DNA of 64,000 bases. Source: Schistocephalus solidus. Taxonomy: Eukaryota > Platyhelminthes > Cestoda > Diphyllobothriidea > Diphyllobothriidae. Positions 1 to 64,000 of the stretch are shown piece after piece (positions within the stretch are counted from its first letter, which is position 1; every line of letters begins with the position of its first letter). The stretch is taken from positions 1 through 64,000 of the forward strand of contig WEDG01003466.1 in the NCBI GenBank assembly GCA_017591395.1, written 5' to 3'. Made by a program: the position numbers and the translations under genes. The notes under the pieces are model-generated. The model ran no database searches and was not told the origin of the DNA. It saw nothing but the letters and a program-made list of their open reading frames with translations.

Positions 1-1771
1 AATATGTATTTTCTTACGGGGAACAAAATTAGAAATGATTGGATCCCAAACTTCCGATATTATATCAGTACAGACATTCACATCCAAAATTAAGGCGGAA
101 TCAGAAAAATGGTGAGATTTAAGGTGTATCAATCATTCTGCTGAATGGGCTGATCGGAAATCAAAGAAAATCTTTATTTTTGGAAAAAAGCAACAGTTTC
201 GAGTTTTCGTTTATAAACATCTATGTCGTTTTCTGAACATCCGAGTGCGCCTAAAGATTACACTGGCATAGTCATAAAACCTTTTCAGAAGATCAGCTCA
301 AGTATGCTTGATCCTCGGGTGGGAGAATTGGTTACTTGATTTCATATGCCAATATGCACAACGTCGAGTAATTCTGGAAATTTTATGATATCCGAAGGTG
401 GAAACCATAAAATTTAAGGGCGATTGAAGACTTCTGCAACCCGACAGTACTTAAAATCTAAATCAACCGTTGTATGAAATGCATGTCAGAGAAAAAGAGC
501 TCAATCCTCACGGGGCTTTCGTTGATTGATTCGTCGAATGGTGAGAAAAAAGATCACGCGTCCTCCAAAGAGCAGCGCTCGCTAATTGGCTGCCCGTGTT
601 AAAATGCCACAAACGGTTTGGTCTTCTGCCCGTCGCATGATTGCATCGTCATTTCACCTTAGGTTGTAAAGCTGCGCAATTTCCGTTCTTCATAACAAAA
701 CCGAAGGAAGCCAAGTGGCAATTGTCCTCGGAGTTAAACCAACTTCAGCTGCTAGATAACAGACGAAGCATTCTCCAAATTTGTGTATGAATTCATGTAT
801 GTTGTGTCCGTTGGTAATATTTTCAACTAAATTAACGAAACTCTCTTTTAATATCCAGGTCATGCATATTTGCACTGTTTTCTTAGTTACATAGTTTTTT
901 TTGTTTGCCTTACGTTTGTTTAAACTTTTAACCACTGCTTAGAGCATTCTGAGTATTCCTGCGCATTTGCTTTGTCGCTTATCTACTAAGTTAGTTTGTA
1001 AACACTAATGCATTTTATAATTAATCCTTTTGCCTTTCAAACTCTTTATTGCCACAAATGTCTGTGCTTTTTACTCTTTGCGGTCGCGCATCACGCGAAC
1101 CCCGTAAAATTAGACCGGCAGATAATATGTGAGTTCATTTTTACCAGGCAGACCTAAACTAGTAGATAATTTTTATGAAATTGCTAAGTTATCACACTCA
1201 TGCCAAGAAGGGCAGATCCGTGCAGAAATCTGAAAATTGATGGGTAGTTTACTGGCCATTATGCAGAGCTGAGCGTAATCCGTCTTCTATTGCTCTCAGA
1301 TTTTATATTGCTAGTAAGCTTCCATATTTTAAAGCTTAGTTACGCGTAACTTTTCATTTCTTCCATGAATTCGCCGTACTCATTGAAAACCCCCAAGGTC
1401 AGGCTAGTGGTCCTGGAGTTACTGAACGTCGTCAAATCTGGACCCACAAATCAAATAGAGAAATACGCTATGAAATATATTCAATCATCCTATATTTTGT
1501 GATTAAAAATAGAATAACCATGATTCAGCCCTCACTTATGCATAAAAAGCTCCTTTCTTTGCTGTCCATATGCGTTATTCAAAAACTTTGTTTGAATCAT
1601 TGCAAATTAGTCACACATCCCGCTCTGCGCGTAATCATTAAGCGTGATGTACTTTCCTTTTATATAACACTTTTACCACTTCCAGTAATTGATTACATAG
1701 TAGATCTGTCGTTGTTTTCTGTTTATTTTCATAAGTTACTTTTTAAACCCATTAGTTGTTGAAATCCGAAC
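1..1771. other. AT-rich upstream region, no gene recognised
   Basis: I see no coding region with recognisable motifs on either strand. The short open frames here are of chance length. The last 110 bases precede the start codon of the next gene. They contain a TATA-like run (tatataac near 1662) that could belong to its promoter, but nothing fixes the transcription start. Confidence 0.5.
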
Positions 1772-3518
1772 ATGCCTCGCCGTAGTTCCGCTGGTAGTGG
1801 TGAAAGCCCGGCTCCCAGGCGAGCAAGCGCCCGGATCGCGGCTGCTCAAAGCCACAAACCCCCATCAGCTTCCCCCTCCCCTGCCAAAAAAGCCACACCC
1901 AAGCGCGCGCCCAAGGTAAATTAATATACCTTTCCACTATCGTGTTAGAAAGTCGTTGAAGATGTTCCACCTTCTTCGGTTGAAGACAAAGTTGATGCTA
2001 ATGGCACTCAAGAGGTACCCGTTGAAAAATCGGGTGACGTGGAGGTCGTTCTCGAACCAGTCACAAAGAAAGCAAAAGTAGAAGGTACCTCAGTAGTTAC
2101 ACCCACTGATTGCTTAGGCGATGCACCCTCTCCATCGGAGCACGCGGAACACACCGAAGGCAAAGCAGTAGCTGTGGATGAGAACATTGCCAAGAAAGAT
2201 CTACGTAAGTCTTTTCTTGCACGACGTTGGCCATTGCTTATCCGTTCCAGCTTCCTCCTTGCCGTTTGTCTTTCCCTCTGTGTGCATTTCTCGCCACAAT
2301 TTTGAACCTTAACCCTGCTTATGGGCTAAGGGCCCGGACAGTGCCTCATTCCTCGTTTATGTATTGTATTTACCTTTCCTGTCTTGATTCCAAAGCATTG
2401 TTTCTTAATGGTGCAGTAGTCGACTAGCGTTGATGATTTCCTACTCTGGCAACCAAATCGCCCTGATAGCATTTCACTAGCCGCTTACATTTTATAGTCT
2501 GGGGTCAATTTATCTGGTTGACTGATGCTGTCAAAGTCTGTGCAAGTGATGTATTAATCAATTTGGAAACCTCGGATACTATACCCGATAAGCCATCTTG
2601 TCAGAACACGGCATGTCAGCACATTCTACCGCGTTCGCAACCCAGCGCAAGTGTATGTGTACGGTGACCTTGTTGTACTGCTGACCATCATATGCGCAGA
2701 ATGGTGCACCTTCAAAGCAGACGCGTCCGATTCGATACGGCAAGCACAATCGGTGCAGGAATGGACTAACTGGTGGATTATGCCTTACAGGCACTGGCAG
2801 GAGTGAGCCGGTCAAAAATCTGCCATGGTCTAGCGATAGCGTCAGTGGGTGCTAGTAGCTTACGTATTCAATGTTATCAGGCTGTTGTTGGCACCTTGTA
2901 AGGGCGCATTCAACCATAATTGTACCAGATGCTTCTACGAACACTGTCGGCTCTCAGCTATCCCTTTGCCATTTAGCTTCTACAAATGAGAAAGCCCCCA
3001 TAGATGAGCCCGGTTTCGAAGTTATTGACAAGGAATCGGTACCAAAACCCGATAGCGAAGAAGTTCGCAAAGCTGTTTCCGCCCAAGGCGAGGACGGACA
3101 ACTGCTCGTTAATTTTGTCCAAGTTTCAAAAGACGAAGTTCCACCTCCCGATGCCCCTGAGGTCTCTGTTACGAACAACGACCACGCAAACTCCAACAAT
3201 GAAACACCTGCTCCTGAGGCACACCAGAAGACCATTCCAGAAGCTAAAGTTCTTCCCTCCGAAAAGCATCAATTCGGTGATTCAAATGGGCTTGATGGAA
3301 TTGCTCAAAATGACGGTTAGTTTCGCTTTTATTCATTTGTACCAGGCCTCTACTAACAGTTAGTTATTAATCACATGGCTTCGTCTTTCTATTTTATTTT
3401 AGGTAAGGACAAAATTCACAGCGATGCTCCCGCCGAAGTCGCTAATGTGGACACTGTGTCCGTTTCTCGTGAAAAAGTGGACGAAGTTAAACAGCAGGAT
3501 GTAGAGGCAACTCACTAA
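1772..3518 (+). CDS. Disordered basic/acidic protein, possibly chromatin-associated (4 exons)
   Basis: I read four exons: 1772-1915, 1949-2204, 2977-3315 and 3403-3518. Introns are 33, 772 and 87 nt with GT...AG ends (GTAAAT, GTAAGT, GTTAGT donors). Phases are 0, 1 and 1 and agree at every junction, giving 284 residues and a TAA stop. The first exon is rich in Pro, Ala, Ser, Arg and Lys and carries RRASARIAA at residues 16-24. This resembles the RRSARLSA core of the nucleosome-binding domain of vertebrate HMGN proteins. A KKAKVE stretch at residues 88-93 looks like a nuclear localisation signal. The rest is acidic, Glu/Asp/Pro/Ser-rich and predicted by eye to be disordered, with no folded domain. 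A nuclear DNA- or nucleosome-binding role is inference; HMGNs are known from vertebrates, so short-motif convergence is possible. The gene model itself is well supported by phase and splice sites. Confidence 0.72.
1916..1948 (+). other. 33-nt intron
   Basis: GTAAATTAATA...GTTAG between AAG and AAA codons, phase 0. Its length is typical of the very short introns known in tapeworm genes. Open frames on both sides join without a shift. Confidence 0.7.
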
Positions 3519-5586
3519 TTACCGTCTATCTTATTCCGGTCTAAGCTTCCTCCGTCCTAACTATCCGGTCGAGGATCTGCAGCATAGTTTCCGCAATGCT
3601 CGGCATTTTGTCACAAATGAACCACATGTGTACAATATTCGGCGCTCGTGTACACCTGCATTGTGTTTAACCCCTTATCTCCATGGATGTCCCGTTTGGA
3701 CCTTTTACACCGTTTACTGTCTGTTGTATACTGACGACCCTGCAGACCTTTTCACTGCTCCCTACTGGTGTCATCGTGCGGTTCATAATTTTTCCAAACT
3801 CCAGATAAGTTATTTGTATACTTGTTAATTGCTAACGTTGATTGTTGTTTACCACGTTCTGCGCGTCATTTCTGCCCTCATTCGGTAGGCGCCATCCCTT
3901 ACCGTATTCCGAATGTTTTACGTTCCTCATACGATGACTAAAGTCAGTCAGATTACCCTATCGAAGCCCATGGTTGCACTGTTTTGCCGAATTTTGCATG
4001 CCATCTCTGCATTTCTATCACCGTTTTCCTATAATAAAGCTCAAGCGCGAGTGTTAGATCCTTGGCTTGAGTTATCGCAGTACGCGCGCTTTGTATACAC
4101 CTGCTTTGCGATAATTTAATACGTTCTGATGCAAACACTGTTAGTCTTTCTACTTGTTTCATGTCCTCTGCTCAAAATGCGTTGGAAACTATGGCCGTTG
4201 TGAAGAAGACGTGCCTATTGAAGCTTTCAGTTACTTGATCGGACAGTATTTCGTACACCGACGGTTGGAATTATTTTTCTACAACCGTCTAGTATGTGTC
4301 GGAATTTGTTACTTATTGCATTTGTAAACTGGTGGTTAGTAGTCACGATGCGCCTATGCTAGATTTCAGGTTAGAGTTCTTGGACAGAATTTCGTAATAT
4401 TAACGTGAACCTGAAATAGTTTTGGACAACTCGCCAACTTTCCAGATCGTCAAACGGCGATAGAAGGGCACAAAGTCGGAAGTTCGAAACAAAGTGTCTT
4501 TGAACTTGACTTCATCAAAACAAAATGATTGCAATGAGATATGGCTAGAAAGCGTGTGTACGTTCATGGTTTGGTAGATTTTCGGTATTCGTGCTCACCT
4601 AGTCCGTACGTGATCGGTTGTCTTAATAGGTGTGCTGCGGAATGGTTAACTGGTGGACTGAGATTTGGGCCGCAGTGGCGCCTTTTGAATGCGGTCTCTA
4701 TTACCCACAAAGTTTGGATCTAGACTTCCTTCTTCCCATTGTTCTCTGATACCCTGGTTCTTTTTGTGCGGAACAGGTCGCATGGTGGCAGGTGTAGGTT
4801 CATGCTATGGCGGTCGCCTGCGCTCGATTCCGCCTCTGGTACCATTGGTTCCCGTGACACTGAAGAAGAGAGTTCCATAGATGCAAGACACACCTACTAT
4901 CACGATTCACTAACTTGTGCCCAAGTTGCTGGCATATTACAAGCCCATTCCTTTACCTTCCGTTGGCAATATTGTAGACCGTTGCGACTACCAACGGCAC
5001 CCGCTCAAGGAAATTGTGCATTTCGGTCAATCGTGTCGATCTGTCGTTTTTTGGCCAAGTCTGACTGGCCGTTCGTAGATCGTTTGGTCCCCGTAACGAT
5101 ATAAATTGATCAAATTGATGGTTTTGGTCAGTGGAACCAAGCCATCCCTACGCACTGCGCCTGAAGCAAACAGACTGAAACAGCCGCTAATCGAATCTTA
5201 ACCTGCTCACCAGAATGCATGAGCAAGTACTAGTGATGAGGTCGGTTTGCTTTTCTCTACGACCAGAGTTAGGACCTTCCGGCAATACGGGTGGCCTTGC
5301 GCGAATTTCTTTTGTCTCAACCTTAAAACTTACTTTGGTACTAAATCCTACTCCCCCCTGGGTATGAGCGCTGGGCTCATGGTAAGTCGGGGCGTGGGCG
5401 CCCCTTTTCCCTCGTCTTGCTCGTAACTTTAGCACGGCAGCGAATATGAGGACTAGGGGATACTTCGAAAAACATGTGCTTTCAGTAAATTTTCGTCAAG
5501 TCTGTGCATTTATGCAGCAAATGATGGTCTGAGTGGACATTGCCGATGGAGGCGAGTGGATGAGACCGGTTTCAGAGACAATTAAC
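3519..5586. other. 3' flank of gene 1 and non-coding region
   Basis: No further coding exon is recognised. A canonical AATAAA lies at 4033-4038 and is the nearest clear polyadenylation signal downstream of the stop at 3518, which would imply a 3' UTR of about 0.5 kb. A 121-codon open frame at 4739-5104 has no recognisable motif and I treat it as chance. Confidence 0.4.
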
Positions 5587-6909
5587 GCAAGCAGGTGCTG
5601 CAAGTGCTCGTATAAATCAACTGACAACCGAAGTGCATCCGCTTCAGCTTCGCATGGCTTCGAACCAATCGATGAAGAGATGTTTATAGATCGGCTTCAT
5701 CGCCTTGACGGAGGTTGTCACACATGTACGCATTGCTTGACAGGCGATGTTGACATGATGCAGCGGCGTCTTTGGCGACCGTGGGGGCCACCAGCCACAG
5801 TTCTCTAACTACACTGAAGGCGGTGTATAACGACGCCAAAGTAAGTGTTCATGCTTACACATGCGTGAGTAGCCCAAAAATCATGAAAATGAACAGGAAC
5901 TCTACCGTATATATAAGGAGCACAAGGGGAAGACGGAGTATCCTGCGGTTTCAGTTCAGTGGCGGCTTGAGGACGGAGCGGATGCCCAGTAGGACCAGAG
6001 AGAGAGAGAGGTAGTTTGTCCAGTTCTCTGAATCCTCTGCGGCGCGTATGAAGGTCTTAAGTTGGCCTTAAAAGCGCTCGACCATCGCAGTGGCAGCAGG
6101 CTGTCGTGCAGCTGCGAGTACAGTCTTGAAAAGGAGATATGGAACTGTAAAAGGTAAAATTCAACTTAGCCACCGTGACCGGTCGTAATACTGGAGGATA
6201 TTTCAAAGATGCGATCTTACGATTGAAGAAAGACTTGACCACCGTTAAAGCTTCGATATCAGGCCGAGGAATAGCATTCAGTTCCTGGGTGAATCGATCC
6301 ACGCAGGTGGAGAAAAAGTAAATACAATGAACAGAACCAGGGGACCTACAGTGTCCAGGTGAACGTGGCCGGAGAACGTGTCGATTTCGGCCTTATTGTG
6401 CCATCGAAGGGGTGTAAGGGTACTAGTTAGGGGTAGCACCACACAGATAGCATTTGGTCGCTTCATTTGTCTCGTACAGGTGGTGAATGCTCCTGTGGCC
6501 GCCTCTAACTGGTACCCAACTCTCACCTGTGACTCCTCGAAATTGGGTTCTTCCCAGTGGCCACACCCCGGGCAACCGTCATGACCAGCGGGCTAAACCA
6601 GGTGATGGTATCCGGGGCTGTGTGTGTCTCCACAACCGGTATGTGTGACTCCTGAACTTCCCACCTCTTATGGTGGAGCCGAAAGCAACCCCGTAGGTGG
6701 CTCAGGCTAACTCGGGTCGTTCTCCCACGAAAACAAAACCTTGACTCGTAGTGGAGTTCAGCAGCCGTCTGGGATGTCCGAGCAGCTTTATTTAGGGACA
6801 GCACTGCTTGCCTCCTCACGAAGGAAGTGGCTAGAAAATGTGTCATAAATAAATGCCCTGATGCCGGTGGCGGCTCGCAAAATACGCGGTTGTAAAACTC
6901 AAACAAACA
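5587..6909 (-). mobile_element. Ty3/gypsy integrase relic, copy 1
   Basis: On the minus strand this reads as the integrase part of a Ty3/gypsy polyprotein in several frames. At 6530-6330 the motif DTFSGHVHLDTVGPL marks the start of the catalytic core with its first Asp. At 6300-6220 DRFTQELNAIPRPDIEALTV follows. At about 6115-6060 PAATAMVERF matches the late core motif around the catalytic Glu. At about 6050-5990 ENWTNYL continues towards the C-terminus. Frameshifts and stops break it, and parts between blocks are missing. The lower-coordinate end (5587-5870) is the 3' non-coding/LTR-proximal block shared with the copies at 9427 and 14180. It is dead and cannot encode an enzyme. Confidence 0.75.
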
Positions 6910-8611
6910 TTGCAGTTGAACAGTTGTTAACAAGTTCGGTTCCTGCGACTGAAATGAAAAATGAAGAGGACGTAGATTTGGAGTTATGCGACCCCATTAA
7001 TGTCTCGAACGCCTTCCGAGCGAGGAATGCAACTTCGGGAACTCGGCGCATCACGGGCATGTTTTGTAAACAATGCAAGACAGTCTTACGTTTAATGCTC
7101 ACCCAGGTGGCAATAGGGGACTGCCGAGAGTTGATCGGAAACGCATAATGGCCGATCTGGCCTCTAGATACATTAGTAAGGTTTTCCCATACAATGACAC
7201 CAAGAGGATCGTATGGAACTCATGTGAACCTATTTGTACGGACGTCAATGAGGAAATCACACAGGAAAAGACATTTAATGCTGAAATAACCATCTCCGGT
7301 CCATGATAAGAAGATGTGATCGCTGGAACACAAAGTGCCATAGCCTGATGTTTCGGATTCTCATTCGAACTCTACTTAGGCAAAATTTAAGAACAAAATG
7401 GAGCCGGGAGGTCATTTCGCTTATCAACCGATAGCGATCCGGAGAACTAATATTAAAACATTTCACCGCACACGCGATCGCCGGAACTTAAGAGATTTTA
7501 GGCCCCGTCAAGCTTAAAGAGATGGCCAGGTCCTGGGGGCTAGGATGCTCCTTCCTAATTGTTGCTCCATGCTTGGCCTATCACGTGCGGAGCAGTCTCA
7601 CAATCTCTTCGAAATAATGCTTTGTCAAAAACTTTAGCAAATTCGGTAAACGACTAACAATTTCTTGCCGTGGCAGTGGGTCTTTCGGCCGCATTATTTG
7701 GTGCCTAATAGTTGATTCTGATCAGTGTGGAACGCCAACTTAGCGTGGTGTGAGAGGATGGCGAACGACTCACAAGACGTTCTTCACGCATGGCAGTGCT
7801 CGCCAAAATTTGAGGCCGGTGTTGTCCAGACTGGCCTTGTTTGTGCATGCACCTGTCGACGAACTTGCGCGATCGATCGTCGAAGGTTTTGTAATTCAGC
7901 AATTTTGTCTTCTTGTTCGCTGCGGTGGTTCACTACATGGTGATAAAGCGCCCTTACGAAACCGTGTTTTTACTTGACATGATGGTTTTTTTTGAAACTC
8001 TGGTCTTATTTCTTGCCCCCTGGATACCTTTTTTTGGAAAGAGATAGAGAGACAAAGAGAGAATCCAGGACACAGTGATTGAGTTCAATCGGTTAAAAAG
8101 TACTCAATTAGGCCAAACAAATGCTGAGGATAGAACAAGATCGTTTTAGGCGAGGTTATGCCGACGAAAACAAGGGAAACACAGGAGGTCAGTCCTGGTT
8201 TATTAGCTGCCGTGATTGTTATTTCTGTGAAATCCTCTTGCCAGGCGTATGTAGCATGTGTAGTTAGGCTCTATAGCTTTGTCAGTCACGTATGCCCAAT
8301 CGCATTAAATGTCTGACCAGACTGATCGATCCCGCCTTCGGTTTTCTTGACCCTCTCGTGACATCAGACTCAGATGGCTGAGGGATGATAAAGTGCGGTA
8401 TATGCTGTGCTAGTCTACTATCCAATTTAAGTGATAATAATTCATCTGCCAGAACAGGCCCTCCGCTAAGAGTGATTAAGCGGGGTGCATGGGGGAGTGA
8501 AACCAGCAACTTTCACTCACAGTCATAATGAGGAGTCCAAGTCCGAAATCACACAAGGAAGCCAGGGAACGTACTGAAAAAAAAAAACTAAATGAGATAA
8601 GAAAGACCGTA
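6910..8611. other. Intergenic, nothing recognised
   Basis: The duplicated gypsy sequence stops at 6909. Beyond it I see no retroelement motif and no host exon on either strand. A low-complexity AG stretch lies at about 8038-8065 and an A-run at about 8579-8587. Confidence 0.4.
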
Positions 8612-9426
8612 CGTGGAGACAATCAAGCCAATTACGTATTCAGTCTAAGCTGATTTATTCCAATGTGCATCGATTACCCAGGGTTAACTGTGCCGATAAA
8701 ATGCTGCCAACGTGGTCTTAACATTCTCCGAAATTCTATTCGCACATATTCATTTTCGAAATTATTAAAAGCTTTAACATAACCTATGGCAGATGGCGTT
8801 CACAGATCGCTTTACTAGACCTACTCGTCCGGTTTCAATTGTGATTGATGTTTCGTCAGTTTACTATCACTATAGACTACTTCAGGCGCTACTCACCATC
8901 GCTACCTTCACCCTGTCGGGAACAACGGTCGAACTATCATCAGCAGGCATCATCCAGTCTCACCCAATCCCAGGTTTAGGAGCACCTGAGTCTCGTCCTC
9001 CGAAACCGGCCGACTGACAGTGCCCCAACACTGGCCTCTTCCTTCAGACCGTCAACACCACCAGTTGCCACATTAGGTACCTGCTCGTTCGCCGTTCTTT
9101 TGCCCAGTAGTCAAACACTAACCACTGAGCCATAGGCTCGTTTTCCTGTTGGGTGGATTGAGTATATTACCTATGGTAGAAGGTGCTCAACTATCGTGTT
9201 ACGCGATATGCTCGTCCCTTTTTCCTTTGGGACTCGATCTGGAACGCCGCAGGCAGTCGCATATTGACTTAGAACAAAAACAAGACAGACCTGAACGATA
9301 CTTTCGGGCTTATTAGCTATCAACCAGCCATACCTCGGTAGGCACAAAGATAGGTAAATCAAAGGTTGTCAAGACAAATTACGTCGAGCAAGCTTTTACT
9401 GAGATCAACGAGCTCAGAAAAATTCA
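8612..9426 (-). mobile_element. 3' end (LTR-proximal) of a minus-strand gypsy relic, with tRNA-like repeat
   Basis: This block is the inverted counterpart of about 14600-15440 and follows the gypsy body in minus-strand order. At about 9005-9085 the plus strand carries a short piece matching the gypsy protease region (GLFLQTVNTTSC). At 9090-9300 the minus strand reads as the tRNA-like repeat unit, with gcctatggctcagtggttag as its A-box half and cgtaacacgat upstream. A related sequence recurs in the same direction at 13700-13790, as expected for the two LTRs of one element, though exact LTR ends cannot be fixed by eye. Confidence 0.5.
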
Positions 9427-10755
9427 GCAAGCAGGTGCTGCAAGTGCTCGTATAAATCAACTGACAGCCGAAGTGCATCCGCTTCAGCTTCGCATGGCTT
9501 CGACCAATCGATGAAGAGATGTTTATAGATCGGCTTCAACGCCTTGACGGAGGTTGTCACACATGTACGCATTGCTTGACAGGCGATGTTGACATGATAC
9601 AGCGGCGTCTTTGGCGACCGTGGGGGCCACCAGCCACAGTTCCTCTAACTACACTGAAGGCGGTGTATAACGACGCCAAAGTAAGTGTTCATGCTTACAC
9701 ATGCGTGAGTAGCCCAAAAATCATGAAAATGAACAGGAACTCTACCGTATATATAAGGAGCACAAGGGAAGACGGAGTATCCTGCGGTTTCAGTTCAGTG
9801 GCGGCTTGAGGACGGAGCGGATGCCCAGTAGGACCAGAGAGAGAGAGAGGTAGTTTGTCCAGTTCTCTGAATCCTCTGCGGCGCGTATGAAGGTCTTAAG
9901 TTGGCCTTAAAAGCGCTCGACCATCGCAGTGGCAGCAGGCTGACGTGCAGCTGCGAGTACAGTCTTGAAAAGGAGATAAGGAACTGTAAAAGGTAAAATT
10001 CAACTTAGCCACCGTGACCGGTCGTAATACTGGAGGATATTTCAAAGATGTGATCTTACGATTGAAGAAAGACTTGATCACCGTTAAAGCTTCGATATCA
10101 GGCCGAGGAATAGCATTCAGTTCCTGGGTGAATCGATCCACGCAGGTGGAGAAAAAGTAAATACAATGAACAGAACCAGGGGACCTACAGTGTCCAGGTG
10201 AACGTGGCCTGAGAACGTGTCGATTTCGGCCTTATTGTGCCATCGAAGGGGTGTAAGGGTACTAGTTAGGGGTAGCACCACACAGATAGCATTTGGTCGC
10301 TCCATTTGTCTCGTACAGGTGGTGAATGTTCCTGTAGCTGCCTCTAACTGGTACCCAACTCTCACCTGTGACTCCTCGAAATTGGGTTCTTCCCAGTGGC
10401 CACACCCCGGGCAACCGTCACGACCAGCGGGCTAAACCAGGGGATGGTATCCGGGGCTGTGTGTGTCTCCACAACCGGTATGTGTGACTCCTGAACTTCC
10501 CACCTCTTACGGTGGAGCCGAAAGCAACCCCGTAGGTGGCTCAGGCTAACTCGAGTCGTTCTCCAACGAAAACAAAACCGTGACTCGTAGTGGAGTTCAG
10601 CAGCCGTCTGGGATGTCCGAGCAGCCCTATTTAGGGACAGCACTGCTTGCCTCCTCACGAAGGAAGTGGCTAGAAAATGTGTCATAAATAAATGCCCTGA
10701 TGCCGGTGGCGGCTCGCAAATCGCAAAATACGCGGTTGTAAAACTCAAACAAACA
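9427..10755 (-). mobile_element. Ty3/gypsy integrase relic, copy 2
   Basis: A near-identical direct repeat of 5587-6909, offset by 3840 bases at its left end and differing by scattered substitutions and small indels (for example an added tcgcaaa near 10720). It carries the same integrase blocks on the minus strand: core start near 10365-10170, DRFTQELNAIPRP near 10140-10060, and the PAATAMVERF-like block near 9950-9900. Copy identity ends abruptly at 10755, where the RTE-type LINE fragment begins. It is broken by stops and shifts. Confidence 0.75.
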
Positions 10756-10756
10756 A

Positions 10757-12170
10757 TAATACCCCCGTCTTCGTCCCCCGTGCCATACCCTTCTGGGCTG
10801 CTCAGGTGAGTCCGCTCACACTAGCAGCCTGGAATGTTCGTTGCCTTTTAGGCAATCCTAGGAGCAGCTGGCCGGAACGGAGGACGGCGCTAGTCGCTCG
10901 AGGAACTGGCGCGTTACAAGGTGGATACTGCTGCTCTCAGTGAGACCCGATTCTCTAAACAGTGGTCAGCTGGAGGCTATGGGTTCCGGCTACACCTTCT
11001 TCTGGAGCGTCCGGCCAAAGGCGGAGCGATGCGACGTTGGTGTCACCTTTGCCATCCGGAACGAAATCGTGGGACGTTTGCCCTGTCTGCCGCAGGGTAT
11101 CCGTGATCACCTGGTTAGCCTCCACCTGCCTCGTTGGAGAGACCAGTTCGCCATTATCATCAGCACCTACGCTCCTCCAATGACGAGCTCTGATGCGGCG
11201 AAGGACAAATTCTACGAGGACCTGCACGCCCTACTGGCCACTGTGCCGAAGGCGGACAAGTTAATTGTCCTTGGTGCCTTCAACGCCCGTGTTGGGACAG
11301 ACCACGCTGCCTGGCAGGGATTGCTGGGTCCCCACGGTCTAAGTAGCTGTAACGATAATGGCCTCCTTCTTCTGCGACCCTGTGCGGAACATCGTCTCCT
11401 GCTGACCAATACTTTCTTCCGCTTTCTGACGCGGGAGAAGGCCACGTGGATGCACCCTCGTTCGCGAGGCTGGCAGCTACTGGACGATGTTCTCGTCCGG
11501 AGGCGAGATCGATAGGATGTGCTGGTAACCAAGACGATCTGCGATGCCGATGGTTTGATGAATCACCGCCTCGTCATCTCCCAGATGAGGCTCCGACTAC
11601 AACCCCGACGAAGGCCCCAAGGTAAGTTAAATACTCTTTTGTTAAATTTGCCTGCTCACTGTTTTGATTTCAGCAACCAAATAACCAAGAAACTGGATAA
11701 ACTGCATGCTCCAGAAAATAACGGCGCCGTGGAAACACGATGATGCCAACTGCGAAATGTCATCCAGTCCACCGCCCTCGAAGTCCTCGGACGTGCATGC
11801 TGTCAACACCAGGACTGGTTTGACGACAATGACGCCGACATCAGCAACTTACTCGCGGAGAAGAATGGACTACACAAAGCCTACATGGACCTTCGGACTG
11901 ACGCCACAAAAGCAGCCTTCTTTAGATGCCACCGCCTTGTACAGCAACGGCTGCGGGAGCTGCAGGACGCCCCGGGCATCAACCATTAGGGAGATAGAAG
12001 CACCGAGAGCAGAATGGGTCATCAGAGTGGCGTTAGACAGGACAGCCATCACCTCATCAAAAACTGTGAGGGCGTCTACGGGCAGCTAGAACGAGCCCGA
12101 GAGGAAGTTTTTGAGCAGCAGAATGGTTTCGGGAACAGTTCGAGAGGAACCGACGGTAGAAATTCATCAT
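10757..12170 (+). mobile_element. RTE-type LINE fragment: AP endonuclease half (family 1)
   Basis: The sequence starts with [14 protein letters not shown], the opening of an apurinic-like endonuclease. ALSETRFS at about 10930 holds the metal-binding Glu. The open frame 10940-11515 (191 codons) continues with [18 protein letters not shown], then LGAFNARVG where the family has GDFNARVG, so a catalytic Asp has become Ala. The linker towards the reverse transcriptase is readable in shifted frames to about 12060. The reverse transcriptase itself is absent. The element sits exactly where the copy-2 gypsy repeat breaks off, so it looks inserted there. It is non-functional. Confidence 0.75.
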
Positions 12171-12229
12171 GCCAAAAGCTTGGCAGTTGACTCTTAGAAG
12201 TGGGAGGTGAGAATTCAGCAATAACCACC

Positions 12230-13470
12230 AGTTTCAAAGGAAGGGGATGATTACCGTCAATGTCAAGCACGTGTCACAGCAACTTGAGGCAGCGATCGTC
12301 GAAAACGCACTGGGACAGGTCGAGACTAGCGTCAGATTTTTGAAAACGGGCAAGCACCGTTGTAAGATGTTCCAAATGTTTTTTGGCAGTAGACTGTTCA
12401 CAAAGATGTCGTCAGTATAGGTGGAGACAGAGGGTAGGCCACGGAGCTCTCTGTCTACGAACCTCTGGAAGGTCTGGGGGCTGTCGTGGAGTTCAGATGG
12501 CGTGGGCAAGAACTCAACAATGGGGATTATGACGAAAGTCTTCGAAACCTCCTCCGGGGGATAGGGATCTGATGGAAGGCCCGGGCCAGTTCGATCTTCG
12601 AAAAGACAGACTTACCGAAAGGGGCACTGACAAAATCCTGAAGATGCGGAACAAGGTAACGGTCCGGGATATTAGCGTTATTGAAGGTTCGATAGGCACC
12701 GCATAGGTGCCAGTCACCAGTGGTGGCCTTGCGAATCCTTTGGCGGGGTGAGGCCCGAGGGCTTTCTGCTTGACGGTGACGTATATGCTTGTGGTGAAAC
12801 GTGTGGTGAATATCGTTTGGCAGGGTAGAAGCCCTGAAATTTGGATGAGCCAGGCCGGTGTATTTGATGGGCAGTTGCTGAAATGGAATATCGGAGTTCG
12901 TGTGCAGGGCGCTAGTTTGACAGGACACCTCAGCGAAAGGAATACCCGGAAATCAGCTTAGTCGTCTGCTCGCGTGAACTGGGCTGACGGCAGTCGACCA
13001 GAAGATCGAAAGTGGTGAGTAAGTGTGCACCGAGGAGGGCACAACGAACGTCATCAATGCAAAGACCCAAGGGAAGAGATGCTGTAGGCTGATGTCCAGG
13101 GGGAAGGATCAGGTGTCGAAGGTTGCAACTAGTGGTGTTGACGGTCTGAAGGAAGAGGCCGGGATTTAGGCACTGGCAGTCAGCTGGTTTCGCAGGAATA
13201 CCAGTCAGCTGAGCACGAGTACCAACCAGTACACTTCTGCCACTACGGTTATCGTAGAAATAGCAGGTTCGACCAGCAATAGTTTCCAGGAAGAGTGGTA
13301 GTACTGACCCTCGGGCTAACCCATTGGCTCTGATTGAAGATGAAGGAGCAGAGGGAGATGCAGCGCCTGGCTATGGCACCAAAGAGGGGGGTGAGACCAA
13401 TTGCTGGGGACCGTGTTGGAAGCGTTTGGCCAGAACCAATCAATGGAGAGAAATGTTAAGTGATATCACG
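12230..13470 (-). mobile_element. Ty3/gypsy protease and reverse transcriptase relic
   Basis: Reading down the minus strand from 13270, a retropepsin-like region has LVGTRAQ in place of the usual LVDTGAQ, so the catalytic Asp is lost. It is followed by the flap region and by ALLGAHLLTTFDLLVDCR. From 12930 the reverse transcriptase follows: KATTGDWHLCGAYRTFNN, PDRYLVPHLQDF and FGKSVFSKIELARAFHQIPI. After a frameshift near 12510, QTFQRFVDRELRGLPSV and YTDD (family YxDD) appear. The order protease-RT, with integrase further down the same strand (10369-9740), fits one dispersed element split by the LINE at 10757-12170. The RNase H domain is not recognisable. Confidence 0.75.
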
Positions 13471-13682
13471 AAATTGACGGAGGTTGTAACACGCACGTAT
13501 GCAGGGCTTGGCAGGCGATGGCAACACGAGTCAGCGGCCATGCTAACGACCGGGAGAGCGGACAACTACGTACCCAAGCGCAGGTTTGCAACTCCCAAGG
13601 TTCGAACGTATGTTCCGTTTGTTAGAGCTTCAATTCCCTTACTCTTTAGTCACGGGTTCTTTGTCCCATTGCTTGCGATGCG

Positions 13683-13800
13683 GGAATATTAACTAGATTA
13701 GAGGGCACTCAGCGACCGCGTTACGGGACGCACTCTCCCCTTTGTGTCTTGGGTCTCAATCTAGGGCACCGAAGACAGTTGCACAGCGGCTAACAAAGAC
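13683..13800 (-). mobile_element. LTR-like segment at the 5' side of the minus-strand gypsy relic
   Basis: The stretch from gcgttacgggacgcactc to gcacagcggc matches, in the same direction, the segment at about 9198-9265 (cgtgttacgcgatatgctc...). One copy lies upstream of the protease and the other downstream of the integrase in minus-strand order. That is the layout of 5' and 3' LTRs, but the match is partial and no terminal TG/CA or target duplication was confirmed. Confidence 0.4.
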
Positions 13801-13862
13801 ACAACAAACGCACAACGGCGCACCGGCAAAGCGAAAGCACAACAGGACGAGTAGATGCCCAC

Positions 13863-15440
13863 ATGAGCACCCTTTACCATTGTAAATTTACGCAATCGCA
13901 ACCGACAGGACAACGATACCACATCTACTTCCGATATGATAGAGTTTGTCAGTCATTGGAACCACCCTACGATGGCTCTTTCCAGGGTCTCTCTCGTGGG
14001 AAAAAAGTCTTCCGCATCCAACGCGGAACACGAAAGGAGGTCGTGAGTGAGGACCACTCAAAGCTGCGATCCCGGACGCACTGTCAGACGAGCTGTACGG
14101 TGCCTTGCCCCCTGATCCTGCACATTCAATAATTTACATTCCTCCGTCCCATCAACTTCTTCTTCCTCCACGTCCACAGCCTCCAACTGAAGCTTTTTTC
14201 CTCAAAAATCGGCAATCTAACCGCAGGAAACTGACTCTTCCCTTGTGCCACCCGCCTATACTTTGGAGGTCATGTTCATTTTCATGACTGCTTGGCTACT
14301 CACACATTATTAAGCCTGAACGAGTTACATTGGCGTCGTTACACACCGCCTTCAGTGTAATTAGAGGTATAGTAGCTGGTGGCCCCCACGGTCGCCAAAG
14401 ACGTCGCTGTATCATGTCACCATCGCCTGTCAAGCATGGCTTACATGCGTGTGACAACCTACGACAAGGTCGTGAAGCCGATCTATAAACATCTCTTCAT
14501 CGATTGGCCGTAGCCATGCAAAGCTGAAGCGGATGCACTTCGGCTGTCAGTTGATCAATAAGAGCACTTACGACAGCTGCTTGCTGAGATTTTTTGAGCT
14601 CCTTCCCTATCTTCTGACTTGGCAACCGTTGATTTGCCAATCTTGGTGCCTAAATTGGTATGTCTGGTTGATGGATAATAAGCCCGAAAGTATCGTTCAG
14701 GTCTGTCTTGTTTTTGTTATTAGTCCATATGCGACTGCCTTCGGCGGTCCAGATCGAGTCTCAAAGGAAAAAGGGACGAGCATATCGCGTAAAACGATAA
14801 TTGAGCGCCTTCTAACATAGGTAATATACTCAATCCAACCGACAGGAAAACGAGCCCACGGCTAAGTGGTTAGAGGGTTTGACTACTAGCCTAAAAGAAC
14901 GGCGAACGAGCAGGTACCGAATGTGGCAACTGGTGGTGTTGACGGTCTGAAGGATGAGGCCAGGGTTGGGGCTCTGTCGGTCGGCTGGTTTTCGGAGGAC
15001 GAGACTCAGGTGCTCCTAAACCTGGGATTAGGTGAGACTGGATGATGCCTGCTGATGATAGTTCGACCGTTGTTCCCGACGATATCCACCGAGTGCTCCC
15101 GACAGGGTGAAGGTAGCGATGGTTAGTAGCGGCTGAAGTAGTCTATAGTGATAGTCAACTGACAAAGCATCTACCACACTTGAGACCGAAAGTGAAACCG
15201 AACGAGTAGGTCCAGTAAAGTGATTTGTGAGCGCCCTTTGCCATAGGTAATGTTAAAGCTGTTAATAATTTCGAAAATGAATGTGTGCGAATAGAATGGC
15301 GGAGAATGTTAAGACCACGTTGGCAGCATTTCATTGGCACAGTTAACCCTGGTTAATCGATGATCCCTGAGCTAAAAGTTCTTGGACCGAATACGTAGTT
15401 GGTCCTATTACCTCGACTTGATTAATCTTCTCATGTGGTC
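13863..15440 (+). mobile_element. Plus-strand gypsy relic: integrase C-terminus plus 3' region
   Basis: An open frame at 13863-14132 contains LEPPYDGSFQ, then LSRGKKVFRIQRGTRKEVVS. This matches the post-core tail of Ty3/gypsy integrases (PPYDGPF..VLSR..K.F.I). It is followed to 15440 by the inverted counterpart of about 8612-9850: the LTR-proximal block, the tRNA-like segment (14750-14900), a reverse-oriented protease piece near 14930-14985, and an AT-rich end. The copy is opposite in orientation to the relic at 8612-13470, and together they form long inverted arms. Confidence 0.65.
14750..14910 (+). repeat. tRNA-like repeat unit (A-box half)
   Basis: Contains gggacgagcatatcgcgta, then aatatactcaatccaaccgac, then gcccacggctaagtggttag, which has the tRNA A-box pattern. 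The same order recurs in the repeats at 17.4, 20.4, 24.3-24.9 and 28.4 kb. Here the B-box half is replaced by gypsy sequence. Confidence 0.5.
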
Positions 15441-17369
15441 CAAAATATAAAATGTTTGTCACTGTTTGCGATAGGAGATCTCCGACAGGAGCCACTTACT
15501 GACTCCCTATTACACAAAATCATAATCCTTGCCCAAGTCGGTCAGTCAACTGCGGGGGGGGGGGAGGGGCTTGGGTGTTGGGGTTGACAGAGTTAAGCCG
15601 CTCGCCTGTGCAGGCTTTAGTAGGTGGGTGGTTTGGATATCATTTGTGTGTCTACCGAGTACTGCTGCAGCTAAGCATGTCATGAGATAATGTTGGTTCC
15701 CTTTTTGGCTTGGCGCAACAAGTAAGATTGGGGAGGATGGAGAAGATAGCTACAAGTCAGCCAAGTCTTCTGATCTGTATTCTCCCGCTGACGTTCGCAT
15801 AACGCAAGTCAACAAAAAGGTCACCCGAAAGCAGAGTGCCGCTATTGAAGCAGGGAACTTATGCGGGGTAGTAAGCAACTGAGATCCGGGAGTTGTCAGT
15901 ACAATAACTATGTGCGTGTATTAGGCGTAGAAACTCGGGAAGCCTTGGGCTGTATTAGGCGCAGGAACTCGGGAAGTCTTGGACTGATGTGTCCCAATAT
16001 AAATAATTCGTGGGACGGAGTTACGTTATGGCTAGCGTATATGTACTACCTTCAGCGACGCGCTATCATAAGGTGACAATCGGTCGAAAATTAAGTGAAA
16101 ATAGTTTATGTGTCCACTTCCCAGGCAGTACAGGGGAATAAGAAGGCCCCATGTAACACAATTGGTGCTGGACCTATTCCAATGTCCTAATATAACCCTT
16201 ATTTCCCAGGAATTTAGCGCAAGGTCAACTGTATTACGAGGTATTCCTATTAACCCCCCATCCTGCAGGGGGGGCCATAAAAACGATCCCAACCGAAACT
16301 TTTTCCATCTAAAAGCGATAGTCTCACTGACTAGGGCAAATGACTGTTAAAGCCGTTAGTGCTTTGAATTTTCGATATTTTTGCGGAAACAATTATTTTT
16401 TTACTGGAAAGGAATAGCGAAATGTCCGGGTTGAGGAATAGCGCCTGATTTGGCGGCGAAGTTGAGTTTCGGAAGACGGCTTGCGAGGGAGAAGTACTCG
16501 CCGGCGAGTATTTTGGTTTAATTTTTTGAATCAATATTTGCACTTTTAGGTATGGTTGCGTGAATATGGCTGTATCAAAATAGTCGCGTGTACCACAAGC
16601 TGGCTTTAAAAGCACACCCATTGCGCAGGTAGCGAGAATCGGGATAACTCCCAACTGGGGGAGGGGCATGCTGAAACGGCGAATTTATTTTGGAAGAATA
16701 TCTCCCACCGCAGGTGGCACTTCAAAAAATGATAATTTATCGAAAATTCATTCATTCTCCCGAAGAAAAAGCTGAGTGGGTGAGACGGGGGCAAAACATG
16801 CACTTAGGAACTTCTAGAGTCGAAGTTTTCCTAACAAGACCATGATCTGCCGTTTGTGCGCGGTGCGCACTTAACGTGACGAGACCCTGTTTACTCCACT
16901 GACGGCTCCAATGGCTGACAGCTACATCCCAAGCCTTCCCTGGGTAGCAAACGTGCTGTCAGGGGAAAAGTTCAGGATCCTTATTTTCAGGAAAACTTCG
17001 AGATGTCGGTGAAGGCAAAAGAGCTGGGAGAAGGGGGGAGAGTGGTTGGGGCAGTATTTACAAACCTCAAACTCTGACAGGTGCTGAGGTGAGGAGCAAA
17101 ATGGAGAAAGATACTGCCTGGTGAGAATCTGTGTAGTTAGTAAAAATGTACCAGGGGTTCGCAACCTAACACAAGAGACCTGGCAAACCATAAGAAGCGG
17201 TTTAACAAGAAAGAGTTCGCCACCATGAAAATGATCATCCAAGACAGCAAGAGATGAGAACAAGGGGACGCGCAGGGGCTTTAGTTAACCGCAACCGCAT
17301 ACCTGCCAATATTAACAGCTTCTGAATTTGTTGCAGGTGGCCGTACACAGACCTTACTGACAAAAGATA
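15441..17369. other. Intergenic, nothing coding recognised
   Basis: No gene or element motif recognised. There is an 11-base G run at 15554-15564 and a short C-rich/G-rich hairpin at about 16253-16274 (ccccccatcctgcaggggggg). Minus-strand open frames of about 112 codons here look like chance. Confidence 0.4.
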
Positions 17370-17760
17370 AGAGCAACTGGAATTTCCACTTCCGGTCAAT
17401 TAGCCGTCATCGGCCAGCCAGGGTGCTGCAAACACCTGAGGCCCGAACTCATGAGCGTTTGGCTAGGAAAGAGTCCAACGCTATAACCATTGAGCCGCGA
17501 GTTCCTTGTCCTATCGACTGCGAGCCGATATATTAACAATGTTAGTGTCCACTGAACATCAGACATTGGAACACCCGAGGTTGGGTATGACTGGCTGATA
17601 ACGGCTAATAAACCGGAAATGGAAATTCCGGTCTCCTTTATCGTTGACGGCAATGCCCTTCTGTCTCATATAGAGGAAACGCTAGGCAGCTGCTGGTGGG
17701 GTTCGGGATTGAATTCCGAGGTAGGACGGGACGAACGTGTTCTGTAACGCGATCTTTGAG
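17370..17760. repeat. tRNA-like repeats, inverted pair
   Basis: On the minus strand, 17530 to about 17370 reads gcggctcaatggttatagcg, a degenerate B-box half and ggctggccgatgacggctaa. On the plus strand, about 17570-17760 reads ggttgggtatgactggctga, gtcattccggtctcc-type sequence, and acgggacgaacgtgttctgta. The two units face away from each other. Both are diverged. Confidence 0.6.
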
Positions 17761-18591
17761 CGCTCCACTAACGAAGATGCGATTACGGACGTCGATGGCG
17801 TCACAAATGCGTCCAATAACTAATACAAGCCACCCGTTTTACGTTTAGTCTCCTCAAAGCAGATGGATAACCAGGTAGAATTACTGCGACCAGACGCGAA
17901 CTGTCAAGTTATGGTTAACTCAACGAGACCCCGGTCACACCGTCAGGTTCGATGAGGTCAAACTCCTCGAGATGGCCATTATCCCCCCCCCCCGATGGTA
18001 AAACCAACTTGCGTTGTATTAATTCCCACCCCAAGCATCGCATCCGATGTTAGGACTAAGAAAATACGACATTCCATGACGGAATGTGCAGTCTTATTTG
18101 TGAATGATACAAAATGGTTTACCCCTAGCCAGTAACCGAACCCACATCTACCGACTCCGGAAGAGTAGACTGGGTGACAAAAGTAAGATTTCAACTGTCA
18201 GTTGAAACTGGGCTCCTGACCGCAGGGATTCCAGTGGGAAAGGCTACCCTGCGTGATTAGCCCCCCAGTGCGGCCATCCACGTCTAGAGGTGACTAACCT
18301 AGGCCTGAACACAGCACAGAGCCCAGGTAATAGACGACGATTGGTCGACCCACTATCCAGTCGCTAACGTAGCGCATTTTACACGTCCACAGTCGAAGTT
18401 AACTACTAACCATCTCTCCCTCCGTCAAAGTACACACCGACTACAGACCAGAAAGATCCAAAAATATTACATTAAGCATGCAAAATATTAGGGAAAAAGG
18501 ACGTGGGTGACAGGTAAATGTGGGGTGGGGAGGCAGAGCCAGGTTTAAGCGACGCGCGGGGGAAGGGTGACTGCCAATGTCTGAGGGCGGG
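17761..18591. other. 3' flank of the SDR gene
   Basis: No coding region recognised. Contains an 11-base C run at 17983-17993. No clear AATAAA on the minus strand was picked out in the first 150 bases below the SDR stop. Confidence 0.35.
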
Positions 18592-19021
18592 TTAACCAAA
18601 ACGCGGCGGCAACGGCACGGGCTCCGGATGGGTATCCAGCCGTAGCCAGCGTTCACTCAGTGCCCAGAGCAGGCTGCGCGCTTTCTGTCGCTGGGCCCCC
18701 TCCTCGGGACTCCAGGCAAGGCAGCGTTGGAGGTCCTGATAGACAGGCGCCCCCGCGACTGCTGACTGTGCGCCCGTTAACTCCACAGCGGGCGGTTCAG
18801 CCACCACGCACATAAACTCTGTCGAGGCAATGCGCTTGGGCAGCACACGGGTGAGAAGGTGGCCAAGGTTGAGAAGACCCCGTCCAAAAGATCGAAAGAC
18901 ACGCGCGAATGCGCCTTGGTGAGACTGATGATCAATGATGTCTGGTGGAGAGGTTCGGTTGACTCCCGGGTCCGAGATCAGCACCGAGACACCGGAGTTG
19001 GCCATTCTGGAGGCGAGTTCA
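18592..19021 (-). CDS. SDR gene, C-terminal exon
   Basis: Acceptor catttcgccttttag. One base completes the two left over from the previous exon, then ELASRMANSGVSVLISDPG follows in frame, exactly where SDRs continue after the YxxxK helix. It ends in a stop at 18592-18594 after 143 codons. Confidence 0.68.
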
Positions 19022-22000
19022 CTAAAAGGCGAAATGAGACCATAGTGAAAACACTAGCAAGGAATCTAACATAATCAAACTGCCCCAACCCGAGGCGTCC
19101 CCGCTGTCACCGCCACTGAAGGCATTCGAAGTCATCAAGAGTTTTGGGGGTGTATTTGATCGGATTTGCATCGATAAATCGAGTGACGGTCCCTTCGGAA
19201 AGATGGTTTAATTGTTTTGAGCGTATAAACACGAAAGATTGGCAGTCACATCAGTGGGCAGAGCGTTTAGATTTGCTGAAAAGTGCGGCCGACATACACG
19301 CAGGGGTATAAAACGCACTGAACGTGGTGAGTGACGTTGGCTTTCGTTTTGGGTACCCAGAGCGGCTGCTGGTGTTGCAAAGGCGACGTCCCAATCTGCA
19401 CCGCGTGCCTTACTCCCTCTCCCCAGTCTTGAGAGCTTATAAAAATTGGCTGTCGCCGACCTGTCCCTACTGCGAGATAGGCAGATTCCGTTTGTGTAGA
19501 TCCAACATTAGGACATTGGATTACAGGCTGAAGCAAAGCGAGGGAAGAATTTACTGAAATAAGCAAATAAAGCGACAGTGCAGTACGAATGTGGCAAGTG
19601 AGAGTACCGAGGCTTTACCGTGCTTATATTTGACCCTTCCCATCATTTGTCGTTTTATTTCATCCCAAATAACTCTTAGAGAATATCAGCTATGTTCCAT
19701 ACACTTTCATGGTTTACATGCTTTAGCCCGTACGTGTTGATTCCTGCTCCCATTCTGCTTCACCATCCACGTGAATGTAAGTTGGAACATGTTTCCTCAG
19801 CCCTCATTCCTATTACACAGTGACAGGTAGCAATAGCAAAGCTCCTCCCCCATTACGAAAGCTAATAAGACCAGTCCTCACTGGAAATGATGTCATACGC
19901 CCGTGATTTACGTTAATGTTCAACGAACAGATTCCGAGTTCAAGTTCACCCCCCCTCCCACAAACCTAGGGTGAAAGTACGACTCGCTGAAGAGGGTAGA
20001 CGAGCCACAAACAGCCTTCCTTGTTTGGTCGGCACATTGCTGAGACCAGAATCCCACAAGAGTGAGATGAAAAAAACTCATAAAGATGGTTCCAGTCGAG
20101 AACAAGGGGTGAACTACTATGTTGGCGGTTTCTATTTTGTGTGTTTTTCCCAGACTGGTGTCCAAGGGACAGTTTTCAGGGGCGTACCCCTCTTCACCTC
20201 GGTTGGACGAACGGGCGAGGAAGTAATTCTAAAAGTAGAGTTGAGGTGACGGCAGCATGAAAGAACTCCAGTTTGGGGCTTGTGAGAAGCCAGTTAAAAC
20301 TACTGGGATCCAATCGCGTACAGAAGAGCCTTAAAAGGGGCGACCCGGATGCGTACTTACAATTCCGTCAGTAGACACTGGCTCGGGATAGGGTATTGCT
20401 GGCAGGAGACGCCAACAAAGTTAGCAATCTAGGTTCGAATCCCAGATAATCCAAACTCGGGATTGAGCATGACTGGCTGACGACGGCTGATAAGCTAAAA
20501 ATGGCTATTGTAGTTTATCTCGTCTGTTCCTGCATAAATGCGTGTCGATAGGTGACTTCCTACAGGACTCTAAAATTGGGTCCCAAGACACAACAGGACG
20601 AGCAAATCCCGTAACACGATTGAGTAACGCCCTTCCCAAGATACGGAATATTCCCAATCTCGCAACTGACAGGAAAGGGGCCCAATGGTGAAGCGTAAAA
20701 GAATGCGGGTTCGAATCCAAGTTTACCGGAACCTGAGATTGGGTATGCCTGACTGATCACGGTTAACAAGCCAGAAAGTACTATCCAAGTTTCCTTTATC
20801 TCCATCGACAGTTCCCATCTGCATTACTGTCGAATTCTGTTTCGGTGTCCTCGTCAACAATAGGCAGAGAAGACCGAATGACTAAAGTCCATGTGCTATA
20901 AAGATGTCAGACAGGCTGCAGTTGGGTCCAACTGCAGAAAAAATAGAGGGTGGGACTATGCGACGAGAAAATATGATGAACTACACAGTATGACACTACT
21001 TGCTACGGCTGCGATCATGCCGGATCAACCCAGCCTCAACGATGTCGCTTACCGTACCTCTCCATGTCTGGCGATACACGACAGCAGATCTGAACAGGTT
21101 AACCCATTCTCTTCACCAGCGACGGAGACCGAACACTGAAGGTCCTAGAACCACTTGCATGCCTTGACAAACTGTGTCGAACTAGGTTTTGAGCTGACCC
21201 ACTCTTCTATTCCCCGAAGTAGATAAAGGTGCCGAATAGAGGGCATTAATACTGAGCTCGTGAGGTGGACGACGAAAAAGGTGCCTAACTACCCCAGTCT
21301 TCTTTCTTGGATGACCTGGAACATCCTAGCGATGTTGTCGCAGTGAATGAGAACTGTCTCATTTGAGGCGATGGTTCGGAAGCAGTGGTGGTGAGACTCG
21401 AATTTTCACTCATCTCCCACGACACAGCCCAGCATTCACAACCGTCGTGGCGATGGATACATCGCATTGGATTTTGAGGCCTTTTCTAAGGCAGGAGAAA
21501 ATCCGGCAAACAGCACTGATTTAGGAGACAATGTCGTCCTTACTCTGTACATTCGACAGCCGCCTCGCCTGGAGGTATTTCAAACGGTCTACCTCTTCAG
21601 GCTGATAACAATTGATCCCGAGAGGACCCTTCTCCTGGTCAGGGATTCATAGTGAAAACACTTTGACCTTTATGGATAAACCAACCTATGTGGCGACTTA
21701 ATTCACCCGCGACACTACGGACTGCAGACGAACATGGGAATACGAATATCTGAATATCTTATCAGGACAGACTAAAACACGCCGACTCGGGAAAAAAAGT
21801 ACCGGAAACGGCGCTTGATTACGTCCAATAAAACCGTTAATTAACGCCCTTCACAACGTCACTTCCAGCCAAGAGCCTCCAATTAGCGTAAAAGATGATA
21901 TAGCGCAAGTAGCACGATACAAAGCCTTAACCGACTTCCTCCTAAAAGCACAACAGTAGGTGACGAGGAAATAAACTAAGTCAACAGTGCTGGATAAGGA

Positions 22001-25000
22001 GATCTCCGTGAAAAATCTTGTGTATGGAGTTGAGCAGATGGAAGGAGCGAAAAGGCAGGAAGCCTCAGAAGTGTCTGAACCCTAACGGTGCTGCAGGCGG
22101 AGCGAAAGATCGACTTCGCAAACATAAAAATACTTGAAGACAAAACAGCAAATTATGCACCGAACACACGCACATACACACATCTGCAAGGCCTTCTCGC
22201 GGATGAATAACAGTGAAAGTAGTGACAAACAAGCCGTCATATAAGAAAAGGGAGGTATTCCAATCAATTTAATCCCGTGGCATGCGATCCGTAAAGGGAG
22301 CATCACGTGATGAGACGCCGTAGGTGGCGGGCGCCCCGTCTCTCTGCCGTCGCTAAATAAAATCGACGGAGGGTACACTCGTGTGATTTTAAGTGCGAGG
22401 ACGAGGGCTGCGAAACGAAAAGCTCGACGCTGTTATCGTCGTCTCCGTGCGCACGCACAAGGCTCCGACATCATCATCATCACCAGGAGAGACGGCACCG
22501 AGGCAGAGACAAGTGCGCGATCGTGTGACGGACAGGCATGTATGCAAGTGTGACATCACGTGACTAGTCGGCTTGTAGACTAACGGACAGGCACGGCTGA
22601 AATGCGGGACACGCACAGCACTCGAAGGCCGGTAGCATGCGCGCACCTCAAGCAGTGTGAGACAAAACGGCAGTGAGCACAAGCTTTTAAAGCTTGTTTA
22701 AAGACGACGCCCGCGAGAGGGGGTCAGCTTGCTGCCGGAAGGGATAGCTCAGGGCGGGAAGCCCAGTCACACTGACTGTGACGTGTGCTTTTGGTGGTTG
22801 ACTCCACTTCCAACAGGAAAAATGAGAGGACGCAAAACCTGATAGGCAGAGGCAACTTTCTCCGCCGGCCTGAGCACGTGTTATACCGCGATAAGTTTCG
22901 GAGGTGTCTTCATCAGCCAGTCACTGAGTCAACGTAGGACTGTTGGTGGGTCAGTTATTAATGTAACACACCCTGTCCGCGCGGTAGCGCAAAAAATCAA
23001 CCTGCCGTAGGCCCAGGGGGTAGACAGCTTCACTAAACGAGAGATCGCGCAAGATAAATGAATAGCCCTCTATGCTTTTTGTGCATCAGAATTCAGCAAA
23101 AACGCACGCATACAACAGCCTTGTTAGCGACCAGGATGCACTCCATTTCATGAATGACCAGATAAGCACGGTGGTAGGATGAATGAGCAAAGACAACAGA
23201 CTAGTGATACACCGAGAGTCCCGGATTGTTTCCTATTCTAACGAACAGGTTACTTCTGTTAAATGTTAGGCAAAAAAGGCCCAAATGATTCGAGATTGAA
23301 TTGCCGATCCCTGAGCAGGGGGGGGGGGTCTATCGCAGCAGTCCTGGCCCACGGAGTGGGGGCAAGAGAGTGTTCAAAGTTATATGAAAGTGGCGTTAAC
23401 TGGTCTGATCTGCTTTAGAGTTTGGGTACGACTGGCTTAAAACGGTAATAAGTCAAAACAACAGTTCCAATTTTTCCGGCTGTTATCCGTAACTGAAGAG
23501 AGAGAGAAGGATCCTTGGAAGCAGGTTGCAATGTTTCGGAATTGTCGAAGAGCAGGAAAGTTAACTCCTCACGAACGATGATGTCATCCCATGTGCCAAA
23601 CAGCGTGGTGGGTGCAGGACGTTAAATTGCACACTCTCTCCTTCCACCTTGGTACAGTGGCAAAACAGACTCAGGAGGACCGGAAGCGGGATTGAGTGCA
23701 GTGACTGGCGAAGCTAAGCAGCCCATAAAAGCGTGGTAACTGGATGTGCCCTGGTATGCGGTCATGTTCGCAGACAGAACAGAATACCTAGAGTCTGCGG
23801 TCGACCGAAATAACTACTAACGAAATTCCCACTTTTCTAAATATTGTTATTTTTACTAAAACTCAAACTTTACTTAGACCTCTGGCCACGGACAACAGCC
23901 GAGTAACTGCGGTGTCCCAAAACGATAGTCGAGTCCTCCCTATTAGTCTTTAAATCATGTTGGTTCGAAGGTGCTGCCAAACTGTCAACCGTCTGCCCTC
24001 GAAGCGAATATTTTTATCTGATCACACGTCCCACAAACCTCCTGAGAAGTGCTAATTTTTCGAACTCTTTCCCCAAGGCGACACCGTCGTCAAGGTGGTA
24101 GGTTGAGAATTTGGAGGATGCCGGCGGCAGTTGACACTGCTCCAAAAACCGTTTTAAACTGACATTCAGCAAGAAATGCAGCTTAACTCAGGCGGACACA
24201 GGTTACAGACAGATGTGCAACATCTGAGGCGCACTTTTTGCTTTATCAGTCTCATAAGGCGGTACTGACAAAGACAAAGGAGACCGGAATGGTCCTTTCA
24301 GGCTTAGTAGCTGTCATCAGCCAGTCATACCCAAGCCAAAGTGTGAAACACCTGGGACTTGAGCCCGGGATCTTTGGTCATTGAATCGGATGCCCTATTA
24401 ATGAGCAACGGGCCCGTTGTCCTGTCGGTTGGGATCGGACATATTATTTATAGAAGATGGGTGCTCATCAATCAGGTTAGGCAACGTGCTTGTTCCGTTA
24501 TATCTTAGAGGTCATTTTAGAAGCCTCGCAGGCAGTGGCATAGCGATTAATGGTATAGGCAGATAAGGTGGTACCCACAAATATCGGTGAGCATTCATCT
24601 ACCATCACTAATATTTTTGATTACAGTCAACAGGACAACTAGCCCGTGGCTCATTGGTAGAGCACTTGACTCAATAACCAAAGATCCCGGGTTCGAATCC
24701 CAGTCGCTGCACACTTAGGATTGCGTATGCCTGACTGCTTAAGGCTAATATGCCCGGAATGGTCATTCCGGTCTCCCTAGTCGTTGTCTGCATAATCTTA
24801 TCTGCTGACCACATTAGCCGCTATGCGACTGCCCGCGGGATTTTGTGTATGAACTTTAAGGCACAGCGGGACGAACACGTTACGTAACCTGATTGGCCAG
24901 TCTTTCTGACGCCAGCTGTTAAAACGTGAAGACTATGCACGCGATAAATAGAGACTCTAATGAATGCTAGGAGCAAAAGACGACCGTCGATGACCCGCAC

Positions 25001-28000
25001 ACCCAGTGTTCATTCCCCGTGACGGGAAAACGCAAACGACGCCAGATGGAATTGATTGTTATTGGTAAAAAAGGTGGAAAATTAAACCGGAGACGGAGAA
25101 GCAACCTACGCCAGGGTCGATCTTGAACGTAAATTCACGCGCGCAAAGGGGCACAAAGGAACATATCATGCAGATGGGTTGGCTTACGGTGTGAACTACA
25201 GGCCACGGCTTGTGTGCGAATGTGCGGTGAAAAAAAAACTCGTAAGAGCGCCATCGCATGCAAGCGAAGAGACGCAAAACGAAGGCAGCACACGCATCAG
25301 TGCATTGACTGACGGTACGTGGAAGGCTTTACTGAACTTCACGGCTCCCCCCTGCCGGCCTTGGTCCCGCGGCCGGTTGAACTAGCTGAAAGTTAGTAGC
25401 GCTATAAAGAGTTATTTCCCACCCAAGAACAGCAATCACAATTAACCGGTCTGATATTTTTTTCCTTTTCTCTTTTTCCTTGATCAGCCCTCCCCCTTCA
25501 CCTTAGACATGACACTGTGTGCGGTCACAACAGACAAGGAATTAACAATTTCCGCGGCCTTAGTGTATTCCTTCAAGCACGTCTAGAGTCGCATGGTGGT
25601 CTTTCGGGAGTCGAAGTAGCCCGTTATAACTGATTATTTCCGTTCCCTTCAGACTAAGCCTGTGATTTGGGTGATGAGTGGAGGTCAACGACCTGTCGAG
25701 TCAGGAGATATGAAAAAGGTGTTTGAATACTTTCGTGAAATGGGCATGCTGAAAGTGGGGATAGACCGCGTGCTAGTTGTGCGGTGAGCAGGTCGTGTGA
25801 AGCACGCGTAGACGGGTGTTGAGTTCTAACAGCCACTGTATCCAATCCCATCACCAAATACTTGAAAAGCTCTGACAGTCGACTGATGTGTAAGAGATGG
25901 CAGAGAGAATGAGGTCGACTCTGGGAACTGCATCCCTCCCCAAGGCACGTCAGCGAATTCTCGCACAAAATGACGAGGCGACTCGATCATGTTGAAACGG
26001 GTTGTTAATTGATAACACTGTGTATCGCTATCTAAGTTTTGCGTTCTCGAAGCCTCTGCCTGACTGCCTGTATTAAATTTGCCTCACAGGTTGCTTTGTC
26101 ATTTGTCAGGGCAGTTTTGCCGGTCCCGTGTGAGTATACCAGGACGTCTAGTTGATTGCCAGACAGTGAAGCTTCTATGTTGCCCTTGCAGCGCCTTGCT
26201 GTCCTATTGACTAACGGTCACCTGTAGTGACGTCATCACAGAAGGCGCTCACGTGAACGCTCCTTCAGCCCTACGCCAGTTACCACCATGGCCCGAATCT
26301 CCAGAATCAGATCTTGCCTCCGAAGTGGTGGAGCTCCTGTACCTGATTCAGATGTATTTACCAAGCTTCTGTGGGGCAGAGAGGTGTTATCAAGATATCG
26401 GAATGGCAATAACTACATCAAACCCGAGTGACAACGCAGAACGCTGAATCACATGGCGGGGATAGGTAAGTTTGTGCACTCTCTCCTCGGTGAGCTGCGC
26501 CAATCCCAACGGTTACAGAAAACGGAGTACAACCTTGAACAAGCTACAAATACATAGATTTGCAAGCCAGACCCACTTGATTTTTTGGTTAACCGTTTCG
26601 TTGGACGAAAGTAAGTACCTATTTGCCGTAAACAGGTGCCAGTTGAATTCGAACTTGGCCAATTTTATCTTTCACAGCTTGCCTGTGGAGATTTCGCAAG
26701 TAAAGCCAGGATCTGATGCGTGTTAATTCACTCCAGAAAATGAAGTTCAGTAAGGGGCGTTTACTGCCCATTGCTGCTGGCTGCATCAAAATGGTCGACA
26801 AAATAGCAAAAAGTTACTTAGCCAGTCCAGTAAGCAGACTAGCAATTATTTTCTATCATAGTTATCCGGGAGATTACAAATACATTTGGCTCCAAATATT
26901 CATCCGTCAGTAATGCAGACGAACACAGCTACCGCATGAAGCAGTTGTGACTCTCGACTCATCTACCTCACTCCTTGTCAGAATCAGCATGCTCAAAATG
27001 TATGACAAATCCAGAACCACTGAGGACAGTCCTACTAAAACCGAAGCTGACTTTAGGTGCAAAGTCGCTGGCAAAGCAAAGACACACCGACTAACTCCAT
27101 CTAGATTCGTCTGGCCCTCGAAGAGGTTGTTAGGGTTTGGCGGTTGTGCCCCGAATAGCGCGTCTCGGAGTCATAGATTAAAGTTGGGTGTTATGTGGGC
27201 TCAAAAGGGAATGATCAACTCGCGCAACCATACATTTGGTGCAGCTCTCAGTCTATGAACGTGACTATTTCTTCTAGTAGCCCCATTAAATGCACCTGTG
27301 GTTGATTATCTCGATTGAAAATTTTAGCGATGCCCTTCCTCACTTCTGTGATGCAATCCATGTCGAAATAGCGGACACAAGGTGAAAACGAAAGACAGAC
27401 CGTCTGATAATGTTGCGAGAAAGAGAGGAATATAGTCGGTCAAATGCGGTTAGAGAGGAGGCATCTTCTGCGAAGCTAGCGGCAGGCCCACGTCAACTGC
27501 TGAATAGAACAAACGATTACACTATCCGCGGAGAGCAACTCCGTTGTTGCGGGGTGCACCCTGCTCCCAGCGGCGCATCGGACCAATAAGAAGCGAGCAG
27601 GCATCGAAGTTAAGCGCGAAATACATGAGTCAGACAGGGTAGTCAACACCACCATCGTCGTGGCGACGACGCGATTGGCAACAATGTGGCCGTGTTGACA
27701 AAGTGACTCATTCATGAGGAAGTCCGCTTTGGCTCACCATGTCGCACGAGTCTAGTACAGCAAAAGATACCATGCTTTCGGGGTTGGTGGCGGCGTAAGA
27801 GGTCAGAGGGGGTACGTGACACCTGAGTAAATACGCATCTGTTCCTCACAGTTTATGACCTCCAGAATGTCGAATTATTTCCTGAGCACACAAGTCCCGT
27901 TCTCCGGAATCTATCCAGTCCAAGTTAAACATAAATAAATGGCCTCGGATCCTTGTGAAGGATAACGTTGCCAGTTAAAGAAAACCTTCGGACCTTACTG

Positions 28001-31000
28001 CAGGGATTAATATGCACGGTTCACTTGAGAAATTATATATGAGAGGAAAAGTTCATCTCGGAAACTGTGACTGTACTGCTCTGAATATTGAATACAGACC
28101 AGCTTTCGTAGGTGTAAGTAAGAGCGAGTGGCAGAAGGCTATTTTCGACTTATTTGCCGTCATAATTTAGCCATACCCAACCCCGGGTTTGCATAATCTG
28201 AAATTGAGACGTGGACTCTCTGGCCACAGAGGACTAAGTCTTGTTGGTTTTGATCGGGAATTTAAACCAGTCGCAGGAGGGTGTTCGCCAATCAGGCTGC
28301 AGAATGTACTCAATCTACAACTCTTGCAGGCAGCCATGCAGCAATACCGACAAGGACAAGGGGGACTGGAATGAACAGTTAGGTCTCATTAGCTATCGCC
28401 AGCCAGCTATACCCGACACCGGGCCTGGCTGACTTGGAATTCGAACCCCGGTTATATGGTCATTTAGCATGAACTGACAGGACAACAGGTCTGTGGCTCA
28501 ATGTTAAAGCATTGGATTTAACAACGCTTGATGATTAAATAATCCATGGGGGTCATTATTTCAGCTTACTTATTTTTGCGATCGCAGCTAGCCGGCCTTG
28601 CCGTCATTTTTCCGGGGTTGAAGGAAGAATTTATAATCGTGGGACCTTGCTCGATCCGTCTGGGCAGACAACTGCAAGGCTAGTCGGCTGACCCAGCTAC
28701 TGCGGCACCGCTGGATGGACCCAATCATATCAGCGAACCCATAAACGGGTGACTTTAACGATGACTATTTGCTACCATCTTCCCTTTCGATTCTGTTCGT
28801 AAGATCAAACCGCATTTCTGTGCTGAGAGCGTAGATTACGTTGGCTTATCGTGGTTTTGTGACATGGAGGCATCTTGGAGGTGACAATTTGGGTGCAGAT
28901 GAGAGGTAAACTTTCGGGCGTGTGCGAAGGAGAACATAGTCTGACCCATGGGCGTTATCAGTTTCAGTAACACATATCGAGCTGCTATCACGAACAAGGC
29001 TGCGGAACCTTGGCTGACTTCAATTTAGTCAATATGACTGGATGTATGGTTGTCCTGGTAAGTGTTTGTGGCGGTGCTGAAAGCTCGTGTCGGTGAGAAT
29101 TAGTTCTCATCAGCAAAGTCCAACATCCTCTTAACATAGTCACACTAAAAGCCAAATACAAGGCGGTCAATGAGGTGATAGTTTAAAGTCACTGGGTCCA
29201 TTTCGACTATTGTATATACTATTCGACTGTCACGTTCAAAATGTCCACCGTATGCAACACAGCAGGGTGGCGGTGACGGCGACTTGAGCCAGATTATAGT
29301 GAGAGTAGACTTGCACTGCATCTACACCTCTGTTCCACTCCCCCACGGTGTCAATAAGAATGGAGACGGGAGAGGGCGAAGACCCACGCACAAAGACGTG
29401 GGGCGGCTCGGATCCCAGCTAAGCGGGAGGGCCATTAAGGTCACATAAAGGACCTATTGCTGTCTGAATCTCAGTTCGGGGGACCGAGTTATTCCCTCAG
29501 CCGGCAGATTTCCAAGCCACAGCTTTTAACGTACCGTGATATTTTCAAGCGCGTCAGATTGTTTACAGCGAGGAGTATGCGCTGAGACTGTCGGCCTCAC
29601 TCTCCCCCACCCTCAGCATCAGGCCACCGTCCGAGCCGGTCAGCTATCTGATGCGGGAGTGGGGTGCAGTGGCTGAAGAGTGTTCAAGGCAATGTTGATG
29701 AGTGTACTCGGTTGACGAAACTCGAAATTCAATGTTCATAGGGTCACTGCACGATCCCATTGAATGCATAATTTGCAATGCTGACCAGAGACATCAATTA
29801 ACCGTAGCTTTTGCCGGTTACCTACCCAAACTTCGAAATTTAAGGAAGAGACTGATCTTCGGAAAGTCGATAAAGACTATATGGTTAGGGTAAGACCACC
29901 TTGTTTAGCTCATACGGTGAAAATGCGAGTTTGGATTTGAAGATCCTTTACTTGATGAGGCAAGCTATCTTCTTCAACAGCGCAGTTCGATATAACTCTG
30001 TATTTCGTGACCGGTGGATACAACGATCGGCTTTATACTAAGGATGGTTTTCTGAGATGATATCATGGTTAAAAGACAGGACTGCGTACTTCTTAGCACA
30101 CCCAGGTGTAGTCAGCTTGTAGACAAGGGGACTAAAGTATCTGAACCAGCAACGCCAACCGCTTGGACGCCCCCAAATGACAGAGTGTTGGGAATCGCCG
30201 AAGGAACAGTGTGGCTGACAGAGAGACTGCCATTGAGCACCTTGCAATCCCAAAAACTGCCAACCGTACATAAGGCAAAGGCGAATAATCAGGTACGGCG
30301 TCCAATTCGGCCCTAAATTGTCCCAGTTTGCTGGATGTATTTCCCTGGAAAGCCCTAGTGATTCAAGTACCAGCAAGTCTGCGAGCAGTGCATCATTTAG
30401 ATTGGGAATTTAAAATACTGGGTGTGAACACGACAAATGACTAACTTTTCAATGTTTTTCCTGTCCTTGGAGGTGCAAATCAACAACCTATGGTATTGGA
30501 GAAGGGTCAAAACAAGCCAATTGTTACGAATTCCCAGATAATTCTTCGGAAGGTGGTTCAGACAGACCTTATTGCGAAACCAGAAACAAAGCTTCTCCGA
30601 CCATTCTAGCACCCAGCCACCAACAGCAGCCCACGGCGAGAGGATATTACAACAAAATTTTGCGACCATGGGAAAGTTTATTTATCGCGCTGGTCGGTAG
30701 CTGATGTTGGTGTGCACAGAGCGACGACAGAGATGTTCGGAAAACTGCTTTTCACTCGGACGTAATCCATTCGGTCGTTGACGGGTCCTCATCCAAGTAG
30801 TTCGTGGTTTGCAAGTTGCGAATGAGCGATCGCCACCAGAGGATTAATTTTGGTCACTATGGTATAAAGTGAAGTCGGAGCTTAACCCCTGGGACCTTTA
30901 TTTCCGTAGAGCATGAGTTGGAGGTTCGGACTTCGGACAGACCAGCAGACGCAGACATTATACTGAGGAAGACAGCGCACCCTCGTATGTTGGGTATAAG

Positions 31001-34000
31001 AGACCAGTAAAGTTCAGCACCTAGAGTCCGCTCGCGATTGAGTAGTACAGATTTGCACTATTCGGTAACGATAGGTGACGTACAGCACCAAGAAAGCCAG
31101 AAACCCCAGGCTCGTGTTTTTATTCATGTTCAACGATGAAAAAGTAAATGTTTCCCACCAGAACAATTATCCTTTTTACACCGATGTCGAAGCAACACCA
31201 TTCTACCGAAGTCTGTGCGGGTGAAACCGGCAATGAAGTTATCCCATGGCTTTCTAATCGCAATTTGCAATGGTTATCAAATTTTGGAGCTTTTGCAACA
31301 AATGCGCTACATCGACTTCGTAAATTCAAGGAGCAGAAATAACAACACATACAATTTTGCAAGGACCATATACACCGCATATTACCAGCTGTAATGCCCC
31401 ATCCGTAAAACCCCTATTACTACCAGTCCCGTATTACACGAGGCTGGGGTTTCTGGTTTTCTTGGTGCTGTATATAACCTACCGTTATCCACGATTCTCT
31501 CACACAATTAGACCGGGGTTGCGGAGGCCATACCGTGGGTCGCAATACTGTAATTAGACATTTCATGAAGTTTCTTAGGGATTTATAATACGGGTGGGTC
31601 CCTAACAGTCGCTCGAATTGCATGTTTTAAATTGGCTCCTGTAGAATTTTGGAGCAAGAACCAGGCCACAAGGTCGCAGTGGCAAGAAAATTTGCTCGCA
31701 ATGTCATAGTGTCGTCACGGGACTTGCGTTATTTCATAAGGCAGTCCTTCAAGTCCTGGTAATCTCGTTGATATTGGTCGGCTAATGCTTATTCGTCAGA
31801 CCCGAGAACTTGCTTATTTCACAACTAACTTCCGTCGAGGGCCGGTAACTAGCAGCTAGACCACCGGGTAACCCGTCTTCTCACCACATCAGCCAATGCG
31901 TCGTCAGACTACCTGACCCAGGTAGCTAATGAAGACAAAAGGCTGTGGCCAACAGCCACAATCAAGATGTCCGGCGTCTTTGTTCAACGTCTAGCTCGCC
32001 TACGGCAACACGCACAACTGGAATACGAACCCACAAAAGCAGCCGCAACCACAGACCGTCTCCAAGGCATGACTCAACACCGGAAGCACCCGCTCTGGTC
32101 TTGCCAGTGGCTACTGCTGCCTGAGGCAGACATGGAAAACTCTCATTACGGGTGGGGCATTACAGCGAGTAATAGAAGGCATATATGGATGGTCCTTGCA
32201 AATTTGCATGTGTTGCTCTCTCTTCCCTTGAATATACGAAGCCGAGAGTGCGCATCCGTTACAAAGGCTCCAAGAAGTTGACAAGCATAGCTGTTAGAAA
32301 ACTCTAGGATGACTTCATTGCCGGTTTCACCCGCACAGATCTCGGCAAAATCCTGTTGCTTCGACGTCGGTGTAAAAAGGATGATTGATCTGGCGTGAAA
32401 CAGTCTCGTATCGCACACTTTTCCATCGTTGAGCATTCAGCAAAACACGAGCCTGGGGTTTCTGGCTTTCTTGGTGCTGTACATAACCTACTGCTACCCT
32501 GTTTTTTGCATAAATGATGCCTGTTGTAGACAGGCACAGCACAGGAGCAGACGGAGGGACAAGAGGCACCTCAGAGATCACTTGAGGGAGGGAAAAGACT
32601 GCGGAGCAACAAAGAGATGAGGACCGCAAACAAACACGAACCGCTTCAAACTAGAAGCACATTTAAAACAGAGCACCGAGCTTTACTGGAGGAAAAACGT
32701 ACTCTGCAAAGAGGCGCAGGGCCCATTGGGATCGCTGATAGCCCGCTGCCGGCGTATAGCCACTCTCCCAATTCCAGTTTTCCGCGGGCAAGCATATCTC
32801 ACCCGATTCTGACCTCTCAGCTGTCATCTCCGCGAACTTGGCCGCTCGTGTGTCCAGCAGGAAGACGACTCGAGCGCCATCTCCGTCTGTCGCAGCGGAG
32901 CGCAGGCTAGGCGCCAACAAGCGGGTAAGGAGGTAGAAGGCGAAGTAATTTGTGCCCAGTTGGTGTTCGAAGGCGTCGTGTGTGGGCCGTCGAGCACCCG
33001 CGACCACACCAGAAAGGAGGGCGGGGGGTTGGAGCACAAGTCGATCGAGGTGCGGATAGTCATGGAGGATGGAGCCCGCGAAGCGCCGAATGGAACGCGT
33101 GCTGTCTAGGTCTAGGCGTCTACAATCCACGTGCGTCTCCTCCAAACCCGCGGAGCGCATCAACTTCGAACGTACGTTTTCACAATCATCGACTGAAGCC
33201 GAGGTCAGGATAATTACGGCGTTGCGTTCGGCTAACTTACGGAGCAATTCGCTTGACATTCGGCCTATATGGATGTAAGAGAAAATAGTTATGTAGACAA
33301 GCATATCTGCAAACTTTGAATGACGATGAGAACACCAATTCCGATAAATATATGAATTGGATTCGCGGTAATCGTAAGGGAGGCTGAGGACGAACAGTTA
33401 TCCCAACGATGAGCTTATTGATGCAGCAACCCCGCTACGCTTGGCTCGTGGTCCAGACTCTAGCTGGTGGCATAGCAACCAGCAAACGGTAGCTTCAGCC
33501 AATCTGGGGCATACCACCAAAAATATATAATTAAAAGTTGAGAACGGCCTATCAATTACATATTTTCGATCAAGTCAGACATAAAGGTCAGTGCACTTCG
33601 AGGCAACCCAAATAAACTGTCTAGGGTCCAAATCTTTGGGCATCTCAGTCCGAGGTCGGGGCAAGACTGCAGATGATAGCTGATAGGCCAGAAACGTTCA
33701 TTCCAGTGGTATACATTAGTCAAAGACTATAGGATGCGCCTACATTTGCGAAGCCAGAAAAAGGATAGTCACGAAGAGAAACGTGAACCAGGCCGTCCTC
33801 CTAACGTGTTGTAAACCCATCTTTTGTGAATTTGTGGGGTAATTCTTCCCGATTAAGAAAATGACACACCTGATATTGCCGCAAAACACGGTCGGAATGC
33901 ATACAGAATTAATAATTATTTCGATACGATCCCAGGTGTGGAGTTCTTCTGCGCGCAATATTGTTCTGGTGGAAACGCATACAAAATGGCGAGATAGCCG

Positions 34001-34327
34001 CTCCCGTCGGACAGGTTGTTGGCGGATGAGAGACACGCACACAACTGTAGGCGATTGACCCTAGATATCCCTTAGATTGATCACACAAAGGACCCGCTGA
34101 TAGGCAGAAGTGGGGGACAAGTGGTTACAAGCATGCATCTTACTGGTGGCCTCCGTCACGAGAACTACTTTGTCACGAATTTTCACCTCAGGACCGTCAT
34201 AGGCAGGCGCCCGGACAACGAGACGATAGAGGATGATGCCTCCACCGGCTGACGCGACCGCTACGGCGGCGCCTTGTAGCCATCGCCACACTGTCCAAGG
34301 CTTCTTGAGGGGTTGGAGCGGGCGAAC
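18592..34327 (-). CDS. Short-chain dehydrogenase/reductase, retinol-dehydrogenase-like, degenerate active site (5' exon missing)
   Basis: Three exons were joined: 34327-34144, 33264-32703 and 19021-18592, with introns of 879 and 13,680 nt. The phases (1 then 2) match at both junctions and give 391 open residues plus a stop. Residues 1-60 have a hydrophobic anchor (about 20-40, GAAVAVASAGGG) followed by RDKVVLVTEATS, the first beta strand of an SDR Rossmann fold. The middle exon keeps DLDSTRSIRRF, the LGTNYFAFYLLTRLL helix and ARVVFLL. The last exon keeps SDPGVNRTS (family xxPGxxRT) and a C-terminal LWALSERW like that of RDH/DHRS enzymes. The hallmarks are changed: TGxxxGxG reads TEATSRMS, NNAG reads LQPPA, the catalytic Ser site reads LLDTRAA, and YxxxK reads YQRSQ. 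No Met opens the first exon, which starts at an acceptor (ttttcag), so an upstream exon is expected. It could be a pseudoenzyme or an old pseudogene still open; I favour the former weakly. Confidence 0.68.
19024..20379. other. Intronic DNA, nothing recognised
   Basis: Part of the 13.7 kb SDR intron. No repeat family member and no coding motif recognised. Short frames at 19267-19566 on both strands overlap each other and look like chance. Confidence 0.35.
20380..20850 (+). repeat. tRNA-like repeats in head-to-tail tandem
   Basis: Two units in direct order. B-box-like ggttcgaatccca at about 20434 is followed by gattgagcatgactggctga at 20462. Then comes acgagcaaatcccgtaacac near 20593, A-box-like sequence, ggttcgaatcc at about 20709, and gattgggtatgcctgactga near 20735. 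The spacing of the equivalent points is about 273 bp. The order (B-box, conserved body, acgag...cgtaac, A-box, B-box) shows the repeat can be tandem or circularly permuted rather than a simple one-ended SINE. Confidence 0.6.
20985..21650 (-). mobile_element. RTE-type LINE 3' fragment (family 2), in the SDR intron
   Basis: On the minus strand this matches the 3' part of the LINE at 38.2-41.3 kb. It shows the YLGARLLP-region remnant near 21640-21540, DGCECWAVSWE near 21440 (family YGCECWA), the EAFDHHCLRTIL equivalent near 21370, and the terminal segment with ttgctacggctgcgatcatg at 20998. It is shortened, frameshifted and non-functional, and lies antisense on the + strand within the long intron. 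Confidence 0.65.
21651..23399. other. Intronic DNA, nothing recognised
   Basis: No gene motif recognised. Contains an 11-base G run at 23318-23328 and a purine/pyrimidine-mixed CA-rich stretch near 22165-22185. Confidence 0.35.
23400..23500 (+). repeat. Fragment of the tRNA-like repeat body
   Basis: gtttgggtacgactggcttaaaacggtaataag followed by ttccaatttttccggctg corresponds to the body downstream of the B-box in other copies. Strongly diverged, and the tRNA-like half is missing. Confidence 0.45.
24230..24560 (-). repeat. tRNA-like repeat, minus copy of an inverted pair
   Basis: Reverse complement reads in order: gcctcgcaggc-type end, cgttgc, aaccgacaggacaacgggcc, A-box-like ctcattaatagggc, ccaaagatcccgggctc, acctggggtt-like body, gtatgactggctgatgacag, ggaccattccggtctccttt and gtcagtaccgccttatgaga. 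It is one of the most complete copies in the window. Confidence 0.65.
24600..24930 (+). repeat. tRNA-like repeat, plus copy of an inverted pair
   Basis: The tRNA-like part is 24642-24710, with A-box tggctcattggtagagc and B-box ggttcgaatcc, both near-canonical RNA polymerase III promoter boxes. The body follows: gtatgcctgactgcttaag, ggtcattccggtctccct, ctatgcgactgcccgcggg and gcgggacgaacacgttacgt. It diverges from the facing minus copy at 24230-24560 (head to head). No full cloverleaf with paired anticodon stem forms, so this is a repeat and not a working tRNA gene. Confidence 0.7.
24931..28130. other. Intronic DNA, nothing recognised
   Basis: Still inside the long SDR intron. Several open frames of 60-104 codons (for example 25654-25968 minus and 26947-27258 plus) show no family motif or splice-supported context, and I read them as chance. 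Confidence 0.35.
28130..28510 (-). repeat. tRNA-like repeat fragments, minus strand
   Basis: The minus strand from about 28510 reads ctgacaggacaaca-adjacent A-box remnant, then a ccggggttcgaattcc B-box at about 28435-28450, then ggctggcgatagctaatgag and ttccagtccccctt. A second body fragment (ggctaaattatgacggcaaa) lies at about 28150-28175. Confidence 0.55.
28511..31064. other. Intronic DNA, nothing recognised
   Basis: No coding or repeat motif recognised. Open frames at 30038-30376 (minus) and 30065-30316 (plus) overlap on opposite strands and lack motifs. Confidence 0.35.
31065..31488. mobile_element. MITE-like element with ~50-bp terminal inverted repeats (copy A)
   Basis: The left end, starting gtaacgataggtgacgtac and continuing agcaccaagaaagccagaaa, pairs with the reverse complement of the right end (ataacggtaggttatatac, then agcaccaagaaaaccagaaa). 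The match runs through accccag and ctcgtgt, about 50 bases with few mismatches. The interior (about 320 bases) is AT-rich with no transposase. A partial second copy in opposite orientation lies at 32145-32497. A target duplication was not identified. Confidence 0.65.
31590..31760 (+). repeat. Dispersed repeat shared with 47.3 kb
   Basis: ggtgggtccctaacagtcgct, then attggctcctgtagaatttt, aaccaggccacaaggtcgca, and ataaggcagtcc match in order the segment at 47290-47490 (ggcgggtgcccacaagctgct ... aaccacaaggcagtggtgg ... ataaggcagtcgg). The family is unknown. Confidence 0.5.
32145..32497. mobile_element. MITE-like element, truncated copy B (inverted relative to A)
   Basis: The interior and the right terminal repeat (acacgagcctggggtttctg, gctttcttggtgctgtac, ataacctactgctac) match the reverse complement of copy A. 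The left terminal repeat is missing: similarity starts near gtggggcattacag at about 32150. Confidence 0.6.
32703..33264 (-). CDS. SDR gene, central Rossmann-fold exon
   Basis: Acceptor catccatatag, donor GTACGT, 562 nt and open throughout. It restores frame with the exon at 34144-34327 (split Ser codon). It holds the segment from the glycine-loop remnant through YQRSQWALRLFA. The overlapping open frame that starts further 5' reads into the intron. Confidence 0.7.
33620..33725 (+). repeat. Degenerate tRNA-like repeat body
   Basis: gaggtcggggcaagactgc, atgatagctgataggccaga and cgttcattccagtgg follow the order of the conserved body (ggttgggtatgactggctga, gacggctaataagcc, ggtcattccggtctcc). Weak and isolated, it lies between the first two recognised SDR exons. 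Confidence 0.4.
34144..34327 (-). CDS. SDR gene, exon with membrane anchor and first beta strand
   Basis: Acceptor ttgccttttcag, donor GTAAGA within an ACC-A|GT junction, phase 1 at the end. It encodes 61 residues, including a hydrophobic anchor and RDKVVLVTEATS. The second Gly-motif position is Glu instead of Gly. Confidence 0.65.
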
Positions 34328-34795
34328 CTGAAAAGGCAAGACCGCGTTGGAAAATCATTGCCCCGAAGTCAACAAGGAAAGCATACCTACTTATAGGGCT
34401 TTAGCATCTAAAAACACAGCGCGATGAGAGAAAAAAGAAGACACGATTGGCTTGGAAATTACGGATTCTCACTTGAATCCACCCTTAGAGACAGTTGCAG
34501 GCATGCGTGGAGACAGAAAGGAGTGCAGTATTTATCGGCCGCAGTGGTTATGGAACAAAACGTCTTATACAGTTAGCAGCTCTTGCGTTTATTGTTGGAG
34601 GCCGTATTTGATGCGATGATAGCTAGTTTGTCCACACCCACGTCGTTAGCTGCCGTGATTTCCTGGGTGTTGACAACTATTGGTATAATGATCACTCAAC
34701 AAGTTAGCTCACCGTCACTGGTTCTATTGGTCTCCCACGCCCTCCCTACCTAGCGACATCCTGATCAAGTCTCAGCAGAGAATACAGAGGTAGAA
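34328..34795. other. 5' side of the recognised SDR exons
   Basis: The missing first SDR exon, with its start codon, should lie upstream on the minus strand, in or beyond this stretch. A nearby ATG on the minus strand (just before gctaaagccctataag, about 34411) cannot join in phase without a stop, so I do not assign it. Confidence 0.3.
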
Positions 34796-35210
34796 GGTCA
34801 CTGCACTTGTTAGTCAACTGCGGACCGGAGGACCGTGACTCAAGCAGTTAACGGCTCGCGCGGTTGTCAGCTCTTGCGAGAATTTCGGCCTCGTAAAACT
34901 TGAATGTGTTGCCGGGTTCCGTCGAATGAGCTAGTACGCTTACTCCTCACGGATGCAGCATGTTCGGTTAGTTGCGTCCCCAAACAATCTACCAGTTTCA
35001 CAGACGCAGCCGATTCTTCCGCGACTGCAAGAGATGCGGCAAACTACTTCAGAGGTTACCTGTTGTGACGGTGGGTTTTTCGGCCTCATGACCTGGCGTC
35101 TGATGGTTGCCTCCGGTCTATGTGCAACTCGAAATCCCAGTGGTGCGAGAAGGCGGTTGACGGCTTCCGAGACATTTTTCATGGACAGGAGACTATCGCT
35201 GATGAGGGAT
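34796..35210 (-). mobile_element. Penelope-like element fragment: GIY-YIG endonuclease end
   Basis: The minus strand reads KNVSEAVNRLLAPLGFRVAH, then MRPKNPPSQQ, VVCRISCSRGRIGCVCETGR and, in a later frame, FKFYEAEILARADNRASR. The order (linker LGFRVAH, VYxIxC, xYxGETGRxL, then ExxILARxxNRxxR) is that of the GIY-YIG endonuclease following the reverse transcriptase in Penelope-like elements and related retroelements. Stops interrupt it near 34940 and 34862. The reverse transcriptase domain is not recognisable upstream. The 153-codon plus-strand frame here is its antisense shadow. Confidence 0.6.
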
Positions 35211-35779
35211 TCGAGTGAGAATCCGAAACGTCAGGCAACTATAATTTTCCCAGCGATCACATCATCTTCCGACCTGCTTACTGGAACTCGCCTCTTCGCT
35301 TATATTGAAGATGAGAGGGAGGAGGGGGTGATGGGAAATAACGACGGTTCTACGGTCCCAAATTTGTTCAACTATTATTTGCTCGCGCGTGTTTTAACCC
35401 TGGAAATTAAATAGTGCTCTGTTGCTTTTCAAGTGTATGCAGTAGTGAAAAAAGGGCGCTTTTCTCCTAGCTATAATCTGTTCCATGATCCGGCGGGATC
35501 TGTAGCATATATATGTCAGGGATAGTAGTTGCTTTACTAGGGGGAAGGGGACGTCTCTTCATCTTGGATGCAGTCCTTTGTTCTACCATTGACTACGACA
35601 AGACAAACTCAGGCAAGATACCCACGAGTGCCCGCTGACCGTAGAATTCCGGGATTTTTCGGAAATTAACCACTCAAATCAGAAATTGTAGGTCGGGGTG
35701 GAGTTGTTGATTTCCGGACGTCAAAGGGTTAATTACAGATGCACTAGATGAGTGTCTTAAAAAGTGCACAAACTGATAT
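35211..35779. other. Intergenic, nothing recognised
   Basis: No coding or repeat motif beyond the Penelope-like fragment was recognised. Confidence 0.3.
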
Positions 35780-35930
35780 TACCGAAAAAGACAAGGGAGT
35801 CTGCACTAGTCATTTTTGGCTTATTAGCCGTCATTAGCCATCCATACCTAAACCCACAACACCAGGCGTTGGGCATGGCTGGTTGATGACGGCTACTAAG
35901 TCAGAAATTGTCATTCCGGCCGGCCGTACC
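35780..35930. repeat. tRNA-like repeat bodies as a compact inverted pair
   Basis: At 35780-35850 the minus strand reads ggatggctaatgacggctaa, then the aaaatgac side of the body. At 35870-35920 the plus strand reads ggcatggctggttgatgacg, gctactaag and attgtcattccggcc. The two halves are adjacent with a loop of about 20-30 bases, so a transcript could fold into a hairpin. Confidence 0.5.
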
Positions 35931-37979
35931 GCACCTCCTCTATCCCCTTACCCGCTTGTGCCCGGTGACAAGACAGAGTAAAGAAGACCGGAGGCGGGGT
36001 CGGGTCACCCGGACCGTGGCGTCAAGCCAGATCCCACAGAGTGGAACAAAAGTGGTTGGTGCGGAATGAGCCCGCACCTACGCGTGCCCATATTCGTCAT
36101 TTGTTATGCGACCTCAACCCAAATATCGTCTGCCGCACCCTGATTTGGCCCCCATGTTGGTCCAACGCATCTACCACGCGAACCGTTTGGGGACACAATT
36201 CCCGCATAACAGTCTGAGACACAAACACACTTGACAGCCGACTTATTACTACCCTCCTAGTTGAGATAGAGTCGGCAAAATAGAATAGCACATTTGATGG
36301 CATACAATGCAGACTGGACGACAGCCCGCACTGTTGGAGACTCGGGTTCGACCACTGCAAGGGGATTACACTTTCTGTTGCGTATTCGGTGAAGTTAGAA
36401 TGCGAGAATTACCTAACGCGAAAACAAGCAAACGAAACTGCCAAAAAAATGTATCAGACGCACTGGCTGCACGGCAGCATGCTAAAGATGGAGCAGTGAT
36501 CATTTTTTAAAGTTGCCTGGTCCAGATCTCTGTGGCCGTCATCAAGAGAACACTGTGAGCCACAATCACCAGATTAGAAAACAGACAACCAGCGGACGAC
36601 TGTGTTGGTCAGTTTCAAAATCGAGAAAGAAACTAGGTTTTCGGATAAAATACAGAAATGAATTAGCTTATACTCCAGGCAAGCGAACTTCGTTAGATGG
36701 AAGTAAAGCACTAACCCGATTCGATTCACGCAGTAGACGGGCGTCAGCGAACTTGTGGAACCATTTGGCTTCACTAAGTCGAGAAACGACGGAGTATCAT
36801 CTTCACGTTTGCGTTAGCGGCAATGTGGATTGAGGATCTAGTTGAACATAGTCTTCCAGCGATTTAGATCTCGTTGTACTGCACACGATTTCTTCGCTAT
36901 CGCATAAGGCTTACTAGGCTCTCGCGTCAGTGAGAGTGGTCTCAAGGCCACAATAAGAAAGAGAGGGAGAGAGAGCCATTGCGGCCTGACTCTCAATCCT
37001 GAAAAGCTATGTTAGCTGGTCATTAGGAAACCTCCCATGCCCCGACTCGTAGCGCGCAGCGGCGGTCTCCGGAGCGTCGGAGTAAGCAACGTGGGAGGGG
37101 CTAATCTGTCGTGTGGGGATGGCGTCACCAGCGTCGGTCACAGTCTCTCTTCGCGTCCCCATGCCCCAGTCGAGCGCGCCAGCAGAGACCGACAAAGCCC
37201 TGGTTTACTATGCGCGTGCGCGCGCGCGACCGAACACGGCGTCCGTGACCTTGGAACTAGAGGGATGGAGAGGCTAAGAGGGCCTGGCGCGGACGTGTGC
37301 GACTGGATGCGGACGGTCAAAGGGCGACCATGACGTTGTGGCAGGCGCCTGTTTGACCCCGCGGGTCCTCATAACGCAGTGGGTGCGATGACGCACGAGC
37401 AAAGACGGGCTCGACGGCGGCGGACATCCGGCGCAGTCGACTCCCTCGACAAAGAACGGCTTGCTGGCTGCCTCAAACTTGGCAGGTTACGCAGATGGGT
37501 CGTGGCTACTTGGTCAGCGTCAGTCGACCAGGTTGGCCCACAGTTGCACTGTCAACTGGGCGTAAAAATTAAGACCGGCAATGAGGCGTAAGGGCTCTGT
37601 GTCACTGAAAAAACGTTCGGTATGATTTTTTTAAAGAATGACTGCACCCATTACGAACACGTCCACTGGGCCTTGATTTCGATAGCCCTGGGGACATCTT
37701 GTTAGGGCCAGAAATAGGCATTATTTAACGAATCGACGTCAAATTGCCTGACACAGAGCCAAAGTTCCGACTACTGCTCCATCCAGTATGTCTGAGGACT
37801 CAGAGATCCAGTTTATAGGACGGCTACACCCTCCCCTCCCCCCGACGGTGTTTCAAGTACTTCCGTCCTGAGGAAGATGGGTTACCCATTAGCCTAGTTA
37901 CTGGCTTTCCGGCGCGTCCAAAGGTGACGGATAGTGGAACGGCCTTCAGTGAAGGTTAGCTGCGAAATAAGCAGACTCG
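35931..37979. other. Intergenic, with a GC- and CpG-rich patch
   Basis: No gene recognised. About 37030-37600 is noticeably richer in G, C and CpG than its surroundings (for example gcgcgtgcgcgcgcgcgacc near 37210). Open frames there occur on both strands, as expected from composition, and carry no motif. A promoter-type CpG patch is possible but unsupported by any adjacent gene. Confidence 0.35.
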
Positions 37980-40900
37980 GGTCTGGCGAATAAGCAGTCG
38001 CGGACCAGGAAAGACAGTGCCACCAAGGTGCGACGGGCTGAGGTCTGGTACGCCAACAGCCCTATAAAAAAGCCGCAAAGCCCGATGACGGCACTGTGAC
38101 CTGGCGAGTGCGAACCGTCATTAAATAAGTTCGCTCACCCCCGCTGCCTTGCGAGTAGTCTCTTGAGCCAAAGCGCTAGAGGAGACAACCTCAAACAAAC
38201 AATCCAAGCGGCTGTAGGGGACCGCCCGTACTCAATCCCCACAACACCTCATGAAAAATATTTCCGAATATAGTTTTACGATCCATGCTACGGCGTCCGA
38301 CGCGCTCCGCAACCCTAGTCCAGTGGTGCGAGCGAAAAGTGTGCGAGCTGGACTACTCAATCGGAATCGGACCCTTGGTATTGGATACTGGAATGCGCGA
38401 ACGTTCCTGGACCCTGGTACCCAAAGTATGACGGCGCGCAGTCTTTATCAGTACAACGTAGATGTGTGCTGCCTGGCAGAGGTCCGAATAACTGACTCAG
38501 GCTCTGGAAATAAACATACCGGGAGGCAACTCACACTTTACCACAACGGCCCTCGCGAGTTTTCTGGTAGGCATGGTTTGGCGATTGCCCTCTCGCAACA
38601 AGTGAACCGTGCACCGCTTGCTTGGGAACACGGCAACTGACGGATGGCCTACGTGCGACTGAAAGGTCGCTTCAAAAACAGCTCTATTGTCTCTGTGTAC
38701 GCACCAACTTTCACTGCCGAACAGCACGACAAAGAGACGTTTTACTCGCAACTGCAAGCGTTAGTTGAAAAACTTCCGCGCCACGATCTGCTACTTGTCG
38801 CTGGGGACTGAAATGGCCGGACTGGACGTGGTGACTCCACTAACAGTCATCTTATTGGGCGTTTATGGGCTTGGTTCTCGATGCGAAAATGGTGGGAGAC
38901 TGCTAAACTTTGCTGACCAGAAACGACTGTTTGTCAAGAACACGGGCTTCCAGCACCGCAACAAACACCTGCTGACCTGGTATTCAAACTACGGTCATAC
39001 GGCCAGTCAGATCGACTACATTCTAGTCAGTTCACAGTTCCGCAGCTGGGTTCATGATAGAAGTTAGATGGGTGGTGCCGAGACTGGTAATGCCTATGGG
39101 TCTGACCATGTTCTCGTCCATACACGCTTGAAAGTGCTCCTATCATCCGTACCCAAAAGGTCACGTGCTAGACGCCCAGATGTCGCCAAAATCCGGCTAC
39201 CCAGCACTGCCGAGGCCCTGTTTTACTACCCGAACATACGAAGAAGGCAGTAGTGAGTGGTCCTCACTGAAGACATTAGTCTATGGGGCACCTGAGAAAA
39301 TTCTTGGGTATACTCAGCGACACCGCAGTGATTGGATCAGCGGAAGAACCTTGGTTTTCGGCCCAGACGGCTCGAGCCAGGTCCCGCAACAATGCTTCCT
39401 TTCGCCAAACCCGAAAGATGATGGCAAAATCGGCTTGGGGAAGACCGGAAGAAATATTGGGCCTAAATAGCGAGCTCAATGGAGCAGGCCTCAAACGTAG
39501 GTGACACCCGAAAACTCTACCAAATTACCCGCCAAGTTAGTGGTAGGCCCTCTACACTGAGCGACTCTGTTCGTGACGTGAATGGCAGCTTTATTGTTGA
39601 AAACCCGGCCAAGGTCGAGCACTTCGAGAACCTTCTCAACTTCGATACCGAGCCCAGCACCCCCTTACCACGTGCAACGGAGTCTCCTCCCTCTCCTGCC
39701 TATGCAGTCATGCGACCCCCCTTCTGAAGGAGAAGTAACTGATGCCATAAGAAGGTTGCGCAACAACAAGGCACCTGGAGAGGACGATAGACCATCTGAA
39801 ATCTACAAGTATTGTGTCGACACACTGGCGCCCTGGCTCCATAAAATGATTGCACAAGCGTGGCGAGACGAGGTCGTTCCTGATGACTGGGGCTTAGGCA
39901 TCCTTGTACCTGTCCCCAATAAGAGAAACAAAACGAGATGCGAAAGCTACGGGGGCATATGTCTTATCGACGGTGCTGCTAAAATCTTCGCTATTGTCCT
40001 TCTCAGGCGTTTCCAGGCTGTGCACGACTCTAGGACGAGGCCCAACCAAGCCGGATTCTGTGCTGGACGTGGATGTGCGGACCAAACATTAACACTAAGG
40101 CACATCCTTGAATCACGCTATAGGTAACAGCCACCGACGGCCGTCTGCTTTGTCGACTTCGCCGCGTTCGATTCCGTCCATCGTGAATCCTTATGGTGGA
40201 TAATGGCCCTAGATGGTCTATCATCGAAAATCATCGCCATGATCAAGGCCTATTGCAGCTCAACCACTGCGCGAGTTTGGTCCATAACAATATTTCACAA
40301 CCATTCGGTATTCGGTCTGGCGTTCGAAAAGGTTGCATTTTGTCGCCCATCCTGTTCAACTACGCTACTGACTGGATTCTTGGGAAGGCCCTGCATGAAG
40401 AGGACGGTGTTGAGCTTACACCCGGACGCCGGCTGGCTGATCTCGACTACGCAGATGATATCGCCTTACTAGCTTCAAGGTTTGGTGATCTGCGGGTGAA
40501 TGAAGTCGCTAAATCAGTCGGCTTGTCCATAAATGAGGGGAAGACCAACGTTTTTTCAAGCTGCATCCCTGCCCAAATGAAAGCATCTCTCGAGGTTGAT
40601 GACTGTCAACTTGAAGAGGTAGACAGTTTCAAATACCTTGGAGCGAGGTTGCTGCCGAATAGACAGAGTAAGGATGACATTATCTCACGAATCGATGCTG
40701 CTCGTCGGGTTTTCTCAAGCCTTAGAAAGTGCCTATGGACACGACGCGACATTTCTATCGCCACAAATATTCGCGTATATTGTGCGTCGGTCCGGTCTGT
40801 CCTTATCTATGGCTGTGAATGCTGGGCTACACGCGTGGAAGATGAGCGAAAACTGGAAGCATTTGACCACCACTGCTTGAGGACTATCCTCCAAGTGAAG

Positions 40901-41290
40901 TACACAGACTTCGTCTCAAATGAGACAGTCCGCACTCGCTGCGAAAACATCACAAGGATATCCCAGGCGATCCAAACGACGAATGAGGTGGTTTGGGCAC
41001 ATTCTTCGGCACCTACCTCACGAGCTCAGTTTTACTGCCCTTAATCCACTCCCACTACCGAATTGGAGGCATCGAAGAGGGGGTCAGCTCAAAACCTGGC
41101 TGGATACCGTTCGTCAGGACATGGAAGTTGTTCTTGGACCTTCGGTATTCGGTGTCCTTCGTTGGCAAAGAGAATGGATTGAACTGTCCATGTCTGCTGC
41201 CACGAAACAACAAGCGTGGAAGGGCACAATCCGTGACATAATCGAGGCCTGCTAGCGCAGGCATGATCGCAGCCGTAACAAGTACAAGTA
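37980..41290 (+). mobile_element. RTE-type LINE, near full length but broken (family 2)
   Basis: The frame from 38251 opens the endonuclease with GIGYWNARTFLDPG and VDVCCLAEVRI (metal-binding Glu). Stops at 38640 and at 38809 (GDWN has become GD-stop-N) and a shift near 38850 break it. SQIDYILVSS and GSDHVLV close the domain near 39010-39120. The reverse transcriptase starts near 39730: RRLRNNKAPGED, RPNQAGFCAGRGCADQ, FVDFA, GVRKGCILSPILFNYA, and DLDYADDIALLAS with an intact YADD near 40450. The thumb/C-terminal part (SFKYLGARLLP, YGCECWA, RRMRWFGHILR, RGGQLKTWLDTVRQDMEVV) ends IEAC-stop at 41255. A short A/C-rich tail (acaagtacaagtaaatacac) follows. The catalytic RT core is open but the polyprotein is not, so the copy is inactive. 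The 5' limit near 37980 is a guess. Confidence 0.8.
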
Positions 41291-42367
41291 AATACACGTC
41301 CTGCTGCAGATAACTAACAGCTTGTTCGCACCTACTCACACACCCACCTAAAGAGGAGGGGGAGGGGAAAAATTTGTGAAAATTAGGTAGCAAATGGTTG
41401 CCCATCCATGTCTTTCCCTCTCTATCCTGCCGTCTTACCGTCCTCTAGCATGCAAATGTTGTCCGCTTACGAGACGCCAGTTTCAGCGGCAGCGAAACGG
41501 ACACGGCTAACTTTCAGAGATATACCGGAAATAAAGAATACACCCGACTAGTGAAGCACGGAGATGAGAGGGGCACACCAGCGAGTAGAACAACTGAATA
41601 AAAGGAACGAGGGGAACAGTGTCAAAAAATCGTTGTAAAGGGGTTACGGTAGGGTGCAAATAGCAGGCGGCTTTGGACAACCAAAAGGACTACATTCTCA
41701 ACGGGTGGCCTTCAATGAGGAAAGACTGGCTGAAAAATTACCGGTGGGGAACCGCCACGATTGGAAGGTTAGCCTTGCACTGTTGGGAAGGATCAGCAAT
41801 ACGTGAAGATGAAAACCCTTGCGAATGCACAAGGAGAGCAGGCTAAAAACGACGGAGGCAACGCTACGAAATTGTCGCGCGCTGAACCAACCCAGGTACA
41901 CAGGTCAGGTCTCGATCGTGCCAGGCTAACTCGGAGGTACTACGTAGTCTTGTTTGCCGACAGGCGCGGTCCCGAAACACACGGCGACGTCTCTTAGGAA
42001 GACGAAGGTGAAATGCAAAAAAAATGCCACAGTCTTCAAAAGGGTATTCAACAACACAAGATGGAGGAGTAGACACTGTGCAGCACGATGCGCATGGAGA
42101 AATACCGCACCGGGATGAGAGGGGAAAACATACAAATGTCAAAAGTGGACCAATAACAAGTCCTGGAACTCTTAATGCATTGGCTTTGGCAAAAACTGTC
42201 AGAACTAAAAACGCATGATCGGAACAATCAGTGCTAGTACCTGACAGCGGTCTGGCTCAACGATCCAAGGTCATATCCAGTCACTCATACAATGTTAACC
42301 AAAACCCGCAAATGCGTTTTATATTAGGATTGATTACTTAAGTGGAACCTTTTCTCGAACTGTAACA
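41291..42367. other. Intergenic, nothing recognised
   Basis: No coding region or repeat family recognised. Frames at 41698-42142 are short and mutually overlapping. Confidence 0.35.
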
Positions 42368-43170
42368 TTTATTATCTTGGAGCATAATCTCAAGATATTT
42401 CACACACGCCAGTATTTGAACAAACATCCTTTGGGCCTCCCGAAGAAACCTCACTCGATAGAAAATAGCTACTTATGTAGTGTTAATTTTGAATATAAAA
42501 TTTCGTTGCCCTTACAAATTCAAACATAATGTATATAAAACATAAGCAAAATCATTTTTTGTACTTATTTCATAAAAAATCACGCATTCATCAAATTTGT
42601 CCCTCAAAGAAAGGCTATCTTGGGTTTTAAAAGAGATTATACTTGAGAAATTTTTAAAAACTATACTATGTCCATCCAAATCGCCACATATCTGTTCGTT
42701 CATTAATGCACCTCATGAAGAATACGGTATAGCCCAAATTCATGGGAGAATTTTGGGAGCACTGTATGGTATATTCTTAATGACATATCCGAGTGTAGGA
42801 TACTCCTTCTAAGGAAGGCATATCACATGTAGACTGAAAACCTCCAAATGCAAATGCAAAGCCAGCTAGGAATCATAAGTATTTAGGAATTCGTAAACCT
42901 TTTTAAAACTCGAACATGCCTTTTCTTTGAGAGTAAAATTTGAAGAAAACGTGACTTGCTATCAAATGAGTACCAGAAAGAATATGTTAGCCTATTTTCG
43001 ACAAACTATATTTGAATTTGTAAAGGCATTGAAAAGTTATAGAAATGCATACTACTTAAGTAGTCATTTGTTTTATCGAGTGAGAATTTTTCAGGACGAA
43101 AAGACGTTTATTGAAAAGTCGGCATCCCCTACGTCTTAAATATTTCGGCCCTGTGCTCCAAGATAATAAA
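42368..43170. mobile_element. Foldback / long-TIR element (~0.8 kb)
   Basis: The left arm (42368 to about 42640) starts tttattatcttggagca. The right arm (about 42895-43170) ends tgctccaagataataaa, its exact reverse complement. Inner blocks pair in order: actcgatagaaaa with ttttatcgagt, cttacaaattcaaa with tttgaatttgtaaa, and tccctcaaagaaa with tttctttgagag. Arms are about 260-275 bases, diverged, around a spacer of about 250 bases. No transposase is seen. It is AT-rich and looks like a foldback-type or long-TIR MITE; which superfamily is unknown. Confidence 0.65.
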
Positions 43171-45315
43171 TAATTAAATTCCAGTTAAATAACCATCTCT
43201 GACCTAAAATGTGTTTTAATACTTTGGTTAACGTGGCACGAGATTGATCAAGGATCCGCTGACGTACGGACAACTACTTACAATGAAAAATCCCCACGCT
43301 CAACCAATGACAAGGGGGCAGAAATGTGTGCAACTTCTGAAACGGAAAAACGTCTCTTCGAACGCTGTCAAAGAAGCTTGAAAATCGTCACTGGTATGTC
43401 TTCGGTTAACCACATGAGCGAAGGAGTTTAAATCAAAGCCCTAAGTACCAACTGGCGGCTGCCAGCACGGACGCGAAAGAATACCAAAAAGGCGGAATTG
43501 TACGAGACACCTTGATGCACCTTAGAAATAAGCTGTTGGCTTGTGATTTCGTTGACTCTAGGCCACATATTTTCAATATTAGTGCCACTATCGAAGGCTC
43601 GGCAGGACGCCCCCTTGCAGCGCATTCCAGGGCTCCTCTGATCTTATTCTGACATGGCGATACGATGCGAACGTAAGCGTACCAGCCGAAACGATATTGT
43701 CTCAAGATAAAACCAAGGACACTACAGCCATGCACCGGAGGTTCAGTAATTAAATTTTCCTGTGCGTAGCACACTGCTGTGACAAGTTTTGGACCTTGAG
43801 GAGACGTCGGTTATTCCAATAACCGTCGACCAATGAAGTAGCAAATGTTTTGACAACAGTGAGGTGCAGGAGGAAGCCCTCCGGATAATCGACAGTCTTA
43901 TAGGCACATGAATTCCTTGAAAAGGGACTCACAACCAAAAAAACACGTGGGAGGGAGAGGCTTGACTCGATGCCAGCATATTCCATTGTCCACCGTACTT
44001 ACACACGGGAATGTAGAATGAGTTGCATGTTGACACCAGCACGGAAAAGCTCGAAAGCGAGGCTCAAATCCGGTACAAAGTATCGTTCAACAAGCAAATC
44101 AGAAAGGGCATGTCGGCTTCCCGTAGCGTACAATAACAAGCACCCGAACCATCACAATGACGGGCTATTGGAAGTGCTCTAATAGTCTACAAGATTGCTA
44201 CTGAATTATAACAAGTAACAACTATGAATATAAATTGAATAAACGAACGGAAACCTGTCGGGAGCCATATTTTTAGAACGTAGAAAATCATGAAGCATTT
44301 AAATGTGATAACAGAGAAACTAAAATACCTACCCAGAAACATAGCAGACAACAGTCTAAGGCAAAAGTAAATCCAGGAAAGTCGCCAACAGGATCTAAGT
44401 CAAAAATATGCGGCTAAATTTGGCGTGGCGCACGAGTCACTGGAAGTCGTTTAGACTAGTTATATGGCAGTAATACGAAAGAGTGAGGCTTTATGAACAG
44501 CAGTCATGGTTAAGATTTTACTCCCATGTACTAACGGCACAGAAGCCTCGGAGCCTAACAGGAAAACTCAACTGAACTACAAAACATTAAGCAGCACAAA
44601 CGGACATCCGCATTCTTGAATCGAATAGAATGTCTGATAGCTTTGCATTGCCGGTGAAGATCTACCTTAGGTAGGGCGGCCGCATCGTGGTGACTCCACA
44701 TAGGTGCCCACCGAAAGAACTGCGGTTTGGTAAGCCGCAGCCAAGGACGACCTGGAAATCCCCCAAGTGTCCGGAAACTAATCAGAACTCCCGGAAAAGT
44801 AGTTTAGTCGTTTAGGACAGAAGGCCCTTTGAATCGTTATGGAAAATCAAACAGCTACCCTGGAGGTCCACCGCATACATGATAAACTGGAGAGAATTAA
44901 GACAGGGATGCTGTGATATGACGCCGAAATAAGCTAGGAGGATGGCAGAAAATTTTAAACACAATGAAATTGGTTTTGAGAACACTTGTGCTAATTTAAA
45001 GGACTGGTATTTAAAGGCTGGTATACAAATTCTTACTTGGACGCGATTACAGAGGTAAGAATGGCACGACCCTTAAATTGAACTGCCTGCGGGATCGCAA
45101 ATACAAACACTTTAACACAGATGCTGTCATCAATTTTTAAATACAAATGTGAGCGAACGCATTTATAACATGAGGAACTTGGACAGTTCACAAATATTCA
45201 AACGGGACACGGTAAATATGAATCGTTATGATCAAAAAGAACATGAGTATCACAAGGGAACTTTACTCTCTGCCGATGGGACAAGGGGACAAAAGTAAAA
45301 ACGGCGGATCTAAAA
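43171..45315. other. Intergenic, nothing recognised
   Basis: No exon or element motif recognised. A 113-codon minus-strand frame at 43433-43774 and a 78-codon frame at 43750-43986 overlap in different phases and carry no family signature. A small perfect hairpin sits near 43808-43828 (ggttattccaataacc core). Confidence 0.35.
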
Positions 45316-45822
45316 CTAAGTAGAAAACAAGAGGGAGTCATCAAAAGACGCATAATCGGTTTCCATACTCTCTTCAACCTCAATGGTTCGAGTTATTTCC
45401 TCGAAGAGGTGATTCATGGCAGCAGAACTTGGGTAATGTTCGAGCGCGCGCAGAGAGCTAGAGGGAGGACTGAAAGCAGATGGCGAAGTGGCTGCAACGT
45501 TGCGTGGAATGGAAGCAGAGAACTGGCCACGAGCAATGTCACCGAGACGTAAATTAGAAGCACCTGAATGATCTAGAGAGTTTAGACCTTGGGCGGTGCG
45601 AGGTAGGGTTTCACCTAGGTCAGAAATATTAATTGGAGAGGAGGCAGAGACTTCATCATATTCTTCTTCGCCCTCTTCGTCTTCATCCTCTTCAACTGGA
45701 GTGCCAAAGCTGGAACGAGTAGTGTTCAATTGGCGACGATCCGAGCCAGAGAACCGAGGGGGTTGGCTGAGTGTCCGACCTGCCCGACTATCACGCGGTG
45801 TTGGAAGGGCTTGATCAAAATC
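45316..45822 (-). CDS. Terminal exon of an unrecognised gene with an acidic tract
   Basis: The exon follows an acceptor acaccttttttattag on the minus strand and is open for 168 codons from DFDQALPTPRD to a stop at 45316. Features in order: a basic, Pro/Arg-rich start; an uninterrupted acidic tract (EEDEDEEGEEEYDE, about residues 43-56); a Ser/Pro-rich middle; and a C-terminal part with HLFEEITRTIEVEESMETDY. No known domain is recognised; the pattern suggests a disordered, probably nuclear protein. Upstream exons should lie above 45822 on the minus strand but I could not identify them; a GTACCA donor near 45869 is only a possibility. Composition and length argue against chance. Confidence 0.5.
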   Translation of the reverse strand, partial: DFDQALPTPRDSRAGRTLSQPPRFSGSDRRQLNTTRSSFGTPVEEDEDEEGEEEYDEVSASSPINISDLGETLPRTAQGLNSLDHSGASNLRLGDIARGQFSASIPRNVAATSPSAFSPPSSSLRALEHYPSSAAMNHLFEEITRTIEVEESMETDYASFDDSLLFST

Positions 45823-47099
45823 CTAATAAAAAAGGTGTAAATTAACTTGAGGAAACACTTAAATGGTACGCAAAAATACTTCTTTAGTGACGTGAGTCGG
45901 TTGGGGGTTGGCAAAGTTTATTCATTTTAAAAACCATCATAAGTGCAAAAAATATTATAAAGTAACTATGGAGTTTTATCATGTTGCAACTTAAGAAGTT
46001 GTGAAAAGGACTTCACGCATGTATTTAGGGCATAGCAAACGTTGAAAGGTACTGGACGCAACCCTTTACGAAGCCGTCGAAAATTGCAACCCCTTTAGGG
46101 TTTCTCCATGATTTTCTGTAAACCAACAAGATAAATAACGATCTGAGCTAGAATTGACTGCTTAACACTTACAATTACGGTGAAAAAGGAAACGAGCATT
46201 CATAAACACCCAAACAACTCACGAGTAAGCTGTGTTGTAATTCATTTTAAAAAATACGTATTAGCTGACACGAATAAACTTAGGAAACGGTAGTATGATT
46301 ATTTTTCCATGAGTGGATTCACCTTTCACAAATAGAAACAGTAGAAAGGGAAAACTAGGGTGCTGATCTATGAGAAATTGCGGAGTGTTTCAAACAGCGA
46401 AAAATTGGAATGCTAGCTAGTATCAGTTACAGCACCGACAGAAAACTGCTGTCACGGCAAGGGATTTTTTTCATACATTTAATTTAAGGCAGAAAAGGTG
46501 ATAAATGCATTGCATTATGTACGGTACTAGGTACTGAAAAGAGCCCGGATGATCAGTAGATTATGAAACCATGATGAGCATGATTCATTGAGGTTTATGA
46601 CGTAGGTTGACGTGCTAAGTTACTGAGGCACTCCTAAGGTAACAACCGCATGAAATCTACGTATGTACTAGAACGAGAAAGGATTAAGAGGAAAAACCAA
46701 TTTGAAAGCGGATTGGGAGAATTTTTAAGACCCTAACATCCCAAAATAGCGTTGAGCAGTCCTCAGCGACAGCTGCTAAATTCCACGATGGACAACTGAT
46801 TTAGTGAATAGACGACTCGAATGAGCCTGGGATGCATATGAGATTAAATATCGTTCCCCCCAGTTCGGGGATGGGGAGGGGTTTGAAAATTAGTTCAGGC
46901 GACTAATCAGTAGGAAGACACGACGTACATTTATTTGGTCTAGCACACTGGTCAGTGATGTTTACTGGAGTGCAGCCGCCATGCTGAGCACGACTTCAAG
47001 GAGCCGGGGGGAGGATTACTAGGTTTAAAAACGTGGACGACGCAGAACTATCCATCAGTTAATCGATGATTTCCAAAGGGACTGTCAGTGTACTGGTTA
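45823..47099. other. Probable intron/intergenic DNA, nothing recognised
   Basis: AT-rich. Upstream exons of the 45316-45822 gene may be here, but none could be supported. Confidence 0.3.
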
Positions 47100-47660
47100 T
47101 AGATACTATTTACCATCCTAGTTGTTCCTATCTTACGTCATCATGCATGGCCGTGTATGCGCGGAAAGGTATACTCGTCAGCATACGCGTGTGCAACATT
47201 CATCCAACCGCATCAACAAAACGGGAGTGACAGTACAACTAAAATGTGAGTACTCGGTGAGGCGGACATATTTTCATGAGGTATCTTGGGAATTGTGAGT
47301 AGGGCGGGTGCCCACAAGCTGCTCGGATTGTTTGTTAGAGGTTGCTCCTCTAGTGCTTTGGCTCAGGAACCTAACCACAAGGCAGTGGTGGCAAGCAAAC
47401 TTATTTAATGGCCGTTCACGGTCGCCATGTCAGTGCCATATTAGGGATTTGCAGCATTTTATAAGGCAGTCGGCGTGCCAGACCTCAGCCCTCCACGCTC
47501 TGGTAGCTCCCTAGTCGTGCCTATCTTACGTCTGCATGTATGGCAGTGTATGCACGGCAAGGTATACACGTCAGTGTAAGCGTGTGCAACATTCACCAAC
47601 CGCATCGACAACACCGGAGTGACCGTAAAACTATAACGTAAGTCCTCGCCCACAGCACAC
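47100..47660 (+). repeat. Direct repeats (~150 bp) flanking a dispersed repeat
   Basis: 47106-47255 (gttcctatcttacgtcatc, tggccgtgtatgcgcgg, gtgtgcaacattcatccaac, gggagtgacagtac) and 47510-47655 (gtgcctatcttacgtctgc, tggcagtgtatgcacgg, gtgtgcaacattcaccaac, cggagtgaccgtaa) are direct repeats about 400 bp apart. Between them, 47285-47490 matches 31590-31760. The arrangement resembles one unit plus a repeated end, such as a small LTR-like or tandem element. No coding capacity. Confidence 0.5.
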
Positions 47661-48331
47661 CGTATCCACAGAACCACGAGACACTAGGGTTATGGCAGGC
47701 AATGTTTGCGATAAAACACCTCAAAAACTATAGAAAGCGGGTAGGTTCTGTAGTTTCATCCCTTATGAGCAATACGCCTCGGCCTTGTAAAAAAACATTG
47801 AATCACTTTGCTTCTGATGGAAACAATAAAAACCTCTTGAGGCCTGTAGCAAAAGATGAGTAACGTTTGGCATCTTTAAAATTCAAGAATTCTGCTGTTT
47901 CTAGAGCCATAACTGTAAAAGTATCATATTAAAGTTTCTTAGGTTTATACCCTGACCCATACTTCTACGAGCTGCGCATAAATGAAGGAAACGTGAAGGA
48001 ACTAACAATTAAAGAACTAGAATAAACAGTAAGAAGTTAGGGCGAGGAGAAGAAATAGACGACATTTGCAGAGGGTGAAAAAAAATAAAAATCGAAAAAA
48101 TCTAACTGAGTAAAATGGCTGAAAATTATTACTTAGGGAGGACTCCAATCATTCAAACCGGGATCGTATTTTCAGCTTACAGATGAGGTTAATTGGGATG
48201 TTACGTGCTGAAGAGATGTTTCGGCCTCTGCAATGACTCGCTCTTCATCAAAATTGTCCGATTCCGTAAAGATCGATGCAGAAAAGTTAAATGGATGGAG
48301 CCGGGGGAAGTACAAACTGGAAGAAAACATT
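47661..48331. other. 3' flank of the SMIM8-like gene, nothing else recognised
   Basis: No coding motif recognised. This lies downstream of the minus-strand stop at 48332. Confidence 0.35.
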
Positions 48332-48582
48332 CTAATCCCAATTGGAACTATGTTGGTCTAAGGGTGATATTTCGTTTTCTCTGAAATCGCGAGTGACGAA
48401 GTTGTAGGCGAGGAATCCAGTACAAAAGATGAAGCAGGTCACACCAAAGACCACAAGATGTTTGTTCTGCAACAAAAATAAAGGTAGCAAACGTTGCAGC
48501 TTACTGGTTTAACGAAAAGCTCAAAGTTGAGCAGTCAAAACAAAGACGTTGACGTTACAGGAGGAGCTTTTTTTTCTGGCAT
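48332..48582 (-). CDS. SMIM8-like small membrane protein, interrupted by an in-frame TGA
   Basis: Two exons, 48582-48505 and 48466-48332, are joined in phase 0 across a 38-nt intron (GTAAGC...TTGTTGCAG). The product is 70 codons. The first exon reads TSTSLF, a TGA codon (48537-48535), then LLNFELFVKP. The second reads NKHLVVFG, a hydrophobic membrane span of about 18 residues, and a tail ending SSNWD before TAG. Human SMIM8, as I recall it, has TTTLFRAVNPELFIKP, NKPVMAFG, a membrane span and a terminal SKWD, so motif order and spacing agree across the splice. The TGA falls where the relative has Arg, so one CGA-to-TGA change would explain it. The first in-frame ATG is at 48582, after an upstream stop, and the N-terminus is shorter than in the relative. 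It may be a recent pseudogene, a polymorphic null or a base error. Homology is from memory of a short family, so moderate confidence. Confidence 0.55.
48467..48504 (-). other. 38-nt intron
   Basis: GTAAGC donor and a pyrimidine-rich TTTATTTTTGTTGCAG acceptor. Its removal joins FVKP to NKHLVVFG, matching the continuous SMIM8 motif. It is similar in size to the 33-nt intron at 1916-1948. Confidence 0.6.
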
Positions 48583-48762
48583 AGAGACGAAACCCGCTGC
48601 TACGCCAATCACGTATGTCCTTGTTCCCGCGACGCCAATTTCAGCCTACTAAAATTTCCGCCAATGAAATTTTCACATTCTCTCTGGGCGTGATTTAAAG
48701 TTTGATAAATACCTATTTTAAAAGATGCAGAGGCATTCACAGCGAGTTTAAAATTAATCATT

Positions 48763-50492
48763 AACGCTGGTCCAGTGCTTCAGTGTATACTCTTCCCGGA
48801 ACCTGTCGTGGAACGTGAACTGCAAAATCTCAAAGAAGCAAAGTCATCTGGTCCGGACGATTTATCGGCAAATTTCTTGAAGAACCTTGCTTGGGAACTC
48901 TCCAAACCACTAGCACGTATATTCAATTCGTCGTTTGAATCAGGGAAACTGCCATCCGAATGTAAGGCAGCAAACATGTACTCCATATACAAGAGTGGGG
49001 CTCGATATAATATCAACAATTATAGCCTGTCAGCCTAACCTCTATTTGCTGAAAAATAATGGAATAAATAATTAAGAAGGCGACCATGCAGTTCCTGAAG
49101 GAAAACCGATTACTCTCAGAGCTCCAGCATGGCCTCAGACAGAATCGCTCTTGTCTTTCCAGTATATTGCTCTCCACAGAGCTGTGGACTCGCGCATTGG
49201 ACGAAGATGGTAGGATTGACGTCATCTACACTGATTTCAAGAAGGCGTTTAACAGTGTCCCAAACAAACGTCTAATCTATAAATTATCTAAAATTGGCAT
49301 AAGAGGAACGCTGCTGAAATGGATCGCAGATATTCTTGCGGGAAGATTGCAAACTTTGTGCATCGATACCTCGAAGTCAACGCCTACTCCGGTTCTAATT
49401 GGCGTCCCGCAAGGCTCCGTCTAATAGCCGTTACTCTTTTTAGTGTACATCAACGACTGTGTCGACGACCTGGGTTGCAGCGCCATCATGTTTGCAGACT
49501 ATGCTAAATTGAGGAGGGTCATCAGGTTTGATTCCGATAGGCACGCACTTAAAGAGAGTCTCAACCATCTTAGCAGCTGGTCTGCTCGTTGGCTCTTAAA
49601 TTGTAACGTTGGGAAGTGTGTGGTCCTAATCCTCCGTACCAGAAGGACCAGTGAGGAGGATGATTCCTACCAATAACTTCTCAATGGGCAGCCCCTTTAG
49701 ATTGTCGAGGAACAGAAGGACCTCGGTGTTCTTATAAACTCCTCTCTCAAACCAGCTTCACAGTGTTTAAAGGCAGCTCAACGCGTGACAAGGTCTTATT
49801 TGTGCTCAGACGTGGATTTGTGCAGATTGATAAGGAACTCTTCCAAAAAACTACGGGGTATTCGTTCGATCTCACTTGGAATATGTCGTCCACGTCTGGC
49901 GTCCGTGGTTTAAGAAGGATTATCTACAGCTGGAACGAGTGCAGGCGAGGGGTAAAAAGATGGTCAAAAATCTTAGTCATCTGCCTACGAAGCCAGGCTG
50001 TCTGAACTTGAATTGTTCCCTCTCAATTACAGGCAACTACGCGGTGACCTCATCCAAACCTACCGGATTATCAGAGGCCGCGAGTTCGCCCTAGAATTTG
50101 CTGACTTTTTCGAAAAGGCTGGGATGGAACATCTGAAGGGTCATCCATTTAAACTGCAGAGGAATTTGGTCCACACAGACGTCCGTCGGAACGCCTTTTC
50201 ACAGGGGGTCGTTGGTGCATTGAACGGACTTCCTGATGAGGTGGTCCTTTCAGAAACTGTTGACACATTTAAATGCAAACTGGATACTCATTTGCTGAGA
50301 AAATATTGTACATATAATGAAGATTGTGTCAGTAGCGGCAGCTTGCGCCTGGCCCACACATATCGATGACCCTACATTCTCATTTGTCAGATTTATTGAT
50401 GTAAACGTTCATTCTATTGACATTTTTGAATGTGAATAGGGCGCTCAAGGGCGAAAGCCTAATTCCCTCAATAAAGTGACTTAAAGTGACAT
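48763..50492 (+). mobile_element. CR1/Jockey-type LINE, 5'-truncated
   Basis: Reverse transcriptase from its start: LKEAKSSGPDDLSANFLK, YKSGARYNINNY, LLSELQHGLRQNRSC, YTDFKKAFNSVPNKRLIYKL, IGVPQGSV with a stop just after, and FADYAKLRRVI where the family has FADDxKL (second Asp lost). The C-terminal frame (50013-50369) keeps the RRNAFSQGVVGALNGLP block and DTFKCKLDTHL, then a TGA. The 3' end is aataaagtgacttaaagtgac, a short tandem repeat as is usual for CR1 tails. The copy is 5'-truncated about 180 bases upstream of the SMIM8-like start codon and in the opposite direction. It is inactive. Confidence 0.75.
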
Positions 50493-52264
50493 ATCCAAAG
50501 TCTTACGTAGCGGTATTAACTGTCCATTTTGACAAATCCTTACTAAGGAATTTAACATTTAACAACAATGCATCTCAATTCAGAGTTCCGGTAAGCCACA
50601 CACTTAATCTGAAAGCCTTACATTTTTATAGGGTAATCAGTAAGAGACTGGTTTTGCTAGCTTTGGTTGATGTAAGCAGGCCCTGGAATAGTGGGTTGCG
50701 GATCAATAAGGGTACCTGAGGGTGCATAAAAATGCTTAATGAAGAAGAACCGAAAATGCATATATAAAAACGGGATTAAGGAGTAGTCTGCAACCTGAAC
50801 CAATCGCAATAACCGAACAGCAGTAAAATCGGGACGAAAATAATAAGGGACCTTAGAGGTAAAAGAGAAGCCGGAAAAAAGGCTGCAGGAAAACATTTTG
50901 TCTACGTTTTTTTGATGTCGCATTTGACTTTGAAGACCCTTTTATCCTCTCATAACCGAAAACTCTCACACCTGACAGAAGATAACTCCAATTCAGCATT
51001 TAGCTAAGTCGATTAACAGAACTTTGCCTATCTTCACCCACGTTGAGGTGGGAGATCAAACGCCCTCGTAACTCATGCGATAAATGTATTCTTTACTTGC
51101 CAGATGTCACATTGATGGCACATTTTTTTGCGAGATCTTGTTGGCCGAATTGCTTATTGCCATGCCACAGATCCCGATCATGCTCAACAGGAGCCACCAT
51201 ATGCAGAGCGACTGAAGGCCACAATGGCATTTGCTCCAAATTGGACTATATGGATTCTGATAGAACTTCACTGATACTTTGCTCTGGATTATCGCTGCAA
51301 CTATACGTACGTAATTAATTTCTGCACTTAATGAATTTTTCTTGCTTTCAATTGCTCAGAAAACGGAGCGAAAGCTCAGCCTACTAGAGTATTTATCTTA
51401 TAAGTGTAACATACGAGATTGCATGTATTGCTTGAATGAAAGGACACTTGCTAGCGGATATGAGATGGTGAAGGTGTAATTGTGTGTCAGTGAAGATTGC
51501 CAGTGCGTTTCCCTCATTACGGCCGACCCCTTCTCCCATAACTGGTCCCAACACTCTTCTCTCACTATGCAAGCACCTCCTACGGCCGTTTACTGCAGTT
51601 ACTGATCGCTTTGCATTCCTTACCGGTGTTTAGCAAACATATCAGCGTCACCTCCCACCCAGACGTGTCATCCCTTACTATAACTCATCCCTTTTTATAT
51701 GGTTTTATTACTATATGTTCAATTCACGTTCGTTCATAGTATACGCTCCCGACTTTCTGAATGCTTATCCTCTCTTATCGTCGGGATGAGCGTTGAACTT
51801 TTTGTAAAAACAATAACACACTTAGGGTTGAGTAGAGTTGTTATGACAAGTCTGTTCAAATCAGACTGAACCAGAATTTGTTCAAAGTGTTGCACATTAC
51901 TCGGTGTGTGCTACCCCCGACGTCTTCGGTTGCTACATAAGAATAAACTGACAACGACACAAAAACTGCACAATGCTTGAAGATCAGCAGTTTTTCAAGA
52001 ACGTTCAGATCGATAAACACTGAGTCGTTCCTGCATCTTCTTCGTATCGTTCATCAAGTTTAAAATTGATTGTGAACATCTAGGTGCATATGCCACTCAC
52101 TTTGTTTTCAATGTTCGCCATACCTCCTACACCGTCAGAACTATTTGTTATAAGCTCGATAGCGAATATATTAATCATCATATGTACGAGTACCTTAGGA
52201 TTCTTCAACTCTGTAACGTTCGAACACTATTATAAAACTGCAAGAAGACAAGGATAACCTCAGT
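50493..52264. other. Intergenic, nothing recognised
   Basis: AT-rich, with no coding or repeat motif identified. Confidence 0.35.
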
Positions 52265-52395
52265 CAGGAGCCATTTGTGCAAAGAAGAGATATCCACAAG
52301 AACCGCACACCCGGGATTCGAAATCGGTACCTTCTGTACCAAACAGCAATGCAAATACCACTGTACTACGAGAGTATCGTCTGTGGCCAAACAGA
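52265..52395 (-). repeat. tRNA-derived sequence, Pro(UGG)-like, degenerate
   Basis: The minus strand reads tctcgtagtacagtggtatt (A-box-like), then gctg-tttggta-caga as an anticodon arm with TGG at the anticodon position, then gatttcgaatcccgggtg (B-box-like). The T-stem pairs only partly and the acceptor ends do not match, so this is a decayed tRNA copy or tRNA-derived repeat. It differs from the repeat family at 17-36 kb. Confidence 0.4.
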
Positions 52396-53359
52396 CTCAT
52401 ACTTAAACCAATGAGCAACAGCTCAGCGCAATTGTAAAAAAGATTAACGGTTTTTTGCAAAAAATGCAAAAATGTATTATTAGAACCCAGGGTGATAGAA
52501 CAATTAAAATCAAGGAGCCACAGCAAAAGTATATCCCTGGCGTTCTGGTAAGGGACATTAAAAAGCAGTTGTATTGAGACAAAGTAGTTGCTATATTTCA
52601 GTACCCTTTTTACGGATTTGTATATAATTTCACAGCATACGTTTACTGACATCAACCGCCTAACACACCAGCTATTCGCTCAACTACAATCGCAATACTT
52701 ATACTACTCATAATATTTGAGTACTTATTTTCTACATACTCTTTTCTATTAGCCGAAGGCTGATTGTTTTCCACATGCATTTATGCAAACCATCTGTTTT
52801 TGCCTTTTGTTCGTGTATCGAAGCTTTTTCTTAGCCACCTCGTAACTAATAGGAAGTTCAAAGGTATTTGCCTATCTTTCCCTTAATAAACTGCACAGAA
52901 CTTAAACCCGGTTGCAGTCAGTCGGCGCGTGGGTTATTAAAATTTTAACAAATGAGTTATGATGCTGAAGAACAATTTAACCGGCTGACTGATATTATCG
53001 CGGTTTTTATGGAGCACAGAAAAATCAAACCGCTTAAAACGAATCAATTCTCCAACAGACAACCGCACGATAATCTGTTACGCAAAATACCGAGACCAAA
53101 AGCCCAAATCCAGCCAAAAAATCGAACAAATTAATCAGAGCAAACTCCACATAACTGTTTCCAACAATCCAGCGAAAAGGTTGCTGTGAATATGACAGAA
53201 TTTAGTGGCTCACCGTTCCAAGCCACGGAGACGCTACTTAACAACTCGAAGCATGCTAAAAGCGTCAAAAACAGAGGAAGCATCCGGCTGCCTGCCAAAA
53301 ACCACATAAAAGACTTGTAGTTAATTGTATAAGGTGACGTTGCAACCTCACTTCGTTCT
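52396..53359. other. Intergenic; possible start of an unrecognised element
   Basis: An ATG frame at 52952-53134 starts MSYDAEEQFNRLTDIIAVFM and then becomes Lys/Asn/Gln-rich. It follows an AATAAA (52885) and ggcgcgtgggtt. This is loosely like the start of a retroelement gag region, but no motif secures it. Confidence 0.25.
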
Positions 53360-56300
53360 TTCAAGGTCAAGCCACGCAGCTCGTTTTTGAAATCTAAGTG
53401 AAAATTCTAATTTTTTCAGGATTTCCTCATCCCAAGCTTAAATTACTAACTAATTTTTGGAAAAAACTTTGCATTTTAACACTATCACCTGCTAATACAT
53501 GTGGTGCTTGTCCTCTTCTACAAGCGAGAACCTTTAGAGTCAACTTTTTCACCCGACATATCCTCACTGTTAGTCAGGTGGATCTGTAATACTGAGAAGT
53601 TAACACAAGCACGTATAAAGGTCCTAAGTTAACATTTTTGAAAATCATTTGTCGCAGAATATCATTTGTCTGATTTTTCCTAAGTTTGACCAAATTTAAG
53701 CCTCCTCCTAGCAAAAATGAGAACGAAAATCTCAGCTCACGCAAACTCTGAGCCGTTGAACCGAAGCATTGCTTGGTTGCATCTAGTAGTCACAGCATTG
53801 CTATGCATATGCAACCAGTTGTTAAAGCTTAGCAGCTTGATCCCTCTGCTTTACAAAATTGTAGAGATTTTATATTAAAGTTTGGATCAGTTTTCTCTAT
53901 ACTGAGGAACTTATTCGACGGTGACATCTCTGCTATTTCCTCTCAGGAATGTGAGCGTCTGGACTCTTTCGTCCATTTGGTTGCCAGTGAAACATTAGAC
54001 CGACAGAAAAGAAATGATAATTTTCTTTTAAATTTTTTTTCCCGAGACAGACGACTTTTTGACGTTGCCGTAGACTTCCTGTGTTCGTGTGGCTTCAACT
54101 ACAAATAGTGGAAGCCAAACACCTTTCCTCACGTAGCAAAAATCCACCTTTATTACTCACCGTTTATTCACTAATTGAGGTGGACTCCATCTTTACACAA
54201 TGAGGTCACATTTCTCGTTATCTAGAAGCTGAAAAAATTTCCTTTGTCGGGCTCTTACACCGATGGAGCGAAGAAATGGGTTGCCACTCTCGCATAGGTC
54301 TTCGGCCTCTCAGTCTATTATCTATAAGTCTGGTCATGGCTTTGTAAATCACAACGAGACGGTAAAGATATCTCCTCTGGTGCCGGGTTCAAAAACCCAC
54401 TTAGCTTCACCTCCCACTTTTCTTCCAACGAATCCCTTAACGCGTTCTACCTCGCGAATAGGAATTTCACACTCAGGAGCTATCAACCATGTCGTAAGCC
54501 TGACTTTAATAAATAATAATAAAATAAATAATTGGTATATTTAAGGCCCAGAGGACCCCATTATTACAAACTTAGTATCGCGGTATAAATAAATACAAAA
54601 GTGGATAATTGCTGTACTATGTGAGCAGCCATATGAACAGCAGAAATGAGTAGTATGGTAGGTATATCCGATTCAGAGCGAGTTGCCATTTTTAAAACAT
54701 TAGTCAACAATCTTTGGAATATACGGTGAACAAGAAAATAAGCAGTAAAAAACTCCTTCGGTTAAATCGGGGGCGGAGTTCGGCGAGCAGCCAATTAAAA
54801 AAAATATATGAGAAAAAAACTGCTTTTTTAATAAATTAATACCTAGAGTTGATGAAATTAATACGATGCTATGGGATAGTATTTTGATGTTGCTGACAAC
54901 GTATGTGGGTTCGAAACGCTCCTTGCCGGATGAGATATAATATAACAGTCAGAGCTTCTGTTTATAGCCACCATGGAAGTGAGAGAGGAGGAACTCATGG
55001 TCTTGGTTTTGAAAATTGCTAATGTAGACGACAACCTAATTAGCAGTGGAAGATTATTCAATATGAAAGCATATTTGGAGGCTAAAAACTGAGAACGGTT
55101 CGTTGTGGAGCTAAGGGGTGGTGACATGATCCTGGAGGAATTACGAGGGGCATAAGGTCGATCTACCGGAGTGAGAGCGTTAATTCGTGGGAGATTTTGG
55201 CTAGAGTTAACGCGAAACAGGAAGCAGAGACCGGCTTCGAGTCTTCTAACCCACAGAAATTTAATGTTTGCTAACTGGCATCTATCCGTATAAGAGATAC
55301 TGGATCCAGGAAGAGAAAATAGTCTTCGAGTAAAAACCCTCTGAACTTTTTCAATCTTACTGCGATCAGAGGCTTTCATCAGCCCAAAGAGGGGACAGCA
55401 GTATTCTAGGATAGGAAGAGCAAACATGCGGTATAGGTTTAACTTTATTTCCGGATGGAAGAAATTATGTGATATAAAACCACATATATGTGCAGCCTTT
55501 GATGAAATTCGATCTGTATGACACGATAATGCTAGCTTATTCGTGTAACTTAGACCTAAATCTTTTATGGTTGATCGTTCTATAAGTGTACTATTTTGAA
55601 ATACTAGGGGTCCAGAAAGCTTAGCAGGCTAAAAAGGAGAAACTACTCTTGGATGGAAAAATTTTTATCTGTAAACTAGAGCTATAACGTGAGAGCATAA
55701 GTAGCTCAGTGTTGATTTTATCAACGCAAATATTGGCAGTGTCCTTAGAAAATTAATAAATGAACTTTTGAGATCGTAAGTGTAAACGAAATTTTGTAAA
55801 AATTTGTGAGTACAGTAGAAATTTCGTTTATGTACAGAATGAAGAGAAGGGGACCTAGAACCGTGCCTTGAAAAACGCCACTCGTGATCGCCTGAGACGT
55901 CGAATAGCTATTACCGACTAAGAACTTCTGACTGTGGTTAGACAAGTAGGAACCAATGAAATCAAGGAGAGGAGGCCGGATGCCGAGGGCTTCCAGTTTC
56001 ACCAGAAATCGTCTGTGCGGTACCTTGTAAAAGGCTTTGCTCAGGTCATAGTAGATCAAAACCACTGACTATTGCTCTTTACGAAGGAAAGTGACGAGGT
56101 TAAGAAAAGCTAAGTGACACCTTTCGCATGATCTCCCAGGTAGAAAACCCTATTGCGAGTCGCTTAAGAGCTTATTTTCTAGGCAAAAGTTGAGAATTTG
56201 ATTAAAAATAATTTTTTCAAGAAGTTTTGTTTGAGCCGGGGTCTTGTGAACGCCTCGATAATTATTTACGTCCGAACGAGATCCCGACTTGAAGACAGGA

Positions 56301-59300
56301 AGAATAATAGATGTCTTCCATGAGTCAGGAAAGAACCCGTTTGAAAGATAAACTGAGAATAAATGACTAAGCAATCGGGGAAAGCTCGGCACTCTCTTAA
56401 TAACTGAGTTTGGAATACCGTCATTCCCCGAAGAGTGCGAGTTTTTTAGACGTATTATTTTCTTATGAATTAGTTCTAAGGAGAAATCAATGGTACTGAT
56501 AACATTGAATGAGGATGCCTGAAACGTCGGAACCGGTTCAGATGCAATCGTAAGATGATTTGCAAGAACGCACTAAGCAATTCTCCCTTGTCAGTGTCTT
56601 TGAGAACGAAGTTCTTAGCTTCATTTAGTAATGGAAGAATTTCATCACCTCGTTTAGAGAGGGATGGACGGCGGAACAGTTGAGCAACAGATTTTGCAAA
56701 GTTTGGCTTACTAGTTGCGCAAGATTCCCTCTGTCTGTCACGTGCAAGTCGGATCTTAGAGGTTAATTTAAAAATCTGTGCAATCCTTAGATGAACAGAA
56801 AACGAACTAGTATAGTGATCTTTTAACTGCTTCCTCAATTTCTTTAGTTGTGGCAAAATAAAGTGAGGAACGGTGGATTCCCGAAGCGTAGGGCTTGAAA
56901 ATTTTGGTTGACATGAAGTCACAAAGACTTTCTGCGTCGTTCATGGCGGAGAGACGCTGCCAGTCCAATGAGTCCAAAAAGTTATTAATTAAGCTCATAT
57001 CTGCGAGGTCAAAAGCATGATAGGACGAACGGCGATAGCCTTTTTCGATGAGACAATCGCAAGGCAACAGTGAATTTATGTATGGTCACTTTGAAAGAGG
57101 CCCTTATTAAAATCAATGAAGAGGGGAGCAATGTCGTTAGTGAAAATCAGGTCTAAAATATGCTTGTCTCTCGTTGAAGAACGGACAAGCTGGGACCAAT
57201 TAGAAAATTAATGGTATTGAGGAAAGGCTGAAATCTGGGTGGACAAAAGTTTAAAATCCATTCAATTTCAGGAAACTTAAAATCCCCAGCAACTGTTTTA
57301 ATGTTAAAATTGGACTCCGAAGCCAATTTAAAAATTTCACAAAGTGTTGCATCATCATCGGATGATGAATTAGGCGGGTTGTAAATCCATCCGAGAATCG
57401 CCTTTAGCCGGGGCGACAGGATAATGGATGCGAAGCAGTAATTACCAGAAAATGACGTAACATCTAGATCAAACGGGAAGTGCTTAAATGAATCTTTAAT
57501 ATAGAGAAGACAACCACCACCACGCTTGCTTATGCGGTTTTGACGGTAGAGATCATACTGATCTATGACAAGCAAAGAGTCGGAAATTAAGGGATGGGTC
57601 CAAGATTCAGTTACACATAAAACATCGAGCATTAACTCGAAAGCAATGGCTCTCAGTTGGGCCATCTTATTTATAACAGATCTAGCATTAAGATTTATGA
57701 CATCTAGCGTAGTTCAAGTATCCAAACTAGGGTTATCGCTATTTATAAAAAAAGGAGGACTTGGTGGTGGAGAAGTAAACTGTAGAGAGGAAGGTGCGGG
57801 CGGAAAATAAAATTACTGTGGTCTAAATATAGCTTAGCTTTAACTGTTAACTAAATTAGCATTATTGTAGAGAAACATATTTTGGTGGTATCTATTGAGA
57901 GGAAGGCTATTTTCTGCGTAAGCGAAAATAGGAGAAGGCCTTAAATAGGATTTTGAGGAAAATTGGAATTATATGGGGGAGAATAAGATTTGAAAATGGA
58001 ACAAGTTGTTTTGGAAAACTGTTACAATAAGGGGTAGAGTTAATAAATTGGGGAGCCTGAAAAATTGTTTGATTGGGATGATTGCAAAGGAAATTTTAGG
58101 TATTTAAAGTAAACGCTGGAGGGTTAGGAGGTTTCCGTACTGTAATGACGCTTTTTTCGGTTCGGAACTTAAATAAGGAGCATACTTAGACTTGCCCAGG
58201 TTATTGATAAGTTAAGTTGATTGAACAGCTGACACCGGAGTGCATTGCCTGGAATGGTATCTAGGCGGACTTGAACCAGATTTTGGACTTTTTCAACAGT
58301 AGGAATACAAGGAAAACTGCTTTGAAACGGAGAAGCAGTCGGTCTTGGCACTTTAGTCGGAGTCACTGACATTAAATGTGGGCTTTCGACATGTTTGATA
58401 GCTCCTGAGTGTGAAATTCCTATTCGCGAGGTAGAACGCGTTAAGGGATTCGTTGGAAGAAAAGTGGGAGGTGAAGCTAAGTGGGTTTTTGAACCCGGCA
58501 CCAGAGGCGATATCTGCACCGTCTCGTTGTGATTTACATAGCCATGACCAGACTTATAGATAATAGACTGAGAGGCCGAAGACCTATGCGAGAGTGGCAA
58601 CCCATTTCTTCGCTCCATCGGTGTAAGAGCCCGACAAAGGAAATTTTTTTCAGCTTCTTGATAACGAGAAATGTGACCTCGTTGTTCAAAGATCGAGTCC
58701 ACCTCGATTGGTGAATAAAGGGTGAGTAATATAGGTGGATTTTTGCTACGTGAGGAGAGGCGTTTGACTTCCGCTATTTGTATTTGAAGCCAAACGAGTA
58801 CAGGAAGTCTACGGCAACGTCAAAAAGTCGTCTGTCTCGGGAAAAAAATTTTAATTTAAAATTATAATTTCTTTTCTGTTGGTCTAATGTTTCACTGGCA
58901 ACCAAATGGACGAGGGAGTCCAGACGCTGACATTCCTGAGAGGAAATAGCAGAGACGTCACCGTCGAATAAGTTCCCCAGTATAGAGAGAACTGATCCAA
59001 ACTTTAATATAAAATCTTTACAATTTTGTAAAGCAGAGAGATCAAGCTGCTTAGCTTTTACAGCTGGTTGCATAGGCATAGAACTACTGGGACTACTAGA
59101 TGCAACCAAGCAACGCTTCGGCTCAACGGCTGAAAGCTTGCGACGAGCTGAGATTTTCGTTCTCATTTTTGCTAGGAGGAGGCTTAAATTTGGTCAAACT
59201 TATGAAAAATCAGGCAAATGATATTCTGCGACAAATGATTTTCAAAAATTTTAACTTAGAACCTTTATACGTGCTTGTGTAAACTTCTTAGTATTACAGA

Positions 59301-60830
59301 TCCACCTGACTAATAGTGAGGCTATGTCGGGTGATAAAGTTGACTCTAAAGGTTCCCGCTTGTAGAAGAGGACAAACACCACATGTATTAGCAGGTGATA
59401 GAGTCTTAAAAATGCAACGTTTTTTCCAAAAATTAGGTAGTAATTTAAGCTTGGGATAAGGAAATCCTAAAAAAAATTAGAATTTTCACGTGGCTTTCAA
59501 AAACGAGCTGTGCACCTTGACCTTGATGAAGCTAAAATTTCTGTTTGTTAGTGACTCCGTCTTAATTGCCAAGACCGACTGCTTCTCCGTTTCAAAGTAG
59601 TTTTCCTTGTATTCCTACTGCTGAATTAGTCCAAAAAACTGGGTCAAGTTCGCCTCGTTCATGTTCCACGCCATCCACTCCAGTCTCAGCTGTTCTATCT
59701 AATAAGCATATCAATACCGCGGGCAAGGCTAAGTATGCTATTATTTAAGTTTCAAACAGAAAATAGCGTCATTACAGTTGGGATACCTCATATGCTTTGG
59801 GCTTGACAGACTACCACAAGCAGTTATTTTTCAAGGCACCCCTATGACCGAATTTTCCATCATCAAGGGCTTCGGTTTAGGCTACACTAATAAGTTAGAT
59901 CTGTCGCCTCATGCCGATAGAATTACGACCAAAGCTGCCCAGATATGCGGTTTTATCTCTTATAATTTCTATCTTACTGAAATTGAACTACGACTTTATC
60001 AAATGTTTGTCCTTCCTATTCTTGCACATTGCTGTCCATTTTTCGGTTAACTGACCAAGTGTAGGCGTTCTAAAATTGAAAAGGTCCAAAAAATGTAACT
60101 CGGAAACTCTTACCTCCGACACTTTCAACTATTTCCTACTCGAATAGGTGCATGCTAACTAACCTAAAATTTATTTGGGTTCGGAGACTGGAAGCTGGCT
60201 TCTGCCTCTTTTATTGCCTTATTAGTAGTTCAAATACTCCCCGAATTGCAGCCCTAATCCCCGTTAATTGTTCGTTCAACCTACGTAACCCTTCACTGAT
60301 TATACCGCCTCCTATATCCTCCACATCTAAACGCTCTCCATTCGTTGCTTTCAGGTATTGCTTTCTTTGGAATAACCTGCCAATCGATATAAGGTTATCA
60401 AATAACCTGTCCACTTTTAAGCCAAGACTGCACATTTATCTTAATACTGGTTCAATTAACCTTTTATTTTCCTCTTCCTTCCCGAGCAGCTTTCCATGAC
60501 CCCGAGAAACGACCATCGGGTATTAAGAAGGCCACCTACAAATTATACCTTCCATGCATCGTTTCCCCTACGAACTATGATGCCTTCATAACCCATGCAT
60601 CCGTAAAATGATCGCCAAACAATTATTTCATATTGTGCGCTCGTTGTGAAGCACTGCCGTTTTGAATGCCGATAACCATCATCAGAATTACAAGCTGAAT
60701 ACTGAGCTGTGCAGGCCTCAGATTCATTATCGATTCTCATGCCAACTGGCACCCCTGAGTGAATTATTTTGATCTCTTCTTACTCAATTACCGGATCTCC
60801 CATTATCCTTTCGTAATACGCTCAGAAGCA
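53360..60830 (+). mobile_element. Outer LINE copy (plus strand), split by a reverse insertion and internally deleted
   Basis: 5' part: 53360-54511, starting tcaaggtcaagccacgcagc, with the ORF1 start (MRTKIS at 53717) and ORF1 text MERRNGLPLSHRSSASQS and TNPLTRSTSRIGISHSGAIN. The copy resumes at about 59546 with PRPTASPFQSSFPCIPT, exactly the next residues in the intact order. It then jumps by deletion to the ORF2 C-terminus (59846-60500: LGYTNKLDLS, MFVLPILAHCCPFFG, IWVRRLEAGFCL, CFLWNNLPIDIRLSNNLSTF) and a 3' UTR to about 60830 ending in ataaataaattaataaat. Most of ORF2, including the catalytic reverse transcriptase, is missing. Confidence 0.75.
54512..59528 (-). mobile_element. Inner LINE copy (minus strand), near full length, CR1/Jockey-type
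   Basis: Reading down from 59528: 5' UTR; ORF1 at 59166-58774 (130 codons) continuing after a shift into 58702-58169 (RRM-like block AEVKRLSSRSKNPPILLTLY). Then ORF2. The endonuclease at 57665-57153 has VTESWT and GDFKFPEIEW, the usual Asn of GDFN being Lys. The reverse transcriptase at 56392-55745 has YRGVHKTP, YYDLSKAFYKVPHRR and GVFQGTVLGPLLFILYINE. Where YADD should follow, the text has lost the two Asp (TYDLKS), so it is inactive. The C-terminus is at 55427-54858 (MFALPILEYCCPLFG, FLWVRRLEAGLCFLFR, FILNNLPLLIRL). The 3' end is AT-rich (ttattttattattatttatt on the minus strand) at about 54512-54535. It sits inside ORF1 of the outer copy. Confidence 0.8.
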
Positions 60831-60839
60831 ACATAAATA

Positions 60840-61300
60840 AATTAATAAATTGTATCTTAAAGGCCCAGAGGACCCCATCATTACAAAATTAGTATCGCGG
60901 TATAAAATAATTCAAAGTGGATAATTGCTGCACTATGTGAGCAGCCATATGAACAGCAGAAATGATTAATATGGTAGGTGTATCCGATTCAGAACGATTT
61001 GCCATTTTGAAAACAATAGTCAACAATCATTGGCATATACGGTGAACTAGAAAAGAAGCATTTAAGAAAACTCCGACGGTTAAATTGGAGGCGAAGCTCG
61101 GCGAGCCGCCAATTTAAAAAAAATAGGAAAAAAACTGCTTTACTAAAAAATTAATAGCTAGATGCAATGGAAAAGTATTGTGATGTTGCTGACAACATAT
61201 GAGGGTTCGAACGCTCCTTGTCGGGTGAGAGATAATATAGCAGTCAAGGTACTGTTTATAACCACCAGTGGAAGTGAGAGAGGAGGAACTCATCAAAGAC
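60840..61300 (-). mobile_element. Third copy of the same LINE: 3' fragment, minus strand
   Basis: Matches 54530-54990 in the same direction (aggcccagaggaccccat, gtggataattgctgcactat, tgttgctgacaacatatgag). It encodes the C-terminal remnant SSSSLTS and SDCYIISHP-like text. It is 5'-truncated at about 61300 and lies tail-to-tail with the end of the outer plus copy, both ending in taaataaattaataaat-like sequence. Confidence 0.65.
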
Positions 61301-61699
61301 AACAGGGTTGAAACGAAGAGGGGACAGTAGAGGTCACGAGATCATCATCGAGATGCGACTTGCTGACTGCATAGTCCACCAACAAAAAGGCGAAACCATC
61401 AGAACCCGCCTCGATCATCAACTGAACCTGGAGACCATAATTAGGGTTGCAAAATCAGAGGAAAGTATCAAGGTTGCAGTAGGAGTTTTTTCACTGCCTA
61501 TTTTCTAGTTCACTATTAACTTCATAACATCGCTAACTGTTGACCTAGCAGGACAAGTTCTGTCTACATTATTAAGTATTTGTACATTTTATCTGCACAC
61601 ATTTTCATAACTTTATTTCGTTACTAATGTTTGTTTAGACAGAACCTTACCGGTGCTAACCAAATATAAATTCTAAATTCTAAATAAATAAATTCTAAA
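61301..61699 (+). mobile_element. Probable 3' end of another LINE
   Basis: A short open frame (61308-61508) with no secure motif is followed by AT-rich sequence ending in a tandem run, aaattctaaattctaaataaataaattctaaa, at about 61667-61698. Such short 3' tandem tails mark CR1-type insertions. The next LINE starts directly after it. Confidence 0.35.
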
Positions 61700-64000
61700 A
61701 GTCTACTGTACACCAAGAAGAGACCCCGTAACCGATGATTACCTGCTAGAGGAGCTTGAAAAGATTGCTACACGGTTGGATATCCTGATCATGGGTGACT
61801 TAAATGTGCCTCACATCGACTAGAGCTCGACCTGCGCACATAGTTCTGATCTAGCCTTTGACGGTTGTCTTCTGAGCACGAGGCTAAAGCTACTTCTCAC
61901 ACAGCACGTCACTTTTCTAACAAGGGTGTGCAAAGGACAACAGGCCAATTGCCTGGGCCTAGTTCTCACGAAGTCGCAGGACAGCATCGACGAAGTGTCA
62001 TGTCTACCACCACTAGGTCAAAGTGACCACGTGGTACTGAGATCTTAGTACTCACTATTTTCTATACCAGCAAGACCCAAAACAATCAGAAGAAATATAT
62101 GGCAAGGCGATTTTGGTGGAATGAGGGCCGAACTCATGCGCACTCAGTGGGAACCTTTATTCTTTGGAAACATAACCGAGGACTGGGAAACGTTCCGGGA
62201 CATACTGCACAGGCTCATCGAAAATCACTGTCCGATTGTAAGAAAAAGGTAAACCAACACACCGCGATGGCTTACGCAGGCCTTACAAATCGAAGTTAAC
62301 AAAAAAACGGAGATTGTGGAAAAAATCGCTTACAGACGGAACTCCTGAATCTCTAAATGCGTACAAAATGCAGAGAAATCGGGTCAAAGGCCTTATTGTT
62401 AGAACAAGACAGGCTTTCAAAGTGGACCTGCTGAACCGGGCCACCATGAACCCAAAACTGTTTTACGGTTACCTCGGGCAGAATACACGGAACAAGGATC
62501 CGATACACCTGCTGAGGACCGCCGAGGGTATGGACCTTACTGAGGACGGTGCGAAGGCTGATCATCTTTCGGAATTTTTCCAGTCTGTTTTTACAAAGGA
62601 AACGAGATACGATTACCCTACCGATGGCTTCGAAGTGGATACAATAGTCGAGACTGTTCATTTCACCGAGAATACTGTCCTCAAGGAACTTTTGTGGTTA
62701 AAGGAATCTAAGTCACCGGGTCCCGATGAAGTACCTGCCAAGCTGTTGAAAGAGCTCGCGAGATAGTTGGCAAAACCACTCTCGACGCTTTTCCAAACAT
62801 CCTTACAGACCGGAAGTCTACCAGCCGACTGGAAAACTACATGGATTACGCCGCTGTATAAGGGTGGAAGCCGGGTCTCTGCAAAAAATTATCGACCGGT
62901 CAGCCTAAATTCAGTTTGCTGCAAAATCATGGAAAAAATAGTTACAGTAGATTGCTTAACTCATGAAATCTCATTGTTTTTACAAGAAAGGGCCTCTTAC
63001 GCGAACACAGTCCATGCTGCGTATCCAAAAGTTTTAAACACGCAAAGAAACGACCGTTCTTATAAAGAAGGCCTTGATTGTTTTGTAAATTAATATTTAG
63101 TGACATAAAAATAATTAATTTTCACTAAAAACCTGAATTTAAGATAAGAGCAACCAAATAAGGCTTAATATAAGTGTTCATAAGGAGAAAGGGGGCATAA
63201 AAATGGGAAAATAATGTAAAAAAGAATCAAATGTACAAGATCAGTACTTTGTCAACTGTCCTTTTGCATTTATAACAGCACAAAGTCTGACATGGAGGTA
63301 GCCAGGTAGTAAAATGCACACATACAAGAAGGTTTGGTCCAGAAAGAGTAATAACGTAGGAAAACTCCTGGAAATCAAGTAACTTCGGATTTTGCCCATT
63401 TTCGCCCAGTAAAGCCTTCAATAAATAGAACTAAACTGAACTATTTTTTCGTAAATAGCTTTTTGTGCCTAAGATCAGTACAAAAAACAAAATTAAAAAC
63501 CTCAAATGTGTGCCAAGCGACAACCTTAAATTTTAGGCATCACATTTCATGAGTTAGGCAATCTACTGTAAGCAACAACTAATGCAGTTCCTAGAACATA
63601 ATAATCTGCTATCCAAGGTCCAGCACGGTTTCTGTAGAGGTAGATCCTGCGTCAAAAATTCGCTCTACTGTTTATAACGTTGGATTGAGGCGGTCGATAG
63701 AGGAAATACGGTGCACGCAGTCTATATCGACTTCAAAAAGGCTTTTGATAGCATGCCGCACCACCACCTTCTTTATAAACTCAACCGCATAGGAGTAAGA
63801 GATAGACTTCTGACGTGGATAGAAAACTTCTTAACTGGCCGCTCGCAAGCTGTCCATATCAGCAACAAACAGTCGACCAATTTAAAACTTGTGAGCGGTG
63901 TTCTCCAAGGCTCTGTTCTCTTCCGTTCTGATGGCGTCCACGGACTCTGAATCCTGTGCCGGACTTCATGCTGAAGGCAATACTGCTGGCTCTGCAGTCC
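61700..64000 (+). mobile_element. CR1-type LINE, split by a DNA transposon, runs off the window
   Basis: The endonuclease end at 61700-62045 shows LDILIMGDLNVPHID with a stop where the family has Trp, and SDHVVL. A linker in two frames follows, then 62314-62766 with FYGYLGQNTRNKDPIHLL and ESKSPGPDEVPAKLLKE. At 62767-62944 are the reverse transcriptase motifs WITPLYKGGSRVSAKNYRPV and CCKIMEKIV. It resumes at 63569 after the inserted element: LLSKVQHGFCRGRSC, one stop near 63676, YIDFKKAFDSMPHHHLLYKL and GVLQGSV at 63898-63918. It remains readable to about 63950. Broken by several stops and inactive. Confidence 0.78.
62945..63568. mobile_element. Tc1/mariner-type non-autonomous element (624 bp) with TA target duplication
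   Basis: The ends are CAGTAGATTGCTTAACTCAT at 62945 and, as reverse complement, CAGTAGATTGCCTAACTCAT ending at 63568. The inverted repeat continues through gaaat and a few more bases (about 30 in all, three mismatches). TA flanks both sides (62943-62944 and 63569-63570). Both the TA duplication and the CAGT ends are Tc1/mariner superfamily hallmarks. The interior has no transposase; a 64-codon minus-strand frame at 63227-63421 is the longest. Removing the element with one TA rejoins the host LINE frame as MEKIVKQQLMQFLE. Confidence 0.82.

What the first reader, a model, noticed from the sequence alone, without database searches (positions are those of the whole stretch)
18592..34327. SDR gene with all catalytic motifs replaced but splicing and frame intact
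Seen: three exons on the minus strand join in phase across 0.88 and 13.7 kb introns, giving 391 open residues with a recognisable SDR order. Known: classical SDRs need TGxxxGxG, NNAG, a catalytic Ser and YxxxK. Here these read TEATSRMS, LQPPA, LLDTRAA and YQRSQ. Inference: loss at every site while the frame stays open over about 1.2 kb suggests a pseudoenzyme kept for a non-catalytic role, or a very old but lucky pseudogene.
Basis: partly seen in the sequence, partly recalled or inferred. Interest (0 to 1): 0.75.

Follow-up and report, generated by a model that had tools for sequence, protein, structure and literature searches.

The report
Conserved enzyme-like flatworm protein, probably inactive
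A tapeworm gene that databases name after a vitamin-A enzyme has lost the parts needed to hold that enzyme's helper molecule, yet tapeworms and flukes share the same altered version, so it is very probably a working protein with a different job.

Summary
The window is Schistocephalus solidus (deposited protein 99% identical). It is not a lucky pseudogene: searches gave orthologues in 8 named cestode species (this one included) and 13 named trematode species, with matching replacements wherever covered. Over 32 aligned rows the TGxxxGxG glycines are E/Q and R/K (23 rows cover them) and S/T (28 rows), NNAG is gone, and the YxxxK lysine is Gln in 32 of 32. Correction: catalytic Tyr and helix-4 Asn are kept (31 of 32 each) and the active Ser is probably Thr. 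The coenzyme side is destroyed, the substrate side largely kept. 22 family rows form one clade against 9 canonical rows (100/100). Best reading: a membrane-anchored pseudoenzyme from the RDH11-14 (SDR7C) group, fixed before cestodes and trematodes split, binding a ligand or partner without redox turnover. Activity loss, localisation and function are inferred. The exon at 34327 has no in-frame start codon; a spliced-leader AUG probably supplies it. No dN/dS, RNA-seq or structure model could be made.

The parts
34144..34327 (-). First SDR-coding exon (called C): VRPLQPLKKP basic stretch, hydrophobic anchor AAVAVASAGGGIILYRLVV, beta-1 strand and start of the degenerate glycine motif (TEATS). No in-frame ATG between the upstream stop and the acceptor.
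   Evidence: V[RK]PL start shared by orthologues
33265..34143 (-). Intron 1, 879 bp, phase 1, GT-AG
32703..33264 (-). Second SDR exon (D): RMS..., QPP (was NNAG), GTN (Asn kept), DT (was SS), YQRSQW (was YxxxK) to LFA
   Evidence: six family proteins end just past this donor by reading through it (P0034, P0035, P0036, P0038, P0043 as LFAE, P0133 as MFAEW)
19022..32702 (-). Intron 2, 13,681 bp, phase 2, GT-AG
18592..19021 (-). Last SDR exon (E): DELASRM... to LLWALSERWLRLDTHPEPVPLPPRFG and stop
   Evidence: tail conserved to flukes
45316..45822 (-). Upstream exon B, Ser/acidic-rich, phase 0, with its own stop at 45316. A deposited S. solidus model (P0001) leaves it at 45379 and joins it to 34327; whether that join is real is unsettled.
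48181..48330 (-). Upstream exon A, MFSSSLYFPR...DEERVIAEAE..., ATG start, donor GTAAGC phase 0; conserved in Hydatigera, Taenia and Hymenolepis-like models. Either the first exon of a long form or a separate upstream cistron.
   Evidence: (tblastn E 4e-9 with the P0007 N-terminus, 7e-8 with that of P0003)
48332..48466 (-). Last exon of a small membrane protein resembling SMIM8 (DUF4500), whose TAG stop lies one base before the ATG of exon A: candidate upstream cistron
   Evidence: Pfam DUF4500 E 0.048 only, below its cut-off

Best explanation
This is a single-lineage pseudoenzyme of the RDH11-14 (SDR7C) kind, probably RDH13-derived, carried by tapeworms and flukes. It keeps the N-terminal membrane anchor, the SDR core order and the substrate-side residues (Asn, Tyr, probably Thr for Ser), but it can no longer hold NAD(P)H in the SDR way: the glycine loop carries E/Q, R/K and S/T, the probable NADP-binding Arg and NNAG are lost, and the catalytic Lys is Gln. 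Most likely it sits in a membrane (the mitochondrial inner membrane, if it behaves like RDH13) and binds a lipid-like ligand or a protein partner without redox turnover. The mRNA probably starts by spliced-leader trans-splicing onto the acceptor just before 34327, the leader's AUG giving the first Met. Shown: gene, orthology, single origin, fixed replacements, hydrophobic anchor segment. Inferred: loss of activity, localisation, ligand or partner role, leader start.
For: Orthologues: 23 hits, 11 of them family; 204 hits, 120 listed, 31 of those family; worst family E 9e-71, best other 2e-26; 37 hits, 26 family; worst family E 3e-88, best other 3e-19. Motif counts over 32 rows. Of 283 columns compared, 42 are fixed at 90% or more in 97 canonical rows; of these 17 are fixed on the same residue in the family, 5 on another residue, 20 are not fixed; 48 columns are fixed only in the family. 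Tree: family 22 rows 100/100, cestodes 100/99, trematodes 91/93. Anchor: best 19-residue hydropathy in the first 75 residues 1.27 to 1.82 in 8 family rows, 1.15 to 2.32 in 3 canonical rows. RDH13 sits in the mitochondrial inner membrane facing the intermembrane space (PMC7022914, passages). Leader AUG: PMC12582326 (passages); one protein, on a 1,583-nt contig, reads M|VRPL (P0025).
Against: Asn, Tyr and probably Thr remain, so some chemistry cannot be excluded. No structure model, no activity data, no dN/dS, no reads. RDH13 rather than another SDR7C member is not shown: the family joins the two insect RDH rows only at 87/84 with long branches. The leader start rests on one contig plus lack of a genomic ATG; conserved upstream exons could supply the start instead.
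Confidence: 0.62

Rival explanations
1. A cofactor-free enzyme: as in bacterial halohydrin dehalogenases, the coenzyme pocket was remade and the surviving Tyr/Thr/Asn with invariant Arg239 and Gln241 catalyse a non-redox reaction.
For: Asn, Tyr and Thr kept while residues around the Tyr are invariant: Arg239, Gln241, Trp242 in 32 of 32. Halohydrin dehalogenases are SDR relatives with Ser-Tyr-Arg, no nicotinamide site, and motif T-X4-F/Y-X-G, where the second Gly is replaced by a bulky residue (PMC4989007, passages); here the same place holds R/K.
Against: The dehalogenase motif S-X12-Y-X3-R is not present (Gln at Y+4, longer Ser-Tyr spacing). No substrate or activity known. The third Gly is lost too. 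Arg239 also occurs in some canonical rows (YGRSK in P0047), so it need not be a new catalytic residue.
Confidence: 0.13
2. A divergent but still active NAD(P)H-dependent dehydrogenase, as the database name 'retinol dehydrogenase 13' implies, binding coenzyme in an unusual way.
For: Several family records carry that or a like name in sources. Tyr and Asn are kept.
Against: Lys is Gln in 32 of 32; glycine positions are E/Q, R/K, S/T in the rows that cover them (23, 23, 28); both NNAG Asn positions lost in 32 of 32; the Arg fixed in the canonical rows after strand 2 is kept in about a quarter of family rows.
Confidence: 0.08
3. The functional product is a longer protein: exon A (48330-48181) and exon B (45822-45379) are cis-spliced to 34327, adding about 200 residues before the anchor; no leader start is used.
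For: Exon A is conserved in Hydatigera, Taenia and Hymenolepis-like models. Several deposited models join upstream sequence to V[RK]PL. Phases fit.
Against: Of 17 models that reach V[RK]PL, 16 have residues before it, and these differ in all but one pair; in 6 of the 17 the last one is a Q that could be a read-through CAG acceptor. Exon B has its own stop. Codon position 3 GC is 0.44 and 0.38 in A and B against 0.63 in the SDR exons. Fused operon models are a known artefact in these worms (PMC12582326, passages).
Confidence: 0.33
4. An old pseudogene kept open by luck.
For: Catalytic motifs lost.
Against: Orthologous open frames in 21 named species with invariant residues, tree in step with the two classes.
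Confidence: 0.01

Closest known systems
Retinol dehydrogenase 13 / SDR7C family (RDH11-14)
   Same: N-terminal hydrophobic segment at a similar place, order of motifs, Asn and Tyr, C-terminal LWxxSEKWTRL shared with two insect RDH rows. Two introns of phases 1 and 2, where human RDH13 has phases 122222 (PMC9859523 Table 1, passage); positions not compared.
   Different: Glycine loop, probable NADP Arg, NNAG and catalytic Lys replaced in the family; extra tail LDTHPEPVPLP; about 12 more residues between the Ser/Thr and Tyr positions than in the insect row (counted).
HSDL1 (conserved inactive SDR of vertebrates)
   Same: A conserved SDR reported as an inactive enzyme (title of Meier 2009, seen only as a reference of PMC9859523).
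   Different: A different SDR branch; its defect is a changed catalytic Tyr (recalled), whereas here the Tyr is kept and the coenzyme site is lost.
Halohydrin dehalogenases
   Same: SDR descendants without a coenzyme site, with the catalytic Lys replaced (PMC4989007, passages).
   Different: Bacterial, Ser-Tyr-Arg triad; here N-T-Y-Q with a hydrophobic anchor segment, reaction unknown.

Membership tests
SDR superfamily (Pfam adh_short) | Profile match above the curated cut-off | tested here: met
   38.9 bits, cut-off 26.6; 28 of 31 family members match at E 0.01, though two scanned singly fall under the cut-off (P0007 22.6, P0133 26.2 bits)
Classical SDR enzyme | TGxxxGxG coenzyme loop | tested here: not met
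   Gly positions E17/Q6 and R17/K6 of 23 covered rows, S27/T1 of 28 covered rows
Classical SDR enzyme | NNAG motif | tested here: not met
   Second Asn position is Q27/H5 of 32, first is I/L/V in 32 of 32
Classical SDR enzyme | YxxxK | tested here: not met
   Tyr 31 of 32 kept, Lys 0 of 32, Gln 32 of 32
Classical SDR enzyme | Catalytic Ser | tested here: not met
   Aligned with Thr in 30 of 32 (A 1, M 1); one residue of alignment doubt, in which case Asp199
SDR7C (RDH11-14) by descent | Groups with animal RDH sequences against bacterial relatives | tested here: inconclusive
   Joins two insect RDH rows at 87/84 if rooted on bacteria; 9 canonical rows only, long branches
RDH13 | Mitochondrial inner membrane, retinaldehyde reductase | not testable with these tools
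   Only an N-terminal hydrophobic segment was seen
NCBIfam PRK06197 (nearest curated SDR model) | Score above 268 bits | tested here: not met
   63 to 89 bits in 5 family proteins, 269.3 in the canonical insect control
Halohydrin dehalogenase | S-X12-Y-X3-R and T-X4-F/Y-X-G | tested here: not met
   Gln at Y+4, R/K and S/T in the loop; motifs from PMC4989007
Pseudogene | Disrupted or freely drifting frame | tested here: not met
   Open in the window; invariant columns across 32 rows
Gene under purifying selection | dN/dS below 1 | not tested
   No coding DNA of relatives was fetched; conservation was judged on proteins only

The most novel reading that the evidence does not exclude
A parasite-lineage SDR has become a coenzyme-free enzyme: the NAD(P) pocket was rebuilt around the new Arg/Lys of the former glycine loop to hold another anionic ligand, and Tyr, Thr, Asn with invariant Arg239 and Gln241 carry out a non-redox reaction at a membrane, a second independent origin of what halohydrin dehalogenases did in bacteria.
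Probability: 0.1. Interest if true: 0.78.

Novelty: new variant of a known kind. Interest (0 to 1): 0.5.

Why it matters
The same loss of coenzyme site and lysine is shared by tapeworms and flukes (21 named species hold the gene), while several database records still call the protein a retinol dehydrogenase. That could mislead readings of retinoid metabolism in these worms. It also gives a clean test of why an enzyme fold is kept after its chemistry goes, in a lineage where RNAi is in use (Schistosoma; the SmRAR work, PMC11879061, passages).

Tried and rejected
Pseudogene: rejected by orthologues. Intact RDH copy in the own genome: the PF00106 search gave 20 exon matches (54 candidates, 19 scored). 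It did not list the window's own exons, so it misses weak ones. Loci L001-L013 cover 17 of the 20 matches. I read L001-L008 by eye: they look like DHRS7-, KDSR-, HSD17B10- and HSD17B12-like genes (names recalled). L009-L013 I only compared by tblastn with two canonical RDHs and the window protein: L009 and L013 gave weak hits (HSD17B12- and HSDL2-like by eye), L010-L012 none. The best RDH hit over all 13 loci was E 3e-5. So no intact RDH11-14 gene was seen, but 3 matches were not fetched and the direct protein search did not complete, so absence is not shown. Trematode version of exon A: not significant (with a cestode profile the S. haematobium model ranks 2nd and the Opisthorchis one 526th of 566 reported, the rest shuffles), though it looks alike by eye. 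Structure prediction: switched off. dN/dS: no coding DNA of relatives. Literature: no paper on this protein seen in the listings; a Spirometra proteome names a 'retinol dehydrogenase 14' (PMC10481575, one passage), which may or may not be this protein. Rows dropped: P0001 was replaced by the window itself; the tree also left out P0009, P0024, P0034-P0038, P0042, P0043 and P0133 (pieces, faulty models or near copies); the canonical set (97 rows, 240-350 aa, ten ids left out, many of them bacterial) was drawn from hits similar to the family.

Full report
What is there. The window is from Schistocephalus solidus, a diphyllobothriid tapeworm: a deposited S. solidus protein is 99% identical to the spliced product (taxonomy) and the window lies in a 603.7-Mb assembly. 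The exons are 59 to 61% G+C, the introns 45 to 48%. Pfam adh_short matches above its cut-off.

It is a conserved gene. A search with the window protein gave 11 family proteins of 23 hits; a profile search gave 31 family proteins among the 120 listed of 204 hits; a second profile gave 26 of 37. A wide gap separates the family from the other hits (E 3e-88 against 3e-19). Named species: Schistocephalus, Sparganum, Hydatigera, three Taenia, Hymenolepis diminuta and Mesocestoides among cestodes; Paragonimus (two), Opisthorchis, Calicophoron, Trichobilharzia, Heterobilharzia, four Schistosoma, Dicrocoelium, Fasciola and Echinostoma among trematodes. Some records are pieces: those of Fasciola and S. 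spindalis lack the whole glycine loop, those of Mesocestoides and Echinostoma hold only its last glycine position. In the tree the 22 family rows used are one clade (100/100), with one cestode clade (100/99) and one trematode clade (91/93): the gene is older than the split of the two classes.

What was lost and what was kept (window plus 31 orthologues). First glycine of TGxxxGxG: Glu 17, Gln 6 of 23 rows that cover it. Second: Arg 17, Lys 6 of 23. Third: Ser 27, Thr 1 of 28. The second NNAG asparagine: Gln 27, His 5 of 32. YxxxK lysine: Gln 32 of 32. Kept: catalytic Tyr 31 of 32 (Phe in Trichobilharzia) and helix-4 Asn 31 of 32 (Ser in Taenia crassiceps). The active Ser aligns with Thr in 30 of 32; the strand before it has one extra residue, so Asp199 (32 of 32) is the other candidate. 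Arg239 and Trp242, next to the Tyr, are invariant; Trp is new against the canonical Leu, whereas Arg also occurs in some canonical rows (YGRSK in P0047). The arginine that the canonical rows fix after strand 2, by general knowledge the NADP-phosphate contact, is kept in about a quarter of family rows. So the coenzyme half is gone and the substrate half largely remains. This is not simple decay: of 42 canonically fixed columns 17 stay the same, 5 are fixed on another residue and 20 are loosened, while 48 further columns are fixed only in this family.

Origin. The best NCBIfam model is PRK06197 in all six proteins scanned; five family members score 63 to 89 bits against 269 for a canonical insect RDH. 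The N-terminal hydrophobic segment and the C-terminal LWxxSEKWTRL are shared with insect RDH rows. Rooted on the bacterial rows, the family joins the insect rows at 87/84. Intron phases 1 and 2 fit the RDH11-13 pattern 1222.. (PMC9859523, passage), although positions could not be compared. I read this as SDR7C descent, probably RDH13; the exact paralogue is not proven.

Expression. No reads could be examined. Four unnamed proteins (P0006, P0025, P0027, P0029), whose longest contigs are 1,471 to 1,888 nt, run across the second splice junction (FADEL), while six other family proteins stop just past that donor, as a read-through would. The four are therefore probably spliced transcripts. This is inference: the intron lengths in those species are unknown, and I take source code lgn to be read assemblies.

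Where translation starts. The exon at 34327 begins in phase 0 right after ttttcag and has no in-frame ATG upstream. Of 17 family models that reach this point, 16 have residues before V[RK]PL; these differ except in one pair (P0004, P0005), and in 6 of 17 the last is a Q that fits a translated CAG acceptor; one short contig reads M|VRPL. Flatworm spliced leaders end in AUG, cis- and trans-splicing often share acceptors, and operon genes are often fused in models (PMC12582326, passages). A leader-supplied Met is therefore my favoured start. Against it, a conserved exon A (48330-48181) and an exon B lie upstream in phase and could make a long form. Exon A follows, by one base, the stop of a SMIM8-like gene, so an operon is plausible here; the SMIM8 match is below Pfam's cut-off.

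How it may work. With RDH13 as the model (inner mitochondrial membrane, PMC7022914, passages), an anchored protein that keeps its substrate-side residues but cannot hold NAD(P)H would bind or sense a lipid-like ligand or act as a partner subunit. That is inference. Precedents: HSDL1, reported inactive but conserved (title seen), and halohydrin dehalogenases, SDR relatives that lost the coenzyme site and gained another chemistry (PMC4989007, passages).

Verdict. Real, conserved, probably mis-named and mechanistically open. The pseudoenzyme reading stands with the correction that the active-site Tyr and Asn survive.

Noticed in passing
48582-48332 (-): A small two-exon gene resembling SMIM8 (DUF4500) ends one base before the ATG of exon A, a possible operon. 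Its first exon holds an in-frame TGA in this assembly (strain defect, assembly error or decay). In Taenia crassiceps (P0009) a DUF4500-like piece (E 3e-4, below cut-off) is fused upstream of the same exon A.
   Followed up: partly
45316-45822 and 48181-48330 (-): Exons A and B encode an acidic, Ser-rich protein with a DEERxIAEAE stretch conserved in cestode models; it may be its own gene with a stop at 45316. A Pfam scan of the Hymenolepis-like model that holds exon A found only adh_short.
   Followed up: partly
40187-41044 (+), 57153-57713 (-): Retrotransposon pieces: reverse transcriptase (RVT_1, E 2.7e-9) and an endonuclease-like stretch (E 1.3e-4, below cut-off); 8 other frames scanned with them gave no Pfam match.
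   Followed up: no
6523-6996 and 10362-10820 (-): Two open frames about 3.8 kb apart share a nearly identical stretch (CEPPPASGHLFMTHFLATSFVRRQAVLSLN...), probably a repeat family.
   Followed up: no
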